From NCBI RefSeq assembly GCF_000374425.1, contig NZ_KB894354.1, positions 62,001 through 126,000 on the forward strand: 64,000 bases of DNA, in the 5' to 3' direction. Origin of the DNA: Acinetobacter tjernbergiae DSM 14971 = CIP 107465 (GTDB taxonomy: Bacteria; Pseudomonadota; Gammaproteobacteria; Pseudomonadales; Moraxellaceae). The translations under genes were made by a program, and so were the position numbers. Shown here in pieces: positions 1-64,000 of this stretch (its first letter is position 1; every line of letters begins with the position of its first letter). Under the pieces are notes generated by a model that was not told where the DNA came from, searched no databases, and saw only the letters and a list, made by a program, of their open reading frames with translations.

Positions 1-2
1 TA

Positions 3-563
3 CATCTTCAAGATAAACCAGCGCTTCCACACAAACAACTTGTGATTTTTGGTGTGATTATTCTGATTGCATTTACTGTCGATTCTGCAATTAGTACATG
101 GAGCACAATTTATCTCAAAGATGTTTTAGCAAGCTCTGCAACTGTTGCTCCTTTAGGCTATGCGGCCTATCAAATTGGAATTTTACTCACACGATTAGGC
201 CTTGATTATTTACTGAAATTTAAAACAGCTGCATGGATCGCTTTGGTCGCTATCCTGATTGGAGCATTCGGATGTGTGATATCTGGGGTAAGTCACTCAT
301 TATTTATAGTGATTGTTGGTTTTGCGCTGGCTGGTGTTGCTGTAGGAGCATTGGTTCCACTTACATATTCTGCAGTAGGTCATTTAGATGAAAATCGTCG
401 AGATGAAATTATTGCTCGAGTCAATATTTTTAATTATGGAGGTTCAATAGCAGGTGCTGTCGTTGTTGGCTTGTTAGCAACACCTTTTGGTTATGCTGTG
501 TCCTTTATAGGCTTGGCATTTGCTTTACTCAGTATTCTTTGTGTGAGAAAAAGACTGGTTTAA
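3..563 (+). CDS. MFS transporter, C-terminal fragment (5' end off window)
   Basis: The frame is open to the left edge, so only about the last 186 residues are visible. They form roughly five to six hydrophobic helices typical of the C-terminal half of a major facilitator superfamily permease, ending in a basic tail (CVRKRLV). A GTG at position 42 could be mistaken for a start, but the upstream frame stays coding-like, so this is a truncated view of a longer gene. The substrate cannot be inferred. Downstream lies the decayed integrase in the opposite orientation, so the transporter is the last gene before a former integration site. Confidence 0.75.
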   Translation, partial: HLQDKPALPHKQLVIFGVIILIAFTVDSAISTWSTIYLKDVLASSATVAPLGYAAYQIGILLTRLGLDYLLKFKTAAWIALVAILIGAFGCVISGVSHSLFIVIVGFALAGVAVGALVPLTYSAVGHLDENRRDEIIARVNIFNYGGSIAGAVVVGLLATPFGYAVSFIGLAFALLSILCVRKRLV

Positions 564-654
564 TCGGTATCAATGGTCGGTAAATTATTTTGTGTAATTC
601 CCTTTTTAAAGAATGCAGCAGTTTTAGACGGCAGAAGCATTCGTCTTATGCTAT

Positions 655-1932
655 CTAGTTAAAGTGTGTACTACAGAATTTAGCCCAATCTTCCATCAAA
701 CTTTTCCTTTTTTCCAGATAAGCCCCACGTAAATAAGCGGCTTCAACTTCATCAGGTAGTTTGTGGGCGAGAACATGCTCACAGACTTCACGTGGGTAAT
801 CAATCCTATTAGCAGACCAATCATGAAATGTAGACCGAAAACCTTATGTGGTGATCACGCAATTTTGTTTTAGGTCAATATAGTCTCACCCATTTTGTTT
901 AAGTTTTTGTTCGTGCATCCGTTTGATTAATGTGGTTAATGACATATCAGAAAGCATTTCACCTGTACGTGGAGCTGGAAATATGAAATCTTGCGCTTGA
1001 GTATGATTTTGAATGGATTCAAGCAAAGTAATTGCTTCTTGAGATAGTGGAACACGATGTTCCTTTTCGGCTTTCATACGTTCCTTAGGAATTATCCATA
1101 CCTTATTCTTAAAATCAATTTCTTGCCATTTAGCTCCAAAAATCTCACCAGATCGACAGGCGGTTAAAATTGCAAATTCCAGAGCTTTCGGTGAAATTCC
1201 TTTTTTCTGTCTCAAGTGTTGCATAAACTCAGCAACTTGTTCATAAGGAAAAGATGGATGAGGACGTGATTCCTGTTTTAAGTTACCTAAGATTGGTTCA
1301 AGATTACCTTTCCATTCAGCAGGGTTATCACCCTCAAAATATCCCATAGCTTTGGCATAATCAAAAATGGTTTCTATGCGACCACGAATACGTCTGGCTG
1401 TTTCATTTTTTTCAATCCAGATTGGTTTAAGAGCCTCTGCAATATCAACCTTGGTAATGGTAGCAATGGTGAGATTACCCAGCGTTGGATAGATATAAGT
1501 TTCCAGAGTTGATGACCATTGCCCAATATGTTTTTGATTTTTGAGTTCACGGGTTTTATTGGCAATAACGACTTTTGCACAGTCCGTGAATGTTTTATTC
1601 CGCAGTTGCTGGATATGAAGCTTTTCAAGCTGTTCTTGTTTGTGTGCAATAGGATCAATCCCATTTCGTATTTGTAATTTTAATTCAGCGGCTTTGGCGC
1701 GAGCTTCAGCTAAAGAAACTTCAGGGTAGGGACCAATACCAATATCACGGCGATGAGGTTTTAACTTTCCATCTTTATCCAGACGTTTACCTACTACCGC
1801 ACGCAAAATCCAGACACGGGAATTGCCTTCAACATTCAAGCAAAGACCATCAACACCCCCTACAGAATGTCGACCAGTCTCTTTGATTCTTGTTACACTG
1901 AGTGCAGATAGCTCTTTAGCTTTCTTTGGCAT
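655..1932 (-). pseudogene. P4-type tyrosine integrase, broken by two in-frame stops
   Basis: The reading frame runs from an ATG at 1932 (upstream GGGGTAAG as ribosome site; an upstream ATG at 1980 is also open) to a TAG at 655-657. It carries a TGA at 886-888 and a TAA at 844-846. The N-terminal part has the DUF4102-like arm-binding domain (PKKAKELSALSVTRIKETGR) and the core has the first catalytic Arg box (ILTACRSGEIFGAKW). After the stops the same frame continues with GFRSTFHDWS, EHVLAHKLPDEVEAAY and a normal C-terminal end, so the HxxR, His and Tyr boxes are separated from the N-terminal part. The TAA occupies the codon that normally encodes the His of HGFR. No excisionase or cargo is visible. 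It is a relic of an integrated element. Confidence 0.9.
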
Positions 1933-2090
1933 GTATTGACTTACCCCACATAAAATACTGGAAATGGTAGGATTGAGCAAGATGGCTTAGGATAATAAAA
2001 ATATTAAATAATTGAAAAATATATGTTTATAATATTATCTAGGATTGCTTAGGACTATTGTTAGACGGAAACCGCTTCCGCCAAATATCT

Positions 2091-2126
2091 AAATAAGCGC
2101 TTGTTTTTACAAGGGCTTATTTTTTA
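2091..2126 (+). terminator. Orphan intrinsic terminator
   Basis: A 14-bp stem (AAATAAGCGCTTGT pairing with ACAAGGGCTTATTT, one mismatch) around a four-T loop is followed by a T-run, so it acts on the + strand. No + strand gene lies directly upstream; the integrase relic does, in the other orientation. It may be the terminator of a host gene whose body was displaced by the integration. Confidence 0.7.
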
Positions 2127-2308
2127 CCTATGGTTTTACTCTTCAACTTACCTATATCGAATTTTGGCATAGCTATTGCTTGATGCTTGTTGAAAAATAT
2201 CTATGCCCAGACTCTAGCAATAGATACAAAGCATTTTTTCGTCTCATTCGTTCTTGATACACATTTGACGAGATTTTTTGTATTTTTGGAGTAAAATCTT
2301 TTACTTAT

Positions 2309-2332
2309 CGCTATGTTTTTGAGAATATATCG
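2309..2332. promoter_or_regulatory. ModE-like palindrome, distal copy
   Basis: An imperfect palindrome with CGCTATG at the left and TATATCG at the right, separated by an AT-rich spacer. It shares its layout and most bases with the copy next to modA. The general CGnTATA...TATAnCG form is that of known molybdate-responsive ModE boxes. It sits about 300 bases upstream of modA. No modE gene is in the window. Confidence 0.45.
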
Positions 2333-2588
2333 TTAAGTGTGAAGCGTATTTTATCATTCTGATCTCAATAAAATTAGAATCTTTAAAATGCGATCTTTGC
2401 AAAAGTAGAAAAGATTTCATGATCTGGATTGCACTAAATTGAGCTGTTTTTAATTTCTGCACCAAACTGGGAAGAACTCACATTGGGTTAAATTGAATTT
2501 TGTCATGTAGTGAAATTTTGTTTGACTCATAACATCATTAAAAATAGCAAAACTTTAATCTCTGTTATTTTTAGCATATTTTTATCTT

Positions 2589-2614
2589 TCGATATGTTTT
2601 TAAAAATATATCGA
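2589..2614. promoter_or_regulatory. ModE-like palindrome, modA-proximal copy
   Basis: A 26-bp near-perfect palindrome: TCGATATG at the left, ATATATCGA at the right, 12 of 13 base pairs symmetric. It ends 19 bases before the modA start codon, just ahead of the AAGGAAAAG ribosome site, so a bound repressor would block initiation or early elongation. The assignment to ModE rests on similarity to CGnTATA...TATAnCG boxes and on the molybdate operon downstream. Confidence 0.55.
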
Positions 2615-2633
2615 TTTATGAAGGAAAAGTGGT

Positions 2634-3404
2634 ATGTCGATAAATATGAAAGCAATCCGCATTTTATGTACTGTTTTTGGTTGTAGCGTATTTGCTAGCA
2701 GTAATGTGTTCGCAAATGAGTCTGTAACGGTCTATGCCGCAGCAAGTTTAACCAATGCGGTGAATGAGTTAGATGCAATCTACGAACAAAAAAATAAAGT
2801 TGAAGTAAAGACTTCGTATGCGGGTTCTTCAACGCTAGCTAAGCAGATTGAAGCAGGTGCACCAGCTGATGTTTTTATTTCGGCAGATGTGCAATGGATG
2901 GATTATTTACAAAATAAGCAGCTTGTTTCAGCAACTGATCGCGTGAATTTATTGGGTAATCGTTTAGTGGTTATTACTCCAAAAGATCGTCCAATTAAAT
3001 TAAAAATGGATAAAAACGTTGATCCGAATAAAGTGATTCAAGGTAAACTCTGTACTGGCGATACCAAAAGTGTGCCCGTGGGTAAGTATGCAAAGCAAGC
3101 ACTTACATCATTAGGATGGTGGGATAAACTTGAGCCACGTTTGGTGGAAACAGAAGATGTGCGAGCTGCTTTGAATTTTGTAGCGCGTGGTGAATGTCAG
3201 GTGGGTATTGTGTATGCGACTGATGCTGCAATCAGTAAAGATGTTGTGGTCGCAGGTATATTCCCTGAGAATACGCATCCACCGATTATTTATCCGATGG
3301 GTCTCGTCAAGAAGAATGCTGAGTCGATGAAATTCTATAAATTTTTACAAAGTAGTCAGGCAAAGACAGTATTTAAAAAATATGGTTTTAGCGTACTCAA
3401 ATAA
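2634..3404 (+). CDS. modA: Molybdate ABC transporter, periplasmic binding protein ModA
   Basis: The protein binds molybdate (and probably tungstate) in the periplasm and delivers it to ModBC. It has 256 residues, usual for the family. A signal peptide covers about residues 1-28 (MKAIRILC...VFA), followed by the characteristic start of the mature protein (VTVYAAASLTNAVNEL), the SYAGSSTLAKQIEAGAPADVFISAD block, and GIVYATDAA near the C-terminus. The start at 2634 has AAGGAAAAG at good spacing; the ATG at residue 5 is an alternative. It is first of a tight modABC operon (7 bases to modB, 2 bases from modB to modC) and lies directly behind a ModE-like palindrome, which suggests repression when molybdate is plentiful. 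Confidence 0.95.
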   Translation: MSINMKAIRILCTVFGCSVFASSNVFANESVTVYAAASLTNAVNELDAIYEQKNKVEVKTSYAGSSTLAKQIEAGAPADVFISADVQWMDYLQNKQLVSATDRVNLLGNRLVVITPKDRPIKLKMDKNVDPNKVIQGKLCTGDTKSVPVGKYAKQALTSLGWWDKLEPRLVETEDVRAALNFVARGECQVGIVYATDAAISKDVVVAGIFPENTHPPIIYPMGLVKKNAESMKFYKFLQSSQAKTVFKKYGFSVLK

Positions 3405-3411
3405 CTGAATC

Positions 3412-4098
3412 ATGATGCTGACTCCTGAAGAACTCGATGTACTCAAGCTGTCATGTAAAGTGGCAGCAACCTGTCTTATCTTTAGTTTGATTCCTGCTAT
3501 TTTGATTGCTTGGGTTTTGGCTCGAAAAGAGTTTTGGGGAAAATCACTGTTTGAAACTGTGGTGTTTTTACCTTTGGTTTTACCTCCAGTTGTACCAGGC
3601 TATTTGCTGTTGCAGCTGTTTGGCAATCGAGGACTTTTGGGGCAATACCTTGCACCCTTGGGTTTAGAGTTTGCTTTTAATTGGAAAGGGGCTGTGTTGG
3701 CTTCTGCGGTGATGGGCTTTCCTTTATTGGTACAATCAATTCGACTCGCTATTGAACTGGTCGACCAACGTTTAGAAATGGCTGCAAAAACGTTAGGTGC
3801 ATCCTCCTTCGGGGCATTTATGCAGGTGACATTACCTCTTGCCAGTAGTGGTATTTTGGTGGGGAGCATTTTATGTTTTTGCCGAAGTTTGGGTGAGTTT
3901 GGTGCAACCATTACCTTTGTAGGTAATATTGCCAGTGAAACACGAACATTGCCTTTAGCGATGTATAGTCTAATGCAGCAGCCTGATACTGAAGCCGCAG
4001 TATGGCGATTGATTATTTTGTCTTTGTCTGTGGCGTTTTTTGCATTGTGGTTTGCGCAATGGTTCAATCGTTATCAAAAAAATAAGCGTGGGCATTAA
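3412..4098 (+). CDS. modB: Molybdate ABC transporter permease ModB
   Basis: Inner-membrane channel subunit that passes molybdate from ModA across the membrane, powered by ModC. The 228-residue protein has about five hydrophobic helices and the ABC permease EAA loop (AAKTLGASSFGAFMQVTLPLASSGILVG), followed by FCRSLGEFGATITFVGNI, a stretch typical of ModB and CysT/W-like permeases. Two adjacent ATG codons are possible starts; neither has a strong ribosome site, which fits translational coupling to modA seven bases upstream. modC follows after two bases. Confidence 0.95.
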   Translation: MMLTPEELDVLKLSCKVAATCLIFSLIPAILIAWVLARKEFWGKSLFETVVFLPLVLPPVVPGYLLLQLFGNRGLLGQYLAPLGLEFAFNWKGAVLASAVMGFPLLVQSIRLAIELVDQRLEMAAKTLGASSFGAFMQVTLPLASSGILVGSILCFCRSLGEFGATITFVGNIASETRTLPLAMYSLMQQPDTEAAVWRLIILSLSVAFFALWFAQWFNRYQKNKRGH

Positions 4099-4100
4099 CG

Positions 4101-4718
4101 ATGATTGATTGTCATATCCAACTCAAACAAGGGCAATTTGATCTTGATCAACGCTTTCAGTCTGATCAGTCCGTGATTGGTTTATTTGGGGCTTCTGGTT
4201 CAGGCAAAACCACGATTTTACATAGCATTGCTGGCTTAGTTACGCCGCAAGCAGGTTGGATCAAAATCAAAAATCAAACATGGTTTGATCAGGCACAGAA
4301 AATTAATCTGAGTACACAACAACGTCGTATTGGTCTTGTCTTTCAGGATGCGCAGTTATTTCCGCATAAAAACGTTAGGCAGAATCTATTGTTTGGATTT
4401 AAGCATATTCAACCGCAGCAACGTCAGTTTGAAGTAGATTATATTATTGAGTTACTCAAGTTAGAACATCTGATTGAGCGAATGCCCATCAAGCTATCTG
4501 GAGGGGAAAAACAGCGTGTCGCATTGGGACGAGCACTGCTGTATTCGCCACAATTGTTGTTATTAGATGAGCCACTTTCTGCATTAGATGCAGCACATAA
4601 AGCAGAGATCATTCCTTTTTTTCAAAGGGTCAAACAGGAATTGGGTATTCCAATGTTATATGTCAGCCATGATAAATCTGAGATTGAGCAGCTCACCCAT
4701 GAGATCTGGTATTTATAA
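4101..4718 (+). CDS. modC: Molybdate ABC transporter ATPase ModC, short form
   Basis: ATP-hydrolysing subunit of the molybdate importer. All nucleotide-binding motifs are present: Walker A GASGSGKTT (residues 30-38), Q-loop FQDAQLFPH (81-89), signature LSGGEKQRVALGRAL (132-146), Walker B LLLLDEPLSALD (152-163) and the switch His in YVSHD. At 205 residues it is much shorter than the classical ModC of about 350; the whole C-terminal TOBE/Mop molybdate-binding domain is absent. The stop codon is genuine, since the gene overlaps the convergent repressor gene by six bases. Without TOBE it probably lacks substrate feedback on the ATPase. Nothing suggests it is broken. Confidence 0.92.
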   Translation: MIDCHIQLKQGQFDLDQRFQSDQSVIGLFGASGSGKTTILHSIAGLVTPQAGWIKIKNQTWFDQAQKINLSTQQRRIGLVFQDAQLFPHKNVRQNLLFGFKHIQPQQRQFEVDYIIELLKLEHLIERMPIKLSGGEKQRVALGRALLYSPQLLLLDEPLSALDAAHKAEIIPFFQRVKQELGIPMLYVSHDKSEIEQLTHEIWYL

Positions 4719-4979
4719 ATAGCGCTGTAATAAAGCCAGAAATTTCTGTACTTCCTCATCATTGACATGATCAACATCTTTTAATACATGCTCTTTCAAG
4801 TGTAATTCCATCAGTTGATTCATTAAACCATTGACTGCGCCTTTGACCGCAGCAACTTGCTGTAATACGTCTATACATGAACTTTCAGGATTTAATAAGG
4901 ACTTTTCTACTGCCGTCATTTGTCCTTGAATCCGTTTCACACGATTTAAAATTTTCTTGTCATAGTGTAGATGAGACAT
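4713..4979 (-). CDS. RcnR/CsoR-family metal-sensing repressor
   Basis: An 88-residue all-helical repressor that binds DNA when metal-free and releases it on metal binding. Candidate metal ligands H3, C35, H60 and H64 match the four-ligand fingerprint of the nickel/cobalt sensor RcnR. FrmR-type formaldehyde sensors lack this set. The core RVKRIQGQMTAVEKSL and QQVAAVKGAVNGLMNQLMELHLKEHV is characteristic of the DUF156 family. It is transcribed away from a DmeF-type exporter, and a G-tract palindrome typical of RcnR/DmeR operators lies between the two genes. The likely role is derepression of the exporter by Co(II) or Ni(II). It might be called dmeR; the inducing metal is inference. Confidence 0.88.
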   Translation of the reverse strand: MSHLHYDKKILNRVKRIQGQMTAVEKSLLNPESSCIDVLQQVAAVKGAVNGLMNQLMELHLKEHVLKDVDHVNDEEVQKFLALLQRYL

Positions 4980-4999
4980 ACTTTTTTTCCAAAAAAATA

Positions 5000-5018
5000 T
5001 ATACTAGGGGGGAGTATA
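5000..5018. promoter_or_regulatory. RcnR/DmeR-type operator
   Basis: TATACTAGGGGGGAGTATA has a six-G tract flanked by TACT and AGTA, the arrangement recognised by RcnR/DmeR-type repressors. It lies 21 bases from the repressor start (4979) and 17 bases from the exporter start (5036), so one occupied site could silence both divergent genes. Confidence 0.75.
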
Positions 5019-5035
5019 TTTGAAAGCTAAAACAA

Positions 5036-5983
5036 ATGCAGCATACTAACCTAGAACGCCGTCATTCTCATCAGTTTGATCAAGGAAATCCTTTAGCACA
5101 AAAAAGAATTCTCATCGCCACAATCTTGACCGCGATCATGATGGTGTTTGAAATCTTAGGGGGATGGTTGTTTAACTCAATGGCATTGCTCGCTGATGGT
5201 TGGCATATGAGTTCGCATATGCTGGCTTTAGGTCTAGCTTATTTTGCTTATCGAATGGCACGTCACTATGCCGATGACCCACGCTTTAGTTTTGGGACAT
5301 GGAAAATAGAAATACTCGCAGGGTATAGCAGTGCGATTTTGCTGATGGTGGTTGCTTTATTGATGGGGATTCAGTCCATCGAACGATTATTTCATCCTGT
5401 CACGATTCATTTCAATGAAGCTATTCCAATTGCAGTCATTGGGCTGATCGTCAACCTGATTTGTGCATGGTTGTTACATGAGGGTGGGCATGAACACCAT
5501 CATCATTCGCATGAGCACCATCACGACGATCATCATCACCCACATGATCACCATCATCATGATTTAAATCAAAAAGCCGCATTTCTACATGTGGTTGCGG
5601 ATGCAGTGACTTCCGTGCTCGCGATTATTGCCTTATTTGCTGCGAAATATTTTAGCTGGAATTTTTTAGATGCCTTGCTTGGAATTATTGGCGCATTATT
5701 GGTTGCTAAATGGTCTTGGGGACTTATGCAAGAAACAGGAAAAACATTAATCGATGCTGAAATGGGGCATCCTGTGGTGCAAGAAATTAAAGAAGTGATT
5801 GCTGAATTTCCACAAGTTGAGATTACAGATTTACATGTGTGGAAAGTCGGAAAAGGCAAATTTTCTTGTATTCTTGGATTAGAAACAACGATGTCTGATC
5901 TTAATCCTGATCAAGTCAAAGCTGCATTGGCAATTCATGAGGAAATTGTGCATGCATCGGTGGAAATTCATCATATTGAATAG
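5036..5983 (+). CDS. dmeF: DmeF-type cation diffusion facilitator (Co/Ni efflux)
   Basis: Inner-membrane proton-driven exporter of divalent metal. The 315-residue protein has six predicted helices with the metal-site residues of CDF proteins in TM2 (D54 and H57 in ADGWHMSSH) and TM5 (H185 and D189 in HVVADAVTS). Between TM4 and TM5 is a very His-rich cytoplasmic loop with 18 histidines within residues 148-175. The C-terminal ferredoxin-like domain (ITDLHVWKVGKGKFSCIL) is present. The WHMSSH variant is typical of the DmeF subgroup rather than zinc-specific CzcD. It is regulated by the divergent RcnR-like gene through the operator at 5000-5018. Zinc export is a less likely alternative. Confidence 0.88.
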   Translation: MQHTNLERRHSHQFDQGNPLAQKRILIATILTAIMMVFEILGGWLFNSMALLADGWHMSSHMLALGLAYFAYRMARHYADDPRFSFGTWKIEILAGYSSAILLMVVALLMGIQSIERLFHPVTIHFNEAIPIAVIGLIVNLICAWLLHEGGHEHHHHSHEHHHDDHHHPHDHHHHDLNQKAAFLHVVADAVTSVLAIIALFAAKYFSWNFLDALLGIIGALLVAKWSWGLMQETGKTLIDAEMGHPVVQEIKEVIAEFPQVEITDLHVWKVGKGKFSCILGLETTMSDLNPDQVKAALAIHEEIVHASVEIHHIE

Positions 5984-6030
5984 ATTGGAATGACTAGAGT
6001 TGATTCGTGAATCAACTCTAGTGAGGATTT

Positions 6031-7383
6031 TTATACAAATAGGTATAGAACTAAACCACAAAGTGCAGAAGCAAAAATCACATAAAGTACATTAATTTGG
6101 AATTTAAACAGCGCAATCATTGCAGCAATTGTGATGATTGCCGCTTCATAATTAAAAGCGTGATCGAAACCCTGTGGCCACAACACATGATAACTAAAGA
6201 AAAGTGCCAGATTGAGAATGACACCCACGACAGCAGCGGTAATTGCGGTGAGTGGAGCAGTAAATTTAAGTTCATTATGGGTGGATTCAATAATCGGAGC
6301 GCCTGCGAGAATGAACACGAAGGAAAATAAAAAAGTAAACCATGTGACAATGACAGCGCCGAGTGTACCTGCCAAGAACAAATGATCTGCACCTAATAAG
6401 GCATGATTAAAGCCCCCTACAAATCCAACGAATGCAACCACCATAATCAGTGGGCCTGGGGTACTTTCACCCAATGCCAGTCCATCAATCATTTGGGTTG
6501 GACTGAGCCATGCATAATGATTCACCGCACCTTGATAAACATAAGGTAATACGGCATAAGCTCCACCAAATGTCAGTAGTGCAGCTTTGGTAAAGAACCA
6601 TGCCATTTGGGTATAAGCATGTTCCCATCCTAAGCTTAGGGTTAAACTGATGATTGGGATACACCATAATAATGCTGCAATAACGAGGATTTTAGTCAGT
6701 TGAGTCCAACGGAAAATAGCATGGGCGGGAGGTGGCGTATCATCGTCAATGAGGGCTGCGCCATAATGTTTTTGCTTGCTTTGATGGGCGTTTTGAGCTG
6801 CAAATAAATGCGGTTGCTTTTTGCTCAGTAAATAGCCCAGTATTGCGGCACTCAATACAATCAATGGAAAGGGAACATTGAAGAAAAAGATCGCGATAAA
6901 AGCAGCAGCGGCAATCAAATATAAGAAATTATTTTTGAGTGAGCGACTCCCAATACGATAGGTTGCATGAAACACAATCGCCGTGACCGCAGGTTTGATG
7001 CCATAAAATAATCCAGCAATAATCGGCACATCACCAAACTCAATATAAATCCATGATAGGGCAATCAGAATAAATAAAGAAGGCAGAACAAACAGAATGC
7101 CTGCAACTAAGCCACCTGCGGTTCGATGCATCAACCAACCAATATAAATGGCGAGTTGTTGTGCTTCAGGTCCAGGTAAAAGCATGCAATAGTTGAGTGC
7201 ATGTAAGAATCTTTTTTCAGAAATCCAACGTTTCTGTTCGACCAGTTCTTGGTGCATCACTGCAATTTGACCTGCTGGCCCTCCAAAACTAATAAAGCCT
7301 AATTTCAGCCAAAATAAAAAGGCTTGCCAAAAAGAGATGCTTACTATGGGGTGGTCTGGTGGGGTGATTTGTTGTTGTTGCAT
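6031..7383 (-). CDS. chrA: Chromate efflux transporter ChrA (two-domain form)
   Basis: CHR-superfamily membrane protein that exports chromate. The 450 residues form the long, duplicated architecture: the N-terminal half carries FGGPAGQIAVMHQELVEQ and LLPGPEAQQLAIYIGW, and the C-terminal half carries FGGAYAVLPYVYQ and GLALGESTPGPLIMV, the repeated GG and PGP signatures of the family. The halves are joined by a hydrophilic linker around residues 195-225. The gene starts two bases after the chrB stop, so the two are co-transcribed and probably translationally coupled. It confers chromate resistance; ordinary sulfate may inhibit transport. Confidence 0.93.
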   Translation of the reverse strand: MQQQQITPPDHPIVSISFWQAFLFWLKLGFISFGGPAGQIAVMHQELVEQKRWISEKRFLHALNYCMLLPGPEAQQLAIYIGWLMHRTAGGLVAGILFVLPSLFILIALSWIYIEFGDVPIIAGLFYGIKPAVTAIVFHATYRIGSRSLKNNFLYLIAAAAFIAIFFFNVPFPLIVLSAAILGYLLSKKQPHLFAAQNAHQSKQKHYGAALIDDDTPPPAHAIFRWTQLTKILVIAALLWCIPIISLTLSLGWEHAYTQMAWFFTKAALLTFGGAYAVLPYVYQGAVNHYAWLSPTQMIDGLALGESTPGPLIMVVAFVGFVGGFNHALLGADHLFLAGTLGAVIVTWFTFLFSFVFILAGAPIIESTHNELKFTAPLTAITAAVVGVILNLALFFSYHVLWPQGFDHAFNYEAAIITIAAMIALFKFQINVLYVIFASALCGLVLYLFV

Positions 7384-7385
7384 GA

Positions 7386-8309
7386 CTATTCTCGAAAAAA
7401 ATTGGCATATAAGCCATCAAAAACGTAATTGGATAATTCTAATAATTGCTGATCATCTTGGATTTTACTTCTTAATCCCTGAATCACTTTCTCAATTCCA
7501 ACGGCCTCAGGCGGTTCAATACCCCCTACATCAAGGAAATGCACAATCTCTGCAATTTTCTTTAATGCAGGTTTTTGATGTAGTGAGAAGCTATGCAACA
7601 GCACTTCAAAGGTAACTAAATGCTCAATATGGCTAAACGTAGCACCATCAAAGTCAAAGCCTAAAGCAGATGATGGGCAGTCTGTTGGAGTTTCTAACCA
7701 GAGGAATGTTGCATGAGGGTCAATAAAGTTTTGAATGAGCCAAGCCGAGGCTAAGCGGTCAATCCAAGGTCGTTTTCGGGTTGCCCATACTCTGTTTTGA
7801 AAATTTTCTTGCAGCAGTGTTTGGATATTGCCTTGGTTCATCTGAGGTTCATTGATTTCGCCTAGACGTAGAATAATTTGTTCAAGGCTATTTATTTCAT
7901 TGCTAGTCTGTGTTTTGGCTTCTGTTGGGAAAAAGTCAATTTCAATAAGTGATTCAAGGTTTTTGCGTAATTTACGAATCTGTTTTAGGGATTCTTTTTT
8001 ATTGATTTCATTTAGATTTTCTCTTAACCCAATCAATTGCTGATAAAGCAAATCATATTCATCTTTGCGACTAAACATTTCAGCCAAATTGAGCTGTTCG
8101 GTCGAAGTCGTTTGAAAAATATAGGCTGTACCATGCTCTGAAATGAGGTCATTCGCAATCGGTGTAAATTTTTCTGAATGCTCGGCAGGTAAGAGGTAAA
8201 CACCGTCTCTGAGTGTTGCTGCGCCACTTGCTTTAATTGACCGCCATACTCGCATACGGGCAGTGGTGCTTTGAGTGGGGAGTGATGAAATGAGTAATGA
8301 TATATTCAT
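7386..8309 (-). CDS. chrB: Chromate resistance regulator/protein ChrB
   Basis: A 307-residue ChrB-family protein. Residues 1-90 form the N-terminal domain (LLISSLPTQSTTARMRVWRSIKASGAATLRDGVYLLP), a basic coiled-coil-like segment follows (about 90-140), and the C-terminal ChrB domain begins with RVWATRKRPWIDRLASAWLIQNFIDPHA. ChrB is described in other proteobacteria as a chromate-responsive regulator of chrA. The start at 8309 agrees with the family N-terminus. A 38-bp palindrome covers the start codon and the bases upstream, a natural autoregulatory operator. chrA follows immediately. Confidence 0.9.
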   Translation of the reverse strand: MNISLLISSLPTQSTTARMRVWRSIKASGAATLRDGVYLLPAEHSEKFTPIANDLISEHGTAYIFQTTSTEQLNLAEMFSRKDEYDLLYQQLIGLRENLNEINKKESLKQIRKLRKNLESLIEIDFFPTEAKTQTSNEINSLEQIILRLGEINEPQMNQGNIQTLLQENFQNRVWATRKRPWIDRLASAWLIQNFIDPHATFLWLETPTDCPSSALGFDFDGATFSHIEHLVTFEVLLHSFSLHQKPALKKIAEIVHFLDVGGIEPPEAVGIEKVIQGLRSKIQDDQQLLELSNYVFDGLYANFFRE

Positions 8310-8345
8310 GTAATATACTCAACAAATTTGTTATATATATTACAT
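8308..8345. promoter_or_regulatory. Large palindrome over chrB start, candidate operator
   Basis: Nested symmetry: outer arms ATGTAATATA and TATATTACAT (perfect inverted repeats) enclose a central perfect palindrome AACAAATTTGTT, with three-base spacers CTC and ATA. The outer arm overlaps the chrB ATG. The arrangement suggests binding by a dimer or tetramer, most simply ChrB itself. No strong ribosome site is visible between the palindrome and the ATG. Confidence 0.6.
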
Positions 8346-8543
8346 ATAAAATTAATTTTATAAATCTAAAAATTGCATATATTCATGTGTTTTATATCGA
8401 AGTGATTTGAAAAATAGATGACAGAAGTCCAATTATTTTGATTTCTATATCTTAAAAAAACATAAATAACGCATTTTTTCTTATTTTTAATCATAAAACA
8501 TGCCGCATACCATAAGTCTATATTGTTGAAAGATCATCTAATT

Positions 8544-9566
8544 ATGGGCATTAAGAACACTAAGCCGTTAATTGTTACAGCGATCGTCCTTGTGGCGATT
8601 GTTGCTTTTATTGTCTATCAAAATCAAAAAGATGCTGCACCTGTTCAGTCTAAAAACAACAAAGCAGTGGTGATTGCCTATCAAACAGGCGTTGATCCCA
8701 CCAAGGTTGCACAGGCGAATGGTGATTATGAACGTGATAGTCATCAAGCAATTCAATGGCGTAAATTTGATGCGGGTTCAGATGTGGTCAATGCATTGGC
8801 TTCGGGTGATGTGGTGATCGGCAATATCGGTTCTAGCCCTCTGGCTGCTGCCGCAAGTCGTGATTTACCGATTGAGGTATTTCTGGTGACGGCTAAATTA
8901 GGCGGTTCAGAAGCATTGGTGGTAAGTAACAAATCAGGCATCAAAAACCCGCAAGATTTGATTGGTAAAACCATCGCCATACCATTCGTTTCAACCACGC
9001 ATTACAGCTTATTGTCAGCGCTCAAGCATTGGAATATTGCGGATAACCAAGTCAAGATTATTAACTTACGTCCACCAGAAATCACTGCCGCTTGGGAACG
9101 TGGTGATATTGATGCGACTTATGTTTGGGAACCTGCATTAAGTAAAGTCAAAGCCAGTGGTCATGTCTTAACAGACTCGAAACAAGTCGGCGAGTGGGGC
9201 GCGCCAACCTATGATTTATGGGTGGTTCGTAAAGATTTCGCTGAAAAAAATCCAGAGTTTTTAAAAGCCTTTGTCCAAACCAGTTTGAAACAAATTGAAG
9301 CTTATAACCAAGATCCAAAAGCATTTGAACAAAATGCAGACAGTATCCAGAAAATTGCTCAGCTGACAGGCTCTGATGTGAAAGATATTCCTTTATTGTT
9401 GTCAGGCAATATTTATTTGAATGGTCAGCAACAACACGCGACTTTAGCGGGTGAGTTCGCCAAAAATATTTTCGATACCGCAACATTCCTCAAAAGCCAA
9501 GGCAAGGTGGATCAAGTCAAACCTGATTATCAAGCGAATGTCACCACCCAATTCTTACAGCCATAG
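8544..9566 (+). CDS. tauA: Taurine/sulfonate ABC transporter binding protein TauA
   Basis: Periplasmic solute-binding protein for taurine or related alkanesulfonates. The ATG at 8544 gives 340 residues beginning MGIKNTKPLIVTAIVLVAIVAF, a signal anchor; a TTG at 8523 is an alternative start seven codons upstream. Family motifs are VVIAYQTGVDPTKVAQ, KFDAGSDVVNALASGDVVIGNIGSSPLAAA, and ATYVWEPALSKVKASGHVLTDS. It heads a tauABCD cluster with short spacings (9 bases to tauB). In other bacteria such clusters are expressed on sulfate starvation through CysB/Cbl; no clear site for those regulators was recognised upstream. Confidence 0.93.
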   Translation: MGIKNTKPLIVTAIVLVAIVAFIVYQNQKDAAPVQSKNNKAVVIAYQTGVDPTKVAQANGDYERDSHQAIQWRKFDAGSDVVNALASGDVVIGNIGSSPLAAAASRDLPIEVFLVTAKLGGSEALVVSNKSGIKNPQDLIGKTIAIPFVSTTHYSLLSALKHWNIADNQVKIINLRPPEITAAWERGDIDATYVWEPALSKVKASGHVLTDSKQVGEWGAPTYDLWVVRKDFAEKNPEFLKAFVQTSLKQIEAYNQDPKAFEQNADSIQKIAQLTGSDVKDIPLLLSGNIYLNGQQQHATLAGEFAKNIFDTATFLKSQGKVDQVKPDYQANVTTQFLQP

Positions 9567-9575
9567 GAGATATAA

Positions 9576-10367
9576 ATGAGCGTATTAGCTGCCGAGCATC
9601 TTCATTTAACTTTTCCAAAGCAGACTGTGCCTGTTCTTCAAGATATCAATTTGAAGATTGAAGAAGGCACTTTGACTGTGATTTTGGGTGAGTCTGGTTG
9701 TGGTAAAACAACATTACTGAATATTTTGGCGGGTTTTCAAAAACCAAGTTCGGGGCAGATTACACTGGATCATGAAGTTGTCACTGCACCCGATGCACGC
9801 CGTGCAGTGGTATTTCAGGATCATGCGCTGTTACCTTGGTTAAATGTCTCTGAAAATATCGGTTTTGCTTTGCAGCTCAAAGCTTTAAAAGCGCAAGAAA
9901 TTCAACAGCAAGTCGATGCAATTCTTAAAATTGTTGGCTTGAGTCATGTGGCTCAAGCCAATATTTGGGAACTGTCAGGTGGTATGAAACAACGGGTTGG
10001 AATCGCACGTGCCTTGATCAGTCATGCGGCATTCATTTTATTGGATGAGCCTTTTGCTGCGCTTGATGCGTTTACCCGTGAAACCATGCAGCAGTTGGTG
10101 CTGGATTTATGGATTGAACAAAATAAATCCTTCTTCCTGATCACACATGACATTGAAGAAGCACTTTTGCTGAGTAATCAACTGGTGTTGATGACGGCTC
10201 GTCCAGGTAAGATTGTCGAAACTTTAAAATTGGATTTCGCTGACCGTTATAAGCAAGACGAATCCATCCGTGCGATTAAATCCGATCCAAAATTTATTCA
10301 ATTACGCGAGCAATTGTTTGAACGTTTACGTGTGCAGAAACAGGCAGGGCATGAGGTGGCTGTATGA
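9576..10367 (+). CDS. tauB: Taurine ABC transporter ATPase TauB
   Basis: ATPase of the taurine importer, 263 residues. Walker A GESGCGKTT (38-46), Q-loop FQDHALLPWLNV, signature LSGGMKQRVGIARAL, Walker B FILLDEPFAALDAFTRE and switch His (ITHDIEEA) are intact. The LLPW variant after the Q-loop is typical of nitrate/sulfonate/taurine ATPases. A strong AGGAG ribosome site precedes the ATG. The last four bases overlap the tauC start, indicating coupling. Confidence 0.94.
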   Translation: MSVLAAEHLHLTFPKQTVPVLQDINLKIEEGTLTVILGESGCGKTTLLNILAGFQKPSSGQITLDHEVVTAPDARRAVVFQDHALLPWLNVSENIGFALQLKALKAQEIQQQVDAILKIVGLSHVAQANIWELSGGMKQRVGIARALISHAAFILLDEPFAALDAFTRETMQQLVLDLWIEQNKSFFLITHDIEEALLLSNQLVLMTARPGKIVETLKLDFADRYKQDESIRAIKSDPKFIQLREQLFERLRVQKQAGHEVAV

Positions 10368-11245
10368 CGGGGCAAGCGGAAAATACAATCTATGATGTGA
10401 CTAAAACTGAACCACTTAAAGATGAGAACAATCAACAATCAAATTCTATATTCAGCTTGATTTTAGCTTTTGCTGTTCGCCATCGTAGTTTAGCGCTCAG
10501 TCTTTCCAGTGTTTTGAGCGTATTGGTAATTTGGTATTTGATCACGGCATTAAAAATTGTTCCGAGTTTATTTTTGCCAAGCCCACAAGCGGTATGGCAG
10601 AAGTTCCTTGAAGTCAGCCAGCAAGGTTTTATGAAAGCCACCTTATGGCAACATTTGGCAGCAAGTATTTCTCGTGTTTTGTTGGCTTTAGTTGCCGCGA
10701 TTGCCATTGGTGTGCCTTTAGGTTTATGGATGGGCTTAAACAAATGGGTGCGTGCGGTGCTTGATCCATTGGTTGAGCTATTGCGTCCAATTCCACCCTT
10801 GGCCTATTTGCCACTATTGGTGATCTGGTTTGGGATTGGTGAAACCACCAAAGTGCTTTTAATTTTCTTTTCGATTCTTGCACCTGTGATTATCAGTAGC
10901 ACCCATGGTGTACTCAGCCATCAGCTCAATCGTGAACGTGCCGCTTTATCTTTAGGGGCAAGCCAATCCCAAGTGTTTTGGCATGTGATTCTGCCGACAG
11001 CCTTACCGCATATTTTAACGGGTATTCGTATTGGTTTAGGTGTGGGGTGGTCGACTCTAGTGGCTTCGGAATTAGTCGCAGCAGATCGCGGTATTGGTTT
11101 TATGGTCCAGTCGGCGGCGCAGTTCTTAATTACCGATACAGTAGTTCTGGGCATTATTGTCATTGCGACCGTCGCAGTCGGTTTTGAATTGTTTTTGCGT
11201 TGGTTACAGAAGCAACTCTCTCCTTGGTATGGTCAACAGTTATAA
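10364..11245 (+). CDS. tauC: Taurine ABC transporter permease TauC
   Basis: Inner-membrane permease of 293 residues with an extended hydrophilic N-terminus of about 40 residues and six predicted helices. The family motifs RPIPPLAYLPLLVIWFGIGETTKVLLI and the EAA loop (RAALSLGASQSQVFWHVILPTALPHILTGIRIGLGVGW) are clear. It overlaps tauB by four bases and precedes tauD by 16 bases, giving a single transcription unit for taurine uptake and desulfonation. Confidence 0.94.
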   Translation: MTGQAENTIYDVTKTEPLKDENNQQSNSIFSLILAFAVRHRSLALSLSSVLSVLVIWYLITALKIVPSLFLPSPQAVWQKFLEVSQQGFMKATLWQHLAASISRVLLALVAAIAIGVPLGLWMGLNKWVRAVLDPLVELLRPIPPLAYLPLLVIWFGIGETTKVLLIFFSILAPVIISSTHGVLSHQLNRERAALSLGASQSQVFWHVILPTALPHILTGIRIGLGVGWSTLVASELVAADRGIGFMVQSAAQFLITDTVVLGIIVIATVAVGFELFLRWLQKQLSPWYGQQL

Positions 11246-11261
11246 GTGTGAGTAGTAGAAG

Positions 11262-12107
11262 ATGACCTTAAATATTGAAGTTATAAAACCAACAATCGGT
11301 GCAATTATTCATGATGTTGATTTAAACACGGCTGATGAAAATACTACGCAACAAATTCAACAGGCTTTGCTGGATCATCACGTGATTTTCTTCCGCAATC
11401 AGCAGCTTGCACCTCAGGTACAAGCTGAGCTTGCTCGCGGTTTTGGTTCTTTGCATATCCATCCAATTTTCCCAACGGTTGAAAATGTACCTGAAATCAT
11501 TGTATTGGACAGTTGGAAACAAGACTTACGTGATAATGAATTATGGCACACCGATGTGACTTTCAGTCAGAAACCGCCATTGGGTTGTGTATTGCAAGCG
11601 ATTAAGATTCCACCTGTCGGCGGTGATACACTTTGGTCGAGTGGCGCGGCGGCATTTGCTGCATTGGATCAAGACTTGCAGCAAAAGTTAAAAGGCTTAA
11701 CCGCAACACATGACATCCGTCAGTCTTTCCCGATTGAGCGTTTTGCACATAATGATGTTGAACGTCAAAAACTGGAAGAAACTTTTAAGCGTAATCCACC
11801 CGTTGTTCATCCTGTGGTGAGAACGCATCCAGTAACGGGTCAGCCGATTTTGTTTGTGAGTGAAGGTTTTACCACGCGTATTAATGAGCTGGATGAGACT
11901 GAAAGTGCTGAATTGTTGCAATATTTATTTGCGCATGCCACCAATGAGCAGTTCCATTTGCGTTGGCAGTGGCAAGCCGGTGATGTAGCGATTTGGGATA
12001 ATCGTTGTACACAGCATAAGGCGTTATTTGATTATGGGGATGCGCATCGGATTATGCATCGTGCCACGATTAATGGTGATGTGCCGTTTTATCAAGCAGC
12101 AAGTTAA
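11262..12107 (+). CDS. tauD: Taurine dioxygenase TauD
   Basis: Fe(II)/2-oxoglutarate dioxygenase that releases sulfite from taurine in the cytoplasm, giving aminoacetaldehyde and succinate. 281 residues. The metal triad H96, D98 (in WHTDVTF) and H252 (in CTQH) and the 2-oxoglutarate Arg R267 (in MHRATI) are all present at the spacing known for TauD. It is last in the tauABCD unit and is followed by an intrinsic terminator at 12122-12152. Related sulfonates could also be substrates. Confidence 0.94.
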   Translation: MTLNIEVIKPTIGAIIHDVDLNTADENTTQQIQQALLDHHVIFFRNQQLAPQVQAELARGFGSLHIHPIFPTVENVPEIIVLDSWKQDLRDNELWHTDVTFSQKPPLGCVLQAIKIPPVGGDTLWSSGAAAFAALDQDLQQKLKGLTATHDIRQSFPIERFAHNDVERQKLEETFKRNPPVVHPVVRTHPVTGQPILFVSEGFTTRINELDETESAELLQYLFAHATNEQFHLRWQWQAGDVAIWDNRCTQHKALFDYGDAHRIMHRATINGDVPFYQAAS

Positions 12108-12121
12108 AATTTAGTTTTGAT

Positions 12122-12152
12122 AAAAAGCTTGGGTAAAATCCTGAGCTTTTTT
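12122..12152 (+). terminator. Terminator after tauABCD
   Basis: AAAAAGCT and AGCTTTTTT form a stem with an inner GG/CC pair and a T-run, 14 bases after the tauD stop. Confidence 0.8.
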
Positions 12153-12225
12153 ATTTTACGGTTCGATCATCTTTGTGGAATCTTATGGCGATCTCATCCT
12201 ATTGGGGGATAAGCCTTCAGCTGGA

Positions 12226-12350
12226 GTTACTTTTGTTTCGGCAAAAGTAACCAAAACCATTGTCATCCACAAAACCTGTCTTCTTTCGGCATCTCTTTAA
12301 AGTAATCGCAGAAATAGCATCCGATTAATCTCACGCAGGTTGTGGATGAC
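12226..12350. repeat. Intergenic structured repeat, copy with two inverted repeats
   Basis: The gap between tauD and the AraC gene holds a perfect 10-bp inverted repeat GTTACTTTTG / CAAAAGTAAC (12226-12251) and a second one formed by GTCATCCACAAAACCTG (12262-12278) and CAGGTTGTGGATGAC (12336-12350). Two of its words recur with one or two changes in the gap at 16608-16923 (TTACTTTGGTTTCGCC at 16760-16775; CAGGTTGTAGATGAC at 16853-16867), so both gaps carry members of one dispersed, non-coding repeat family. Confidence 0.6.
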
Positions 12351-12414
12351 CTGTAGCACCAGTAATTCCTGAGATATGTTCATTTTTTATGGGTAGACAT
12401 TACGAATTAATCAT

Positions 12415-13455
12415 TTAAGTAAGGTGAGTCTCTTGTTTATAGATCGAAGGCGCTTGTCCCGTCCAGCGTTTAAAGGCACGTCGGAATTCACGTAATTCAC
12501 TAAAGCCCAGCTGCAGGCTAATCTCACTCATGGATAGGTTCTTTTCCAATAACTGTTTGGCTTTACGCTCCAACACATTTTGTCGGATTTGTTGAAAGCT
12601 CAGGCCCTCTAATAACAATTGTCGTCTTAAATGGCGTTCGCTGATGCGTAATTGTTCAGCAGCTTGTTGCATCTCAAAACGTTCTGGTAAATGCTGTTCA
12701 ATCAAATGATCAAGTAAATGCACATAGCCGACCTGATTGAGCTGGTCGATTTCTTTTAGGGCCTGTTCACAGATGTGTAGCGCAGTTGCATAGTTGGCTG
12801 GGCTGTAATTTTTTAAGCTGCGCTGCAGTAGGCTGCTGCTAAAACGCATGATATTTTTATCACTGTTAAATTGGATTGGGCAGCCAAAGAGTTCGTGATA
12901 TTGCTGTTGATATTCGTTTGGTAAATAGCTGAGCTCAAGATTCACCACATCATCATGATCGCCCAGCATTGCGTTTAAACAGGTGATGATGCTGCTAAAT
13001 AATTCATCATAGAAAAAGGCTTTGAGTTCATTGCAGGGATAGGGTTCAGTGACTTCCAATTCACAAAGATCAGCATGGATAGAAAAGTCGATATTCAAGA
13101 CACTGCCAGAAATCCGATGGTAGCGCAGCGCAATGTCTAAAGCATCTGCAACCGTTTTACAGGATTGCATGGCAAAGCCCAAAATCCCCATGGAGATCAG
13201 ACCTTCGCTACTGCCAAGCTTTAAGCCTAGGTTAGGTTGTTGATAAACTGTCATGGCTTGACGAACAACATCACAGAGTTGACTAAAACGAACAACACTT
13301 TGGGTCTGCTGGATTTGCGTGATGTCTAAGCCTGAATCCTGAAACCATATGGCATAGTCCCAATGCTGTTGTTCAGCATAGTGAATCAGGCTGGTCAAAA
13401 TAGTGGGCGGCGTAAACTGTTGTAAGTGTGTGTGATTGATCATTCGTTTAGGCAT
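12415..13455 (-). CDS. AraC-family regulator, OruR-like; candidate sphingoid sensor
   Basis: Transcription regulator of about 346 residues. It has an N-terminal arabinose-binding-like effector domain typical of the OruR/SphR group (FQDSGLDITQ, LGLKLGSSEGLISMGILGFAMQSCKTVADAL) and a C-terminal AraC HTH domain (ISERHLRRQLLLEGLSFQQIRQNVLERKAKQLLEK ... SEISLQLGFSELREFRRAFKRWTGQAPS). The frame is open to an ATG at 13509, but that leaves only 63 bases to the divergent gene and has no ribosome site. The ATG at 13455 fits the family N-terminus better. It is divergent from a ceramidase-like gene, the arrangement expected of an activator of that gene. Effector identity is inference from the neighbours. 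Confidence 0.8.
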   Translation of the reverse strand: MPKRMINHTHLQQFTPPTILTSLIHYAEQQHWDYAIWFQDSGLDITQIQQTQSVVRFSQLCDVVRQAMTVYQQPNLGLKLGSSEGLISMGILGFAMQSCKTVADALDIALRYHRISGSVLNIDFSIHADLCELEVTEPYPCNELKAFFYDELFSSIITCLNAMLGDHDDVVNLELSYLPNEYQQQYHELFGCPIQFNSDKNIMRFSSSLLQRSLKNYSPANYATALHICEQALKEIDQLNQVGYVHLLDHLIEQHLPERFEMQQAAEQLRISERHLRRQLLLEGLSFQQIRQNVLERKAKQLLEKNLSMSEISLQLGFSELREFRRAFKRWTGQAPSIYKQETHLT

Positions 13456-13575
13456 AAGTCCGTTTTGCCCCCCAAAAAGAAGTTCCTTTAACCCTTTTGG
13501 GTATCGCATAATTTTGATTAACTTTCAACATGCTTTATGACAAGCAACTAGAAAAAGAATTGAAAGGAAGTCGTG

Positions 13576-15324
13576 ATGTATCAAGTGGGTTGGGATAAGC
13601 AGCAAATTAAAATAACACCGAAAGGTTATGCCATGTTTGGTTATGGGCAATGGTCTCATCGTGCCTATGAGCAGCGTACGGCTTTATATGCCCGTAGTGT
13701 GAGCATTGTCGATCAACACGGCAATCGACTGCTGATGTGTTGTCTTGATTTAGGTTGTATTACCCATGCCATACGCAGCCAAACAGTCGAGCGACTCACA
13801 CAAATCCTTGATTCACAATTTGATGAAAATCAACTGGTGTTAATGGCAACCCATACTCATTCTGGCCCTGGTGGTTGTGGCTATGAAGCTTTATATAATA
13901 TGCCAACACCTGGCTTTGTGCCTGAACATTTAACTGCCATTGTTGAGGCAATTGTACTCAGTATTCAAAATGCGATTGCGTCCGAACAAGACACTGAGAT
14001 TTTCTTGGAGACACAACATTTTCCAGAGCATACCGCTGTCGCATGGAATCGTTCAATCAAAGCTTATAATCGTAATCCAGAAGTTCTGTCACGGACGGAA
14101 GCTGAAACACATTTAGCTCTGAACCGAGAAATGCAGCTGATTGGTTTCTACCGTGAACAAAAACTACAGTCCTTGATTTCCTTATTTGGCGTACATGCAA
14201 CCTGTTTAGGAAATTCCTTAAACGCCTATGATGGCGATAATAAAGGTTATGCAGCCGCATTTTCTGAGCAGGCTTTAATTGAGCAAGGGGTTCAAAATCC
14301 AGTCACGATTTTTGCGCAAGCAACCGCAGGCGATGTATCACCGCATTTTCATGGCAAAGATCAGCTTAAGATTCGTAATCAAATTAAAGGCGAGCAGGAA
14401 TATCAATACGCGCAACAAAATGGGCGCTATCAAAGTGAACTGGCTCTGACTGCTGTGCAACAAACTATTCCTGAAAAACTGCAAAAAGTCGAAGGCAAGA
14501 TTGATGCCGTTATGTCCTATGTAGACCTGAGTAATATTGAAATTCCTGCTGAATTTGCATATGGACAATTGGGTGCAAAAACCAGTCAGCCTTGTCATGG
14601 TACGGCTTTTTTTGCAGGAACACCTGTCGATGGTTTAGGTGCGCCAAAATTTTTAATTAAAGGGATGCAGTTTTTAGCCGATCAATTTCACAAACAAAAA
14701 ATCAAACATCCGAAAGCAGCAGATTTTGCAGCGTATCAGCAGTTGTATGCATCACAAGGGCCGAAACAGATTCTACTGGAAGCGGGTGCTAAAAAGATTT
14801 TAGGTCAACCGATTGGTTTTCCGCCGAGTATTCTTGATCCGTTGATTGCAGAAATGAACCGACAAGTGAAAGCTGGGGCGATTCAGCACAGTCCTTTAGT
14901 CCCGAGCGTAGTTCCCTTACAAATTGTGCGACTAGGTCAGTTAGCACTGGTCTGTTGTCCAGGAGAATTTACCACCATCGCAGGGCAGCGTGTGGTCGAT
15001 ACAGTGAAACAGACGCTTACTGCACAAGTATCCATTGAACGAGTGTGGTTAGCTTCATACTGCAATGATTATATGGGCTATGTCACGACCTATGAAGAAT
15101 ACCAACAGCAAGCTTATGAGGGTGGGCATACCTTATTTGGTCAATGGACATTGGCAGCTTGTCAGAGCAAATTCAAAGGATTAGCAGAACAATTATTATT
15201 AGAAAAAACTAAACGTCATTACGATGAAATGACACGACCACAGCCGATTCCAGAAAACGAACTCGCAAAACGCACCAATCATGGCAATTTAAAAACTGCC
15301 GTTAGCCAAGGAGAGGCAGTATGA
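13576..15324 (+). CDS. Neutral/alkaline ceramidase-like amidase (catalytic domain only)
   Basis: Zinc amidase predicted to cleave the N-acyl bond of ceramide or a related lipid. 582 residues from the ATG at 13576 (AAAGGA seven bases upstream; a GTG sits one codon earlier). Family signatures are present: ATHTHSGPGG with candidate zinc ligands H93/H95, H207 in SLFGVHATCLGN, the NRS motif with candidate catalytic S160 (AWNRSIKAYNRNPE), CPGEFTT with a candidate Glu ligand, and MGYVTTYEEYQ with a candidate Tyr ligand. Unlike secreted Pseudomonas ceramidase it has no signal peptide and ends soon after the catalytic domain, lacking the C-terminal Ig-like domain. It overlaps the next gene by four bases. 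Confidence 0.85.
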   Translation: MYQVGWDKQQIKITPKGYAMFGYGQWSHRAYEQRTALYARSVSIVDQHGNRLLMCCLDLGCITHAIRSQTVERLTQILDSQFDENQLVLMATHTHSGPGGCGYEALYNMPTPGFVPEHLTAIVEAIVLSIQNAIASEQDTEIFLETQHFPEHTAVAWNRSIKAYNRNPEVLSRTEAETHLALNREMQLIGFYREQKLQSLISLFGVHATCLGNSLNAYDGDNKGYAAAFSEQALIEQGVQNPVTIFAQATAGDVSPHFHGKDQLKIRNQIKGEQEYQYAQQNGRYQSELALTAVQQTIPEKLQKVEGKIDAVMSYVDLSNIEIPAEFAYGQLGAKTSQPCHGTAFFAGTPVDGLGAPKFLIKGMQFLADQFHKQKIKHPKAADFAAYQQLYASQGPKQILLEAGAKKILGQPIGFPPSILDPLIAEMNRQVKAGAIQHSPLVPSVVPLQIVRLGQLALVCCPGEFTTIAGQRVVDTVKQTLTAQVSIERVWLASYCNDYMGYVTTYEEYQQQAYEGGHTLFGQWTLAACQSKFKGLAEQLLLEKTKRHYDEMTRPQPIPENELAKRTNHGNLKTAVSQGEAV

Positions 15325-16607
15325 GTGATTTAAAACAAGGCATCTGGTCAAACTGGTCAGGCTTTCAAAAAGCCAAGCCACAACAGATTTTACAACCTGC
15401 AAATATTCAGGAATTACAGTCCATTGTTCGTGAACAGCAAAAAATACGGGTCGTGGGTGCAGGGCATTCCTTTACGCCCTTGGTGTGTACCGATGCGACC
15501 TTAGTATCTTTAGATCGAATTTCAGGTGTTGCATCTTTCGATCTAGAACGCTGTCAAAGCAATATTTATGCGGGTACACGTTTATACGATTTAGATCAGC
15601 ATTTACAGCAGCAATCCATCAATCAGGCTTTGATGAATCAGGGTGACATTGATCAGCAAAGTCTGGCGGGTGCGGTTTCTACAGGCACACATGGGACAGG
15701 AGCCGATTTACATTGTATTTCGGCCTATGTTGAAGCTTTTGATTTATTGACTGCATCAGGTGAAATTCTGAAATGCAGTCGAACAGAACATCCTGAAATT
15801 TTTGCAGCAGGGCGAGTCTCTTTGGGTAGCTTGGGTATCTTGACCCAGATCACCATGCAGAATCGCCCGCGCTATAAACTCAAAGAACACATTGAACTTT
15901 GTCCAGTCGAAGACATGATGCAGCATATTCAGCAATCGAAACATCAGCATCGACATATTGAGTGCTTTGTGTTTTCCCATGAGAAGCAGTTGATGTTGAA
16001 AACCTTGAATGAGACGGATGAAGCGGTTTTGCCGCGTAAGGAAAATTTTCCATCTGATGATACTTTATTGACCTTATGCTCTGAGCTGACCAAAAACTTT
16101 CCTTCACTGAATCCTTATTTACAAAAACTTTTGGGAATCTTTGTTAAACCGACCACCTATGTCGATTGGTCGAGTAAGATATTTCCGACACCACGAAATA
16201 CCAAGTTCAATGAAATGGAATATCAGATTCCTGTTGATCGTGGAATTGAGTGTTTGGATGAAGTGTTACATGCTTTAAGAACGTATAAAGTTGCCACCTT
16301 TTTTCCGCTCGAATTTCGCTTTGTCAAAGGCGATGATATTTGGCTCAGTCCGTTTTATCAGCAGGATTCCATTTCGATTTCAGTGCATCAATATCATAAG
16401 CAAGACCCGAAGTTGATTTTTGATGTGGTTGAGCCTATTTTGCAGAAATATCGAGGACGTCCGCATTGGGGTAAAATGCATCAAATGAACAAGACAGAGC
16501 TTCGAGCTTTATATCCAAAGTGGGATGATTTTATGGCTTTACGTCGGCAGCTTGATCCAGAAGCTAAGTTTTTAAATCCCTATCTGGAAAAGCTGTTTTT
16601 AGGGTAG
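15321..16607 (+). CDS. FAD-linked oxidase, D-arabinono-1,4-lactone oxidase family
   Basis: A 428-residue flavoenzyme. The N-terminal FAD_binding_4 domain carries VGAGHSF (the His commonly bears covalent FAD in this family) and STGTHGTGA. The C-terminal ALO domain carries the family PHWGK motif (RGRPHWGKMH). Relatives oxidise sugar lactones or primary alcohols. Here translation is coupled to the ceramidase-like gene (ATGA overlap), so oxidation of a sphingoid-type headgroup alcohol is a reasonable guess rather than ascorbate chemistry. From memory, an oxidoreductase (sphC) is also in the Pseudomonas sphingosine regulon. No signal peptide is seen. Confidence 0.85.
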   Translation: MSDLKQGIWSNWSGFQKAKPQQILQPANIQELQSIVREQQKIRVVGAGHSFTPLVCTDATLVSLDRISGVASFDLERCQSNIYAGTRLYDLDQHLQQQSINQALMNQGDIDQQSLAGAVSTGTHGTGADLHCISAYVEAFDLLTASGEILKCSRTEHPEIFAAGRVSLGSLGILTQITMQNRPRYKLKEHIELCPVEDMMQHIQQSKHQHRHIECFVFSHEKQLMLKTLNETDEAVLPRKENFPSDDTLLTLCSELTKNFPSLNPYLQKLLGIFVKPTTYVDWSSKIFPTPRNTKFNEMEYQIPVDRGIECLDEVLHALRTYKVATFFPLEFRFVKGDDIWLSPFYQQDSISISVHQYHKQDPKLIFDVVEPILQKYRGRPHWGKMHQMNKTELRALYPKWDDFMALRRQLDPEAKFLNPYLEKLFLG

Positions 16608-16711
16608 TTTTAACTTGGGTTTGACTTAAATGTTTATTTAATTTATTGAAAAATAATTAATTTAACGGAGTCTTACCGAGTTTTTATCCATTTTAGGATA
16701 AGCCACTTCGT

Positions 16712-16753
16712 CTTGCGCTTCACCAAAGCTTTAGTCGCTTTGGCTTGCTCAGG
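16712..16753. repeat. 42-bp direct repeat, copy 1
   Basis: Begins CTTGCGCTTCACC and ends GCTTGCTCAGG; matches copy 2 (16815-16856) at 39 of 42 positions. Inside it CCAAAGC and GCTTTGG form a perfect 7-bp inverted repeat. Confidence 0.85.
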
Positions 16754-16814
16754 CTCGCCTTACTTTGGTTTCGCCCTGAGAAGTGTTTGAGGCTTGGTAA
16801 GGTGTATTTAAACG

Positions 16815-16856
16815 CTTGCGCTTTGCCAAAGCTTTAGTCGCTTTAGCTTGCTCAGG
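16815..16856. repeat. 42-bp direct repeat, copy 2
   Basis: Begins CTTGCGCTTTGCC and ends GCTTGCTCAGG; three substitutions from copy 1, 103 bases downstream of it. It is directly followed by the shared word CAGGTTGTAGATGAC. Confidence 0.85.
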
Positions 16857-16923
16857 TTGTAGATGACATTCCCTCATATCAGATGGTTTTTTAGGATCAC
16901 GATTAAATAAAAAAGGTATAGAC

Positions 16924-18087
16924 ATGTTGGATCATTATTTTAAACAACTCAATCTCGATCTCAAAAAACAGAGGATTGCGACCCCGCAACTTATTGTGGA
17001 TGCGGCTGCGTTAAAACAAAATATCCAACATGTGCAACTGCGCTTGTCACATGCGCCACATTTAAAAGCCCGTTTGGTGGTGAAATCTTTAGCGAGTTTA
17101 GATTTACTCAAGTTGTTGTCTGAACAGCTTAATACGCAACGCTTTATGGTATTTCATCAACCGCATATCATTTCGATTCTAGAAAATTTTGCTGAAGCCG
17201 ATATTCTGTTGGGCAAACCAATGCCTGCTCAAGCAGTACGTCATTTTTTTGAGCAACATGCAGAATGGTCAAATGCCAACATTCAATGGCTGATTGATAC
17301 CAAGCAACGCTTACAACAGTATCTTGAGATTGCTCAGCTCTATTCTCTGTGCTTGGATGTGAATATTGAGATTGATGTTGGTTTGCATCGTGGTGGGGTG
17401 CAGTCGACTCTGCAACTGACAGAAATTTTAAAGCTAATTCAACAGTACCCGCAGTATTTAAAACTCTCAGGTTTGATGGGCTATGACGCACATGTCACCA
17501 AAATTCCAGCCATCATTAAAAAACCTGAACTGGCTTATCAAAGTTCGCAGCAGACCTATGCCAACTATCAAAGATTGATTCAAAAACAGTTCCCAACGCT
17601 GTGGCATGATGAGCTTTGTTTTAATGGCGGTGGCAGTCCAACCTTTAGTTTTCATACGACTGAAAGTGTCTGTAATGATTTGTCTTTTGGTTCAATGTTA
17701 TTAAAACCGAGTGATTTTGACAGTGATTTTTTAAAGGCTTTACAGCCTGCTTTATGGATTGCATCGCCAGTCTTAAAAGTTTTACCTTTTACCCAGCTAC
17801 CATCAATGTCTTTACTCGATAAATTGCCACATAAGTATAAGGCACTGTTTATTTATGGCGGATATTGGCTTGCCAATTATGTTTATCCAAAACAAGCGCA
17901 TCCACATGCATTGTATGGGCGTAGCAGTAATCAGGAGTTGGTGAATGTACCGAAGCATTGTGATATTCAAGTCGATGATTTTGTGTTTTTAAGACCGACG
18001 CAGAGTGAAGCGATTATTCCTCAATTCTCAGAATTAAAACTATATCAGCAACATGTTTTTGAGACATGGCAAACTTTCCGTGAATGA
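16924..18087 (+). CDS. Type III-fold PLP enzyme, D-threonine aldolase/D-serine dehydratase-like
   Basis: A 387-residue protein of the alanine-racemase-N fold. The candidate PLP lysine is K54 in ARLVVKSLASLD. Further fold motifs are VNIEIDVGLHRGGVQ, LSGLMGYDAHVTKIP and FNGGGSPTFSFH, with a C-terminal DSD1-like beta domain (YGGYWLANYV, FVFLRPTQSEAIIPQF). The usual HxC zinc motif of eukaryotic D-serine dehydratase is replaced by RPTQSEA, so the metal dependence and reaction may differ. It follows the flavoenzyme after a 316-base gap with repeats. From memory, a similar protein (sphB) lies in the Pseudomonas sphingosine regulon. A role in cleaving an amino-alcohol backbone is inference. Confidence 0.8.
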   Translation: MLDHYFKQLNLDLKKQRIATPQLIVDAAALKQNIQHVQLRLSHAPHLKARLVVKSLASLDLLKLLSEQLNTQRFMVFHQPHIISILENFAEADILLGKPMPAQAVRHFFEQHAEWSNANIQWLIDTKQRLQQYLEIAQLYSLCLDVNIEIDVGLHRGGVQSTLQLTEILKLIQQYPQYLKLSGLMGYDAHVTKIPAIIKKPELAYQSSQQTYANYQRLIQKQFPTLWHDELCFNGGGSPTFSFHTTESVCNDLSFGSMLLKPSDFDSDFLKALQPALWIASPVLKVLPFTQLPSMSLLDKLPHKYKALFIYGGYWLANYVYPKQAHPHALYGRSSNQELVNVPKHCDIQVDDFVFLRPTQSEAIIPQFSELKLYQQHVFETWQTFRE

Positions 18088-18109
18088 AAGGCTGTTGAGC
18101 GGCTGAACT

Positions 18110-18478
18110 TTAAAATACATCAGTTAAATGACAGCTTTTCGCTTCAGTCAAATTTTCAATGGAATCGACCAGTAAAACATTGGTATCTTTTTCGCTTGTA
18201 TATGCAGCAATGACTTCTGCGTAAATAGGCTGTTTCAGCTTTGCTGCTGTTGATAAAAAGCCTGATACTGCCTTTTTGTTAGACCAATCGGCATCTTTCA
18301 ACACATATTTATTTTGAGTAAGATCACATCGCGTTAAAATGGCTTTTTTATCCTGAATGGTTAAGGTGCCAATAAAAATATCCATTGCTTCTTTGGGTTC
18401 GGTTGAATTGGCAAAGGCGGTTAAAGGATGAACTAGGTTATATGCAAGCAAAGAAAATATAAGAGACATTTTTTTCAT
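18110..18478 (-). CDS. Small exported protein of unknown function
   Basis: 122 residues from the ATG at 18478, which has AGGAAAAA upstream; an ATG at 18499 lacks such a site. A signal peptide covers about the first 24 residues (MKKMSLIFSLLAYNLVHPLTAFA), leaving a mature domain of about 98 residues with two cysteines (C in TRCDLTQ and in AKSCHL) that could form a disulfide. No family is recognised. It is oriented with the FadL-like gene, convergent with the PLP-enzyme gene, and probably periplasmic. Confidence 0.65.
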   Translation of the reverse strand: MKKMSLIFSLLAYNLVHPLTAFANSTEPKEAMDIFIGTLTIQDKKAILTRCDLTQNKYVLKDADWSNKKAVSGFLSTAAKLKQPIYAEVIAAYTSEKDTNVLLVDSIENLTEAKSCHLTDVF

Positions 18479-18622
18479 TGAATTTTTCCTAGCGATCAAA
18501 TCAACTGTAAAAATAACATGGTCGAGATGCTAATTTAATCAGTTTCTTTGACGCAAGGAAATCGTTGAGTCGGAACAGTGAAAAGTATTGCTACAAGACA
18601 ACATGTTGATTAAGCCGAATCA

Positions 18623-19864
18623 TTAAAAACGATAGCCAATTTTTAGACCGTAGGCGATTGCGCTGTTATTTTTAAAATCAGCTTGTTCTGCGATCGACTT
18701 AACACCTTCAATTGGGATGTAATACGTGCCATCTTCCGCAACCGCATCACCTAACCAGAAGTATTTCATTCCACCTGCAATAAAATAATTCGGTGCAGGG
18801 TTGAACTGAACACCTAAGCCAACGCCCCAAGCGCCTTTAGTCGGATTTAAAGTCGATGCAGGATTGCCTGTGCCTGAGTCCCAACTCACTTCAGTGGATG
18901 CACTCCATTGTTCAGTAAATTGATGCCCGAGACCTAAAGTCGTAGCCCATTGATCTTTTTGGTAGCTGTCTAGATCAAAGCCACCTGTATAAGCTCCTCC
19001 ACTGATTAAGGTCGTCAGATATTCAGTCATAGCACCAAACTGAGTCGGACGAATATGGAATTCTTTCCAATTGACCCAACGGAAATTGGCATAGGCAAGC
19101 GTGTCTTTATAGACACCTGTTTGAAAATCAATATTGACGGATTGTGGTGTGCTAATGCTGGTTTTACTTGCTGTGGTCACTTCCAAAGGCTGACCAAACA
19201 TAGTTTCAGTCACTTGCATATCGTGGTCGATCTTAGAGCGATAGGTCACTGCTGCTTTCAAGGCAATATCTGGAATTTGATAACTCAAACCTGCCAGCCA
19301 GCCCACAGCATGGTTTTGTTTAAATTTCGCATCATAGCCATTAAAGGCTTCACCATAGGAATTGCCACGAAGTACGACATCACCTTTGACGGATTGATAG
19401 ACTGCACCACCATACAGTTGAAAGTTGCTGAAAGGACTAATCCCCAAAATCATGCTGATACTTTCGGTATCGACATTGACCGATGTGCCTTGTTGGGTAA
19501 ATTCATTATCCGAAAAGGTATTATTAGATTGCATCGGATAATGGATATCTGCACCAAAAGGCTGATCATAGAGCAGACCAAAGCTCATTTGATCAGTCAG
19601 TTGCAGTTTCAAAGCAGCATTGTAGTATTGGAAACTATTGCCCATATTGCCTGTATTTAAATTTTGCGAGTCATTGACCAGTTCAGGGCGATTGCGAATT
19701 TTTCCTGAAATATCGGGGTCAACAGCGGTTGCATTGACCTCTACATAATTACCATTTTCGAGAAAGGGTAAAATAGATTGCCCTGATTGATCTAATGCAG
19801 AAGCATGATTCACTGCACTTGTAAATATTGTGCATATACCAAGCACAATTGGATTGAATTTCAT
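18623..19864 (-). CDS. FadL-type outer-membrane channel for hydrophobic compounds
   Basis: Outer-membrane protein of 413 residues with a signal peptide (MKFNPIVLGICTIFTSAVNHASA), an N-terminal hatch-like region and many amphipathic beta strands ending in an aromatic C-terminus (KIGYRF), as needed for BAM insertion. Internal segments (FGLLYDQPFGADIHYP, KAAVTYRSKIDHDMQV, GLGHQFTEQWSASTEVSWDSG) are characteristic of the FadL/OmpP1/TodX family, which passes fatty acids and other hydrophobic molecules. The start at 19864 has AGGA at good spacing; the ATG at 19873 overlaps that site. Its position beside ceramidase-like genes suggests uptake of ceramide, sphingosine or a similar amphiphile. Confidence 0.85.
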   Translation of the reverse strand: MKFNPIVLGICTIFTSAVNHASALDQSGQSILPFLENGNYVEVNATAVDPDISGKIRNRPELVNDSQNLNTGNMGNSFQYYNAALKLQLTDQMSFGLLYDQPFGADIHYPMQSNNTFSDNEFTQQGTSVNVDTESISMILGISPFSNFQLYGGAVYQSVKGDVVLRGNSYGEAFNGYDAKFKQNHAVGWLAGLSYQIPDIALKAAVTYRSKIDHDMQVTETMFGQPLEVTTASKTSISTPQSVNIDFQTGVYKDTLAYANFRWVNWKEFHIRPTQFGAMTEYLTTLISGGAYTGGFDLDSYQKDQWATTLGLGHQFTEQWSASTEVSWDSGTGNPASTLNPTKGAWGVGLGVQFNPAPNYFIAGGMKYFWLGDAVAEDGTYYIPIEGVKSIAEQADFKNNSAIAYGLKIGYRF

Positions 19865-20076
19865 TTTGATCATCCTTGCAAAACGGTATTTTATTTTTAA
19901 AAACGATATTTTTATTAACAGCCATTTTTCTATCTATAGCAGCATGATTTCACTCATGATTTGAAATAGAAAGCCAATGTCCATACTGTAGTGAAACATT
20001 TTTTTTAATTAGGAAGTAGGGTTAGAAATGATCAATATGGGGGGCGAATCGGTCAGATAGATTGATTTTAGGCAAT

Positions 20077-20107
20077 AAAAAACCTTGTATCGAGACACAA
20101 GGTTTTT
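20077..20107 (-). terminator. Terminator of the universal stress protein gene
   Basis: AAAAACCTTGT and ACAAGGTTTTT form an 11-bp perfect stem just past the uspA-type stop codon; T-runs on both strands make it potentially bidirectional. Confidence 0.85.
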
Positions 20108-20125
20108 GAGATTTCTATTTAAATT

Positions 20126-20566
20126 TTATTGTTTAACAATCAACACTGGAATATGTGATTCAGTTAAAACTGCACGAGCGACACTGCCGAGCAATAAACG
20201 TTTTACCCCTGTACGCCCATGTGAACCCATAATAATAAGGTCTGCGCCAATTTCATCAGCTATAAAAATAATACCTTCACTGGCTGCACCATGTTGGATT
20301 TTAGTTTTCACTTCAATACCATCACGAATAAAAGATTGAGCAATATCTTGTAGTTGAAGTTTAGCGTGGGCTTCCGCTTGCATAAAATGGTCAGTAATCG
20401 CCGGAGCAACTTGATAAAAGTCGACACCGACAAATGGATCAACCGCAACCACACTCAGCACCGTGACTTTTGCCCCTGATAATTTTGCTAGAGACAATGT
20501 GTGTTCAACGGCCGCATAAGAAATTGGAGAATCATCAACAGCAACTAAAATATTTTGATAAGACAT
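20126..20566 (-). CDS. Universal stress protein, UspA family
   Basis: 146-residue cytoplasmic single-domain Usp. It starts with the family core (NILVAVDDSPISYAAVEHTLSLAK) and has the ATP-binding signature GSHGRTGVKRLLLGSVARAVL near the C-terminus, so it belongs to the nucleotide-binding subgroup. Such proteins help survival in stasis and oxidative or osmotic stress, but their biochemical action is unclear. Single gene with its own terminator. Confidence 0.92.
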   Translation of the reverse strand: MSYQNILVAVDDSPISYAAVEHTLSLAKLSGAKVTVLSVVAVDPFVGVDFYQVAPAITDHFMQAEAHAKLQLQDIAQSFIRDGIEVKTKIQHGAASEGIIFIADEIGADLIIMGSHGRTGVKRLLLGSVARAVLTESHIPVLIVKQ

Positions 20567-20779
20567 ATTTACTCCTTATAGTTTATCGTTGTAAAAGATA
20601 AAAGTATAAGGAGTTGATAACATATTGAACTCTGTCTAGCAAATGAGATGATGCTCAAAAACCTATGATTACGCTGGAAATAATATAGAAATGTAGGAAA
20701 TCCCCTAGCAAAATATAGTGCTAAGAGAATCTCTGTATTTTTGTAATTTGGTCTCATATTTAAAATAATAGGAATACGT

Positions 20780-21070
20780 GTGTTACTCAGTTTAGAAGCA
20801 TTTAAACAACAAAGATTTGATCAAGTTGCTGCCAAAATTATGGCTGATCCAAAAGCTTATTTGGCATTTGATTCGGTTTCAGATTTTTATAAAGCCGTAT
20901 GGTTGGATGAATTTCCACAAGGGACAACATGGTCAGCCACGGGATTGGATGATGGTGCAGAGCAGTTTTATGCGGTGATTGAATATGCAAATCACTATCT
21001 CTATATCAGTCGGACTGAACGAGTAACGGTAAAATTAGGTATAAGACATCATTACAATAAAAATTACTAA
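20780..21070 (+). CDS. Conserved-looking hypothetical protein, 96 residues
   Basis: Not recognised. It starts at a GTG (20780). The sequence is rich in aromatic residues (FDSVSDFYKAVWLDEFPQG, EYANHYLYISRTERVTVKLGIRHHYNKNY) and has no signal peptide or membrane segment. The codon use looks like its neighbours and the frame lies alone between two well-supported genes, which favours a real gene. A small cytoplasmic protein is the most that can be said. Confidence 0.55.
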   Translation: MLLSLEAFKQQRFDQVAAKIMADPKAYLAFDSVSDFYKAVWLDEFPQGTTWSATGLDDGAEQFYAVIEYANHYLYISRTERVTVKLGIRHHYNKNY

Positions 21071-21184
21071 TCCGAGCAGTCATTAATTTTTACGTGTTCA
21101 GATTTTGTGATTGAAATGAGAATGATATAATTTGCTGCGATGATAAAACCTTAATTAAAACTAAACTAAACGGAAATTTAAAAA

Positions 21185-21676
21185 ATGGCACATCAATTTA
21201 CGGTAAATGAAACAATTCATGGCGTTTCAATTGAAGATTTTTCAAGATTAGTTGCTATGACTTCATTGCATGAAGCAGTGTGTAAACGTATTCCAGGTGA
21301 AAACTTAGAAATTGTTGAATCAGTTGTAAAAGGCGATATTTATACACTACGTCGTGAATATAATCTTGATGTAAATATCCCAGAAGTAGCAAAAAAATTA
21401 TTAAAAAATGCATTCCGTTTAAAACGTTCTGATATTACAGATTTGAAAAATTTAACCTCAACTGTGGAGTTAGGTGCAAACTTACCTTTAGAAGCAAAAG
21501 CTGAACGCAAGGTGACAGGAAACAGCGAAAAAGTAGAGATTGCACTGACTTGGACTGTTAAAGTTAAAGTACCTTTGATTGGTGGTATGCTTGAAAAGCA
21601 TGCAGAAGGCGAAATTCGTAAATTTAGCCAACTAGAGATTGAAATTGTAGAAGAAGAATTAAAGAAAAACCTATAA
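21185..21676 (+). CDS. DUF2505 family protein
   Basis: 163 residues, matching the DUF2505 (START/SRPBCC-like lipid-binding fold) pattern: an N-terminal HQFTVNETIHGVSIEDFSRLV strand-helix, alternating strands in the middle and a C-terminal KHAEGEIRKFSQLEIEIVEEELKK helix. Cytoplasmic and of unknown function. It starts at an ATG and is followed by a terminator at 21691-21716. Confidence 0.75.
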   Translation: MAHQFTVNETIHGVSIEDFSRLVAMTSLHEAVCKRIPGENLEIVESVVKGDIYTLRREYNLDVNIPEVAKKLLKNAFRLKRSDITDLKNLTSTVELGANLPLEAKAERKVTGNSEKVEIALTWTVKVKVPLIGGMLEKHAEGEIRKFSQLEIEIVEEELKKNL

Positions 21677-21690
21677 TTCTGAATAGATTG

Positions 21691-21716
21691 AAAACTCTCC
21701 GTAAGGGGAGTTTTTT
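21691..21716 (+). terminator. Terminator after the DUF2505 gene
   Basis: AAAACTC/GAGTTTT stem with a GTAA loop and a T-run. It may also serve the convergent small membrane gene ending at 21720. Confidence 0.8.
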
Positions 21717-21719
21717 ATT

Positions 21720-21923
21720 TTAGAAACGAAGAAAATAGGGCAGGATTGAAAGAATCACGCCAATGACACTTAGCAACGTTGTACTCTCGATAAAGTATGG
21801 GTAAATCATGAGGACGAGACCACAGACTAAAGGCACGGTCATCTTTTGTTTTTTGCCATACATAAAATAGCCTAAGCCAATCGACCCGAAGATAACACCT
21901 AGAAAAAGTTGGGTTGCGTTCAT
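21720..21923 (-). CDS. Small membrane protein, 67 residues
   Basis: From the ATG at 21923 (AAGGTATGG upstream) the product MNATQLFLGVIFGSIGLG... has two to three hydrophobic helices separated by a basic loop (MYGKKQK). It resembles the small amino-acid-transport-like or DUF-type membrane proteins common in Acinetobacter, but no family is firmly recognised. The frame extends upstream to 21956; that part looks non-coding. Confidence 0.6.
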   Translation of the reverse strand: MNATQLFLGVIFGSIGLGYFMYGKKQKMTVPLVCGLVLMIYPYFIESTTLLSVIGVILSILPYFLRF

Positions 21924-22049
21924 TGTGTTTTGCCATACCTTATTTTTATTGCGCATATACTATGGCAAGATTCTTAAATGAAAATTATAGAAGCAGAATT
22001 AAATATCTCATACTATATGATTGAGTATTTAAAAAATTATAAGGTTCTG

Positions 22050-22532
22050 ATGAGTGTAATTTTACCTGTAGCACAACGTGGTGAAGAGATTTTAAAAATT
22101 AAAGCGGCGGCTGTGGCTGATGCGGAGTTTAATAGTGATTGGCTCTTGCAACTGGCTTCTGCGATGCAAATGACGATGCTTGAGCGTAATGGTGTCGGGA
22201 TTGCTGCGCCACAAGTCTATATTTCTAAGCGTGTTATTATCGTTGCTTCTCGTTCAAACCCACGTTATCCAGATGCACCTGATATGGATGCAGTTGTTAT
22301 GGTCAATCCTGAAATTTTAGAATTTTCTCAAACGACTTGTTTGGGTGAAGAAGGCTGTTTGAGTGTACCAGATGAGCGTGGGCAGGTAGAACGGGCGCAA
22401 GCAATAAAAGTGCGTTATTACACTTTGCAAGGTGAAGTCATTGAAACGGCTTTTGAGGGTTTTCCTGCACGTATTGTTCAGCATGAGGTTGATCATTTGG
22501 ATGGGGTATTGTTTGTGGAAAGATTAGTTTAG
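22050..22532 (+). CDS. def: Peptide deformylase, short form
   Basis: Metal-dependent enzyme that removes the formyl group from nascent proteins. The ATG at 22050 (AAGG upstream) gives 160 residues. All three motifs are intact: GVGIAAPQ (48-55), EGCLS (101-105, C103) and HEVDH (145-149). The protein stops ten residues after HEVDH (HLDGVLFVERLV) and so lacks the C-terminal helix of typical type I enzymes. This is common among secondary Def copies; a full-length def, often beside fmt, would be expected elsewhere. The open frame reaches back to 21978, but those codons lack family similarity. Confidence 0.88.
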   Translation: MSVILPVAQRGEEILKIKAAAVADAEFNSDWLLQLASAMQMTMLERNGVGIAAPQVYISKRVIIVASRSNPRYPDAPDMDAVVMVNPEILEFSQTTCLGEEGCLSVPDERGQVERAQAIKVRYYTLQGEVIETAFEGFPARIVQHEVDHLDGVLFVERLV

Positions 22533-22715
22533 TTGTTTGTTTTAAGTGTTGAAAAACCTTTAATAACTTGAAAATAAAACAAGCGATTGCAGAGTTATAA
22601 GGCTTGTATTCTGATTTTAGAATTATCACAAATATATAATTTTAACCTTATGAACACTCATGACTATAAGAATTGATGCTCAATTATAAATTTATTCATT
22701 TTAAGGTTATTGACT

Positions 22716-24008
22716 ATGCAAACCCCTCTTCCTGATTATCTAGCACATGTGATAGAAGCGTGTGACATAGATAACAGCGGACATCTAGCTGATTATATTC
22801 CAGAATTAGCCAATGCAAATCCCAATCGGTTGGCTTTGGCAATGTCGACCGTGGACGGGGAAATTTATTCAGTTGGGGATGATGATATTGAATTTACCAT
22901 TCAATCGATGTCTAAACCTTTTACATATGCCTATGTGTTGCAACAACTTGGCATTGATGCCGTATTGGATAAAGTTGGGGTCGAACCTTCAGGAGAAGCG
23001 TTTAATGAGATTTCATTAGGTAAGGATCGCCGTCCAAAAAATCCGATGATTAATTCAGGTGCAATCACTACACATTCATTGATTCCAATGAAAGATGATC
23101 TAGAAAGTGCAGAAATTGTACGTCAATTTATGAGTGCGCTTGCAGGGCGTGAACTACGTTTTGATGAAGCTGTTTATGCATCTGAGGTGAAAACAGCTTA
23201 TCGGAATCTCTCAATTGGTTATATGCTGAGAACAGTCGGGATTTTAGAAACTGACCCAGTGGATATTGTGAATGGTTATATTCGCCAATGTTCGATTTTG
23301 GTCACGGTGAAAGATCTTGTACGGATGGGGAGCGTACTTGCCAATGGCGGTGTTGATCCTAAAACGGGAAAACGATTATTGAATCGTTCTGTGGTTAGGC
23401 AAGTGCTCAGTGTAATGATGAGTTGTGGTATGTATGATGCAGCAGGTGATTGGCTCTCTACGGTTGGAATTCCTGCTAAAAGTGGCGTGGCTGGTGGGAT
23501 ATTGGGGGTGTTACCGGGGCAAGTGAGTATTGCTGCATTTTCTCCAAAGTTAGATGAGCATGGCAATAGTGTTCGTGGTATCGATATTTTAGAGCGACTG
23601 TCACGAGATATGGGATTGCATCTGATGGAGGGTACACCTTCAGCGCAGACCATTGTACAAAGTCATTATCGTACTGGGAAAGATGCATCATTGAGTGTGT
23701 ATGTGCTTCGAGGTGTATTGAAATTTACTGAAGCTGAGATGTTGTTGCGTATCTTACAAGCCGAGCCGATGGATCAAAGCACCATCGTGATTGACTTAAC
23801 CCAGATTTCAATCATTCACGATGTAGGTAAACGTATGTTTTTAGAGGGTATTGATCGCTTGATTGATGATGGTCATACCTTGCTTTTGGTTGATCCTGAG
23901 CAACGTTTGGATCATGCACGAACGCATAAGGATCGAACACTGCATGTTTATCAAGATATTGAAGATTTAATTGCACAACTAAAAGATGCTGAAAATAAGA
24001 AAGTTTAA
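22716..24008 (+). CDS. glsA: Glutaminase fused to a STAS domain
   Basis: Converts glutamine to glutamate and ammonia. From the ATG at 22716 (TTAAGG upstream) the 430-residue protein has a complete serine-dependent glutaminase domain over about residues 1-300, including the SxxK pair (S64, K67 in QSMSKPFT), MINSGAI and KSGVAGGILGVLPG. A C-terminal STAS domain follows over about 330-425 (STIVIDLTQISIIHDVGKRMFLEGIDRL, the anti-sigma-antagonist fold). Plain bacterial glutaminase is about 310 residues, so this is the fused form; the STAS domain may bind a nucleotide or partner. It is convergent with the AraC gene and overlaps it by four bases. Confidence 0.9.
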   Translation: MQTPLPDYLAHVIEACDIDNSGHLADYIPELANANPNRLALAMSTVDGEIYSVGDDDIEFTIQSMSKPFTYAYVLQQLGIDAVLDKVGVEPSGEAFNEISLGKDRRPKNPMINSGAITTHSLIPMKDDLESAEIVRQFMSALAGRELRFDEAVYASEVKTAYRNLSIGYMLRTVGILETDPVDIVNGYIRQCSILVTVKDLVRMGSVLANGGVDPKTGKRLLNRSVVRQVLSVMMSCGMYDAAGDWLSTVGIPAKSGVAGGILGVLPGQVSIAAFSPKLDEHGNSVRGIDILERLSRDMGLHLMEGTPSAQTIVQSHYRTGKDASLSVYVLRGVLKFTEAEMLLRILQAEPMDQSTIVIDLTQISIIHDVGKRMFLEGIDRLIDDGHTLLLVDPEQRLDHARTHKDRTLHVYQDIEDLIAQLKDAENKKV

Positions 24009-24787
24009 ATTTCACCAACTCTAAATTGCTGCGGTGTTTTATCCAAATGCCGTTTAAACATTGCACTAAAAGCGCTTGGATTGGTATAGCCCAGTGCTTC
24101 AGAGATGTGAGCAATCGATTCACCATTAGAGATTTTACTCAGTGCATGAGCGATATGCATCTGTTGAATCCATGCGCGATAAGACAGTCCCGTTTCTTTT
24201 TGAAACATCCGCATTAAGGTTCTTGAACTTGTACCAATATCATCTGCCCAAGCAGTTAAATCTTTTGAGTGATTTGGAGAGTGCAGTAGCTGTTGACAGA
24301 TTTTTAATAATCGTTTGTCTTTGGGCCAAGGAATTTGAATGCTTAATAAATTTGCTCGATGAATTTCTTCAAAAATTAAAATTTGCAAAGCCTCTGAAAT
24401 TTCTTGAGAAGAAACAATATTGGTTCGCTCGATCTGTGTAATTTGATTGAGCCGAATCAATAATTCATGTAGCAAATTACTGACTCGAATAATAAAACAT
24501 TCTTTGCCCATTAATGCTGCGGCATTTACTTCAACGAGGGCGGTATTCAGTTTAACGTGACTCAGTGAAATGACACTGTGTTCAACATTTGCTGGAATCC
24601 ATAACGCACACATCGGCGGAACTAACCAGACATTATTAGGTGTGAAAACTTGGATGTTTCCCATTGAAGCATATAAAAACTGTGCTCTGCTATGAGTATG
24701 TGTAGGCGTAAGCTCACGATAGGTATGTTCTGAGGACAGTCCAATCACCAATTCAGATTGATCAGACTGAATAAGAGAATCATGCAT
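24005..24787 (-). CDS. AraC-family regulator, cupin sensor domain
   Basis: 260 residues. An N-terminal cupin-like domain (SSEHTYRELTPTHTHSRAQFLYASMGNIQVFTPNNVWLVPPMCALWIPANVEHSV) is followed by a C-terminal AraC HTH domain (IGTSSRTLMRMFQKETGLSYRAWIQQMHIAHAL ... IAHISEALGYTNPSAFSAMFKRHLDKTPQQFR). It is divergent from the fosmidomycin-resistance type exporter at 24894 with 106 bases between the starts, so it probably controls that exporter and itself. The ligand is unknown. Confidence 0.88.
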   Translation of the reverse strand: MHDSLIQSDQSELVIGLSSEHTYRELTPTHTHSRAQFLYASMGNIQVFTPNNVWLVPPMCALWIPANVEHSVISLSHVKLNTALVEVNAAALMGKECFIIRVSNLLHELLIRLNQITQIERTNIVSSQEISEALQILIFEEIHRANLLSIQIPWPKDKRLLKICQQLLHSPNHSKDLTAWADDIGTSSRTLMRMFQKETGLSYRAWIQQMHIAHALSKISNGESIAHISEALGYTNPSAFSAMFKRHLDKTPQQFRVGEI

Positions 24788-24893
24788 ACATCACTCTAAA
24801 TTTTGTCACTTATAAGATGATTATTGGAAGATAACTTTATAAGCGACAATTTACAATAAGCACCTTATCTAAAAATATTGGAGTTTTTCAGAT

Positions 24894-26114
24894 ATGACGT
24901 CTTCAATACAGTTGAAAGATGGCATTGCTGATACCGTAGAAAATGATCAGCCGCAAGGTATGATTATGAAGGTTGTAGGTGCAGTCGCTTTTGCTCATTT
25001 GCTGAATGATTTGATTCAAGCAGTCCTGCCAGCCATCTATCCCATGCTTAAAGCAAACTTTTCACTCAGTTTTGCTCAAGTCGGGCTGATTTCCTTTGTG
25101 TATCAGATTACGGGGTCGCTGCTTCAGCCTTGGATTGGACTGTATACTGATAAGCATCCAAAACCTTATCTATTGCCATTAGGAATGATGGTGACATTGT
25201 GCGGTATTTTAATACTCGCATTTTCTCCAAGTTTTACCGTATTGTTGCTCGCATCTGCACTTATCGGCGTAGGTTCTGCAACCTTTCATCCTGAAGCTTC
25301 GCGTGTGGCGAGAATGGCATCGGGTGGACGTTTTGGTACAGCTCAATCGACTTTTCAGGTTGGTGGAAATACAGGAACAGCAATTGGACCATTATTGGCT
25401 GCTTTAATTATTGTGCCTTTTGGGCAACATGCCGTTGCATGGTTGGTGGTATTTTCATTATTAGCGATTTGGGTTCTGTTTGGAGTAAGTCGTTGGACGA
25501 TTAGCCATGCAAAAAACTCATTTGCTGCCAAGGTCAATCAAGCACAAACCAAGTTGCATGGTCGTCAGTTAATCATTGCTTTAACCACTATTAGTGTATT
25601 GATGTTCGCAAAATTTACTTATATCGCGAGTATCAGTAACTATTTTACTTTTTATTTGATTCATAAGTTTCAGATTAGTCTACAAACGGCTCAATTACAT
25701 TTATTTGTGTTTTTGGCTGCGGTTGCACTGGGTACTTTTGCAGGTGGACCGATTGGCGATCGACTTGGGCGTAAAGCGGTGATTTGGGTGTCTTTTGTAG
25801 GAATGGCACCGTTTGCTTTGATGATGCCGTATGCCAACTTGTTTTGGACAACTGTTTTGTCAGTGATCACAGGTTTAGTGTTGTCGTCTGCTTTTGCTGC
25901 AATGGTGGTTTATGCTCAGGAGGCTGTCCCAGGGCGTGTTGGCATGATCTCAGGTTTAATGTTTGGCCTAATGTTCGGTGTCAGTGGTATTGCAGCAGCA
26001 GGGCTTGGACATTTGGCTGATGTGAACGGAATCGAATGGGTATTTGGTTTATGTTCTCTTTTACCCTTACTTGGTTTTGCAACGGTCTTTTTGCCAAATA
26101 CAAAAGCTAAATAG
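24894..26114 (+). CDS. fsr: MFS exporter, fosmidomycin resistance (Fsr) family
   Basis: 406-residue inner-membrane drug exporter with about 12 helices after a short hydrophilic N-terminus. Fsr-like features are AFAHLLNDLIQAVLPAIYPMLKANFSLSF, SLLQPWIGLYTDKHPKPY, FHPEASRVARMASGGRFGTAQSTFQVGGN and GPIGDRLGRKAVIW. Homologues export fosmidomycin and related compounds by proton antiport. The divergent AraC gene is the likely regulator, and the terminator at 26131-26164 closes the unit. The symbol rests on family similarity, not on demonstrated substrate. Confidence 0.85.
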   Translation: MTSSIQLKDGIADTVENDQPQGMIMKVVGAVAFAHLLNDLIQAVLPAIYPMLKANFSLSFAQVGLISFVYQITGSLLQPWIGLYTDKHPKPYLLPLGMMVTLCGILILAFSPSFTVLLLASALIGVGSATFHPEASRVARMASGGRFGTAQSTFQVGGNTGTAIGPLLAALIIVPFGQHAVAWLVVFSLLAIWVLFGVSRWTISHAKNSFAAKVNQAQTKLHGRQLIIALTTISVLMFAKFTYIASISNYFTFYLIHKFQISLQTAQLHLFVFLAAVALGTFAGGPIGDRLGRKAVIWVSFVGMAPFALMMPYANLFWTTVLSVITGLVLSSAFAAMVVYAQEAVPGRVGMISGLMFGLMFGVSGIAAAGLGHLADVNGIEWVFGLCSLLPLLGFATVFLPNTKAK

Positions 26115-26130
26115 TTGGTTTACATTTAAG

Positions 26131-26164
26131 TCTCTCAGTTCTAAAGGATTGAGAGATTTTTTTA
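26131..26164 (+). terminator. Terminator after fsr
   Basis: TCTCTCA and TTGAGAGA arms followed by eight T residues. Confidence 0.8.
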
Positions 26165-26261
26165 TTTGAGATATTTTGAATGAGCTCAACTAAAAGTGAA
26201 TTAGATTTTTTAAATTAAAATAATTTTTAAAGAAATTAATAACTCTAAAGCTGATAAATTT

Positions 26262-26645
26262 ATGAAACTTTATAACAAAAATTTAAAACTACCAGCTCGT
26301 GATTTACGGAACAATATGACTGATGCTGAGCAATTGCTATGGCAAAGGATCAGACGTAAACAGATTTTAGGATTGCAGATTTATAGACAGAAGCCAATTC
26401 TAAATTTTATAGTGGATTTTTATTGTCCCAAAGCTAATTTAGTTATTGAATGTGATGGTGGGCAGCACTATACAGAAGAAGGATTGGAGGCTGATCGGGC
26501 GAGAGATCAAGCTTTGGGGCAGTTGGGATTAAACGTGCTAAGGTTTGATAATAGGCAGGTTTTGACTGAAATTGATGCTGTGGTGGAGAGGATTTATTGT
26601 GTTGTAGAGCAACGGTTAGAACTTATCAAATTAGAATCCCCCTAA
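26262..26645 (+). CDS. DUF559 (Vsr-like endonuclease fold) protein
   Basis: 127 residues with the complete DUF559 pattern: ARDLRNNMTDAEQLLWQRIRRKQILGLQIYRQKPI, then the nuclease-like core NFIVDFYCPKANLVIECDGGQHYTEEG with the D, E and Q/H residues of the PD-(D/E)xK/Vsr fold, and ALGQLGLNVLRFDNRQVL. Likely a small DNA-acting nuclease; its role is unknown, although the family often occurs near mobile DNA. Its last codons and stop (GAA TCC CCC TAA) lie inside the palindromic repeat at 26635-26739, so the repeat supplied the present C-terminus. Confidence 0.85.
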   Translation: MKLYNKNLKLPARDLRNNMTDAEQLLWQRIRRKQILGLQIYRQKPILNFIVDFYCPKANLVIECDGGQHYTEEGLEADRARDQALGQLGLNVLRFDNRQVLTEIDAVVERIYCVVEQRLELIKLESP

Positions 26646-26739
26646 ATCCCCTTTTGAGAAAGGGGGACTTTCCGTGAATTTGATGGTGGTATTGTTTCGC
26701 GGAGTTCCTCCCTTTTTTAAAGGGAGGTTAGGAGGGATT
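26635..26739. repeat. MITE-like palindromic repeat, copy A
   Basis: A roughly 105-bp element with long imperfect inverted arms: the left arm starts AATCCCCCTAAATCCCC and the right arm ends GGGAGGTTAGGAGGGATT. Each arm contains a smaller hairpin (CCTTTTGAGAAAGG; CTCCCTTTTTTAAAGGGAG). It matches copy B at 27630-27729 in plan and most bases. It provides the stop codons of both flanking genes. Confidence 0.85.
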
Positions 26740-27571
26740 AAAGGTCTCCTTCATATATTTTTTTAGCTTCTATGGCTTTATCAAGTTTCCTATGAATAAG
26801 AGATATCATTGATAAAGTATCGAGAGCATCTTGTTCATTGACTTCCCAAGTTATTTTAGGTGCATGTGCAGTAGTATTTCTGAAAGTTCCAAATACACCT
26901 TTGAGTAAATTCATAAACCCTTTTTGTTCACTTTCATGGCTTTCGGTTGTTAAGTTATTTAATGCTAAATAAGGAATTTTACCTTTATATGAGAAAGCTT
27001 GATCAACTAATTCTGAACCATCAGCAGTTAAGTTAGTTTTTATTCTAATTTTTTCTGCAATACTTTTAGTTGCTTCAAATACAGCATGAAAATAATTATC
27101 GACAAGTAATTCAGCTTTGCAAAAAGTAAGGACGTCAGAATGAATTTTTCGGTCTAATAATGTTTTTCTTAAATTTTGAGCTCGTTCTTCAGCTTCAGAA
27201 AAAGTTTTTACTTTATCTGTTTCTCTGATATCACAACTTTCAGTTAGTTCAAAGCCCTCAAATGACAATACATAATTTAGTTCGGTTCTTATATTTTTAA
27301 ACCATTCTTTTCTATGGATGTGTCGGGATGGGCGTAGAACATATTTGATAAATGCTAGAATATTGTTGGAACAGCGATCTTCACTTTACTTGGTACTAAG
27401 AGCATCATACAAACGTTTCCATTTTGTAGAATTCAATTGTGGGTCTTTGATGCTTGTTTCAGCAAGATATTTGGAAATTTCAGTTCCTGAAATCCCATTA
27501 TTTGTATCACCCAAAATTTTACAAATACTTTCTAGGCTACCAAGATCAATATTTTTAATTATTGCCATCAT
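26738..27571 (-). pseudogene. TIGR02391-family protein, interrupted by one stop codon
   Basis: One frame runs from the ATG at 27571 to a TAA at 26738-26740, broken only by a TAA at 27386-27388 (codon 62). The first part (ICKILGDTNNGISGTEISKYLAETSI, TKWKRLYDAL) is the family N-terminus. After the stop come SEDRCSNNILAFIKYVLRPSR and the well-conserved C-terminal domain (HSDVLTFCKAELLVDNYFHAVFEATKS, FGTFRNTTAHAPKI, DALDTLSMISLIHRKLDKA). Restored length is 277 residues, normal for the family, and a Gln-type codon is expected at the stop. Function is unknown; relatives are scattered and accessory, possibly linked to phage defence. The two parts might be expressed separately, since TTG and ATG restarts exist near 27268. 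Confidence 0.85.
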
Positions 27572-27629
27572 TTGCTTTAATTTTTAAGGATTTATATATT
27601 CTAAGTATATGCTTGGGGAATATCAATTT

Positions 27630-27729
27630 AATCCCTCCCAACCTCCCTTTGAAAAAGGGAGGAGCTGTCACGTAACTCATTTGATACGCAAAAGTTCCCC
27701 TCTTTTTTAAAGAGGGGTTAGGGGAGATT
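27630..27729. repeat. MITE-like palindromic repeat, copy B
   Basis: A 100-bp element with inverted arms: left starts AATCCCTCCCAACCTCCC, right ends AGAGGGGTTAGGGGAGATT. It has the same architecture as copy A. It lies 59 bases beyond the 5' end of the TIGR02391 gene and 15 bases before the metH stop codon, so the two copies bracket the TIGR02391 gene. Confidence 0.85.
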
Positions 27730-27743
27730 ATAAGAACTCTAAA

Positions 27744-30700
27744 TTAACCAATCGAATCATCTAAATTCGGTGCTAACCAACGCTTCGCTTCATCCAGTGT
27801 CCAGCCTTTACGTTTCGCATAATCCTCAAGTTGATCCTGAGAAATTTTACCTACGTTAAAGTATTCACTTTCAGGATGCGAATAATAGAAACCACTGACA
27901 GAAGAAGGTGGCATCATCGCAAAGTGTTCAGTCAACTTAGTACCAATCTTCGCTTCCGAACCTAACCAGTCAAATAACACCGCTTTTTCAGAATGCTCAG
28001 GACAAGCAGGATAACCTGGTGCAGGACGAATACCGACATATTTTTCTTTGATCAATTCTTCATTGCCCAAAGTTTCATCGGCTTTATAACCCCAGAATTC
28101 TTTACGGATACGTTCATGCAAATGCTCAGCAAAAGCTTCGGCAAAACGGTCAGCTAAAGACTGAACCAAGATAGCTGAATAATCATCACCTTTGGCTTTA
28201 TATTCATTTGCCAATTCTTCCGCACCAAAGATTGATACCGTGAAACCACCGAGATAGTCGGTATTGTCTTTAGAGGTACTAATAAAGTCAGCTAAAGATA
28301 AGTTTGGTTTGCCTGTGACTTTGTCAGACTGTTGACGCAAGTGTTCAAAAGTATGTGTGACATTCTGCGCTGTTTCATCAAACACGCTGACTGTATCTGC
28401 ACCTGTACGTTGAGCAGGGTATAGACCAAATACAGCACGAGCATCGAAACGATTATTCTCGATCACATCTTTGAGCATGGCTTGTGCTTGATTATACAAA
28501 TCCGTTGCAGCTTCACCGACAATTTCATCTTCTAAGATTTTCGGGAATTTACCTGCCAAGCTCCAAGAAATAAAGAATGGTGTCCAGTCAAAATACTCCA
28601 CCAATGTTGCAAGTGGGTAGTTGGTCAGTACATGTGTTCCCATTGTATTTGGAATTGGAGGCACATAATTCGCATCGACTTTAAAGCCATTTTCGATTGA
28701 TTCGGCATAGCTGAGTTTGGCTGCTTTTGGTTGCTTATTGGCTAAGCGTTCACGAATCTTGGCATATTCAGCGCGATGCTCAGCAATAAAATTACCACGC
28801 ATTTCTTTCGAAAGTAGGGTGGTTGCAACACCTACCGCACGCGATGCATCAGCCACATAGATCACTGCATCATTTGAATATTGCGGATCAATTTTAACGG
28901 CTGTATGCGCTTTCGATGTGGTTGCACCACCAATCAATAAAGGAATGTCAAAACCTTTACGTTGCATTTCTTTGGCAACAAACACCATTTCATCTAAAGA
29001 TGGCGTGATCAAACCTGATAAGCCGATGATGTCACATTTTTCATCAATTGCCGTTTGCAAGATTTTTTCACACGGCACCATTACGCCGAGGTCAACGATG
29101 TCATAACCATTACAACCCAAGACCACGCCCACGATATTCTTACCAATATCATGTACGTCACCTTTTACTGTTGCCATCAACACACGACCTTTAGATTGTG
29201 CATTGCCTTTTTCGGCTTCGATGTACGGGTTTAACCAAGCCACAGCTTGTTTCATGACACGCGCAGATTTAACCACTTGAGGTAGGAACATTTTGCCTGA
29301 ACCGAATAGGTCGCCGACCACGTTCATACCATCCATCAATGCACCTTCAATGACATCGAGTGGACGTTTTGCTTTGAGGCGTGCTTCTTCAGTATCTTCA
29401 TCAATATAGGTGGTGATGCCTTTGACTAAGGCATATTCAAGACGCTTTTCAACTGTTTCATTCCGCCATTCAAGATTTTCAGCTTCACGTTGAGCGCCAC
29501 TATGACCACGGAATTTTTCTGCGACCTCAAGCAATTTATCGGTGGCAATTTGACCTGATTCACCTTGGTTTTTGTTCAGTACAACATCTTCAACCGCATC
29601 TTTGAGTTCTTTGGGAATATCGTCATAAATTGCCATTTGACCCGCGTTGACGATCCCCATGGTCATGCCTTGTTTGATGGCATAGTAAAGGAATACAGAG
29701 TGAATCGCTTCACGTACTGGTTCATTACCACGGAATGAGAACGATACGTTGGATACACCGCCTGAAATCATGGCATGCGGTAAATTCTGTTTAATCCAAC
29801 CTGTGGCTTCAATAAAATCGACGCCATAGTTATTATGTTCTTCAATCCCTGTTGCGACTGCAAAAACGTTCGGGTCAAAAATAATATCTTCGGCAGGGAA
29901 GCCAACATCATTGACTAAAACATCATAAGAACGTTTACAGATCTCACGCTTGCGTTCAGCCGTATCTGCCTGACCTGTTTCATCAAATGCCATGACAATA
30001 ATCGCAGCACCATACTGGCGACATAAACGTGCTTTTTCGACAAACTCGTCATAACCTTCTTTTAAGGAAATTGAGTTCACGACAGGCTTACCTTGTACGC
30101 ATTTTAAGCCTGCTTCAATAATTTCCCATTTTGATGAGTCAATCATGATGGGCACGCGTGAAATATCAGGTTCAGATGCCACGAGATTTAAGAAATGTAC
30201 CATCGCATTTTGCGAATCGAGCATCCCTTCATCCATGTTGATATCAATAATTTGTGCGCCTGCAACGACTTGTTGCTGTGCCACCTCTAAGGCTTCAGCA
30301 AATTTTTCTTCACGGATAAGACGCAGGAATTTTTTTGAACCTGTAACATTAGTACGTTCACCCACGTTGACAAAGAGTGAGTCATCATAAATGTTAAATG
30401 GTTCTAAACCACTTAAACGACATGCAGGCTTCGTTTCAGGAATCTGACGTGGTTTTATATCTTTAACCGCATTGTAAATGGCACGGATATGATCAGGTGT
30501 TGTACCACAGCAACCACCTGTAATATTGATTAAACCACTTTCAGCAAATTCTTTGATGAATGCTGCGGTTTGTTCAGGCGTTTCGTCATATTCACCAAAA
30601 GCGTTTGGTAAGCCTGCATTTGGATGGGCAGAAACAAAAGTATCAGCAACATCAGCAATGGTTTTAACGTGTGGACGCATCGCATCTGCACCGAGCGCAC

Positions 30701-31430
30701 AGTTAAAGCCAATTGAAAGTAAATCACCATGACGAACCGAGTTCCAGAAAGCCTCTGCGGTTTGACCCGTTAAGGTACGGCCTGATGCATCAGTAATCGT
30801 GCCTGAGATCATTAACGGAAGTTCATGACCAAGTTGTTTGAACACTTCTTTTACTGCAAAGATCGCAGCTTTACAGTTCAAGGTATCGAACACAGTTTCA
30901 ATCAAGATGATGTCTGCACCACCTTCGATCAAGGCATGAGTGGCTTCGATATAGTTTTCTTTGAGTTCATCAAAAGTAATGTTACGGAACGCAGGATCAT
31001 TTACATTGGGTGAAATTGAACAAGTACGTGAGGTTGGGCCAAGTACACCGGCAACAAAACGTGGTTTATCTGGGGTTGAATATTTGTCACATGCTGCACG
31101 TGCTAGACGTGCTGCTTCACGGTTGATCTCTGGAACGAGGTCTTCCATGTGGTAGTCCGACATTGAAACACGTGTGCCATTAAAGCTGTTGGTTTCAATA
31201 ATATCTGCACCAGCATCTAAATAGGCTTCATGGATCCCTTGAATAATCTGGGGTTGTGTTAGCACCAATAAATCATTGTTGCCTTTTAGGTCTGAGGCCC
31301 AATCTGCAAAACGTTCACCACGATAATCTTCTTCTTCTAATTTATGGCGCTGGATCATCGTTCCCATTGCACCGTCAATAATGAGGATACGTTGAGCAAG
31401 AAGTGATTTTAGGGTGGCGAGCGTGGACAT
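27744..31430 (-). CDS. metH: Cobalamin-dependent methionine synthase MetH
   Basis: Transfers a methyl group from methyltetrahydrofolate via cobalamin to homocysteine. From the ATG at 31430 (GGGGTTCC upstream; the frame extends to 31472 without support) the enzyme has 1228 residues and all four modules: an N-terminal homocysteine domain (SIGFNCALG and [11 protein letters not shown] supply the zinc cysteines), a pterin-binding domain (INITGGCC to [15 protein letters not shown] onward), the B12 domain with the DVHDIGKN cobalamin-ligand motif, and a C-terminal SAM-binding reactivation domain ([17 protein letters not shown]). No cobalamin riboswitch was recognised upstream. It needs imported or salvaged B12 if the host cannot make it. 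Confidence 0.97.
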
Positions 31431-31868
31431 AAGGAACCCCAGTAGATAATCAATATAAAAAAGCAGGGGCATTGTAACAGAAGCGCAGAAAAAGCGCGTA
31501 TTTTCAGCATTAGGTTGAGGTGATTCATTGGTTCAAATGAAAAATGTCACAAAATCTTCATTAAACTGAAATAATTACATGAAATAATGCTTAAAAAGGA
31601 AACAGATAGTTATAAATATGACAAATAAGTTTCATATTTTTTTGTGTTTGTTGCAAAATCAGACAAACAGGTTTGATTGAATTTATTTTGAATTAAGATA
31701 TTGTTTTTGTTGTATAAAAATGAAAATAATCTTGGTTTAAATCAAAAAAAACATAAAAAAATGTAAGAAAAATATGAAAATTTGGCTTCATATGACAGTC
31801 CTTTGTCATATAATTGTCATAATTTAATTAAACAATACAGAGGATTTTATTATCTTCTTACCGTCTAC
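31431..31868. other. Divergent intergenic region metH - pit
   Basis: An AT-rich stretch of 438 bases holding the promoters of both genes. The only site I can name is the PHO box at 31803-31820. No small gene, hairpin terminator or cobalamin riboswitch was recognised. Confidence 0.5.
31803..31820 (+). promoter_or_regulatory. PHO box upstream of pit
   Basis: TTGTCATATAATTGTCAT consists of two exact 7-bp repeats TTGTCAT four bases apart, an 11-bp period, closely matching the PhoB consensus CTGTCATAWAWCTGTCAY. An inverted half site (ATGACAG) lies at 31792-31798. The box ends 48 bases before the pit ATG. Confidence 0.75.
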
Positions 31869-33497
31869 ATGAATTCTAATCTTCCTCCTGTTTCGGATTC
31901 ACCGCTTGCCAGTTCTACGGCAAAATCGACGAATGTACATGTTGCTACACCGAAATTTTTTATGCCGGTGTTTTTAACGATTATTATTGCAACACTAATT
32001 TATATTGGTTTTCAGGTGAGTGCTGACTTAGCGCATGTGCCACCATTGAGTTTGTATTCTGTCATTCTTTTAGCTACAGCCCTTTTTATTGCACTCGCCT
32101 TTGAGTTTGTAAATGGTTTTCATGACACTGCAAATGCTGTAGCAACAGTAATTTATACCAATGCATTACCTGCACCAGTTGCTGTAATGTGGGCAGGCTT
32201 CTGTAACTTTTTAGGTGTTATGGTTGCGAGCGGTGCGGTTGCTTATGGCATTATTGCATTGCTTCCTGTTGAAATGATTATGAATGTAGGTAGTGGTGCA
32301 GGCTTTGCAATGGTATTTGCTTTGCTGATTGCTGCTATTTTATGGAATTTAGGAACTTGGTTCCTAGGAATTCCTGCTTCAAGTTCACACACATTGATTG
32401 GTTCAATTTTGGGTGTGGGAATTATGAATCACTTGTTAAATGCATCAACTGGCGCAACCAGTGGCATTGATATGGATCAAGTGATTAAAGTGGGTAAAGC
32501 TTTATTGTTTTCTCCATTAATTGGTTTTGCTTTTGCAGCTGTTGTATTTTTACTGGTGAAAAAAATATTCAAAAATCAATTGGAGTTATTCCAGCCGCCA
32601 GAAGGCAATAAACCACCACCACCATTGATTCGTGCAATTCTAATTTTCACGTGTACAGGTGTAAGTTTTGCACATGGTTCAAACGATGGTCAAAAGGGCA
32701 TGGGTTTAATCATGTTGATTTTGATTGGTTTGGTGCCTTTGGCTTATTCGTTAAATAAAAGTTTAGATGCTCAACATTTGCAGTCATTTGAACAGCTTTC
32801 TGCTCAAACTTCGACCGTATTAAATGTGAATCAAAATGAATTACCTGATGAAAAAGCACGTGCTGTACTCACGAAGTATATTCAAACGAAAGAGCAAACA
32901 CCTGAAGTTGTTCCTGCACTTGCTAGTATTACGTCACATTTGGGTACACATGTTGCAAGTTATGGTGATCTGAAAGCTATTCCAGAAGCTGCGATCAGTG
33001 AAATTCGCAATGATATGTATTTAAGCACGACAACATTTAAGCGTTTAGATAAAGCTAAAGCTTTACCAGTAATGGATGCTGCTCAAGCGAAGGTAGTAAA
33101 AGAATATCGTAGTAGTTTAGATTCATTCCTTCAATACATTCCAAATTGGGTAAAAGTCGCAGTTGCATTGGCACTTGGTCTAGGGACAATGGTCGGTTGG
33201 AAACGTATCGTCGTGACTGTTGGTGAGCGTATTGGTAAAAATCATATGACTTATGGTCAAGGGATGTCTGCCGAGTTAGTTGCAATGAGTACTATTGCTG
33301 CGGCTGATGGCTTAGGTATGCCTGTGTCTACAACTCACGTATTAAATAGTGCTGTTGCGGGTACGATGGTGGCAAACAGATCTGGTTTAAATTTTGCGAC
33401 AGTGAAAACCATTCTTTCAGCATGGATATTTACATTGCCAGCAACGATCTGTTTATCTGGTGGTTTATACTGGTTGTTCTTACAGTTTGTATCTTAA
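31869..33497 (+). CDS. Inorganic phosphate transporter, PiT family
   Basis: Proton-coupled low-affinity phosphate/metal-phosphate importer of the inner membrane. The ATG at 31869 gives 542 residues; the longer frame from a TTG at 31782 would run through the PHO box and is rejected. Two conserved PiT repeats are present: FEFVNGFHDTANAVATVIYTNALPAPVAV near the N-terminus and GVSFAHGSNDGQKGMGLIML in the middle, plus GIPASSSHTLIGSILG and GMPVSTTHVLNSAVAG near the ends of each half. A hydrophilic loop of about 140 residues separates the halves. The PHO box suggests induction by phosphate starvation, unlike constitutive E. coli PitA. Confidence 0.93.
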   Translation: MNSNLPPVSDSPLASSTAKSTNVHVATPKFFMPVFLTIIIATLIYIGFQVSADLAHVPPLSLYSVILLATALFIALAFEFVNGFHDTANAVATVIYTNALPAPVAVMWAGFCNFLGVMVASGAVAYGIIALLPVEMIMNVGSGAGFAMVFALLIAAILWNLGTWFLGIPASSSHTLIGSILGVGIMNHLLNASTGATSGIDMDQVIKVGKALLFSPLIGFAFAAVVFLLVKKIFKNQLELFQPPEGNKPPPPLIRAILIFTCTGVSFAHGSNDGQKGMGLIMLILIGLVPLAYSLNKSLDAQHLQSFEQLSAQTSTVLNVNQNELPDEKARAVLTKYIQTKEQTPEVVPALASITSHLGTHVASYGDLKAIPEAAISEIRNDMYLSTTTFKRLDKAKALPVMDAAQAKVVKEYRSSLDSFLQYIPNWVKVAVALALGLGTMVGWKRIVVTVGERIGKNHMTYGQGMSAELVAMSTIAAADGLGMPVSTTHVLNSAVAGTMVANRSGLNFATVKTILSAWIFTLPATICLSGGLYWLFLQFVS

Positions 33498-33528
33498 TTT
33501 AGTCTGATCGAACGTATAATAGTGTTTT

Positions 33529-33558
33529 AAAAGCTTTGCTTCGGCAAGGCTCTTTTAT
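33529..33558 (+). terminator. Terminator after pit
   Basis: A stem of AAAAGCTTTGC and GCAAGGCTCTTTT with a TTCG tetraloop and a two-base bulge, 31 bases after the pit stop. Confidence 0.7.
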
Positions 33559-33743
33559 TTGTGATCTAAAGATCAAAATGAGTGAAGATGGATTTGTGAC
33601 TTTATTTACTTTTGTCGATTCTAAAATTTAAAGATGTATGCGTCAGGAATAATAAGAAAATTTGTTTAGGTCTAATCGTGATAGAACTGATGGAGTACCT
33701 GCATTGAGTAGAAAATAGTTGTATTCCCCAAACGAGGAATATT

Positions 33744-33771
33744 TTTACCTTTTGTTATAGGCTAATATAAA
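33744..33771 (+). promoter_or_regulatory. Candidate promoter of a small RNA
   Basis: TTTACC (33744-33749) and TATAAA (33766-33771) separated by 16 bases resemble a sigma-70 promoter (4/6 and 5/6 matches). No start codon with an ORF follows before the next terminator. Confidence 0.4.
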
Positions 33772-33777
33772 TAAAAC

Positions 33778-33886
33778 ACATGATGGGCTTGATTCTAGGG
33801 TTATAAATTTATACAAAATACAATATGTCTGACCAATTAATCTATTTACACTCCGCCATTCTCTAAAACAGAGAATGGCTTTTTTT
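33778..33886 (+). ncRNA. Candidate small RNA with perfect terminator
   Basis: A promoter-like pair upstream and a perfect terminator (GCCATTCTCT / AGAGAATGGC with an AAAAC loop and seven T residues, 33855-33886) would define a transcript of about 109 nt with no convincing ORF. pit already has its own terminator 300 bases upstream. The 5' end is estimated. A long pit 3' UTR is the alternative. Confidence 0.4.
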
Positions 33887-34006
33887 ATTCAGATGAGAGG
33901 TGTATTGAGGTTTTCTTGATAGTTTTCTCTAGAGTGTCTGATGAAAAGAGTTTGTTTAACTGATAAAAAAATGTGGCTTATGTAACTGTGATCCCAAATT
34001 TAATGC

Positions 34007-34035
34007 AAAAAAAGAGCTGTTTTCACAGCTCTTTT
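34007..34035 (-). terminator. Terminator after the TIM44-like gene
   Basis: AAAAGAGCTGT / ACAGCTCTTTT, an 11-bp perfect stem with a TTTC loop, just downstream of the stop at 34056. Confidence 0.85.
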
Positions 34036-34055
34036 AAGTTCTATATAGTGTCAAT

Positions 34056-35036
34056 TTAAGCCTGTTGAATTCCTGCAACGACCCAATCTTGTTGCGAACC
34101 AGCAGGTTTAACAAAATGCCAAATCTCTGTAAAAGGCTGTGGCAAGCTATTCAAATCTTCGCTCACTGTACCTGTAAAACGAACGCTCACAACATACTGA
34201 TCATTTTCAGTTGTGCTTTCTACAACCATCGCATTCAGATTGCTAAATTCAGCAACGTCTTGGTCTTGGTTCGCCATAATGTCACTGTACATAGATGCAT
34301 AAAGTTCAGGGGTCAAGTAACGACGAATCTCTTCGATATTGCTTGCACTGTTTACCGATTGAATATGGTTAAAACGTTGACGTGCAACACGTAGAAATGC
34401 AGCAGGTTCAGTACCATCTGGTAACTGATTGCCATTACTCATTGATGCACCGCCAAATGGTGCTTGGGGAGTAGCCGTACCGCCACCGACTGATTGACCA
34501 AAGATATTGGTATTGTCAGCTGTTGAAGATGTATTTTGGCGACCAAAATTATTTTGAGCACTGTTATTTGGTGCATAAGGATTGTTCGCTGCGACTTTTT
34601 GCTTACCGCTGAATTTACGGAAAATAAAGAAAGCGCCACCTGCGATCAGTAATAACCAGATCCAAGTTGGGATTCCACCTTTTTTCTCTTCCTGTTGAGC
34701 TTGCTGAGCAGCTTGAGCATTTGTCGTTTGTTGCTCGGTTGCTGTTGGATTATGTGGTTTATCATCAGCCAATGCATTTGCTGCAATAGCACCAACGGCA
34801 GCACCTGCCACACCTGCTGCAACCATTGAACCGACACCTGGACCTGATTTTTGAGGTGCAGTTTGTTGTGGAGCAGGCGTAACTTGACGTGGTTGTTGAG
34901 CTGGTTGACTCGCTGAGCTAGATCTACTCATGCCGTGGCTTTTTCCGCCACCTGCACGCTTTGCTTCCGCTAGCGGTGCAGCAACTAAAGTTGCCATTAA
35001 AAGAGCTGCCATCAAGCCACGCTGGTGTACTTGCAT
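34056..35036 (-). CDS. TIM44-like domain membrane protein
   Basis: 326 residues: a signal-like N-terminus (MQVHQRGLMAALLMATLVAAPLAEA), a low-complexity Ser/Gln/Pro/Ala segment, a Gly/Ala-rich hydrophobic stretch (GSMVAAGVAGAAVGAIAANALA), a clear transmembrane helix near residues 122-140 (IPTWIWLLLIAGGAFFIFRKF), an Asn-rich linker, and a C-terminal TIM44-like domain over about 205-325 (FLRVARQRFNHIQS ... PFTEIWHFVKPAGSQQDWVVAGIQQ). The TIM44-like domain is NTF2-like and binds other proteins or lipids; the role of bacterial members is unclear. Monocistronic with its own terminator. Confidence 0.85.
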   Translation of the reverse strand: MQVHQRGLMAALLMATLVAAPLAEAKRAGGGKSHGMSRSSSASQPAQQPRQVTPAPQQTAPQKSGPGVGSMVAAGVAGAAVGAIAANALADDKPHNPTATEQQTTNAQAAQQAQQEEKKGGIPTWIWLLLIAGGAFFIFRKFSGKQKVAANNPYAPNNSAQNNFGRQNTSSTADNTNIFGQSVGGGTATPQAPFGGASMSNGNQLPDGTEPAAFLRVARQRFNHIQSVNSASNIEEIRRYLTPELYASMYSDIMANQDQDVAEFSNLNAMVVESTTENDQYVVSVRFTGTVSEDLNSLPQPFTEIWHFVKPAGSQQDWVVAGIQQA

Positions 35037-35118
35037 CGAAAATTCCTATTTAAATCCAATTTGTAAGTGTATTTATGCAGGCATTCACCTGTAATTTCAA
35101 CTATAAAAATATGTTTTT

Positions 35119-36507
35119 TTATATCAATTCGTCACTCAATTGCATCGCTTCAGTAAGTGCTTCATGCAAGCGTGCAACAGCAATAATTTGAACACCTTCT
35201 ACCGATTTTTGAGGTGCATTGCCTCTAGGTAAAATGACATATTTAAAGCCATGCTTTGCTGCTTCCTTTAAGCGTTCTTGACCATTCGGTACAGGTCTAA
35301 TCTCTCCAGACAGCCCAACCTCACCAAAAACAGCCAATTGTTGTGGTAAGGCTTTGCCTCGTAAACTCGAAGCACAAGCCAATAAAACTGCCAGATCAGA
35401 GCCAGTTTCGGTAATCTTTAAACCACCCACCACATTGACATAGACGTCTTGTCCTGAAGTTTGTACACCACCATGACGATGCATCACTGCAAGTAACATA
35501 TTCAAACGGTTCTGCTCTAAACCTAGTGCCACTCGACGTGGTTGCCCATGTGCATCATCGACTAAGGCTTGAACTTCGACGAGGAGGGGGCGTGTCCCTT
35601 CACGGCTGATCATGACAATTGAACCTGGAATGGCTTCATCATAACGACTCAGGAAAATTGCAGATGGATTGGCAACTTCACGTAGACCTTTATCGGTCAT
35701 TGCAAAGACACCGAGTTCATTGACTGCACCAAAACGGTTCTTTACTGCACGAATCATGCGATAACGAGAGTCGGATTGCCCTTCAAAGTAAAGAACACAA
35801 TCGACCATATGTTCTAAAACTCGTGGGCCAGCTAGCGCGCCTTCTTTGGTGACATGACCGACTAGAAATAGGGCGGTACCACTGTTTTTTGCGAAACGGG
35901 TGAGTAGGGCAGCAGATTCGCGGATTTGTGAAACACCACCTGGTGCAGATTGTAAAGTTTCAGTATAAAGCGTTTGAATCGAATCCAGAATTGCGACCGC
36001 AGGACGCACTTGTGCCAAAACCTCACAAATACGTTCGACACAGGTTTCAGCCATGACTTTTAATTGGTCTGTTGGTAGGTCTAGGCGTTGTGCGCGTAAG
36101 GCAACCTGTGAAAGAGATTCTTCACCTGTGACATAAAGTGCTGAACTTTTTTTACTTGCCATATGTGTGGCAGTTTGTAATAAAATTGTTGATTTACCGA
36201 TACCTGGGTCACCACCAATCAAAACAACTGAACCTGTAACTAAGCCTCCACCCAGTACACGATCAAACTCACTAATACCTGTTTGTAGGCGAGTTTCATT
36301 TGAGACAGAGATTTGATTGAGCGTCGTAATATTGGCAACTTCTCCCGCATATCCACCTACTTTAGGGCGCGCTCGGTGCGAGATACTTGGCTCTAATCGT
36401 ACTTCCGTTAAGCTATTCCATTCACCACATTCTGAACATTGACCTGCCCATTTAGAGTGATCTGCGCCACATTGTTCACAACGATAAACTGTTTTAACTT
36501 TGCTCAT
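35119..36507 (-). CDS. radA: DNA repair protein RadA
   Basis: ATP-dependent branch-migration protein in homologous recombination, also important in natural transformation. 462 residues: a C4 zinc finger (C10, C13, C24, C27), a RecA-like ATPase with Walker A GGDPGIGKST (98-107), Walker B VAILDSIQTLYT, the RadA-specific KNRFG motif, and a C-terminal Lon-protease-like domain (VGGLKITETGSDLAVLLACASSLRG ... FGEVGLSGEIRPV). All key motifs are intact. Separate transcription unit, divergent from cycA. Confidence 0.97.
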   Translation of the reverse strand: MSKVKTVYRCEQCGADHSKWAGQCSECGEWNSLTEVRLEPSISHRARPKVGGYAGEVANITTLNQISVSNETRLQTGISEFDRVLGGGLVTGSVVLIGGDPGIGKSTILLQTATHMASKKSSALYVTGEESLSQVALRAQRLDLPTDQLKVMAETCVERICEVLAQVRPAVAILDSIQTLYTETLQSAPGGVSQIRESAALLTRFAKNSGTALFLVGHVTKEGALAGPRVLEHMVDCVLYFEGQSDSRYRMIRAVKNRFGAVNELGVFAMTDKGLREVANPSAIFLSRYDEAIPGSIVMISREGTRPLLVEVQALVDDAHGQPRRVALGLEQNRLNMLLAVMHRHGGVQTSGQDVYVNVVGGLKITETGSDLAVLLACASSLRGKALPQQLAVFGEVGLSGEIRPVPNGQERLKEAAKHGFKYVILPRGNAPQKSVEGVQIIAVARLHEALTEAMQLSDELI

Positions 36508-36798
36508 ATTTACTCGTAAAAGATATGTGATAGATCAATTAAATTTTGACCAAATCAAGTTGCAGAAAATCTGAAATACAAATTTTATCTATAACTGTCG
36601 CCAAAGTTGATTTTGGCACGTAAACTGCTAATTACAAGGAATAGTATATTGAGGTTTATAAAACAGGAAAACATGATTAAAAATGCAACTAAAAAGCGTT
36701 GAAATTTCAAAAAAGTGATCAAAAGCCGAAAAAACTTTTTCTATTGTTAGATTTTTAGGCTAATTTTGTGACATAAAACTCGAGAGTTGAATATAACA

Positions 36799-38211
36799 AT
36801 GTCAAATGATTTTACTGGTTCACCAAATGAAAATGGTGAGCTGCATCGTAGCCTTTCCAATCGACATTTACAGTTGATTGCGATTGGTGGAGCAATCGGA
36901 ACGGGATTGTTCATGGGGTCAGGCAAAACCATTAGTTTGGCTGGACCATCGATTTTATTCATTTATGGCTTAATTGGTGTGATGGTATTTTTCGTCATGC
37001 GTGCCTTAGGCGAATTACTTCTATCTAATTTACACTATAAATCTTTTATTGATTTATCCACTGATTTAATCGGTCCATGGGCGGGTTATTTTGTTGGTTG
37101 GACCTATTGGCTATGTTGGGTCACGATTGGTATCGCGGACTTGTCTGCCATTATTTACTATCTTGAATTTTTCAATGGTGGTGAGTCATTTACCCCAATG
37201 GGCGGATTGCTGATCAGTACCATTGCCATTTTATTTGTACTTGGGTTGAACCTTGTGACAGTAAAATTATTTGGTGAGATGGAATTTTGGTTTGCAATGG
37301 TCAAAATCACAGCCATTATTGTCTTGATTGCAGTTGGCTTATGGATGATCTTTACTGGATTCACTAATGCTGCTGGTACAACAGCAAGTATTAGCAACCT
37401 GTGGACACATGGCGGATTTTTCCCTAAAGGTTTAGATGGCTTCTTAGCGGGCTTCCAAATTGCAATTTTCGCCTTTGTGGGTGTGGAGCTTGTCGGTACA
37501 ACTGCTGCTGAAACACAAGATCCAAAACGTAATTTACCAAAAGCGATTAACTCAATTCCAATTCGTATTATTATTTTCTATGTATTGGCATTGTTTGTCG
37601 TCATGTGTGTTACACCGTGGGATCAAATTAATCCTAAAGTCAGTCCATTTGTAAATATCTTCTCACAAGCGGGTATTGCTTCTGCTGCGATTATTATGAA
37701 TTTGGTGGTGCTATCTTCGGTCATGTCATCAATGAATAGTGGTGTATTCTCGACTAGCCGTATGTTGTTTGGTTTATCAACGGATAAGCAAGCACCGAAG
37801 TTATTCGGAAAACTTTCTAAATCTGCTGTTCCTGCAAAAGCGTTGATTTTCTCAGCGGTTTGTATCTTTATTGGTGCATTTGTACAATTTGTTTATAAAG
37901 TAAAAACAGGAACTAACGATGAAGTGACTGCATTTACTTTAGCGACAACATTATCAACGATCCTGTTTATTTGTGTGTGGATCGTGATTATGTGGAGTTA
38001 TATTAACTACCGCAAAAACCGTCCTGAATTGCATGCACAGTCTACCTTTAAACTTCCTGGTGGCGTAGTTACATGTTGGGTGGTCATTGCATTCTTCCTT
38101 GCAACGATTTACTTCCTTGCATTGGATGAAACAACTTTAGAATCATTAAAAGTGAGCCCAATTTGGTTTATCATTTTAGCGATTGGCTATTTCTTTGCGA
38201 AAAAGAAATAA
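36799..38211 (+). CDS. cycA: D-serine/D-alanine/glycine permease CycA
   Basis: Amino acid/proton symporter of the APC superfamily. The ATG at 36799 gives 470 residues with 12 predicted helices; a TTG four codons upstream is less likely. The sequence closely follows E. coli CycA: SLSNRHLQLIAIGGAIGTGLFMGSGKTISLAGPSI, MRALGELLLSNLHYKSF, GPWAGYFVGWTYWLCWV, GFQIAIFAFVGVELVGTTAAE, and NSGVFSTSRMLFGLS. It imports glycine, D-alanine, D-serine and D-cycloserine in E. coli. Monocistronic, with a strong terminator at 38231-38261. Confidence 0.9.
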   Translation: MSNDFTGSPNENGELHRSLSNRHLQLIAIGGAIGTGLFMGSGKTISLAGPSILFIYGLIGVMVFFVMRALGELLLSNLHYKSFIDLSTDLIGPWAGYFVGWTYWLCWVTIGIADLSAIIYYLEFFNGGESFTPMGGLLISTIAILFVLGLNLVTVKLFGEMEFWFAMVKITAIIVLIAVGLWMIFTGFTNAAGTTASISNLWTHGGFFPKGLDGFLAGFQIAIFAFVGVELVGTTAAETQDPKRNLPKAINSIPIRIIIFYVLALFVVMCVTPWDQINPKVSPFVNIFSQAGIASAAIIMNLVVLSSVMSSMNSGVFSTSRMLFGLSTDKQAPKLFGKLSKSAVPAKALIFSAVCIFIGAFVQFVYKVKTGTNDEVTAFTLATTLSTILFICVWIVIMWSYINYRKNRPELHAQSTFKLPGGVVTCWVVIAFFLATIYFLALDETTLESLKVSPIWFIILAIGYFFAKKK

Positions 38212-38230
38212 GCTAGACGAGTTTGAATGA

Positions 38231-38261
38231 AAAAAACGCCAGCATAAGTTGGCGTTTTTTT
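38231..38261 (+). terminator. Terminator after cycA
   Basis: AAAAAACGCCA pairs with TGGCGTTTTTT around an eight-base loop; T-run follows. Confidence 0.88.
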
Positions 38262-38329
38262 ATGTTTAGACTTTAGCCTGTGGGTTGATCACGCTATACT
38301 GCTGCGAATTGTAAAAGTTAGGTGCTCAG

Positions 38330-38542
38330 ATGCGTCAAGTCATTTGTTCGATCGGTTTATTACTGAGTAGTGTGGTACTCACTGCATGTGGTCAGTCAGG
38401 CATGTTGCAATTACCCTCTAATCAGGATCACGATAAGCGTGCAAAATACCTGCTTTATAAAAATGAAGCATCCAAAGCAGAAGCCTCACCTGATCTAAAG
38501 TCAGAACGCCAAGTTACATCATCACCGACCACCTCACCTTAA
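38330..38542 (+). CDS. lptM: Small lipoprotein LptM (LppL/YifL family)
   Basis: A 70-residue lipoprotein with a signal peptide and lipobox LTAC (acylated Cys at about residue 20), then GQSGMLQLPSN, the short conserved segment of LptM, and a low-complexity Ser/Pro tail. In enterobacteria LptM helps the LptD-LptE translocon mature. Its position directly upstream of lysA, with only 22 bases between, is the arrangement seen in many gammaproteobacteria. Probably co-transcribed with lysA and dapF. Confidence 0.8.
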   Translation: MRQVICSIGLLLSSVVLTACGQSGMLQLPSNQDHDKRAKYLLYKNEASKAEASPDLKSERQVTSSPTTSP

Positions 38543-38564
38543 GTTTGTAAATAAGGACATCTTC

Positions 38565-39815
38565 ATGAGTTTCACTCGCATTAATGGAGTATTGCATGCT
38601 GAGCAATGTTCATTAGATCAGCTCGCACAGCAATTTGGCACACCTTTATATGTTTACTCAAAAGCAACTTTTGAAAAGCATTATTTAGATATGCATCGTG
38701 CCTTTGATTTTATTGATCATCAAATCTGTTTTGCGGTGAAGTCAAACTCAAATATCGCTGTTTTAAATGTCTTGGCAAAACTTGGTGCAGGTTTTGATAT
38801 TGTGACGGGTGGTGAACTCGCTCGTGTACTTGCAGCAGGTGGTGAGCCATCAAAAATTGTGTTCTCTGGTTTAGGTAAATCAGAAGCAGATATTGAAAAA
38901 GCATTAACTGTCGGCATTGCGTGTTTCAATGTTGAATCTTATGCTGAGCTTGATCGCATTCAAAAAGTAGCCGCAAAATTAGGCAAAAAAGCCCCGATTT
39001 CTTTACGTGTAAATCCAGATGTAGATGCTAAAACTCATCCTTATATTTCAACAGGATTGAAAGAAAATAAGTTTGGTATTCCAAGTGATACGGTGAATGA
39101 AACGTATCAATATGCTGCTTCATTACCGAACCTAGAGATCGTCGGAATTGACTGTCATATCGGTTCTCAATTGACAGAAACCAAGCCATTTGTTGATGCA
39201 CTTGATCGTGTCATTTTGATGATCGAAGAATTGAAAAACTTAGGCATTACCCTCAAACATATTGATATTGGTGGTGGTTTAGGTGTTCGCTATAAAGACG
39301 AGACTCCTCCAAGCGTTGCTGAATATGCCAATGCCATGCGTCCAGCTTTAGAAAAGTTAGGCTTGAAAGTATATATGGAGCCAGGGCGTAGTATTTCAGC
39401 TAATGCGGGTGCTTTATTAACCAAAGTTGATTTATTAAAACCAACCAATCACCGTAACTTTGCCATCATTGATGCGGCGATGAATGACTTAATTCGTCCC
39501 GCTTTATATGAAGCTTGGATGGATATTCAATCTGTGAATCCAAAGCATGATGTTGAAGTTAAAACATGGGATTTAGTCGGTGCAATCTGCGAAACAGGCG
39601 ATTTCTTGGGTAAAGAGCGTGATTTGGCACTTCAGGAAAATGATGTATTAGCTGTGTTGGGCGCAGGTGCTTACGGTTTTGTGATGAGCTCGAACTATAA
39701 TACCCGTGGTCGTGCTGCTGAAGTTATGGTCAATGGTGATCAAGCCTATTTAATTCGTGAGCGTGAAACCATAGAATCACTTTGGGAAAGAGAGCGTTTG
39801 TTGCCTGAGGAGTAA
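38565..39815 (+). CDS. lysA: Diaminopimelate decarboxylase LysA
   Basis: PLP enzyme catalysing the last step of lysine biosynthesis, meso-diaminopimelate to lysine. 416 residues, type III-fold barrel plus C-terminal beta domain. The PLP lysine is K59 in CFAVKSNSN. Other conserved blocks are GFDIVTGGELARVL, GIDCHIGSQLTE, DIGGGLGVRY, EPGRSISANAG and CETGDFLGKER, the latter containing the cross-subunit catalytic Cys. An AAGGACA ribosome site precedes the ATG. dapF follows after six bases. Confidence 0.97.
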   Translation: MSFTRINGVLHAEQCSLDQLAQQFGTPLYVYSKATFEKHYLDMHRAFDFIDHQICFAVKSNSNIAVLNVLAKLGAGFDIVTGGELARVLAAGGEPSKIVFSGLGKSEADIEKALTVGIACFNVESYAELDRIQKVAAKLGKKAPISLRVNPDVDAKTHPYISTGLKENKFGIPSDTVNETYQYAASLPNLEIVGIDCHIGSQLTETKPFVDALDRVILMIEELKNLGITLKHIDIGGGLGVRYKDETPPSVAEYANAMRPALEKLGLKVYMEPGRSISANAGALLTKVDLLKPTNHRNFAIIDAAMNDLIRPALYEAWMDIQSVNPKHDVEVKTWDLVGAICETGDFLGKERDLALQENDVLAVLGAGAYGFVMSSNYNTRGRAAEVMVNGDQAYLIRERETIESLWERERLLPEE

Positions 39816-39821
39816 ATTGGG

Positions 39822-40676
39822 ATGTATTTAGAATTTACCAAAATGCATGGTTTAGGGAATGACTTTATGGTTGTTGACCTGATTACCCAGCGAGCTTATT
39901 TAGATACATTGACGATTCAACGCTTAGCTGATCGTCATTTTGGTGTGGGTTTCGATCAACTTTTGATTGTTGAACCACCTGATTTTCCAGATGTAGATTT
40001 TAAATATCGTATTTTTAATGCAGATGGTTCTGAAGTCGAGCAATGTGGTAATGGTGTGCGTTGTTTTGCTCGATTTGTACATGAGCGTCAACTTACTACT
40101 AAAACAAAAATTCGGGTGCAAACCAAAGCAGGGATTGTAGAGCCTGAGTTGGGTGCGAATGGTTTGGTTCGCGTTAATATGGGGCCGCCAAAGTTTCTTC
40201 CAGACGAAATTCCATTTGTCACTCAAGCACATGAAGATACTGAAGGTTTATACGCACTAGAATTGGCAGATAACCAAAGCATTAACATTGATGTAGTGAA
40301 TATGGGTAATCCTCATGCAGTTACCATCGTTCCTGATGTATTAACTGCTGATGTTGCCAATATTGGCCCACAAGTGGAATCTCATGTACGCTTTCCTGCA
40401 CGTGTCAATGCTGGTTTTATGCAAATCATTGATGAAAAGCACGTCCGTTTGCGTGTGTTTGAACGTGGTGTGGGTGAGACTTTAGCGTGTGGTACAGGGG
40501 CTTGTGCCGCAGCAGTTAGTGGTATGCGCCGTGGTTTACTTGCCAATGAAGTTGAAGTTCAGCTTGCGGGCGGTAAGTTACATATTGCTTGGCGTGAAGG
40601 TGATGTGGTGTGGATGACAGGTCCAACGACTCATGTTTACGATGCACGTTTGGATTTAAGATATTTCCAAGGGTAA
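39822..40676 (+). CDS. dapF: Diaminopimelate epimerase DapF
   Basis: Converts LL- to meso-diaminopimelate for lysine and peptidoglycan, without cofactor. 284 residues. The two catalytic cysteines are C75 ([13 protein letters not shown]) and C223 ([12 protein letters not shown]), each within the strongly conserved family motifs; [12 protein letters not shown] marks the N-terminus. It follows lysA in one operon and is followed by a terminator at 40692-40723. Confidence 0.97.
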
Positions 40677-40691
40677 ATTAGATTGATCTGA

Positions 40692-40723
40692 GGGTAAAAA
40701 GTCTCAAGTTGGGCTTTTTACCC
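40692..40723 (+). terminator. Terminator after lysA-dapF
   Basis: GGGTAAAAAG / CTTTTTACCC, a 10-bp perfect stem with a 12-base loop. The T-run is partly within the stem, so efficiency is uncertain. Confidence 0.65.
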
Positions 40724-40754
40724 TTTATTTTTACAATAAGAAAATGAGAGAAAA

Positions 40755-41681
40755 ATGCAAAATAAGCTTCGTGGTGGTATTTATGGTTTATTGATCGGTG
40801 ATGCTGTTGGTGTGCCTTATGAATTTCATTTACCTGAACAACTACCTCATATTATCGATATTGATATGATTCCGCCCAAAAATTTTAGTCGAACTTATCC
40901 TGATGTTCCAATTGGCACATGGTCAGACGATGGTGCGCAAGCTTTGTGTTTATTGGCATCCTTACTTGATTGTCAGAAGTTAGAACCTGTTGATTTAATG
41001 AATCGTATTGCGAATTGGTATCAGTTTGGTTATATGACCCCCGATTATCAGGTATTTGATGTAGGTGTGCAGACGGCAACCGCTATTCGAAAATATTTAC
41101 TAGGTACGCCAGTCATGCAAGTCGCAAATGATGATGAACATGCCAATGGTAATGGTGCATTGATGAGAGTTTTACCTTTAGCATTGTGGCATCAAGGAAC
41201 AGACGAGGCATTAATTTTAGCTGCATATTTACAATCACACATTACGCATGCGCATTTACGCTCAAAAGTATGCTGTGCCTTGTATTGTTTATGGGCGAGA
41301 TATATTTTAAAAGGAATGGTGATTAATGCCGCATGGTCACATGCGGTCACTATCCTACGACAATATTATGAAAAACGACCTGATGAATTGGAGCAATTAG
41401 AATTTTTTATCCGTCCTGATGATTTAGAACGAGGGACGGGAAGTGGTTATGTTGTAGATTGCTTAAAATCAGCTTATTTAGCGCTACAAGAGCCAAATTA
41501 TCAAGCAGTGATTAAAAAAGCGATTTCTTTGGGGCGGGACACTGACACAACAGCATGTGTGGCAGGTGGATTAGCAGGACTTGCTTTTGGATATGAGGAT
41601 ATTCCTCCAGTATGGTTACAACAATTAAGAGCTAAAGAACTGGTCGAGCCTTTACTCATACAATTGATAGAAGGCTTATGA
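40755..41681 (+). CDS. ADP-ribosylglycohydrolase (DraG-like) family protein
   Basis: 308 residues. It has the dinuclear metal signatures of the family: RGGIYGLLIGDAVGVPYEF at the N-terminus, GTWSDDGAQALCLLASLL (usual form GTxTDDT), HANGNGALMRVLPLAL, and SLGRDTDTTACVAGGLAGLAFGYEDIP near the C-terminus. Members remove ADP-ribose from proteins, nucleic acids or small molecules. One conserved Thr (SDDGA for TDDT) differs, so substrate or metal geometry may too. It lies in a two-gene unit; the next gene starts one base after its stop. It might counter a modification made elsewhere in the genome. Confidence 0.85.
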   Translation: MQNKLRGGIYGLLIGDAVGVPYEFHLPEQLPHIIDIDMIPPKNFSRTYPDVPIGTWSDDGAQALCLLASLLDCQKLEPVDLMNRIANWYQFGYMTPDYQVFDVGVQTATAIRKYLLGTPVMQVANDDEHANGNGALMRVLPLALWHQGTDEALILAAYLQSHITHAHLRSKVCCALYCLWARYILKGMVINAAWSHAVTILRQYYEKRPDELEQLEFFIRPDDLERGTGSGYVVDCLKSAYLALQEPNYQAVIKKAISLGRDTDTTACVAGGLAGLAFGYEDIPPVWLQQLRAKELVEPLLIQLIEGL

Positions 41682-41682
41682 A

Positions 41683-42285
41683 ATGAATTTAGTTTTTCTC
41701 GCAGGCGCATCAGGCAATACACAATTTTGGAATCCTCTGATCGAACAGCTTCCTAATAATTATACAAAGCAAGTGATCGCTTACCCTGGTTTTCATGGTA
41801 CGGCAGCACATCCCGACATTCATAGTTTTGATGATCTGAGCAATTATGTGGTTGCACAGATTCAACAACCCTCGATCTTAATTGCGCAATCAATGGGTGG
41901 AATCTTTGCCATAGCTGCGACATTACAAAAAACAGATTTGATCAAAGGTCTCGTATTAATCGCAACTTCAGGTGGAATTAATCTAGAACGATTTAAGGTT
42001 CAAGATTGGCGTCAGCTTTATCGACAGGAATATTTGGAATCCCCTGATTGGTTTGTGACGACAAAGGTCGATTATGAGGAATTTCTATCTACAATAGAGA
42101 TAGAAACATTACTCATTTGGGGTGATCAAGATCCAGTTAGCCCAATTGAAGTTGGGCAATATTTAAATCAGATACTTAAAAAATCAAAACTTTATATTGT
42201 CGATGGTGGTGATCATGGACTGGCAAAGCAGGATGCAGATGAAGTGGCAATACAAATAAATGCTTATTTAAAAGACTCGGTATAG
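41683..42285 (+). CDS. Alpha/beta hydrolase
   Basis: A compact alpha/beta hydrolase of 200 residues. The catalytic triad is visible: nucleophile Ser in AQSMGG, acid Asp in WGDQDPVSP, and His in DGGDHGLA near the C-terminus. It starts with the usual first strand MNLVFLAGASGNTQFW. The start codon is one base after the DraG-like stop, so the two are translated together; the function is probably in the same pathway, but no substrate can be deduced. No signal peptide. Terminator at 42306-42332. Confidence 0.85.
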   Translation: MNLVFLAGASGNTQFWNPLIEQLPNNYTKQVIAYPGFHGTAAHPDIHSFDDLSNYVVAQIQQPSILIAQSMGGIFAIAATLQKTDLIKGLVLIATSGGINLERFKVQDWRQLYRQEYLESPDWFVTTKVDYEEFLSTIEIETLLIWGDQDPVSPIEVGQYLNQILKKSKLYIVDGGDHGLAKQDADEVAIQINAYLKDSV

Positions 42286-42305
42286 GTCGTTCAAACGAGT
42301 GGTCA

Positions 42306-42332
42306 GCGTGCTATGAAAAGCACGCCTTTTTT
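42306..42332 (+). terminator. Terminator between the alpha/beta hydrolase and the LysE-type gene
   Basis: GCGTGCT / AGCACGC stem with a six-base loop followed by CTTTTTT; lies between two convergent genes. Confidence 0.75.
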
Positions 42333-42340
42333 ATGATTTA

Positions 42341-42949
42341 TCACTTACTCAATGCTAGTTTCAGTGCAAACAGTATAAAAATACTGCCAGTGATACGATC
42401 CATATATTGAATAAATTTCGGTTGCTTTAAATAGGCTGCAATAGATTGCATGGCAACAATCAAGAAAATTGACCATATAAATCCAATCAATACATGGATC
42501 AGTACCAGCCCCATTGTCCAAACAACAGGTGAAGCAGTATGGGGGATGAATTGTGGCAAGAATGAAATATAAAAAATGCCGACTTTGGGATTGAGTAAGT
42601 TGCCCCACAAGCCTTTCATAAACCAGTTCTGCGTTGCGGCTGATTCATTCAACCCCGCAAGTTGTGTACGAGGTTTTAAAATAAGATTGAATCCTAGCCA
42701 AGTCAGGTATGCTGCACCCATCCACTTCAACGCATTAAAAGCAAGATCAGAAGTCATCAATAATGCGCCTAAACCACAAGCGACAATAATGCCCCAAACA
42801 ATACAGCCTAAGTTAATTCCTAATGCTGCTTGAAAGGCTTTAATTTTCCCTTCTATTGTTGCTGTGCGAATGATGAGTGTTGTGTCTAGGCCAGGTGTCA
42901 GCGTAAGAAGTGTAATTGCGATTAGATAGGAGATAAGCATCATTGACAT
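42341..42949 (-). CDS. LysE/RhtB-family amino acid exporter
   Basis: 202-residue inner-membrane protein with six helices. It has the family N-terminus (ISYLIAITLLTLTPGLDTTLIIRTA, including the conserved PGxD) and GINLGCIVWGIIVACGLGALL, WMGAAYLTWLGFNLI, and NLLNPKVGIFYISFLPQFI. Members export amino acids or homoserine lactones. The substrate is unknown. Convergent with the DraG/hydrolase unit and divergent from xerC. Confidence 0.88.
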   Translation of the reverse strand: MSMMLISYLIAITLLTLTPGLDTTLIIRTATIEGKIKAFQAALGINLGCIVWGIIVACGLGALLMTSDLAFNALKWMGAAYLTWLGFNLILKPRTQLAGLNESAATQNWFMKGLWGNLLNPKVGIFYISFLPQFIPHTASPVVWTMGLVLIHVLIGFIWSIFLIVAMQSIAAYLKQPKFIQYMDRITGSIFILFALKLALSK

Positions 42950-43053
42950 TGTAAGAAGAGCGACTTAAAACTTGAAATGTATTGTATTACATAGACAGAG
43001 ATTTTCCGAAACTTGTTTAATTCTATAAAGGGAAAAATTTGTTAGACTGAGTA

Positions 43054-43998
43054 ATGTATGAACTGAATAACATTGAGCGTAATTTGGAAACTCCGACAAA
43101 ACTGCTTTCCATGTGGTTAAAAGAACGCATTATTCAAAATCAGTCGGAACATACCATTGCGGCTTATCAACGTGACTTAACCGATTTTTTTGAGTTTTGT
43201 GAATCGAAACAACTTCAATTACAAAATATTGAGGCATCTGATCTACGAGAGTATTTGGCTACACGTGTTGAACAAGACCAACTGAGTTCAAGTAGCTTAC
43301 AACGTCATTTAACATCAATTCGCCAATTTATGAAGTGGGCGGAGCAAGGTCAATATTTGCAACAAAATCCATCAGAAGATTTTAGGTTAAAACGTCAGCC
43401 TCGACCTTTGCCAGGGATGATTGATATTGAAACCGTGAATCAAATTTTAGATCAGCCATCACCAGAAAAACCCTTAGAACAACAGCTATGGTTACGGGAT
43501 AAGGCAATGCTTGAATTGTTATATTCGAGTGGTTTGCGTTTGGCAGAGTTGCAAGGACTCACGGTCAAAGATATTGATTTTAATCGGCAATTATTACGCA
43601 TCATTGGTAAAGGAAATAAAACGAGAGTTGTGCCATTTGGAAGCAAAGCAAAAGCAAGTTTGATTGAATGGCTTAAAATTTATCGGATATGGCAAGGCGG
43701 TTTTACAGCAGATTCGGCGGTATTTATCTCACAACGGGGCAGTGTATTAAAGCCACGCCAAATTGAAAATCGAGTTAAACTTCAAGCACAAAGAGCAGGT
43801 GTCAATGTCGATTTACATCCACATCTCTTACGCCACTGTTTTGCCAGTCATATGCTTTCAGCGAGTGGTGATTTGCGCTCAGTGCAAGAGATGTTGGGCC
43901 ATAGTAATTTATCGACAACCCAGATCTATACGCATGTTGACTTTGATCAACTGGCAAAAGCCTATGATCAGGCGCATCCACGTGCACAGAAAAGCTAA
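43054..43998 (+). CDS. xerC: Site-specific tyrosine recombinase XerC
   Basis: Resolves chromosome dimers at dif together with XerD. 314 residues: an N-terminal SAM-like DNA-binding domain (SEHTIAAYQRDLTDFFEFC ... SSSSLQRHLTSIRQFMKWAEQ) and a C-terminal catalytic domain with the full R-K-H-R-H-Y set (SSGLRLAELQGL; GKGNKTRVVPFG; HPHLLRHCFASHML; LGHSNLSTTQIYTHV with the nucleophilic Tyr). It resembles XerC more than XerD in the LSTTQIYTHVDF end and in the short linker. In many relatives xerC follows dapF and a DUF484 gene; here DUF484 is not seen and other genes intervene. Confidence 0.93.
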   Translation: MYELNNIERNLETPTKLLSMWLKERIIQNQSEHTIAAYQRDLTDFFEFCESKQLQLQNIEASDLREYLATRVEQDQLSSSSLQRHLTSIRQFMKWAEQGQYLQQNPSEDFRLKRQPRPLPGMIDIETVNQILDQPSPEKPLEQQLWLRDKAMLELLYSSGLRLAELQGLTVKDIDFNRQLLRIIGKGNKTRVVPFGSKAKASLIEWLKIYRIWQGGFTADSAVFISQRGSVLKPRQIENRVKLQAQRAGVNVDLHPHLLRHCFASHMLSASGDLRSVQEMLGHSNLSTTQIYTHVDFDQLAKAYDQAHPRAQKS

Positions 43999-44436
43999 AT
44001 GTTGATATATTATGTTGCAAAATTGAGTGTTTAATAGGCGACTGATTTTTTCGTTTATTTTTAAGCGTTGCTCAATCAATATTCTTACTTTATTGCCAAG
44101 TTTTTGTAGAATCGAAAGTACGGTAAAGTTTAATCGAAATGATCAGTTACAGATCCAGTTAAATCAATTTGGAAAGTGTATTTTATGTTGTTGAAAGTTA
44201 TAAAATATTAGATAAATCAATATTTAAAAATCAAAGTGTCAAGTGATTAAATATAAATGGTGAAATATAAGGCTAAATTATTGAACTGAGCATTTCATCT
44301 TTTTTACAGTCGCAGAAGAAATTGTGACTTGACCGAAATGCCATATACATTGCAAGATAGGGCACCTAAAAAGTTTCGATCGAAGAGTTAGAATACTCTT
44401 CATTATATTTACTTGCTTAGAACAGCCGAGGATTAC
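43999..44436. other. Intergenic region xerC - etfB
   Basis: 438 AT-rich bases. A perfect 7-bp hairpin, GAAGAGT TAGAAT ACTCTTC, lies at 44382-44401, 35 bases before the etfB start, probably in its leader. TTGACC near 44330 could be part of a promoter, but no well-spaced -10 partner was found. No small gene seen. Confidence 0.45.
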
Positions 44437-45186
44437 ATGAAGGCTCTTGTCGCTGTAAAACGTGTGGTTGATGCCAACGTTAAAGTTCGTGTGAAGCCGG
44501 ACAATACTGGGGTTGACCTTACTAACGTTAAGATGTCAATTAACCCATTCTGTGAAATCGCAGTAGAAGAAGCAGTTCGCTTAAAAGAAAAAGGAACAGT
44601 TTCTGAAATCGTTGTGGTTTCAGTGGGTTCTAAAGATGCGCAAGAACAAATTCGTTCTGCGATGGCTTTAGGTGCTGACCGTGGTATTTTAGTTGAAACT
44701 GCTGACGAAATTGGCGCTTTAGAAGTTGCTAAAATTTTAAAAGGCGTTGTTGATGCTGAAAAACCAGAACTTATTCTTCTTGGTAAACAAGCAATTGATG
44801 ACGACTCTAACCAAGTAGGTCAAATGCTTGGTGCTTTACTTGGTGCAGGTCAAGGTACTTTTGCATCTGAAGTCAAAGTTGACGGCGGTAAAGTACAAGT
44901 TACTCGTGAAGTTGATGGCGGTTTACAAACTGTTGAACTTGGTCTTCCAGCAATCATCACAACTGACTTACGTTTGAATGAGCCACGTTATGCTGCTCTT
45001 CCAAACATCATGAAAGCGCGTAAAAAACCGCTTGATACTAAGTCTCCTGCTGACTATGGCGTTGCAACTGGTACTAAACTTAAAACAATTAAAGTTGAAG
45101 CACCTGCTGAACGTAAAGCTGGCGTACAAGTTAAGTCTGTAGACGAACTTGTTGAAAAATTGAAAAATGAAGCGAAAGTGATCTAA
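44437..45186 (+). CDS. etfB: Electron transfer flavoprotein beta subunit
   Basis: Beta subunit (binds AMP) of the soluble electron carrier that takes electrons from acyl-CoA dehydrogenases to ETF-ubiquinone oxidoreductase. From the ATG at 44437 (AGGATTAC upstream) it has 249 residues starting [20 protein letters not shown]. It carries the EtfB signature [23 protein letters not shown] block, [33 protein letters not shown] and [32 protein letters not shown]. etfA follows after 17 bases in one operon. Codon use is strongly biased (highly expressed type). Confidence 0.97.
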
Positions 45187-45203
45187 TACAGAAGGATAAA
45201 ATC

Positions 45204-46139
45204 ATGAGTATTTTAGTTATCGCTGATCACAACAACCAGTCACTTAACGGTGCAACTTTAAACGTTGTTGCGGCAGCTCAAAAAATCGGTGGTGATATTA
45301 CTGTATTAGTTGCTGGTTCTGGCGCTCAAGCAGTTGCTGATGCTGCTGCTAAAGTTGCTGGTGTGAGCAAAGTATTACTTGCTGACAATGCTGCTTATGC
45401 GAACCAATTGGCTGAAAACGTTGCTGGCTTAGTTGCTGACATCGCGAAAGGCGGTTACAAATACGTATTAGCTGCATCTACAACAACGGGTAAGAACATT
45501 CTTCCACGTGTTGCTGCACTTCTTGACGTAAGCATGATTTCAGACATCATTGCTGTTGAATCTGCAAATACTTTCAAGCGTCCTATCTATGCAGGTAACG
45601 CAATCGCAACTGTTCAATCTGACGAAGCAATTATCGTTGGTACAGTTCGTGGTACAGCATTTGATGCAGTTGCTGCTGAAGGTGGTTCTGCTGCGGTTGA
45701 AGCTGTTGCTGAAGCGAAAGATGCTGGTATTTCTGCATTTGTAAGCGAAGAAATCGTGAAGCTTGATCGTCCAGAATTAACTGCTGCACGTATCGTTGTA
45801 TCTGGCGGTCGTGGTGTAGGTTCTGGTGAAAACTATCACAAAGTACTTGACCCATTAGCTGACAAGCTTGGTGCTGCTCAAGGTGCTTCACGTGCTGCGG
45901 TAGATGCTGGCTTTGTACCAAACGACTTCCAAGTTGGTCAAACTGGTAAAATCGTTGCGCCTGATCTTTACTTGGCAATCGGTATCTCTGGTGCGATTCA
46001 GCATTTAGCGGGTATGAAAGATTCTAAAGTTATTGTTGCAATCAACAAAGACGAAGAAGCACCAATCAACAGCGTTGCTGACTACTGGTTAGTTGGTGAT
46101 TTGAACACTGTTGTACCAGAATTGGTATCTAAACTTTAA
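45204..46139 (+). CDS. etfA: Electron transfer flavoprotein alpha subunit
   Basis: FAD-binding alpha subunit of ETF, 311 residues. The N-terminal domain (MSILVIADHNNQSLNGATLNVVAAAQKIGGDITVLVAG) is followed by the C-terminal FAD domain with SGGRGVGSGENYHKV, PNDFQVGQTGKIVAPDLYLAIGISGAIQHLAGM and AINKDEEAPIN. It follows etfB directly and is closed by a strong terminator. Works in fatty acid and amino acid oxidation. Confidence 0.97.
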   Translation: MSILVIADHNNQSLNGATLNVVAAAQKIGGDITVLVAGSGAQAVADAAAKVAGVSKVLLADNAAYANQLAENVAGLVADIAKGGYKYVLAASTTTGKNILPRVAALLDVSMISDIIAVESANTFKRPIYAGNAIATVQSDEAIIVGTVRGTAFDAVAAEGGSAAVEAVAEAKDAGISAFVSEEIVKLDRPELTAARIVVSGGRGVGSGENYHKVLDPLADKLGAAQGASRAAVDAGFVPNDFQVGQTGKIVAPDLYLAIGISGAIQHLAGMKDSKVIVAINKDEEAPINSVADYWLVGDLNTVVPELVSKL

Positions 46140-46157
46140 TTCTCTGAATTAAGTTTG

Positions 46158-46185
46158 AAAACCCTTGCGATGCAAGGGTTTTTTT
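46158..46185 (+). terminator. Terminator after etfBA
   Basis: AAAACCCTTGC / GCAAGGGTTTT with a three-base loop and T-run. Confidence 0.88.
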
Positions 46186-46313
46186 ATGGTTAAGAGATTA
46201 GAAAAAATCATTATTTGTTGTAAAAACAGCAACGATTAGACCTAAGTAATCAGAAAGTAAAAGAAATTTGCTTCAATTAAAAAATAATTTTGCAAAATAT
46301 AGGGAGATGCAAA

Positions 46314-46811
46314 ATGAAAATAAACTCGTTATCTCAATGGGTTTTGGGGGTGTTTTGGGCAGTGTTGGCGAGTACAACTGTTTATGCAACTGATTCGATC
46401 GAAGGGTACTGGAAAAGTATTGATGACCGTACGGGTGAACCTTTATCTATTATCGAATTTAAAAAGAAAATTGATGGAACTTATTCTGGAACAATTGTTC
46501 ATCGTTACCCCAACGTTAGCGGTGTGATCTTAACGCATTGCGTGAAATGTGCTGCACCAAATACGAATAAGCCTATTCTAGGAATGGAGATTGTTTCTGG
46601 TGTGACTAAAGATCCCAAAAACCCAAACAAATATAATAATGCGACTTTGTTAGAGGTTTTGAGCGGTCGTACTTATCAGGGTAAGGGGGAAGTGACCAAT
46701 AATGGACGTTTGCTCCGAGTGCGAGCATTTAAAGGAGTTTCGCTATTTGGGAGGAGTTCTGTATGGGTACGTACTGCCACACCTATAGATGTCGAGGTTA
46801 AATCACCTTAA
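46314..46811 (+). CDS. DUF2147 exported protein
   Basis: 165 residues from the ATG at 46314 (GGGAG upstream; an in-frame ATG at 46290 lacks a ribosome site). Signal peptide of about 25 residues (MKINSLSQWVLGVFWAVLASTTVYA), then the DUF2147 domain: IEGYWKSIDDRTGEPLSIIEFKKKIDGTYSGTIV, ILGMEIVSGVTKDPKNPNKYNNATLLEVLSGRTYQGKGEV, RGFKG-like end with WVRTA. Periplasmic or outer-membrane-associated beta-rich protein of unknown function, common in Acinetobacter. Followed by a small terminator at 46827-46849. Confidence 0.85.
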   Translation: MKINSLSQWVLGVFWAVLASTTVYATDSIEGYWKSIDDRTGEPLSIIEFKKKIDGTYSGTIVHRYPNVSGVILTHCVKCAAPNTNKPILGMEIVSGVTKDPKNPNKYNNATLLEVLSGRTYQGKGEVTNNGRLLRVRAFKGVSLFGRSSVWVRTATPIDVEVKSP

Positions 46812-46826
46812 TTCTTACTGGTCTCC

Positions 46827-46849
46827 AACGCTCCGAAAGGGGCGTTTTT
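46827..46849 (+). terminator. Terminator after the DUF2147 gene
   Basis: AACGCTCC / GGGGCGTT stem with a GAAA tetraloop and T-run. Confidence 0.75.
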
Positions 46850-46872
46850 ATGTTAAAAATAAGAACAAATAA

Positions 46873-47403
46873 ATGAGAGCATTACCGATGAATTATACTT
46901 TTAAGACCTATTTTCTGATGCTGGCTCATTATAATCAGTGGGCAAACCAAAAGTTATTTTCTACACTCATCAGCTTAACAGAGGAGCAATTAAATCAAGA
47001 CTGTAAAGCTTATTTTAAATCTCTTATGCAAACGGCAAATCATGTGTTGGTAGGAGATATACTTTGGTTTGAGCGTATCAATGGTGTTGTGGCGTCAACG
47101 TATGCTTTAGATGAGGTTCTTTATAATGAACTCGCCCAATTAGAGAATGCTCGAATTGAGCATGATCAAAGTCTGATTAATTTTATCCATGAACATGATG
47201 AAGTTTCATTCCATCAAATGATTACTTATGTCCGTCGAGGTCAAGTTTATACTGAGCCTTTGATTGAAATATTGGCACACCTATTTAACCATCAAACGCA
47301 TCATCGAGGTCAAATGCACAGCATGATCTTTGAGCTAACAGCAAAATCCTTGGAGCTAGACTTAATTTTCTTTCAAAGAGAATATGCCTATTTATATCGC
47401 TGA
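46873..47403 (+). CDS. DinB-family metal-dependent protein
   Basis: 176 residues forming the DinB four-helix bundle. Candidate metal histidines lie in QTANHVLVGDILW and in HLFNHQTHHRGQMHSMI near the C-terminus, as in DinB/YfiT-like proteins. The family includes thiol-dependent enzymes and damage-induced proteins; function here is unknown. The start may instead be the ATG at 46888 (MNYTFKTY), which matches typical N-termini. Its last 16 bases overlap the convergent hypothetical gene. Confidence 0.85.
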   Translation: MRALPMNYTFKTYFLMLAHYNQWANQKLFSTLISLTEEQLNQDCKAYFKSLMQTANHVLVGDILWFERINGVVASTYALDEVLYNELAQLENARIEHDQSLINFIHEHDEVSFHQMITYVRRGQVYTEPLIEILAHLFNHQTHHRGQMHSMIFELTAKSLELDLIFFQREYAYLYR

Positions 47404-47978
47404 TTAGGATAACAAAAGGACATAATGACTAGACCATGTGTTAATTGCATGATTAATAAATGATATTTGTAATAAGGTGATGAGATTTCACATTTCCACG
47501 TAGGAAATTTAATACTCCAATCATTATTCATAAAGGTAAGATTGTCAGTCAGTTTCCATGAGACACCTTCAATACCATACTTGAATATTTCTTCTAAGTT
47601 TTTAGATGATTGTAAAGTATTCAATGTGTTGATGAATTGTTCAGTAATATAGTTTTCAATTTTGCCCGATGGAAAAATTTCAAGATCCCAATGAATATCA
47701 TCTTTATGTAAAGAAATAGCCTCCTCTGTAGATGGGGTGTAATGTATATTAGAGAAATAAGCTAAATGTTGTGGGATAAGACTTTGTTCTAAAAGCGCTG
47801 TATCAATTTTTCTGTGTTTATTTTTTATGGGAAAAATGTCTTGAGAAAATACATTTGAAAATGGTGCATTGCATATCATACGACCAATTCCAAAAAGCAT
47901 ATTACGATTTTCGTCATTATAGTATTTGAACATACGTTTTGAGACACGGTAACGATATTCTTGATTTGGTTTTGACAT
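47388..47978 (-). CDS. Hypothetical protein, 196 residues
   Basis: Not recognised. A soluble protein with many aromatic and charged residues (QEYRYRVSKRMFKYYNDENRNMLFGIG, IHWDLEIFPSGKIENYITEQFINTLNTL, WSIKFPTWKCEISSPYYKYHLLIMQ). No signal peptide or membrane helix. Its A/T-rich codon use differs slightly from its core-gene neighbours, consistent with an accessory gene. It ends inside the convergent dinB-type gene (16-base overlap) and starts about 220 bases from the divergent gyrA. Confidence 0.6.
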   Translation of the reverse strand: MSKPNQEYRYRVSKRMFKYYNDENRNMLFGIGRMICNAPFSNVFSQDIFPIKNKHRKIDTALLEQSLIPQHLAYFSNIHYTPSTEEAISLHKDDIHWDLEIFPSGKIENYITEQFINTLNTLQSSKNLEEIFKYGIEGVSWKLTDNLTFMNNDWSIKFPTWKCEISSPYYKYHLLIMQLTHGLVIMSFCYPNQRYK

Positions 47979-48085
47979 ATTTTTCTAAATAAATTTTTGC
48001 TTAATGGTTTTATGTAAATTCTATATAAATAAAGAAAATACGACAATCTATTTGTATCAAAAGCTCCCAGTTGAAGAGCTATTTA

Positions 48086-48094
48086 TGCTATAAT
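48086..48094 (+). promoter_or_regulatory. gyrA extended -10 promoter element
   Basis: TGCTATAAT is a consensus extended -10 box (TGn plus TATAAT) about 107 bases upstream of the gyrA start; the -35 region is weak, as often with extended -10 promoters. Confidence 0.6.
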
Positions 48095-48200
48095 TTTTCG
48101 CTATATTTTTTAATTTTAGTTCAAGTTTCTGAGCTAATTTTTTGCAAGATTGAATACATAAAAACAAGTAGAGCCATCTACTTGTAAACAAGGAGTATGC

Positions 48201-50930
48201 ATGAGCGTATCGGAAATTAGACCGATTGCCATTGAGGACGAACTCAAGCATTCATATCTAGATTACGCGATGAGCGTAATTGTATCTCGTGCATTACCAG
48301 ATGTGAGAGACGGTCTTAAACCTGTTCACCGTCGTGTGTTGTTTGCAATGCATGAATTGGGCAATGATTATAACAAAGCATACAAAAAGTCTGCTCGTGT
48401 TGTCGGGGACGTGATCGGTAAATATCACCCTCATGGTGACAGCGCAGTATATGAAACAATCGTTCGTATGGCGCAGAATTTTAGCTTGCGTTACATGTTG
48501 GTTGATGGTCAAGGTAACTTCGGTTCTGTCGATGGGGATAGCGCAGCAGCAATGCGTTATACCGAAGTTCGTATGCAAAAGTTGACCCATGAAATCTTAG
48601 CAGACTTAGAAAAAGATACTGTTGATTGGGAAGATAACTACGACGGTTCTGAGCGTATTCCTCAAGTAATGCCAACACGTATTCCAAATCTTTTGATTAA
48701 TGGTACAACGGGTATTGCGGTTGGTATGGCGACCAATATGGCACCGCATAACATGACAGAAGTCGTGAATGCATGTTTGGCCTATGCCAATAACCCAAAT
48801 ATCTCTATTGAGGGTTTGATGGAGCATATTACGGGGCCAGATTTCCCGACAGGCGGTATTATTTACGGTAAATCAGGGATTGTGGATGCTTACCGCACGG
48901 GTAAAGGTCGTTTGCATATCCGTGGTAAATATCACTTCGAAGAAGATCAAAAAACGGGTCGTACTACGATTGTCTTTACTGAAATTCCTTATCAAGTTAA
49001 CAAAGCAAGAACCATTGAGCGTATTGCTGAGTTAGTTAAAGAGAAGAAATTAGAAGGTATTTCTGAGCTTCGTGATGAGTCTGATAAAGATGGTATGCGT
49101 ATCGCAATCGACTTGAAACGAGGCGAGAACGCAGAAGTTGCAGTGAATAATTTATTCTTGCATACCCAACTTCAAAACTCGTTCAGTATCAACATGGTTT
49201 GTCTAGACAATGGTCAACCAAAGTTGATGAACCTGAAAGATATTATTGCGGCATTTATTCGTCATCGCCAAGAAGTTGTGACGCGTCGTACCATGTTTGA
49301 ATTGCGTAAAGCACGTGAACGTGGTCATATCTTAGAAGGTTTGGCGGTTGCTTTAGCCAATATTGATGCCATTATTGAAACCATCAAAACTTCTGCAAAC
49401 CCTACTGAAGCGCGTGAGCGTTTACAAGCAGGTGAATGGGCAGGTGGCGGTGTGGTTGCATTGCTTGAAAAAGCAGGCGCAATTTCTGTTCGTCCAGATG
49501 AAATTGAAGGCGAAGACCCTACTCGCCCATTTGGTTTGTCAGGTGAAATTTATCGCTTGTCACCAACGCAAGTGGCGGCAATTTTAGAATTACGTTTGCA
49601 CCGTTTAACGGGTCTCGAACAAGACAAGTTACATGCAGAATATTCTGAGATATTAGGTCAAATCGCTGAATTAACAGCAATTCTCAATGATTTTAATCTA
49701 TTGATGAATGTGATTCGTGAAGAACTTGCTTTGATCTTGCAGCAATATGGTGATGGGCGTCGTACTGAAATTGTTGAATCAGGCGTTGATTTCTGCCGTG
49801 AAGATTTGATCCCAGAAGAACAAGTGGTATTGACTGTTTCTCAAACAGGTTATGCAAAAACTCAACCACTTTCTGACTATCAAGCGCAACGTCGTGGTGG
49901 TCGTGGTAAGTCTGCAACCTCGATGAAAGATGATGATATTATTCAACATTTAATTGTGGCATCAAACCATGCAACGGTTTTATGTTTTACCAATGTTGGT
50001 AAAGTTTATCGTTTAAGAGTGTTTGAAGTTCCGCAGGCTTCACGTGGTGCGAAAGGTCGTCCAATTATTAATTTGCTTCCATTGGATGCGAATGAGACTG
50101 TGACGGCAATCTTGCCATTGACTGAATTTCCTGAAAATCACTATGTATTCATGGCAACGGCATCAGGTACGGTTAAACGTGTTGAATTAGCACAATTTAG
50201 CAATGTTCGTTCAAATGGTTTACGTGCGATTGAGTTGAACGAAGAAGATACTTTAATCGGCGTTGCAATCACCGACGGTAATCAGCAAATCATGTTGTTC
50301 TCGAACGAAGGGAAGGCAATTCGTTTTGCTGAAACAGATGTTCGTGCGATGGGACGTACTGCAAAAGGCGTGCGTGGTATGCGTGTGAGTTTTGCAAGCA
50401 ATACCATTGAATCTGAAGATGCTGAAGTCGAAAATGATGATAGCGATGACAATGATGATTCATCAGATTCAACTGTTGTCAGTCGCATTGTTTCACTCGT
50501 GGTTGTACCTGAAACGGGTGAAGTACTGTGTGCTTGTGCAAACGGTTATGGTAAACGTACACCAGTGGATGACTTCCCAACCAAGAAACGTGGTGGTAAG
50601 GGCGTGATTGCAATCAAAACTAGCGAACGTAATGGTGAGTTAGTTGGTGCGGTATCAATTGATGAAAGCAAAGAACTCATGTTGATTTCTGATGGTGGTA
50701 CTTTGGTTCGTACGCGTGCCGCTGAAGTTGCGACGACTGGACGTAATGCCCAAGGTGTTCGTTTAATCCGTTTAAGCGATGCAGAAACATTGGTTGGTGT
50801 GGTTTCGATTGAAGCTGTAGAAGATGACGAAGAGTTAGAAGCTATCGACGTTGTGGAAGATATTGAGCTTCAAGCAGCAACTTCTGAAGAAGTTGTCGCT
50901 GAGCCGAAAGATGATACGCCTGAAGCGTAA
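48201..50930 (+). CDS. gyrA: DNA gyrase subunit A
   Basis: Breakage-reunion subunit of gyrase, 909 residues. The active-site Tyr is Y120 in [10 protein letters not shown]. The quinolone-determining region reads [12 protein letters not shown] with S81 and E85, the unmutated form, so no gyrA-based quinolone resistance is expected. The C-terminal beta-pinwheel has the GyrA box QRRGGRG. Between pinwheel blades is a strongly acidic Asp/Ser stretch near residues 735-760 ([14 protein letters not shown]). An AAGGAG ribosome site precedes the ATG. The gene is alone, followed by a terminator at 50946-50975. Confidence 0.98.
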
Positions 50931-50945
50931 GTCATCTAAGATCAT

Positions 50946-50975
50946 AAAAAAGGAAGCTAATCAGCTTCCTTTTTT
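50946..50975. terminator. Bidirectional terminator between gyrA and the exporter operon
   Basis: AAAAAAGGAAGCT and AGCTTCCTTTTTT pair perfectly around AATC. It serves convergent genes; the stop codon of the last exporter gene (50957-50959) lies in its stem. Confidence 0.9.
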
Positions 50976-52069
50976 ATTGGCTGCATCATCACCAACCGAT
51001 AATAAGAAAGTGCCAGTAAAATTGCAGCTACCGTCGCAAGATAAATAAGTTTAGGAACAACAATGAATGTTGCGACCCCCATCTGATTCAGTTGTACGAA
51101 CATTTGTACGCCATTGGTGGATGGTAGTAACCACGCCAAGAATTGCATCCATTCAGGCATAGCTTGATGTGGCCATGCTGTTCCTGTTAATAGAAACAAA
51201 GGCACTGAAGTCACAACAATTAAATGTCCGACTCGTTCGGGCATATCCACCAATGAGCCAACAAGCATTGCTAAACCAATGATACAACTTACATAAATTG
51301 GAACAGCAAGCAACATACCCCAAAAGTTACCGCCATGTGGATATTCATATAACCAAAAGGTGAAACCGAATAAATAAAGGCAACCAAGGCATCCAATGGT
51401 TAAAATTGCTGTGAAAATAGCAAAAAATTCTGATCGCTTCGCCACCCAACCTTTTTCTCGATAACTGGCAATCAACATGGCAAGCCCAAGTAAAATGGTT
51501 TGATGAATGATGAGGCTCGCTACCGCAGGAAAAATATAACTGCCATAACCCGATAGCGTATTAAACAAAGGAATTTGATGAATTGAAATCTCAGGGTGGA
51601 ATGAAGAAGCATGCCCAAATTTTTCTAAATATTCTTGTAAACTCGCTTCAATTGAAGTCGCTAGACCAATTCCCACTTCTTTGGTTCGAATGAAATAGGC
51701 TGTGCTGAGGTAAAGTCCAATTCCGCCTATTTCACCACGTTTCAAGCTATTGGTGAGATTGTCTGGTAATAATAGAATACCTTCAGCTTTTTGATTTTTT
51801 ACTAATTTTTCAGCTTCTAGAAAATTTTCTGTGACCATCGTAATTCGAATATGTGGACTATTTGCAGCTTGACTAATAATTTTTGAAGTTACAATACTTT
51901 GTTCTTGATCAACAATGACAATTGGAATATCCGCCGCAGATTGGGCTTTATACGCAGTAGGATAGAAAAAGCCATATAAAATAACGGCAGCAATTAATGT
52001 GGTAAATACTGAGCTATTCGCTGCAATATTTTTAAACGTTTGAATATAGTAAGAGAAAAATGATTTCAT
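50957..52069 (-). CDS. ABC-2 type permease (second of pair)
   Basis: 370 residues of the YhhJ-like ABC2_membrane_3 family: one N-terminal helix (FTTLIAAVILYGFFYP), a large periplasmic domain over about 40-170 (IPIVIVDQEQSIVTSKIISQAANSPHIRI ... FIRTKEVGIGLATSIEASLQEYL), and five C-terminal helices (YIFPAVASLIIHQTILLGLAMLIASYREKG onward). It overlaps the preceding permease by four bases (ATGA). No ATPase domain or neighbour is present. Probably exports a drug or lipid-like compound together with the HlyD and TolC proteins upstream. Confidence 0.88.
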   Translation of the reverse strand: MKSFFSYYIQTFKNIAANSSVFTTLIAAVILYGFFYPTAYKAQSAADIPIVIVDQEQSIVTSKIISQAANSPHIRITMVTENFLEAEKLVKNQKAEGILLLPDNLTNSLKRGEIGGIGLYLSTAYFIRTKEVGIGLATSIEASLQEYLEKFGHASSFHPEISIHQIPLFNTLSGYGSYIFPAVASLIIHQTILLGLAMLIASYREKGWVAKRSEFFAIFTAILTIGCLGCLYLFGFTFWLYEYPHGGNFWGMLLAVPIYVSCIIGLAMLVGSLVDMPERVGHLIVVTSVPLFLLTGTAWPHQAMPEWMQFLAWLLPSTNGVQMFVQLNQMGVATFIVVPKLIYLATVAAILLALSYYRLVMMQPIKKEAD

Positions 52070-53196
52070 CCACTTTGCTCCTGAACATTTTTCTTTAATA
52101 GGCGAATACTTAACCCAAAATAAAGAGCAGAAAAAACAAGTAGAATACTTAAAGGAATGAAAGATACCAACAGATCACTACCAATGACCCATTGTTCTGT
52201 TTGTAGTTTTGCATAAGGTGTGTAGGGAATAATCATTGACCAAAATTGCGTAAATGCAGGTGCATTATTGAGGGGGAGGGTAATTCCTGAAAAACTTGGT
52301 GATGATCCGCCATAAAGTGCAATAAAACCAAAGGTTTTAGGTAGATCTTTGGTGGCTAAAACCACGGTGCTACTGATGACAGCATAAGAAAAATAAAGTA
52401 AAAATTGTGCAAGCAGAATCAGGCTGAGTGAACCTGCAATAAAGTAGCCACGAATATGCGCTAACCAAAACATCCAGCACCATGTCCACGCACAAAAAAT
52501 AAATACATAGACCAGAATTTTGCCCAACAGGCTAGAAATAATTTGTTTTGAATTTACCCATTCAGTTAAGGTTTTTCTTTTAAATTCCTGACCGATCGCA
52601 AAAGCGACACAACAGCACAGTAGTAAGTGTAAAACTGCGGGTACCATGAATGGTTCTAGGAACAATTCATAACTCATATTGGGATTATATAGTGTGGAAA
52701 TTTTGATATGAGGTGTCGGAACATCCAAGTAGGGGATTACATTTGATAAGTAACTATCTCCCATATAGTCTGCCATACCATTTAAGGTGCTGATCAGCAT
52801 TGCAGAGGAAATGGTGTTACCAATACTAAAAAAAGATTGATTATAGGCGATACTGATTTGCGCATCTTGTGCTTGTACTAATCGTTGTTCTGCACCTTCA
52901 GGAATTAAAACAAATCCCCATGCTTCAGTTTTATTAATGAGTTGCTCAGCCTCATCTTGGCTTGCCGTGATTGTTTTGACGTTTAAGGTATGATTGACAC
53001 TGAGCGCATGAATCACTTTACGACTCATTTCACTTTGATCTTGGTCAATCACCACAATCGGTAAATGTTCAGCTTTACCTGATGAGAACATATTGCCAAA
53101 AAGAAGAATCACCAACAAAGGTGCAATGATCGCCATAAAAAAGTCAGCTTTATGGCGTTTTAAATAGCGTAATTCCCGAAGCATCACTGCAAACAT
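52066..53196 (-). CDS. ABC-2 type permease (first of pair)
   Basis: 376 residues with the same layout as its neighbour: an N-terminal helix (ADFFMAIIAPLLVILLFGNMF), a periplasmic domain beginning LPIVVIDQDQSEMSRKVIHALSV, and five or six C-terminal helices. The N-terminal MLRELRYLKRHKADFF motif is typical of YhhJ-like proteins. The two permeases probably form a heterodimer. It is three bases after the HlyD-like gene and overlaps the next permease gene by four bases. Confidence 0.88.
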   Translation of the reverse strand: MFAVMLRELRYLKRHKADFFMAIIAPLLVILLFGNMFSSGKAEHLPIVVIDQDQSEMSRKVIHALSVNHTLNVKTITASQDEAEQLINKTEAWGFVLIPEGAEQRLVQAQDAQISIAYNQSFFSIGNTISSAMLISTLNGMADYMGDSYLSNVIPYLDVPTPHIKISTLYNPNMSYELFLEPFMVPAVLHLLLCCCVAFAIGQEFKRKTLTEWVNSKQIISSLLGKILVYVFIFCAWTWCWMFWLAHIRGYFIAGSLSLILLAQFLLYFSYAVISSTVVLATKDLPKTFGFIALYGGSSPSFSGITLPLNNAPAFTQFWSMIIPYTPYAKLQTEQWVIGSDLLVSFIPLSILLVFSALYFGLSIRLLKKNVQEQSG

Positions 53197-53199
53197 CGG

Positions 53200-54363
53200 T
53201 TATTTTGCCTCTTCAATTTTAAACAAAATACTCATACCAACTTTTAAGTCAGGAATCGTTTGTTCAGGCACTAAATGAAATTTAAAGCTACGAATATCAT
53301 AACCACCTGTTTGTCTTGTGGTTTTTATCGTCGCAAAATCACCCTCAGCATCAATTTTTTTCACCTTGAAGTTTGCTTTACGATTGAGTGCAGGAATAAA
53401 ACCTTCGAGGGTTTTGGTTTTATAAATTGAGCTATACATGTCTTCACGAACATTTAAACCCACCCATAAATCATGGTCTTCAAGAATACTGACCACAGGG
53501 ATGCCTGTTGCGACTAGCTCGGTTGGTTTGCCATAGGTTTTAGAAACAGTACCATCGGTTGGTGAATAGAGCTTAGTTTCTTCGGTCAGTGCATTGGCTT
53601 CTTTGACCGCTGCTTGAGCCATTGCAACTTGCGCATCAGCAGTTAATTTTTGTTGCTCCGTACTGCCTCGTTGAGCGCGCGCGTACTGTTGATAAGCTGC
53701 TTCAGCCGTTTCACGTGCTGAAGTTTGGGCGGCTAACATTTCATCACGACGTTGACGGGAAATTACACCTTGCTGAAATAGGTTTTCACCCCGTTTATAC
53801 GTGGTTGCAGCCAAATCAGCTTGGGTTTTCATTGCTTGCCAATTTGCGTACAGAGTTTCAATATTCTCTTGTTGTGCGCCACGATACACCGTTGAATGAA
53901 ATGCTGTGGCACTTTGTAAGGCGGCTTGGGCTTGTTCTTTCTTTGCTTCCAATTCTGGACTAACAAAGCGAACCAAAGCTTGTCCTTTTTTGACGGGTTG
54001 TCCGTCAGTGACATAAAACTCTTCAATACGGCTTGGAACTTTGGTGCTGATATGTACTGTTTCTGCTTCAACCCGTCCTTGTAGTTCTATGGTTTTCGGA
54101 AGGTAAGCTTTCCATAAACCATACGAAATGAGACCCAGTAATAAGATCACCATCATAGCGACCATGATTTTTAATTTTCCTCGTTTTGATGTTTGCTGAA
54201 GATCATCAGGTGAAGGCGAAGCAGGTATGTTTTCTGGTGCGACTTCAATGTTTTCAGTCGTTGTTGATGTGTCATTTTCTGCGTCAACTGTTGGCATTTC
54301 TACTTGATCTGTATCACGTTCAGAATTGGATGATGATGGATTTTGGCTCATAAATTTCTCCAA
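53200..54363 (-). CDS. HlyD-family periplasmic adaptor (membrane fusion protein)
   Basis: 387 residues. An acidic cytoplasmic N-terminal tail of about 65 residues precedes one transmembrane helix (LKIMVAMMVILLLGLISYGLW, about 67-87). Then come the split lipoyl/barrel-sandwich domain (ELQGRVEAETVHISTKVPSRIEEFYVTDGQPVKKGQALVRF ... LYSPTDGTVSKTYGKPTELV), a coiled-coil hairpin between them rich in Gln and Ala, and a beta-barrel domain (WVGLNVREDMYSSIY). It links the ABC-2 permeases to the TolC-like channel encoded directly upstream, one base away. Confidence 0.92.
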   Translation of the reverse strand: MEKFMSQNPSSSNSERDTDQVEMPTVDAENDTSTTTENIEVAPENIPASPSPDDLQQTSKRGKLKIMVAMMVILLLGLISYGLWKAYLPKTIELQGRVEAETVHISTKVPSRIEEFYVTDGQPVKKGQALVRFVSPELEAKKEQAQAALQSATAFHSTVYRGAQQENIETLYANWQAMKTQADLAATTYKRGENLFQQGVISRQRRDEMLAAQTSARETAEAAYQQYARAQRGSTEQQKLTADAQVAMAQAAVKEANALTEETKLYSPTDGTVSKTYGKPTELVATGIPVVSILEDHDLWVGLNVREDMYSSIYKTKTLEGFIPALNRKANFKVKKIDAEGDFATIKTTRQTGGYDIRSFKFHLVPEQTIPDLKVGMSILFKIEEAK

Positions 54364-55860
54364 TTAACGGATATAGTCAGTACGTGGTTGGTTAACGTAA
54401 AGCTTAAACTCATCAATAGAACCGTAGCTTTGTAACAAGGTGGCTAAAGATAAAATATATTTATATGAGTTAAGTGCCATTTCAGTTTTTAAAGCACTCA
54501 AAGCATTCTGTGCATCAATCACTTGCGTTGCAGTGCCCATACCTTCTTTAAATGAGAGTTGTTGAATGCGTAAATTCTCTTGTGCTGCTTTGGTATTCTG
54601 CGAGAGTAATTGATGACTATTTTGCGAAGAACTTAATTCACTATAGGATTTATACAGTACATTTTCGACTTCTTGTTTAGTACGTTCAGTTATAAGTTCA
54701 GCCGCATGTTTTTTCAGTTCGGCTGCACGTATATTTTTATTGTTATCCATCCCAGAAAATAAATTATATTTTGCCATCACACCAACAATCCAATTTTCTT
54801 TGTTATCTAATCCATATTCACCAAAAGCAAAAACACTCGGTTTTTTGGTGGCTTGCTGAACTTTTACATTTTCATTTGCAAGTTCAGTATCCATTTGTAG
54901 TTTCTTAATTAAACTGGAGTTTTGATCATAATTTGCAAGTAATTTATCTAATGAATGATTTTGAGCTAAATTGACAAAAAGAGGGGTACTGAGTTTGAGG
55001 TTCTCTTTGGTTTGTAATAAATTCTGTAAGCTAAATTCACTTGCATGTAAATTGGATTGGGCATTTTGATAGGCTCGTTCAGCATTGTTTCGCGCAACTT
55101 CAAATTGCATACGCTGTCCCTTGTTAATAAATCCTTGTTTTTCAAGTTTCAGTGCATTGTTGTAATGCTGTTGCATGGCATCAAAATTAAATAGTGCAGA
55201 ATTTAATAGTTGTTGTTGTAATTGTACATTGAAATAAGCCTGAATCATTTCAAAGCGTTGTGTATCTTGTTGTTGTTTCTCACTGATATTGGAACGTTGG
55301 GCTTGAATATTCGCAATTTGTTTAGCGCTATTAATTTTTCCTCCCATATACAGTGGCATCACCATGGATACTGACGTGCGAATATCACGATCTTGAACAG
55401 TGACGTCTAGGTTGTTAGGAACTTTATTTAAACCATCGCTTACCACTTGGTTAAAGCCTTGGCTGACTTGATCAATCACATCAGGGGGAAGTACATTTTC
55501 CCATTGAGATAGTTTTTCATCGAAACCATTGGTGAGCGAGTTTTCTAAGCGACGCTTACTTGACTCAAGCGGTACGCTGGTTTCACTATGAAAAGCATAG
55601 GCACGGGCATTTAAATCAATTCGCGGTAGACCTAAATTTTTGACGGCTTCCATTTCCAATTGCGATGCTTGTCGTAATGCCTGTTGCGCTTGTGAACCAT
55701 AAGCATTTTCCACAACATATTGTTCAGCTTGGCTATAACTGACAGTTTGAGCAAATGATGATATTGAGAATAGGGCACAACTGATGAGACTCATACATAA
55801 GCTGAGCTGTTTTGGAAACCGTTTGACCTGAAAACTCGGTCGTTCATGTCGTTTCAACAT
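54364..55860 (-). CDS. TolC-family outer-membrane channel
   Basis: Outer-membrane efflux protein of about 498 residues with a signal peptide (cluster LSLCMSLISCALFSISSFAQ) and two tandem OEP repeats of long coiled helices and beta strands (e.g. QALRQASQLEMEAVKNLGLPRIDLNARAYAF; SVSMVMPLYMGGKINSAKQIANIQAQRSN; VGVMAKYNLFSGMDNNKNIRAAELKK). A TTG at 55875, with AAGGAT upstream, is an alternative start. It is first in a four-gene unit (TolC, HlyD, permease, permease) forming a complete envelope-spanning exporter except for an ATPase. Confidence 0.9.
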   Translation of the reverse strand: MLKRHERPSFQVKRFPKQLSLCMSLISCALFSISSFAQTVSYSQAEQYVVENAYGSQAQQALRQASQLEMEAVKNLGLPRIDLNARAYAFHSETSVPLESSKRRLENSLTNGFDEKLSQWENVLPPDVIDQVSQGFNQVVSDGLNKVPNNLDVTVQDRDIRTSVSMVMPLYMGGKINSAKQIANIQAQRSNISEKQQQDTQRFEMIQAYFNVQLQQQLLNSALFNFDAMQQHYNNALKLEKQGFINKGQRMQFEVARNNAERAYQNAQSNLHASEFSLQNLLQTKENLKLSTPLFVNLAQNHSLDKLLANYDQNSSLIKKLQMDTELANENVKVQQATKKPSVFAFGEYGLDNKENWIVGVMAKYNLFSGMDNNKNIRAAELKKHAAELITERTKQEVENVLYKSYSELSSSQNSHQLLSQNTKAAQENLRIQQLSFKEGMGTATQVIDAQNALSALKTEMALNSYKYILSLATLLQSYGSIDEFKLYVNQPRTDYIR

Positions 55861-56185
55861 TAGAGTATGTCGCAATTTAATAATATCCTTGGATAGTCTA
55901 AATTCTTTTTATAAAATTGAAATATTATGTTTTTAATTAAATAGTTATATCACTTCAATTGGTGTATTGAATTTGTAAAAAATAGAGCTTTTAATCTATA
56001 GGGAACAAGGAGATAAGTATTGCTCTATACCCTCGAAAACAAGGGAAATAATCAAAACCTGATTGAAAAATTCAACTGTTTTTTGCACTGAAATTGAAAT
56101 ATTTCCTCGATAATCTGCTGCAAGCTTCGCTAATCTATGATTAAATCCCCATTTCAATTTGTTTCACTTTGACAAGGGAAAACTC
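55861..56185. other. Divergent intergenic region between the exporter operon and serC
   Basis: 325 AT-rich bases that must hold both divergent promoters. I recognise no operator palindrome, small gene or terminator in it. Confidence 0.4.
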
Positions 56186-57265
56186 ATGCGTGCTTATAAT
56201 TTCTGCGCTGGTCCTGCTGCGTTACCTACTGCCGTTTTAGAAAAAGCTCAACAAGAAATGTTGGATTGGCAAGGTAAAGGTTTGTCGATCATGGAAATGA
56301 GTCATCGTAGTAATGACTATGTTGCTGTAGCGGAAAAAGCTGAAGCAGATTTGCGTAAGCTCATGAACATTCCTGAGAACTATAAAGTCTTGTTCTTACA
56401 AGGTGGTGCATCGCTTCAATTTTCAGCAATTCCTTTAAACTTGCTCGGCAAGAATGCGAAAGCTGATTATATCCATACAGGTATTTGGTCTGAAAAAGCA
56501 TTAAAAGAAGCTAAGCGTTATGGCGATATTAATGTAATTGAAGCGGGTACGTTGATTGATGGTAAACATGCCATTACTGAGCAAAGCACTTGGAATCTTT
56601 CAAACGATGCGGCTTATGTACACTATGCAGATAATGAAACGATCGGCGGTTTACAATTCGCGGGTGTGCCCGATGTGAATACCCCATTGGTCTGTGACTT
56701 TTCTTCAAGTATTTTGTCTGCGCCATTAGATGTTAGCAAGTTTGGTTTAATCTATGCAGGAGCGCAAAAGAATATTGGCCCTGCGGGTTTAACCATTGTC
56801 ATTGTTCGTGATGATTTATTGGATCAAGCAAAACCTGAAATTCCAAGTATCTTGAAATATTCAGACCAAGCTAAGAATGATTCAATGGTGAATACACCTG
56901 CGACTTATGCATGGTACTTATCAGGTCTCGTATTTGAATGGTTACTTGAACAGGGTGGTGTAGATGCCATGTATCAAGTCAACCAAGAAAAAGCAAAATT
57001 ACTCTATGGTTATATTGATTCTAGTGATTTTTATAACAACCCGATCGCGATTCCAAATCGTTCAATGATGAATGTACCATTCACGCTTGCAGATGAAGCA
57101 CTTGAGAAACTTTTCTTAAAAGAAGCTGAGCAAAATCATTTGTTGAATCTAGCAGGTCACCGTTCTGTGGGGGGGATGCGTGCCAGTATTTACAATGCTG
57201 TACCATTAGAAGGTGTACAGGCATTAGTTAACTTTATGGATGAGTTCGCGAAACGTCATGGTTAA
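56186..57265 (+). CDS. serC: Phosphoserine aminotransferase SerC
   Basis: PLP enzyme of serine and pyridoxine biosynthesis (3-phosphohydroxypyruvate to phosphoserine). The ATG at 56186 (AAGGGAAAA upstream) gives 359 residues; the frame extends nine codons upstream without support. MRAYNFCAGPAALP is the canonical N-terminus. The PLP lysine lies in YAGAQKNIGPAGLT; other motifs are FLQGGASLQFSAIPLNLL and GHRSVGGMRASIYNAVPLEGVQAL at the C-terminus. Monocistronic with a strong terminator. Confidence 0.97.
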   Translation: MRAYNFCAGPAALPTAVLEKAQQEMLDWQGKGLSIMEMSHRSNDYVAVAEKAEADLRKLMNIPENYKVLFLQGGASLQFSAIPLNLLGKNAKADYIHTGIWSEKALKEAKRYGDINVIEAGTLIDGKHAITEQSTWNLSNDAAYVHYADNETIGGLQFAGVPDVNTPLVCDFSSSILSAPLDVSKFGLIYAGAQKNIGPAGLTIVIVRDDLLDQAKPEIPSILKYSDQAKNDSMVNTPATYAWYLSGLVFEWLLEQGGVDAMYQVNQEKAKLLYGYIDSSDFYNNPIAIPNRSMMNVPFTLADEALEKLFLKEAEQNHLLNLAGHRSVGGMRASIYNAVPLEGVQALVNFMDEFAKRHG

Positions 57266-57277
57266 GCAATAAAGTAT

Positions 57278-57310
57278 AAAAAAAGCTCTCATCATTGAGA
57301 GCTTTTTTTA
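57278..57310. terminator. Terminator after serC
   Basis: AAAAAAGCTCTCA / TGAGAGCTTTTTT, a perfect stem with a TCAT loop; T-runs on both sides allow use by the convergent small gene ending at 57334. Confidence 0.9.
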
Positions 57311-57333
57311 TACATATAATCTTGGTCTAATAA

Positions 57334-57477
57334 TCAGAATAAGCCAATATGATGAAAAATGAGCGCAGCTAGAAACATACCTAACAAAAAAAAGCAAAAT
57401 GCGCCAACATCAAGTTTAAGCCCGTGATCACTTGCATGAAGCAGACTGGTGGTCGTTTGTTCTGGTATAATTTTCAT
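57334..57477 (-). CDS. Small membrane protein, 47 residues
   Basis: Short frame from the ATG at 57477 to a TGA at 57334-57336. The product begins MKIIPEQTTTSLLHASDHGLK and has one hydrophobic helix over about residues 24-45 (VGAFCFFLLGMFLAALIFHH). An AGGCG lies upstream at acceptable distance. It starts 36 bases after the stop of the 312-residue hypothetical gene in the same direction, so it may be part of that unit. Unknown function; a single-pass inner-membrane small protein is likely. Confidence 0.5.
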   Translation of the reverse strand: MKIIPEQTTTSLLHASDHGLKLDVGAFCFFLLGMFLAALIFHHIGLF

Positions 57478-57513
57478 TAGAACGCCTAGAAATACTATTT
57501 ATGTGATTTTTTG

Positions 57514-58452
57514 TCACTTTATACCATTTTTAGCATAAATATTCGCCTGAATCCATAGGTTGCCGCGAATATATTCACCAATGTTAAAGTTTTTATACAA
57601 ATCGTTTTTAGTTGCAATACGAATTAAAATTGCAGGTAAATCATCTTCTAAAACAAGGGTGACATCATAAAGGGCATATTCATCTTGCATAAATTGCATG
57701 GTGGTTTTACCCACAATATTGCCCTGAAACCAAGCTTCATCTTCTTGACCTAAGGTTTCACCATATAAATATGCCACCATTTTAGAGAAATCAACTGTGA
57801 CCGGTTCATGATCTTCAGGGGTTTGTGGTTGCCAGTCATTAATCAATTCTTGTAAATTTTCTGGTGCAATTCCATTATGCTCAGCCAAAATTGCATTTAA
57901 AGCACGATGATGTTTAATTGATGCAGGGTCATCAACAATAATTTTTTCGTTTTCAGCAACAGTTTCTAGCTCATATGCCCAAGCATTTAGTTGAACTTGA
58001 TAGCTTTGGTTTTGATCATATTGATCATTATTCACACTGAATAAATTATCAAATGCATAAATAACCGTATTTTTATTTAAGCTTAGACGTAATACGGCTT
58101 GGGTAGCCGAATTACAGGTAATAATGCGCTCAATATTTGCTTCATATTTATAAGGACTTTCAAAACTTGGGAATGCTGTTTTTAATGTGCGTGGTTTTTG
58201 ATCTTCAACCGCAATAATTTGATTAATAGATATTGCTTGACCACTGGGTCCCTGAATCAACCAAAATGATTGATCCATCTCTTGTTCATTTTCACATAAG
58301 CCCATCGGCATGACAGGTGCATCAAGTGCCAATCCTAACCATTTGGGAACATCAGTTTCAGGCGTATCTGTCAGTAAGTTCCAATGCTCAACATGATTAC
58401 CGAAATTTTGATCTTGAATTTTAATGGTTTCTGGACTGTTTTGATTTTTCAT
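57514..58452 (-). CDS. Hypothetical protein, 312 residues
   Basis: Not recognised. An acidic soluble protein with no signal peptide or membrane helix. Notable segments are HWNLLTDTPETDVPKWLGLALDAPVMPMGLCENEQEM near the N-terminus, WAYELETVAENEKIIVDDPASIKHHRALNAILAEHNGIAPENLQELINDWQPQ in the middle, and VTLVLEDDLPAILIRIATKNDLYKNFNIGEYIRGNLWIQANIY at the end, which reads like a small beta-barrel or regulatory domain. It is probably a genus-level conserved protein, judging from ordinary codon use. Possibly co-transcribed with the 47-residue gene downstream. Confidence 0.65.
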   Translation of the reverse strand: MKNQNSPETIKIQDQNFGNHVEHWNLLTDTPETDVPKWLGLALDAPVMPMGLCENEQEMDQSFWLIQGPSGQAISINQIIAVEDQKPRTLKTAFPSFESPYKYEANIERIITCNSATQAVLRLSLNKNTVIYAFDNLFSVNNDQYDQNQSYQVQLNAWAYELETVAENEKIIVDDPASIKHHRALNAILAEHNGIAPENLQELINDWQPQTPEDHEPVTVDFSKMVAYLYGETLGQEDEAWFQGNIVGKTTMQFMQDEYALYDVTLVLEDDLPAILIRIATKNDLYKNFNIGEYIRGNLWIQANIYAKNGIK

Positions 58453-58635
58453 AAAGCATGATGCTAAAAAGATTGAACTTACTCTATTAAATCGAGGGTA
58501 ACATCAGTTTTTCAAGTCTGGATATGTAATTCTATTCATTTATTTCCTTATGCTGAATCTAAATAGATGATCTTAACTTTAATTTCAGGTGAATCTGCTA
58601 CACTACATTTTTTATTTATATGAGCTTGTACCAAC

Positions 58636-59106
58636 GTGCTGCCATTTAAATTATGGGTAGATGCGGATGCTTTACCGAAAATTCTACGTGAAGTGATTCT
58701 GCGAGCCTCTGATCGTTATCAATTAGAAGTAACTTTTGTTGCCAATCAAAATGTTGGGATTACACCCTCTCTGCGCATTAACTCAATTCAAGTGATGAGT
58801 GGGGCAGATCAAGCAGATAAAGAAATCGTAGATCGTATGCAAGAGAATGATATTGTCATTACACAGGATATTCCGCTTGCAGCACAAGTGATTGAAAAAG
58901 GTGGAATCGCAATTCATCCTCGGGGTGAAGTCTATACGACAGCAAATGTCAAAGCACGTCTGCATTTACGTGACTTTATGGATACTTTGCGTGGAGCAGG
59001 TGTCCAAACAGGTGGGCCACCGCCTATTTCAGAGCGAGATAAACGTGAGTTTTCGAGTTCTTTAGATCAAACGATTTTCAAACAAAAGCGCAAAACTGCT
59101 TCTTGA
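58636..59106 (+). CDS. DUF188 (YaiI/YqxD) family protein
   Basis: 156 residues. The DUF188 pattern is complete: [37 protein letters not shown] at the N-terminus, [47 protein letters not shown] in the middle, and [23 protein letters not shown] near the C-terminus. The fold is PIN-like with conserved acidic residues, suggesting nuclease ancestry, but function is unproven. It starts with GTG. The next gene begins seven bases after its stop. Confidence 0.88.
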
Positions 59107-59113
59107 GCTGAAT

Positions 59114-60004
59114 ATGCCATCACGTATTAACTTAATGCTTACTTATGGTTTGCTTGTGTTTATTTGGGCGACCACGCCTTTAGCAATTGTGTGGAGTGTG
59201 GCCGATCTACACCCAATGTGGGCATTGGTTTTACGCTTCTTTATTGCGTTGCCTTTGGCAGTGCTTGTATTACTGTTGTTAAAAATTGAATTTCCAAGAC
59301 ATAAAGTCGCATTATTGAGTTATATCGCAGGTTCTTTAAGTCTGATTGGCTCACAAATTTTTACTTATGCTGCAACGGCTTATTTAAGTTCTGGTTTGAT
59401 TGCATTAATGTTTGGTTTAGCTCCGATTATGGCTGGGCTGATTGGACGATTTGGCTTTCAACAAAAATTAGCCGCTTTGCAATGGTTAGGAATGGCGACA
59501 TCTATTCTTGGATTAGCCTTGATTTGCCTAAGTGGTAGCCAAAGGCATGTACAGCCTATTGGCATTATGATGATGTTGGTGAGTGTTTTTGCTTATTCTC
59601 TGTCTATTTTTCTAGTGAAAAAAATTAATGCTGATGTCCAACCGATGGCGCAAGCCACGGGTTCAATTTTAGTGTCTACTTTATTGGCTTTTTTATTATT
59701 ACCTTGGATTTGGCAATATATTCCCACTCATTTTCCTTCGGCTAAGTCCTTATTTGCGCTGATTTATACCATTGTGATGGCATCGTTGATTGCAATGTTT
59801 TGTTATTTTAAATTGGTACAAAATTTAAAAGCAACGACCTTATCGCTAACAACAGTAATGACCCCGATGTTAGCGATATTGATTGGTGCTTACCTGAATC
59901 ATGAACAATTGTCGGCGCAGGTTTTTGTTGGTGCAACGATTATTTTATTTGGTTTATTTCTCTATTTTTATAAAGATTTAAGTGCATATCGCCGCCTAAA
60001 ATAG
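59114..60004 (+). CDS. EamA/DMT-superfamily transporter
   Basis: 296 residues with ten predicted helices in two EamA repeats (residues about 5-135 and 150-290). Typical motifs are LLVFIWATTPLAIVWSVADLHPMWALVLRFFIALP and SLTTVMTPMLAILIGAYLNHEQLSAQVFVGATIILFGLFLYFY. Such proteins export metabolites or drugs; substrate unknown. Placed after the DUF188 gene with seven bases between, possibly in the same transcript; convergent with the PilZ gene. Confidence 0.88.
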   Translation: MPSRINLMLTYGLLVFIWATTPLAIVWSVADLHPMWALVLRFFIALPLAVLVLLLLKIEFPRHKVALLSYIAGSLSLIGSQIFTYAATAYLSSGLIALMFGLAPIMAGLIGRFGFQQKLAALQWLGMATSILGLALICLSGSQRHVQPIGIMMMLVSVFAYSLSIFLVKKINADVQPMAQATGSILVSTLLAFLLLPWIWQYIPTHFPSAKSLFALIYTIVMASLIAMFCYFKLVQNLKATTLSLTTVMTPMLAILIGAYLNHEQLSAQVFVGATIILFGLFLYFYKDLSAYRRLK

Positions 60005-60013
60005 ACTAAACCA

Positions 60014-60601
60014 TTAGCTTTGATGACCTTCAGTGAGCTGTGATTCCTGCATACTTTCTGCTAATTTTGCACGATCCTGTGGGTTGAGCGTAATAAAGTA
60101 AGCACCGATACGGAATTTACCTTGTTCGTCTGCTGTACTATAAGCAACTTGTGCTGTTGCAGCGATATGAAAGTAATTTTCGGGGTGGCTTAACGTGATA
60201 TGAATATAAGTTCCTTCATTAATATCTTGCGAGCTAAAGAAGCTTAAACCATTCTCAGAAAAGTTCACTTGTTCAGGGACAGGCAGTAAGGATTGCACGA
60301 TATTGTCGTAGAAAGAGCCCGTAATCAGATTCAACTTCTGATTAAAAAGGGATAATATGCGAGCAATTTGTTGATCTTTTTCATTTAATTGTTCTAATTC
60401 GTAGCGAAACGCATGATCAAATTGATCTAATTCAGCAAGTAGTAGAAAATAGCGTGGCAATACAAAGTGAGAATCATAAGGATCATTCAGCGCAACATCG
60501 TCGGGAATGACTTGATAGTTGATTCTTAACACAGCATCAATACGAGACATTACTCGACGTTCAGAGTTGTCCTCAACAAGCTGATGTTGTGAATTTTCCA
60601 T
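60014..60601 (-). CDS. PilZ-domain protein (candidate c-di-GMP receptor)
   Basis: 195 residues. The two c-di-GMP-binding motifs of PilZ proteins are present: RRxxxR as RRVMSR near the N-terminus and D/NxSxxG as NFSENG in the middle of the protein. These are separated by an unusually long helical region of about 110 residues (PRYFLLLAELDQFDHAFRYELEQLNEKDQQIARILSLFNQ). The rest (YIHITLSHPENYFHIAATAQVAYST) supplies the beta barrel. It may regulate motility or surface attachment. Divergent from lolF with 25 bases between starts. Confidence 0.82.
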   Translation of the reverse strand: MENSQHQLVEDNSERRVMSRIDAVLRINYQVIPDDVALNDPYDSHFVLPRYFLLLAELDQFDHAFRYELEQLNEKDQQIARILSLFNQKLNLITGSFYDNIVQSLLPVPEQVNFSENGLSFFSSQDINEGTYIHITLSHPENYFHIAATAQVAYSTADEQGKFRIGAYFITLNPQDRAKLAESMQESQLTEGHQS

Positions 60602-60626
60602 AATAAATCACCTCGGACTAGATGGT

Positions 60627-61862
60627 ATGTTTAAGCCAATTTCGCTGTATATAGGGTTGAGATACACTCGTGCTCGGCGAAGTAATCATTTTATTTCTTT
60701 TATTGCCTTGGTTTCCATGATTGGTTTGACCCTTGGCGTCGCTGTCCTTATTACAGTCTTATCTGTTATGAACGGTTTTGACCGTGAATTAAAAAATCGT
60801 GTTCTTGGAATGGTTCCACAAGCCACAGTTTCTTCTACTCAGATACTAACAGATTGGCCTGAGCTTGTAAAAAGAGTTGAGCATCATCCGCATGTTACTG
60901 GCGTTGCACCTTTTACCCAATTACAAGGGATGTTGACAGCACAGGGGCAGGTTGCTGGGATTATGGTGACAGGAATTGAACCTGAATATGAGAAGAAGGT
61001 TTCAATTATCCAAAACCATATGGTCTCAGGTGATTTAAATGCTTTGAAGAAAGGCGAGTTTGGTATTGTTCTAGGCAAGGACATGACCGATGCACTTGGT
61101 CTTGGTTTAAATGACAATGTCACCTTAGTTCTGCCTGAAGCAACACCATCACCAGCAGGTGTTGTGCCACGCTTTAAACGTTTTAAAGTCGTTGGGATTT
61201 TTAGTGTAGGTGCAGAAGTTGATTCGATGGTGGGTTATATCGCCTTAAATGATGCATCAACATTATTGCGTTTACCTGATGGTGCACAAGGTGTACGGTT
61301 AAAGTTAGATGATATTTTTGCCGCACCCTCCGTTGCAGATGATATCGTGAAACAGTTACCAAGTAATTTCTATGCATCGAATTGGACGTATACGCACGGT
61401 AATCTTTTCAATGCGATTCAGATGGAAAAAACCTTAGTGGGTTTACTTCTTGTTCTGATTATTGTGGTTGCTGCATTTAATATCGTTTCATCTTTAGTAA
61501 TGGTCGTAACAGATAAAAAATCTGATATTGCGATTCTGCGAACTCTAGGTGCTTCACCGTCCATGATCACTAAAATTTTTATGGTACAAGGTACAGTGAT
61601 TGGTGTCATTGGGACGATCGCAGGGACAGTGTTAGGTGTAACTTTAGCATTGACCATTAGTGATATTATTTCTTGGTTCAATACTGTTCTAGGTTTGAAC
61701 TTGTTTGATGCTTATTTTGTTCACTATCTGCCTTCATATCTCAGATGGCAAGATGTTACGGTAATTGTCACAGTTTCATTATTGATGAGTTTTTTGGCGA
61801 CAATTTATCCTGCATTACGTGCAGCCAAAGTTCAACCTGCTGAGGCATTACGTTATGAGTAA
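60627..61862 (+). CDS. lolF: Lipoprotein-releasing ABC permease LolC/LolE-type (LolF)
   Basis: 411-residue MacB/FtsX-fold permease: an N-terminal helix within FKPISLYIGLRYTRARRSNHFISFIALVSMIGLTLGVAVLITVLSVMNGF, a periplasmic domain over about 50-260, and three C-terminal helices ending YPALRAAKVQPAEALRYE. It extracts mature lipoproteins from the inner membrane for LolA. Only one LolC/E gene is next to lolD here; from established knowledge, several gammaproteobacteria including Acinetobacter use a LolF homodimer in place of LolC plus LolE. lolD overlaps its 3' end by eight bases. Confidence 0.9.
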   Translation: MFKPISLYIGLRYTRARRSNHFISFIALVSMIGLTLGVAVLITVLSVMNGFDRELKNRVLGMVPQATVSSTQILTDWPELVKRVEHHPHVTGVAPFTQLQGMLTAQGQVAGIMVTGIEPEYEKKVSIIQNHMVSGDLNALKKGEFGIVLGKDMTDALGLGLNDNVTLVLPEATPSPAGVVPRFKRFKVVGIFSVGAEVDSMVGYIALNDASTLLRLPDGAQGVRLKLDDIFAAPSVADDIVKQLPSNFYASNWTYTHGNLFNAIQMEKTLVGLLLVLIIVVAAFNIVSSLVMVVTDKKSDIAILRTLGASPSMITKIFMVQGTVIGVIGTIAGTVLGVTLALTISDIISWFNTVLGLNLFDAYFVHYLPSYLRWQDVTVIVTVSLLMSFLATIYPALRAAKVQPAEALRYE

Positions 61863-62541
61863 GATCGTCTTAGAAGCCAAAGATATTTATAAACATTTTG
61901 ATGATGGTAAAAGCAAAGTTGAAGTGATTAAAGGTTTATCACTTCAAGTAAAAGCAGGTGAGTTTGTCTCCATTGTCGGTTCGAGTGGTTCAGGTAAAAG
62001 TACGTTATTACATGCGCTTGGTGGCTTAGAGCAGCCATCGCAAGGACAAGTCTTTTTGCAAGGTCAGCGTTTTGATAATTTAGGTGAGGCGGAGCGTGGT
62101 TATAAACGAAATCAATATTTAGGTTTCGTTTATCAATTCCATCACTTATTGCCTGAGTTTTCTGCCTTAGAAAATGTAGCGATGCCTTTAATGTTACGCA
62201 GTGAAAGCAATTTTAAAGATGTAAAAAAACAAGTTGAATATCTACTTGATCGAGTTGGTTTATCACATCGTATGGATCATAAACCTGGCGAGTTATCAGG
62301 GGGGGAGCGTCAACGTGTTGCTTTGGCTCGTGCGCTCGTGACCAAACCAGCGGTTGTTTTAGCTGATGAACCAACAGGTAATTTAGATCGTAAAACGGCA
62401 CTGAGTATTTTTGAGCTGCTAACAGATCTCAAGAAAGAGTTGAATATGGCGATGTTAATCGTCACTCATGATGAGCAATTGGCTCAATCTGCGGACTCAA
62501 TTTTGCATATGCAAGATGGCTTATGGATTGATCCTAAATAA
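61855..62541 (+). CDS. lolD: Lipoprotein-releasing ABC ATPase LolD
   Basis: ATPase of the lipoprotein release system, 228 residues from the ATG at 61855, which overlaps the permease stop; the longer frame to 61819 is not supported. Walker A GSSGSGKST, Q-loop VYQFHHLLPEFSALENVAMP (the HHLLPEF signature of LolD), signature LSGGERQRVALARAL, Walker B VVLADEPTGNLD and switch His (VTHDE) are intact. A terminator at 62563-62592 follows, then comEC, a neighbour order seen in other gammaproteobacteria. Confidence 0.96.
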   Translation: MSKIVLEAKDIYKHFDDGKSKVEVIKGLSLQVKAGEFVSIVGSSGSGKSTLLHALGGLEQPSQGQVFLQGQRFDNLGEAERGYKRNQYLGFVYQFHHLLPEFSALENVAMPLMLRSESNFKDVKKQVEYLLDRVGLSHRMDHKPGELSGGERQRVALARALVTKPAVVLADEPTGNLDRKTALSIFELLTDLKKELNMAMLIVTHDEQLAQSADSILHMQDGLWIDPK

Positions 62542-62562
62542 TTTATTTTGTGCAAGCTCTTG

Positions 62563-62592
62563 TTAAAGCCCTGAAAACGGGCTTTAATTTTG
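62563..62592 (+). terminator. Terminator after lolFD
   Basis: TTAAAGCCC / GGGCTTTAA perfect 9-bp stem with a seven-base loop followed by a T-rich tail. Confidence 0.75.
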
Positions 62593-62626
62593 CCTTTAGA
62601 AAAATCAAAAATTTCATTACAAATAA

Positions 62627-64000
62627 ATGTTAAAAATTATTTTATTGGGTTGGATTGCTGGTATTGCAGTCATGGGGCATCACTTCACTGTTGTTGGAAT
62701 GACATGGTGGATTTGGTTGGCTATTGCAGTTGCAATATTTAGTTTTGGGTTATACAAAAAAGAATATTATTTCTATCACCCTTTTTATAAGGCATTCGTT
62801 TTAATCAGTGCAAGTTGGGGCTTATTTGCTACAGGCTATCATTTTGCAGATTCTGCATTAGAGCAACGACTTCAGTTGAAAGAGTTTGAGGCACAGCCTT
62901 TTGAAGCGATTATTTATATTAAAAACATAGATGAATTAACCGAAGATGGTCATAAACAAGTTGCTGAGGTTCTGAATCGGCATGATCAACCTGTTAATTG
63001 GTTGCTCTACTTGCAAGAAAATAAAGGTCAGTTGAAGCAGAAGCTATCTTTACAGTTAGGTCATTATTATCGAATTTATGGTCAAATTAAGCCTGCACAT
63101 AGCTATGCGGTTGCGGGTGCATTTGATCAGGAAAAATGGTTTTTGCAGCAAAATATTATGTCTGCATTTTCAGTGCAGTCTATTCAACCATTAAGCTCTG
63201 ATGAAATTTACCGTTTGGGTTATCAACAATATTTAAAGCAACAAAAAAGTATGCAAGCCAAGTTGTTATTGAATGTTGAAATCATGCGTTTGGACTTTCG
63301 GCAGATGTTGAATACTTCAAACTTGCAGCATAAAGGTTTACTTTTAGCTTTGCTGACAGGTGATGAAAGCCTGTTACCCAATACCTTAAAACAACAATTT
63401 CAACAGCTTGGAATCTCGCATTTATTGGCGATTTCAGGCCCACATGTATTGATCTTTGCTTTGATGCTGACTTGGTTTTTACAACGCTTGGTACAACGTT
63501 ATTGTCCACAAATATATTTATGGCAGCCGAGACAAATTTTGGTGTTATTGCCATTTTTGTTGAGTGTGCTGTTCTATGTTGCATGTGTTGGTTTCGAAAT
63601 TCCTGCGATGAGAACGCTCTTAACGGTCTTGATTGCGAGTCTTTTTCTTTTCTTTCAGCAGTCAATTCGACCGTTTAGCATATTGATTTATAGTGCAAGT
63701 TTATTATTGCTGTTTGATCCCTTTAGTATCTTATCTGCAGGTTTTTGGCTCTCCTATGGTGCGTGTTTTATTTTACTTAGAATTTATCAAACCATCGCGC
63801 AATTACCACAAGATCAGCCGATGACATGGACACAAAAAATATTTTTAGCTGCTAAAGCTCTGATTGAATCTCAATCTAAAATTTTTATCGCATTACTCCC
63901 TTTGGTTTTGATCTTCTTTCAGCAAGTCTCTTGGGTTGCCCCATTGAGTAACTTAATTGCAATTCCTGTACTGAGTGCTGTGGTTGTCCCATTGGATATT
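62627..64000 (+). CDS. comEC: DNA uptake channel ComEC/Rec2, N-terminal part (3' end off window)
   Basis: The ATG at 62627 opens a frame that runs to the window edge (458 codons). The protein starts with hydrophobic helices (MLKIILLGWIAGIAVMGHHF), then an OB-fold-like DUF4131 periplasmic region, then the competence domain: LLLALLTGDESLLPNTLKQQF, GISHLLAISGPHVLIFALML (LAISGxH signature), FEIPAMRTLL and LSAGFWLSYGACF. The usual C-terminal beta-lactamase-like domain lies beyond the window. ComEC imports single-stranded DNA across the inner membrane in natural transformation, consistent with a competent genus. Confidence 0.93.
   Translation, partial: MLKIILLGWIAGIAVMGHHFTVVGMTWWIWLAIAVAIFSFGLYKKEYYFYHPFYKAFVLISASWGLFATGYHFADSALEQRLQLKEFEAQPFEAIIYIKNIDELTEDGHKQVAEVLNRHDQPVNWLLYLQENKGQLKQKLSLQLGHYYRIYGQIKPAHSYAVAGAFDQEKWFLQQNIMSAFSVQSIQPLSSDEIYRLGYQQYLKQQKSMQAKLLLNVEIMRLDFRQMLNTSNLQHKGLLLALLTGDESLLPNTLKQQFQQLGISHLLAISGPHVLIFALMLTWFLQRLVQRYCPQIYLWQPRQILVLLPFLLSVLFYVACVGFEIPAMRTLLTVLIASLFLFFQQSIRPFSILIYSASLLLLFDPFSILSAGFWLSYGACFILLRIYQTIAQLPQDQPMTWTQKIFLAAKALIESQSKIFIALLPLVLIFFQQVSWVAPLSNLIAIPVLSAVVVPLDI

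Follow-up and report, generated by a model that had tools for sequence, protein, structure and literature searches.

The locus studied here lies within a stretch of Acinetobacter tjernbergiae DNA of 64,000 nucleotides (the window) and holds six genes and two operator-like elements (Table 1). The open reading frames (ORFs) of all six genes were found where the original prediction had placed them. The end that it gave for the locus, 19864, is the second Met of the outer-membrane ORF (18623-19873). The FAD-oxidase ORF overlaps the amidase ORF by 4 bases, and the small-protein gene is the next after the outer-membrane gene on the same strand.

Table 1. Genes and operator-like elements of the locus, with positions in the window.
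Feature	Position	Strand	Family or remark
AraC/OruR-type regulator, SphR-like	12415-13509	-	PF12625+PF12833
Neutral-ceramidase homologue (amidase), signal-less	13573-15324	+	PF04734
SphC orthologue, AldO-like FAD oxidase without Tat signal	15321-16607	+	PF04030+PF01565, TIGR01679
SphD orthologue, type III PLP enzyme without Tat signal	16924-18087	+	PF01168
Small exported protein, no family assigned	18110-18499	-	Neither Pfam nor NCBIfam match
FadL-type outer-membrane channel (predicted lipid uptake)	18623-19873	-	Named homologues
Operator-like element AGTCCGTTTTGCCCCCCA, AraC/amidase promoter	13457-13474	+	Goes with divergent AraC
Operator-like element TGACCGATTCGCCCCCCA, upstream of outer-membrane gene	20038-20055	-	1 mismatch to SphR half-site

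The amidase had been described as ceramidase-like, and it is indeed a neutral-ceramidase homologue with the active-site residues kept. Its PF04734 match spans nearly the whole model (positions 1 to 508 of 509, from residue 3; 315 bits, with a cut-off of 32). Alignment to the Pseudomonas aeruginosa neutral ceramidase 2zws showed that His97, Arg160, His204, the nucleophile Ser, Glu411, Tyr448, and Tyr460 are retained; the positions come from this alignment, and we take these residues to have the roles of the neutral-ceramidase catalytic residues. The NCBI neutral ceramidase model NF041649 gave 225 bits against a cut-off of 1200. Because the open frame has only 586 codons, 3 more than the 583-residue protein, in which the domain starts at residue 3, no signal peptide fits upstream. 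We predict that the protein is an N-acyl-sphingoid amidase.

The FAD oxidase and the PLP enzyme had been proposed as equivalents of SphR regulon members, and both proved to be single-copy counterparts, of SphC and SphD, respectively. The SphC of L048, a Pseudomonas-type SphR locus, has a single match in this genome, namely the window FAD oxidase (41% identity), and both proteins score above the TIGR01679 cut-off of 292 bits (454 bits for the window protein). Likewise, a search with the window PLP enzyme gave a single match in its own genome and a single match, at the SphD position, in each of three SphR-type genomes (G122, G170, and G061); judged by sequence, it is the SphD orthologue. The FAD oxidase aligns to alditol oxidase 2vfr, and His49, Glu331, Arg333, and Lys385 are invariant in 54 sequences; presumably, these have the roles of the FAD His, the Glu-x-Arg, and the HWGK Lys of the oxidase family. 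All of these residues are present in the window enzyme, as is a Gly at the oxygen-gatekeeper site. The TIGR01679 match begins as early as residue 9, and the frame leaves room for just 433 codons in a protein of 428 residues, so a Tat signal does not fit the FAD oxidase. The lack of export signals in all three enzymes, which the original prediction missed, alters how the pathway would work.

With Tat signals in the other proteins assigned from a motif search and visual inspection rather than by a dedicated predictor, Gly occupied the gatekeeper site (Gly108 in the window) in 39 of 39 signal-less SphC copies versus 1 of 16 Tat-exported copies. L036 was flagged as Tat by motif and overruled by eye, as the motif lies in a far-upstream frame extension and has no hydrophobic stretch. 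The one exception, the SphC of L195, is Tat-exported and has Gly at the gatekeeper and no adjacent cytochrome. It breaks a nearly perfect pattern, and we did not retain a strict coupling of signal absence to the Gly gatekeeper. The Gly rule for O2 reactivity in the oxidase family is given in the available text of PMC11099136 and PMC11505616; the latter notes exceptions to such rules as well as oxidases with Pro, which is the residue seen most often in the Tat forms here. A CXXCH ORF, the candidate for SphB, was found neither in 40 Acinetobacter loci nor in positions 11001 to 22000 of the window, and one lay on the same strand within 2.5 kb in 8 of 18 non-Acinetobacter loci. O2 is probably the electron acceptor of the cluster's SphC, as predicted from its gatekeeper. 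Because the trees are unrooted, with the midpoint used for drawing, whether the signal was "lost" in Acinetobacter depends on that root.

The outer-membrane protein has 2,771 homologues, and among the best 120 of these, the named ones belong mostly to the OmpP1/FadL family or are called transporters, many of them with PF03349; several relatives in this best 120, 87 to 88% identical, are annotated with PF03349, although the protein itself has no PF03349 match. A FadL-type assignment is likely, but equivalence to SphA is not borne out: SphA is of the COG4313/PF13557 type in the available text of PMC4493636, and the family searches, which found PF13557 at L048, found it absent here. A PDB sequence search for the channel returned nothing. 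The small exported protein, whose single-sequence model was uninformative (pLDDT, 44), is kept beside the outer-membrane gene in L085 to L088 (72 to 89%). The idea that equivalents of the SphR regulon are gathered in one locus holds for the ceramidase, SphC, and SphD but is not supported for SphB and for a SphA-type channel.

The regulator had been assigned to the OruR/SphR type. It is close to SphR and matches PF12625 and PF12833, but a clean reciprocal best match was lacking: the AraC beside sphBCD was the best match of the window AraC in two of three Pseudomonas-type genomes and second by 3 bits in the third, and in the reverse search a different AraC from this genome came out 2 bits ahead. 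The true start of the window AraC is likely Met19, at 13455, which would leave the operator-like element outside the gene. This element was present in 15 of 15 loci with a divergent AraC versus 0 of 6 without and, in an overlapping named set, in 26 of 27 versus 0 of 10; the loci are related to one another. The AraC gene and the promoter element go together, and the element also lies upstream of the channel. Given its position at the gene's 5' end, AraC loss may simply remove the element. Compared with the SphR half-site TGNCCSNNRNNSNCC (PMC3900636), AGTCCGTTTTGCCCCCCA has 2 mismatches and TGACCGATTCGCCCCCCA has 1. Within the window, the core pattern is confined to these two places. A 17-base pattern derived from the pair was matched exactly nowhere else in the 3.69-Mb genome; the single additional copy, which differs at 2 positions, falls within an ABC-transporter ORF. 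We did not accept that the resemblance to the SphR operator proves regulation of the SphR type, since single-site shuffles (P values of 0.6 and 0.06 for half-site likeness), a matrix from four Pseudomonas-type sites (which ranked the two elements 10 and 24 in 64 kb), and an alignment of the two promoters (515 of 3,000 shuffles as good) were not significant.

Across the order, ceramidase genes were found in 30 of 53 genomes with an SphD-type gene versus 18 of 191 without. Among 149 Acinetobacter genomes, 39 have the amidase and 60 have a near-full-length PLP gene (9 more carry split genes or fragments); the latter is present in 35 of the 39 amidase-bearing genomes (Fisher p 1e-13, uncorrected for phylogeny). 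In the 20 of 39 amidase loci that we fetched, the FAD-oxidase gene adjoins the amidase in 19 (in one of them truncated), a full-length PLP gene then follows in 17, and the channel gene is present in only 4. PLP-gene remnants lie beside a ceramidase gene in G370. The laboratory strain A. venetianus RAG-1 (L193) also carries the cluster. This co-occurrence and recurrent adjacency in Acinetobacter show that the grouping is not a matter of chance. An acyl-CoA synthetase borders the unit at a second genomic site, between the unit and thrS; because it is kept beside thrS in this genome without the cluster, we rejected it as a pathway member and treated it as a positional neighbor. Short-subfamily ceramidases occur apart from a Tat-exported SphC/SphD pair in four other genomes, and in L195 a signal-less ceramidase adjoins Tat-exported partners; the compartments of these enzymes thus need not match.

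The earlier interpretation of the locus as a sphingoid-lipid uptake and breakdown cluster is partly supported. On balance, we favor the view that the Acinetobacter cluster is a cytoplasmic, oxygen-using relative of the SphR/SphBCD sphingosine system, with ceramide-type lipids entering through the FadL-type channel. Breakdown is predicted to be cytoplasmic because none of the three enzymes (the homologues of ceramidase, SphC, and SphD) has an export signal. The FadL-type protein would bring ceramide or a sphingoid base across the outer membrane, the amidase would release a fatty acid and the sphingoid base, and the SphC-type flavoenzyme would oxidize the C1 alcohol, reducing O2 to H2O2 given the gatekeeper Gly and the lack of a cytochrome partner nearby. 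Oxidation at C1 would leave the bonds at C2 unchanged, and the 2-amino-3-hydroxy aldehyde or acid formed from the (2S,3R) D-erythro base would be D-configured (2R,3R). Such a product would suit SphD, as D-configured beta-hydroxy amino compounds are the substrate class of its fold. By retro-aldol cleavage of C2-C3, the SphD-type enzyme would then yield a C2 amine (glycine if the substrate is the acid) and a fatty aldehyde (2-hexadecenal from sphingosine). The AraC protein would sense the sphingoid base and switch on the amidase operon and the channel. We put forward more tentatively, as a conjecture that may well fail in some part, the full proposal that the pathway moved from periplasm to cytoplasm, that the flavoenzyme, once a dehydrogenase coupled to a cytochrome, became an oxidase using O2, and that SphC makes a D-configured C1-oxidized sphingoid from which SphD releases a C2 amine (glycine) and a long-chain aldehyde. 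Such a bacterial route would need no phosphorylation, unlike that of S1P lyase.

The cluster might instead serve chiefly as a defense against antimicrobial sphingoid bases, with the oxidase detoxifying them and the ceramidase and channel secondary. According to the available text of PMC11893366, deletion of sphBC impairs the growth of P. aeruginosa with sphingosine, and growth tests showed sphD to be dispensable. The PLP gene also occurs without a ceramidase in 25 Acinetobacter genomes, and each of the 20 of these that were fetched has an FAD-oxidase sequence (split in one or two), so that the two enzymes may act on free bases or on something else. Acinetobacter lineages thus keep the FAD-oxidase/PLP pair where ceramidase or channel is missing. 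However, a channel and a ceramidase in one unit would raise the internal sphingoid base, and we regard a mainly defensive role as unlikely, if worth keeping in mind. It is compatible with the favored reading in that the purpose changes and the chemistry does not.

For the last step, the PLP enzyme could be a racemase, dehydratase, or amine lyase acting on the oxidized base rather than an aldolase. Its fold class also holds D-serine dehydratase and D-threo-3-hydroxyaspartate dehydratase, which, as fold relatives of the window enzyme, come within 3 Z of the aldolases. Moreover, the His-x-Cys/Asp metal pair near the C terminus of D-threonine aldolase relatives, which we take to be their metal site, is not kept in the window enzyme; in this sequence-level comparison, for which the dehydratase pair H351/C353 came from the titles of mutant structures, RPTQSE stands at the site, and Glu362 is invariant. 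We consider a non-aldolase reaction rather improbable. The missing metal pair, the L195 exception, the four genomes with a ceramidase apart from a Tat-exported pair, the ceramidase-less Acinetobacter genomes, the exceptions to the gatekeeper rules, the dispensability of sphD in P. aeruginosa, the scarcity of the channel gene in the fetched loci, and the weak likeness of the element to the SphR half-site count against the favored reading.

The substrate could also be a different N-acyl amino alcohol or sphingoid lipid, from bacteria, plants, or fungi (e.g., of the phytosphingosine type or a bacterial sphingolipid); the three chemical steps would stay as they are. Bacteria under the names Alcanivorax, Marinobacter, and Agitococcus, which need not meet animals, have homologous short ceramidases, and sphBC of P. 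aeruginosa also matter with phytosphingosine and sphinganine (available text of PMC11893366). Because a sphingoid skeleton is indicated both by the orthology of SphC and SphD and by the active site of the ceramidase, and no further enzyme gene was seen recurring inside the unit in the loci examined, we judge a different lipid to be less likely still. That the genes are unrelated neighbors whose likeness to the SphR regulon reflects chance clustering is very improbable: the ALO-type and alanine-racemase-type families are large, and the available text of PMC11893366 warns that SphB/SphC orthology is hard to judge, but single-copy orthology, recurrent adjacency, co-occurrence, and the G370 remnants all argue against it.

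What SphC produces in P. aeruginosa is named as an open question in the available text of PMC11893366, and the cluster gives a definite stereochemical prediction for the SphC/SphD intermediate. The signal-less, cytochrome-free version of the enzymes should ease purification and assay. If true, the proposal would mean that bacteria can break sphingosine without prior formation of sphingosine-1-phosphate, and it would show an enzyme pair changing compartment and electron acceptor together. Given the antimicrobial sphingoid bases on skin and airway, the distribution in A. haemolyticus and relatives is of interest; a 2014 paper already mentioned SphR-regulon orthologues in A. haemolyticus.

Among known systems, D-threonine aldolase, the beta-hydroxyaspartate aldolase BhcC, and D-serine dehydratase share with the window PLP enzyme the type III PLP fold over nearly the whole chain, the PLP lysine, and a D-beta-hydroxy amino acid logic, but identity is 14 to 18%, and the metal ligand pair is not conserved. 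AldO and the aldonolactone oxidoreductases (2vfr, 8ot8, and 8qnc) share the FAD His motif, the catalytic Glu-x-Arg, and the HWGK Lys; the window FAD oxidase sits in its own subfamily with Tat-exported SphC relatives and has Gly at the gatekeeper, versus Ala or Ser in the four Pseudomonas-type loci read. CerN (2zws) has in common the PF04734 catalytic domain with the zinc and nucleophile residues, whereas the window amidase has 583 residues and no signal peptide and falls below the NF041649 cut-off. The SphR regulon (cerN, sphA, and sphBCD; PA0845 and PA5324-PA5328) shares SphC/SphD orthologues, a neutral-ceramidase homologue, an AraC of the same subfamily, and an outer-membrane channel with a shared promoter element. 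In the window, by contrast, all genes are in one locus, the ceramidase, SphC, and SphD have no export signals, there is no SphB cytochrome nearby, and a FadL-type channel takes the place of the COG4313 SphA. In our reading of these sequences, the cluster is a relative of the P. aeruginosa SphR system that would differ from it in compartment, acceptor, and channel.

We interpret the cluster as a candidate signal-less, cytoplasmic, O2-using relative of the SphR/SphBCD system of Pseudomonas aeruginosa, in which SphB is a cytochrome c, SphC an FAD oxidase, and SphD a PLP enzyme. All six ORFs of the original prediction were found at the places described for them in the window, whose genome comprises 3.69 Mb in 50 contigs. 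The outer-membrane protein had been described as a FadL-type channel; this is supported by its homologues, which are named OmpP1/FadL or transporter and in many cases carry PF03349 (best 120 of 2771), but not by its own profile match, which lies below the threshold. A tandem pair of FadL-type channels with 48 to 49% identity to the window channel occurs elsewhere in the genome (contig C24, ∼25404; locus L003). Among the 40 Acinetobacter loci fetched, the small exported protein adjoins the channel only in the window-like loci L085 to L088.

Genes of the cluster and its upstream flank in the window, with matched families
Feature	Position	Strand	Family
Taurine-type ABC transporter genes (by eye) and TauD dioxygenase, directly upstream of cluster	8523-12107		NF007104 above cut-off (dioxygenase)
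AraC-type regulator		-	PF12625 and PF12833 (Pfam)
Amidase		+	Neutral-ceramidase domain PF04734, entire domain length (Pfam)
FAD oxidase		+	ALO and FAD-binding-4 (Pfam); TIGR01679 above cut-off (NCBIfam)
PLP enzyme		+	Ala_racemase_N (Pfam)
Small exported protein	18110-18499	-	No Pfam or NCBIfam family matched
Outer-membrane protein		-	Sole Pfam/NCBIfam signal, a barrel match below threshold

The prediction of a ceramidase-like amidase was borne out by the complete PF04734 domain and by aligning the protein with 2zws, the neutral ceramidase of P. aeruginosa, which showed that His97, Arg160, His204, Glu411, Tyr448, Tyr460, and the Ser nucleophile are kept. In the 2zws chain this nucleophile is Ser250, which we take to be Ser274 of the precursor. 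The amidase is short (583 amino acids), with its domain starting at residue 3. Short ceramidases also occur in records named Alcanivorax, Marinobacter, Agitococcus, and Perlucidibaca, among others, and in most of those read outside Acinetobacter the domain begins at or near the first Met. The start of one, in L130, is unsure because a hydrophobic stretch opens the longest frame. In four non-Acinetobacter genomes (L129 to L132), the short ceramidase lies apart from the FAD-oxidase/PLP pair.

The amidase was found in 39 of 149 Acinetobacter genomes and a near-full-length PLP gene in 60; another 9 carried the PLP gene split or as fragments. Among the 39 genomes with the amidase, 35 also held a near-full-length PLP gene (Fisher p 1e-13, phylogeny-uncorrected). 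Loci were fetched from 20 of the 39 genomes with the amidase and from 20 of the 25 with the PLP gene and without the amidase. The recurring order in amidase loci was AraC(-) followed by amidase, FAD oxidase, and PLP(+). Of the 20 amidase loci, 19 had the FAD oxidase (truncated in one), 17 a full-length PLP gene, 14 AraC, and 4 the channel together with the small protein. The unit occupies two genomic sites: the one seen in the window, next to a taurine-type system, and a second, typically the acyl-CoA synthetase-thrS interval. A named scan covered 78 loci, 37 of them labelled Acinetobacter (including A. haemolyticus, A. venetianus, A. gyllenbergii, A. beijerinckii, A. guillouiae, and A. gerneri); the amidase was adjoined by the FAD oxidase in 35 of these and by an intact PLP gene in 33. 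One locus labelled A. baumannii (L167) showed 62% identity, and its label may be wrong. Both genes were present in 2 of the 41 other named loci. One, L169, belongs to a Moraxellaceae MAG and closely resembles Acinetobacter loci L102 and L103; the other, L195, comes from a Panacagrimonas MAG (Nevskiaceae), where AraC, amidase, Tat-FAD oxidase, and Tat-PLP follow the Acinetobacter order. Across 244 genomes of the order, a strong PLP match (at least 180 bits) was found in 53, PF04734 above cut-off (a count that takes in secreted ceramidases as well) in 48, and both in 30 (Fisher p 2e-12, or 7e-12 without the window's own genome; relatedness-uncorrected).

Pathway decay recurs in Acinetobacter, with split or truncated genes in L092, L094, L104, and L116 and PLP fragments in genomes G261, G272, G324, G370, G371, G376, and G390. 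In L100, an ORF (7814-9433) that fuses a Rieske domain to a glutamate-synthase-type domain adjoins the PLP gene; same-cluster ORFs occur in L117 and L122.

No Tat motif was found in the aligned Acinetobacter sequences (0/37 FAD oxidases, 0/36 PLP enzymes). Outside Acinetobacter, 15 of 17 FAD oxidases carried one; the exceptions were L053 and L036, where a regex hit was overruled by eye. The Acinetobacter FAD oxidases formed one clade, with L036 as its sister, nested within Tat-bearing groups if the midpoint root holds, so that signal loss would, given that root, be the simpler reading. The residue at the oxygen-gatekeeper site of SphC is Gly108 in the window FAD oxidase. At this position, aligned to GalDH Ala113, Gly occurred in 37/37 Acinetobacter FAD oxidases and in L036 and L053; the 15 Tat forms had Pro (8), Ala (5), or Ser (2). 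A second set, from named genomes and overlapping the first, had Gly in 36/36 signal-less FAD oxidases. That of L195 is Tat-exported yet has Gly, giving 1 of 16 Tat copies overall. In GalDH, A113G raised O2 reactivity 70- to 300-fold (PMC11099136). Oxidases usually have Gly or Pro and dehydrogenases Ala, with exceptions (review PMC11505616); because Pro is also usual in oxidases, the presence of Gly says less when set against Pro-bearing Tat forms than against Ala-bearing ones. No cytochrome-type ORF was found in the 40 Acinetobacter loci or in window positions 11001-22000; one lay near the FAD oxidase in 8 of 18 non-Acinetobacter loci, none of these 8 with Gly. Among the open-access matches listed, no paper dealt with this Acinetobacter cluster, with its lack of export signals, or with the changed gatekeeper.

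In D-erythro-sphingosine, C2 is S by CIP rules because C3 outranks C1. As an aldehyde or acid C1 outranks C3, and the unchanged C2 arrangement therefore becomes R, that is, D. Since the oxidised base would be D-configured, a D-specific beta-hydroxy amino acid lyase would be a fitting enzyme for the step after C1 oxidation, and the intermediate could be either the C1 acid or the C1 aldehyde. In P. aeruginosa, sphBC were needed for sphingosine loss; the product escaped identification, and a reactive aldehyde was suspected (PMC11893366).

A block, G[AT]CCG-N4-5-CCCCCC, sought up to 220 bp upstream of the amidase, was present in 15/15 loci with a divergent AraC versus 0/6 without (Fisher p 2e-5, relatedness-uncorrected), and in 26/27 versus 0/10 in an overlapping set of named Acinetobacter loci. 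In L091, L092, and L093, which lack AraC, alignment showed a decayed block in still recognisable promoter DNA. The position of the block coincides with the 5' end of the AraC gene. The window holds it at two places only, the amidase and channel-gene promoters, and it precedes the channel in 4 of 5 aligned loci (the slice of the fifth, L087, being too short). Because the block accompanies AraC and marks both promoters, AraC likely controls both, judging from sequence. Statistical support for a resemblance of the block to the SphR half-site is weak.

For comparison with the known system, we used L048, from a Pseudomonas-type genome, which encodes a small cytochrome c, a Tat-FAD oxidase, a Tat-PLP enzyme, a convergent PF13557 porin, and a divergent AraC. 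We took it as the SphR locus because this layout matches that of PA5324-PA5328 in PMC3900636; it is identified by layout and not by a named P. aeruginosa sequence. One sentence of that paper reports that A. haemolyticus has orthologues of SphR and of some members of its regulon. When the window AraC was searched in three Pseudomonas-type genomes, the AraC beside sphBCD ranked first in two and, in the third, came second with a 3-bit deficit; in the reverse search, the top match of SphR in the window genome was a different AraC, ahead by 2 bits. By these sequence searches the regulator's identity as SphR appears less clear than the SphC and SphD identities. Of 29 short loci (4 kb) fetched around PLP homologues in other genera, 16 have the FAD oxidase next to the PLP gene. 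The window FAD oxidase is the SphC counterpart, being the only gene in the window genome matched by L048 SphC (41%, 352 bits). The window PLP enzyme likewise proved to be the counterpart of SphD: it matched a single gene in its own genome and a single gene, at the SphD position, in each of genomes G122, G170, and G061.
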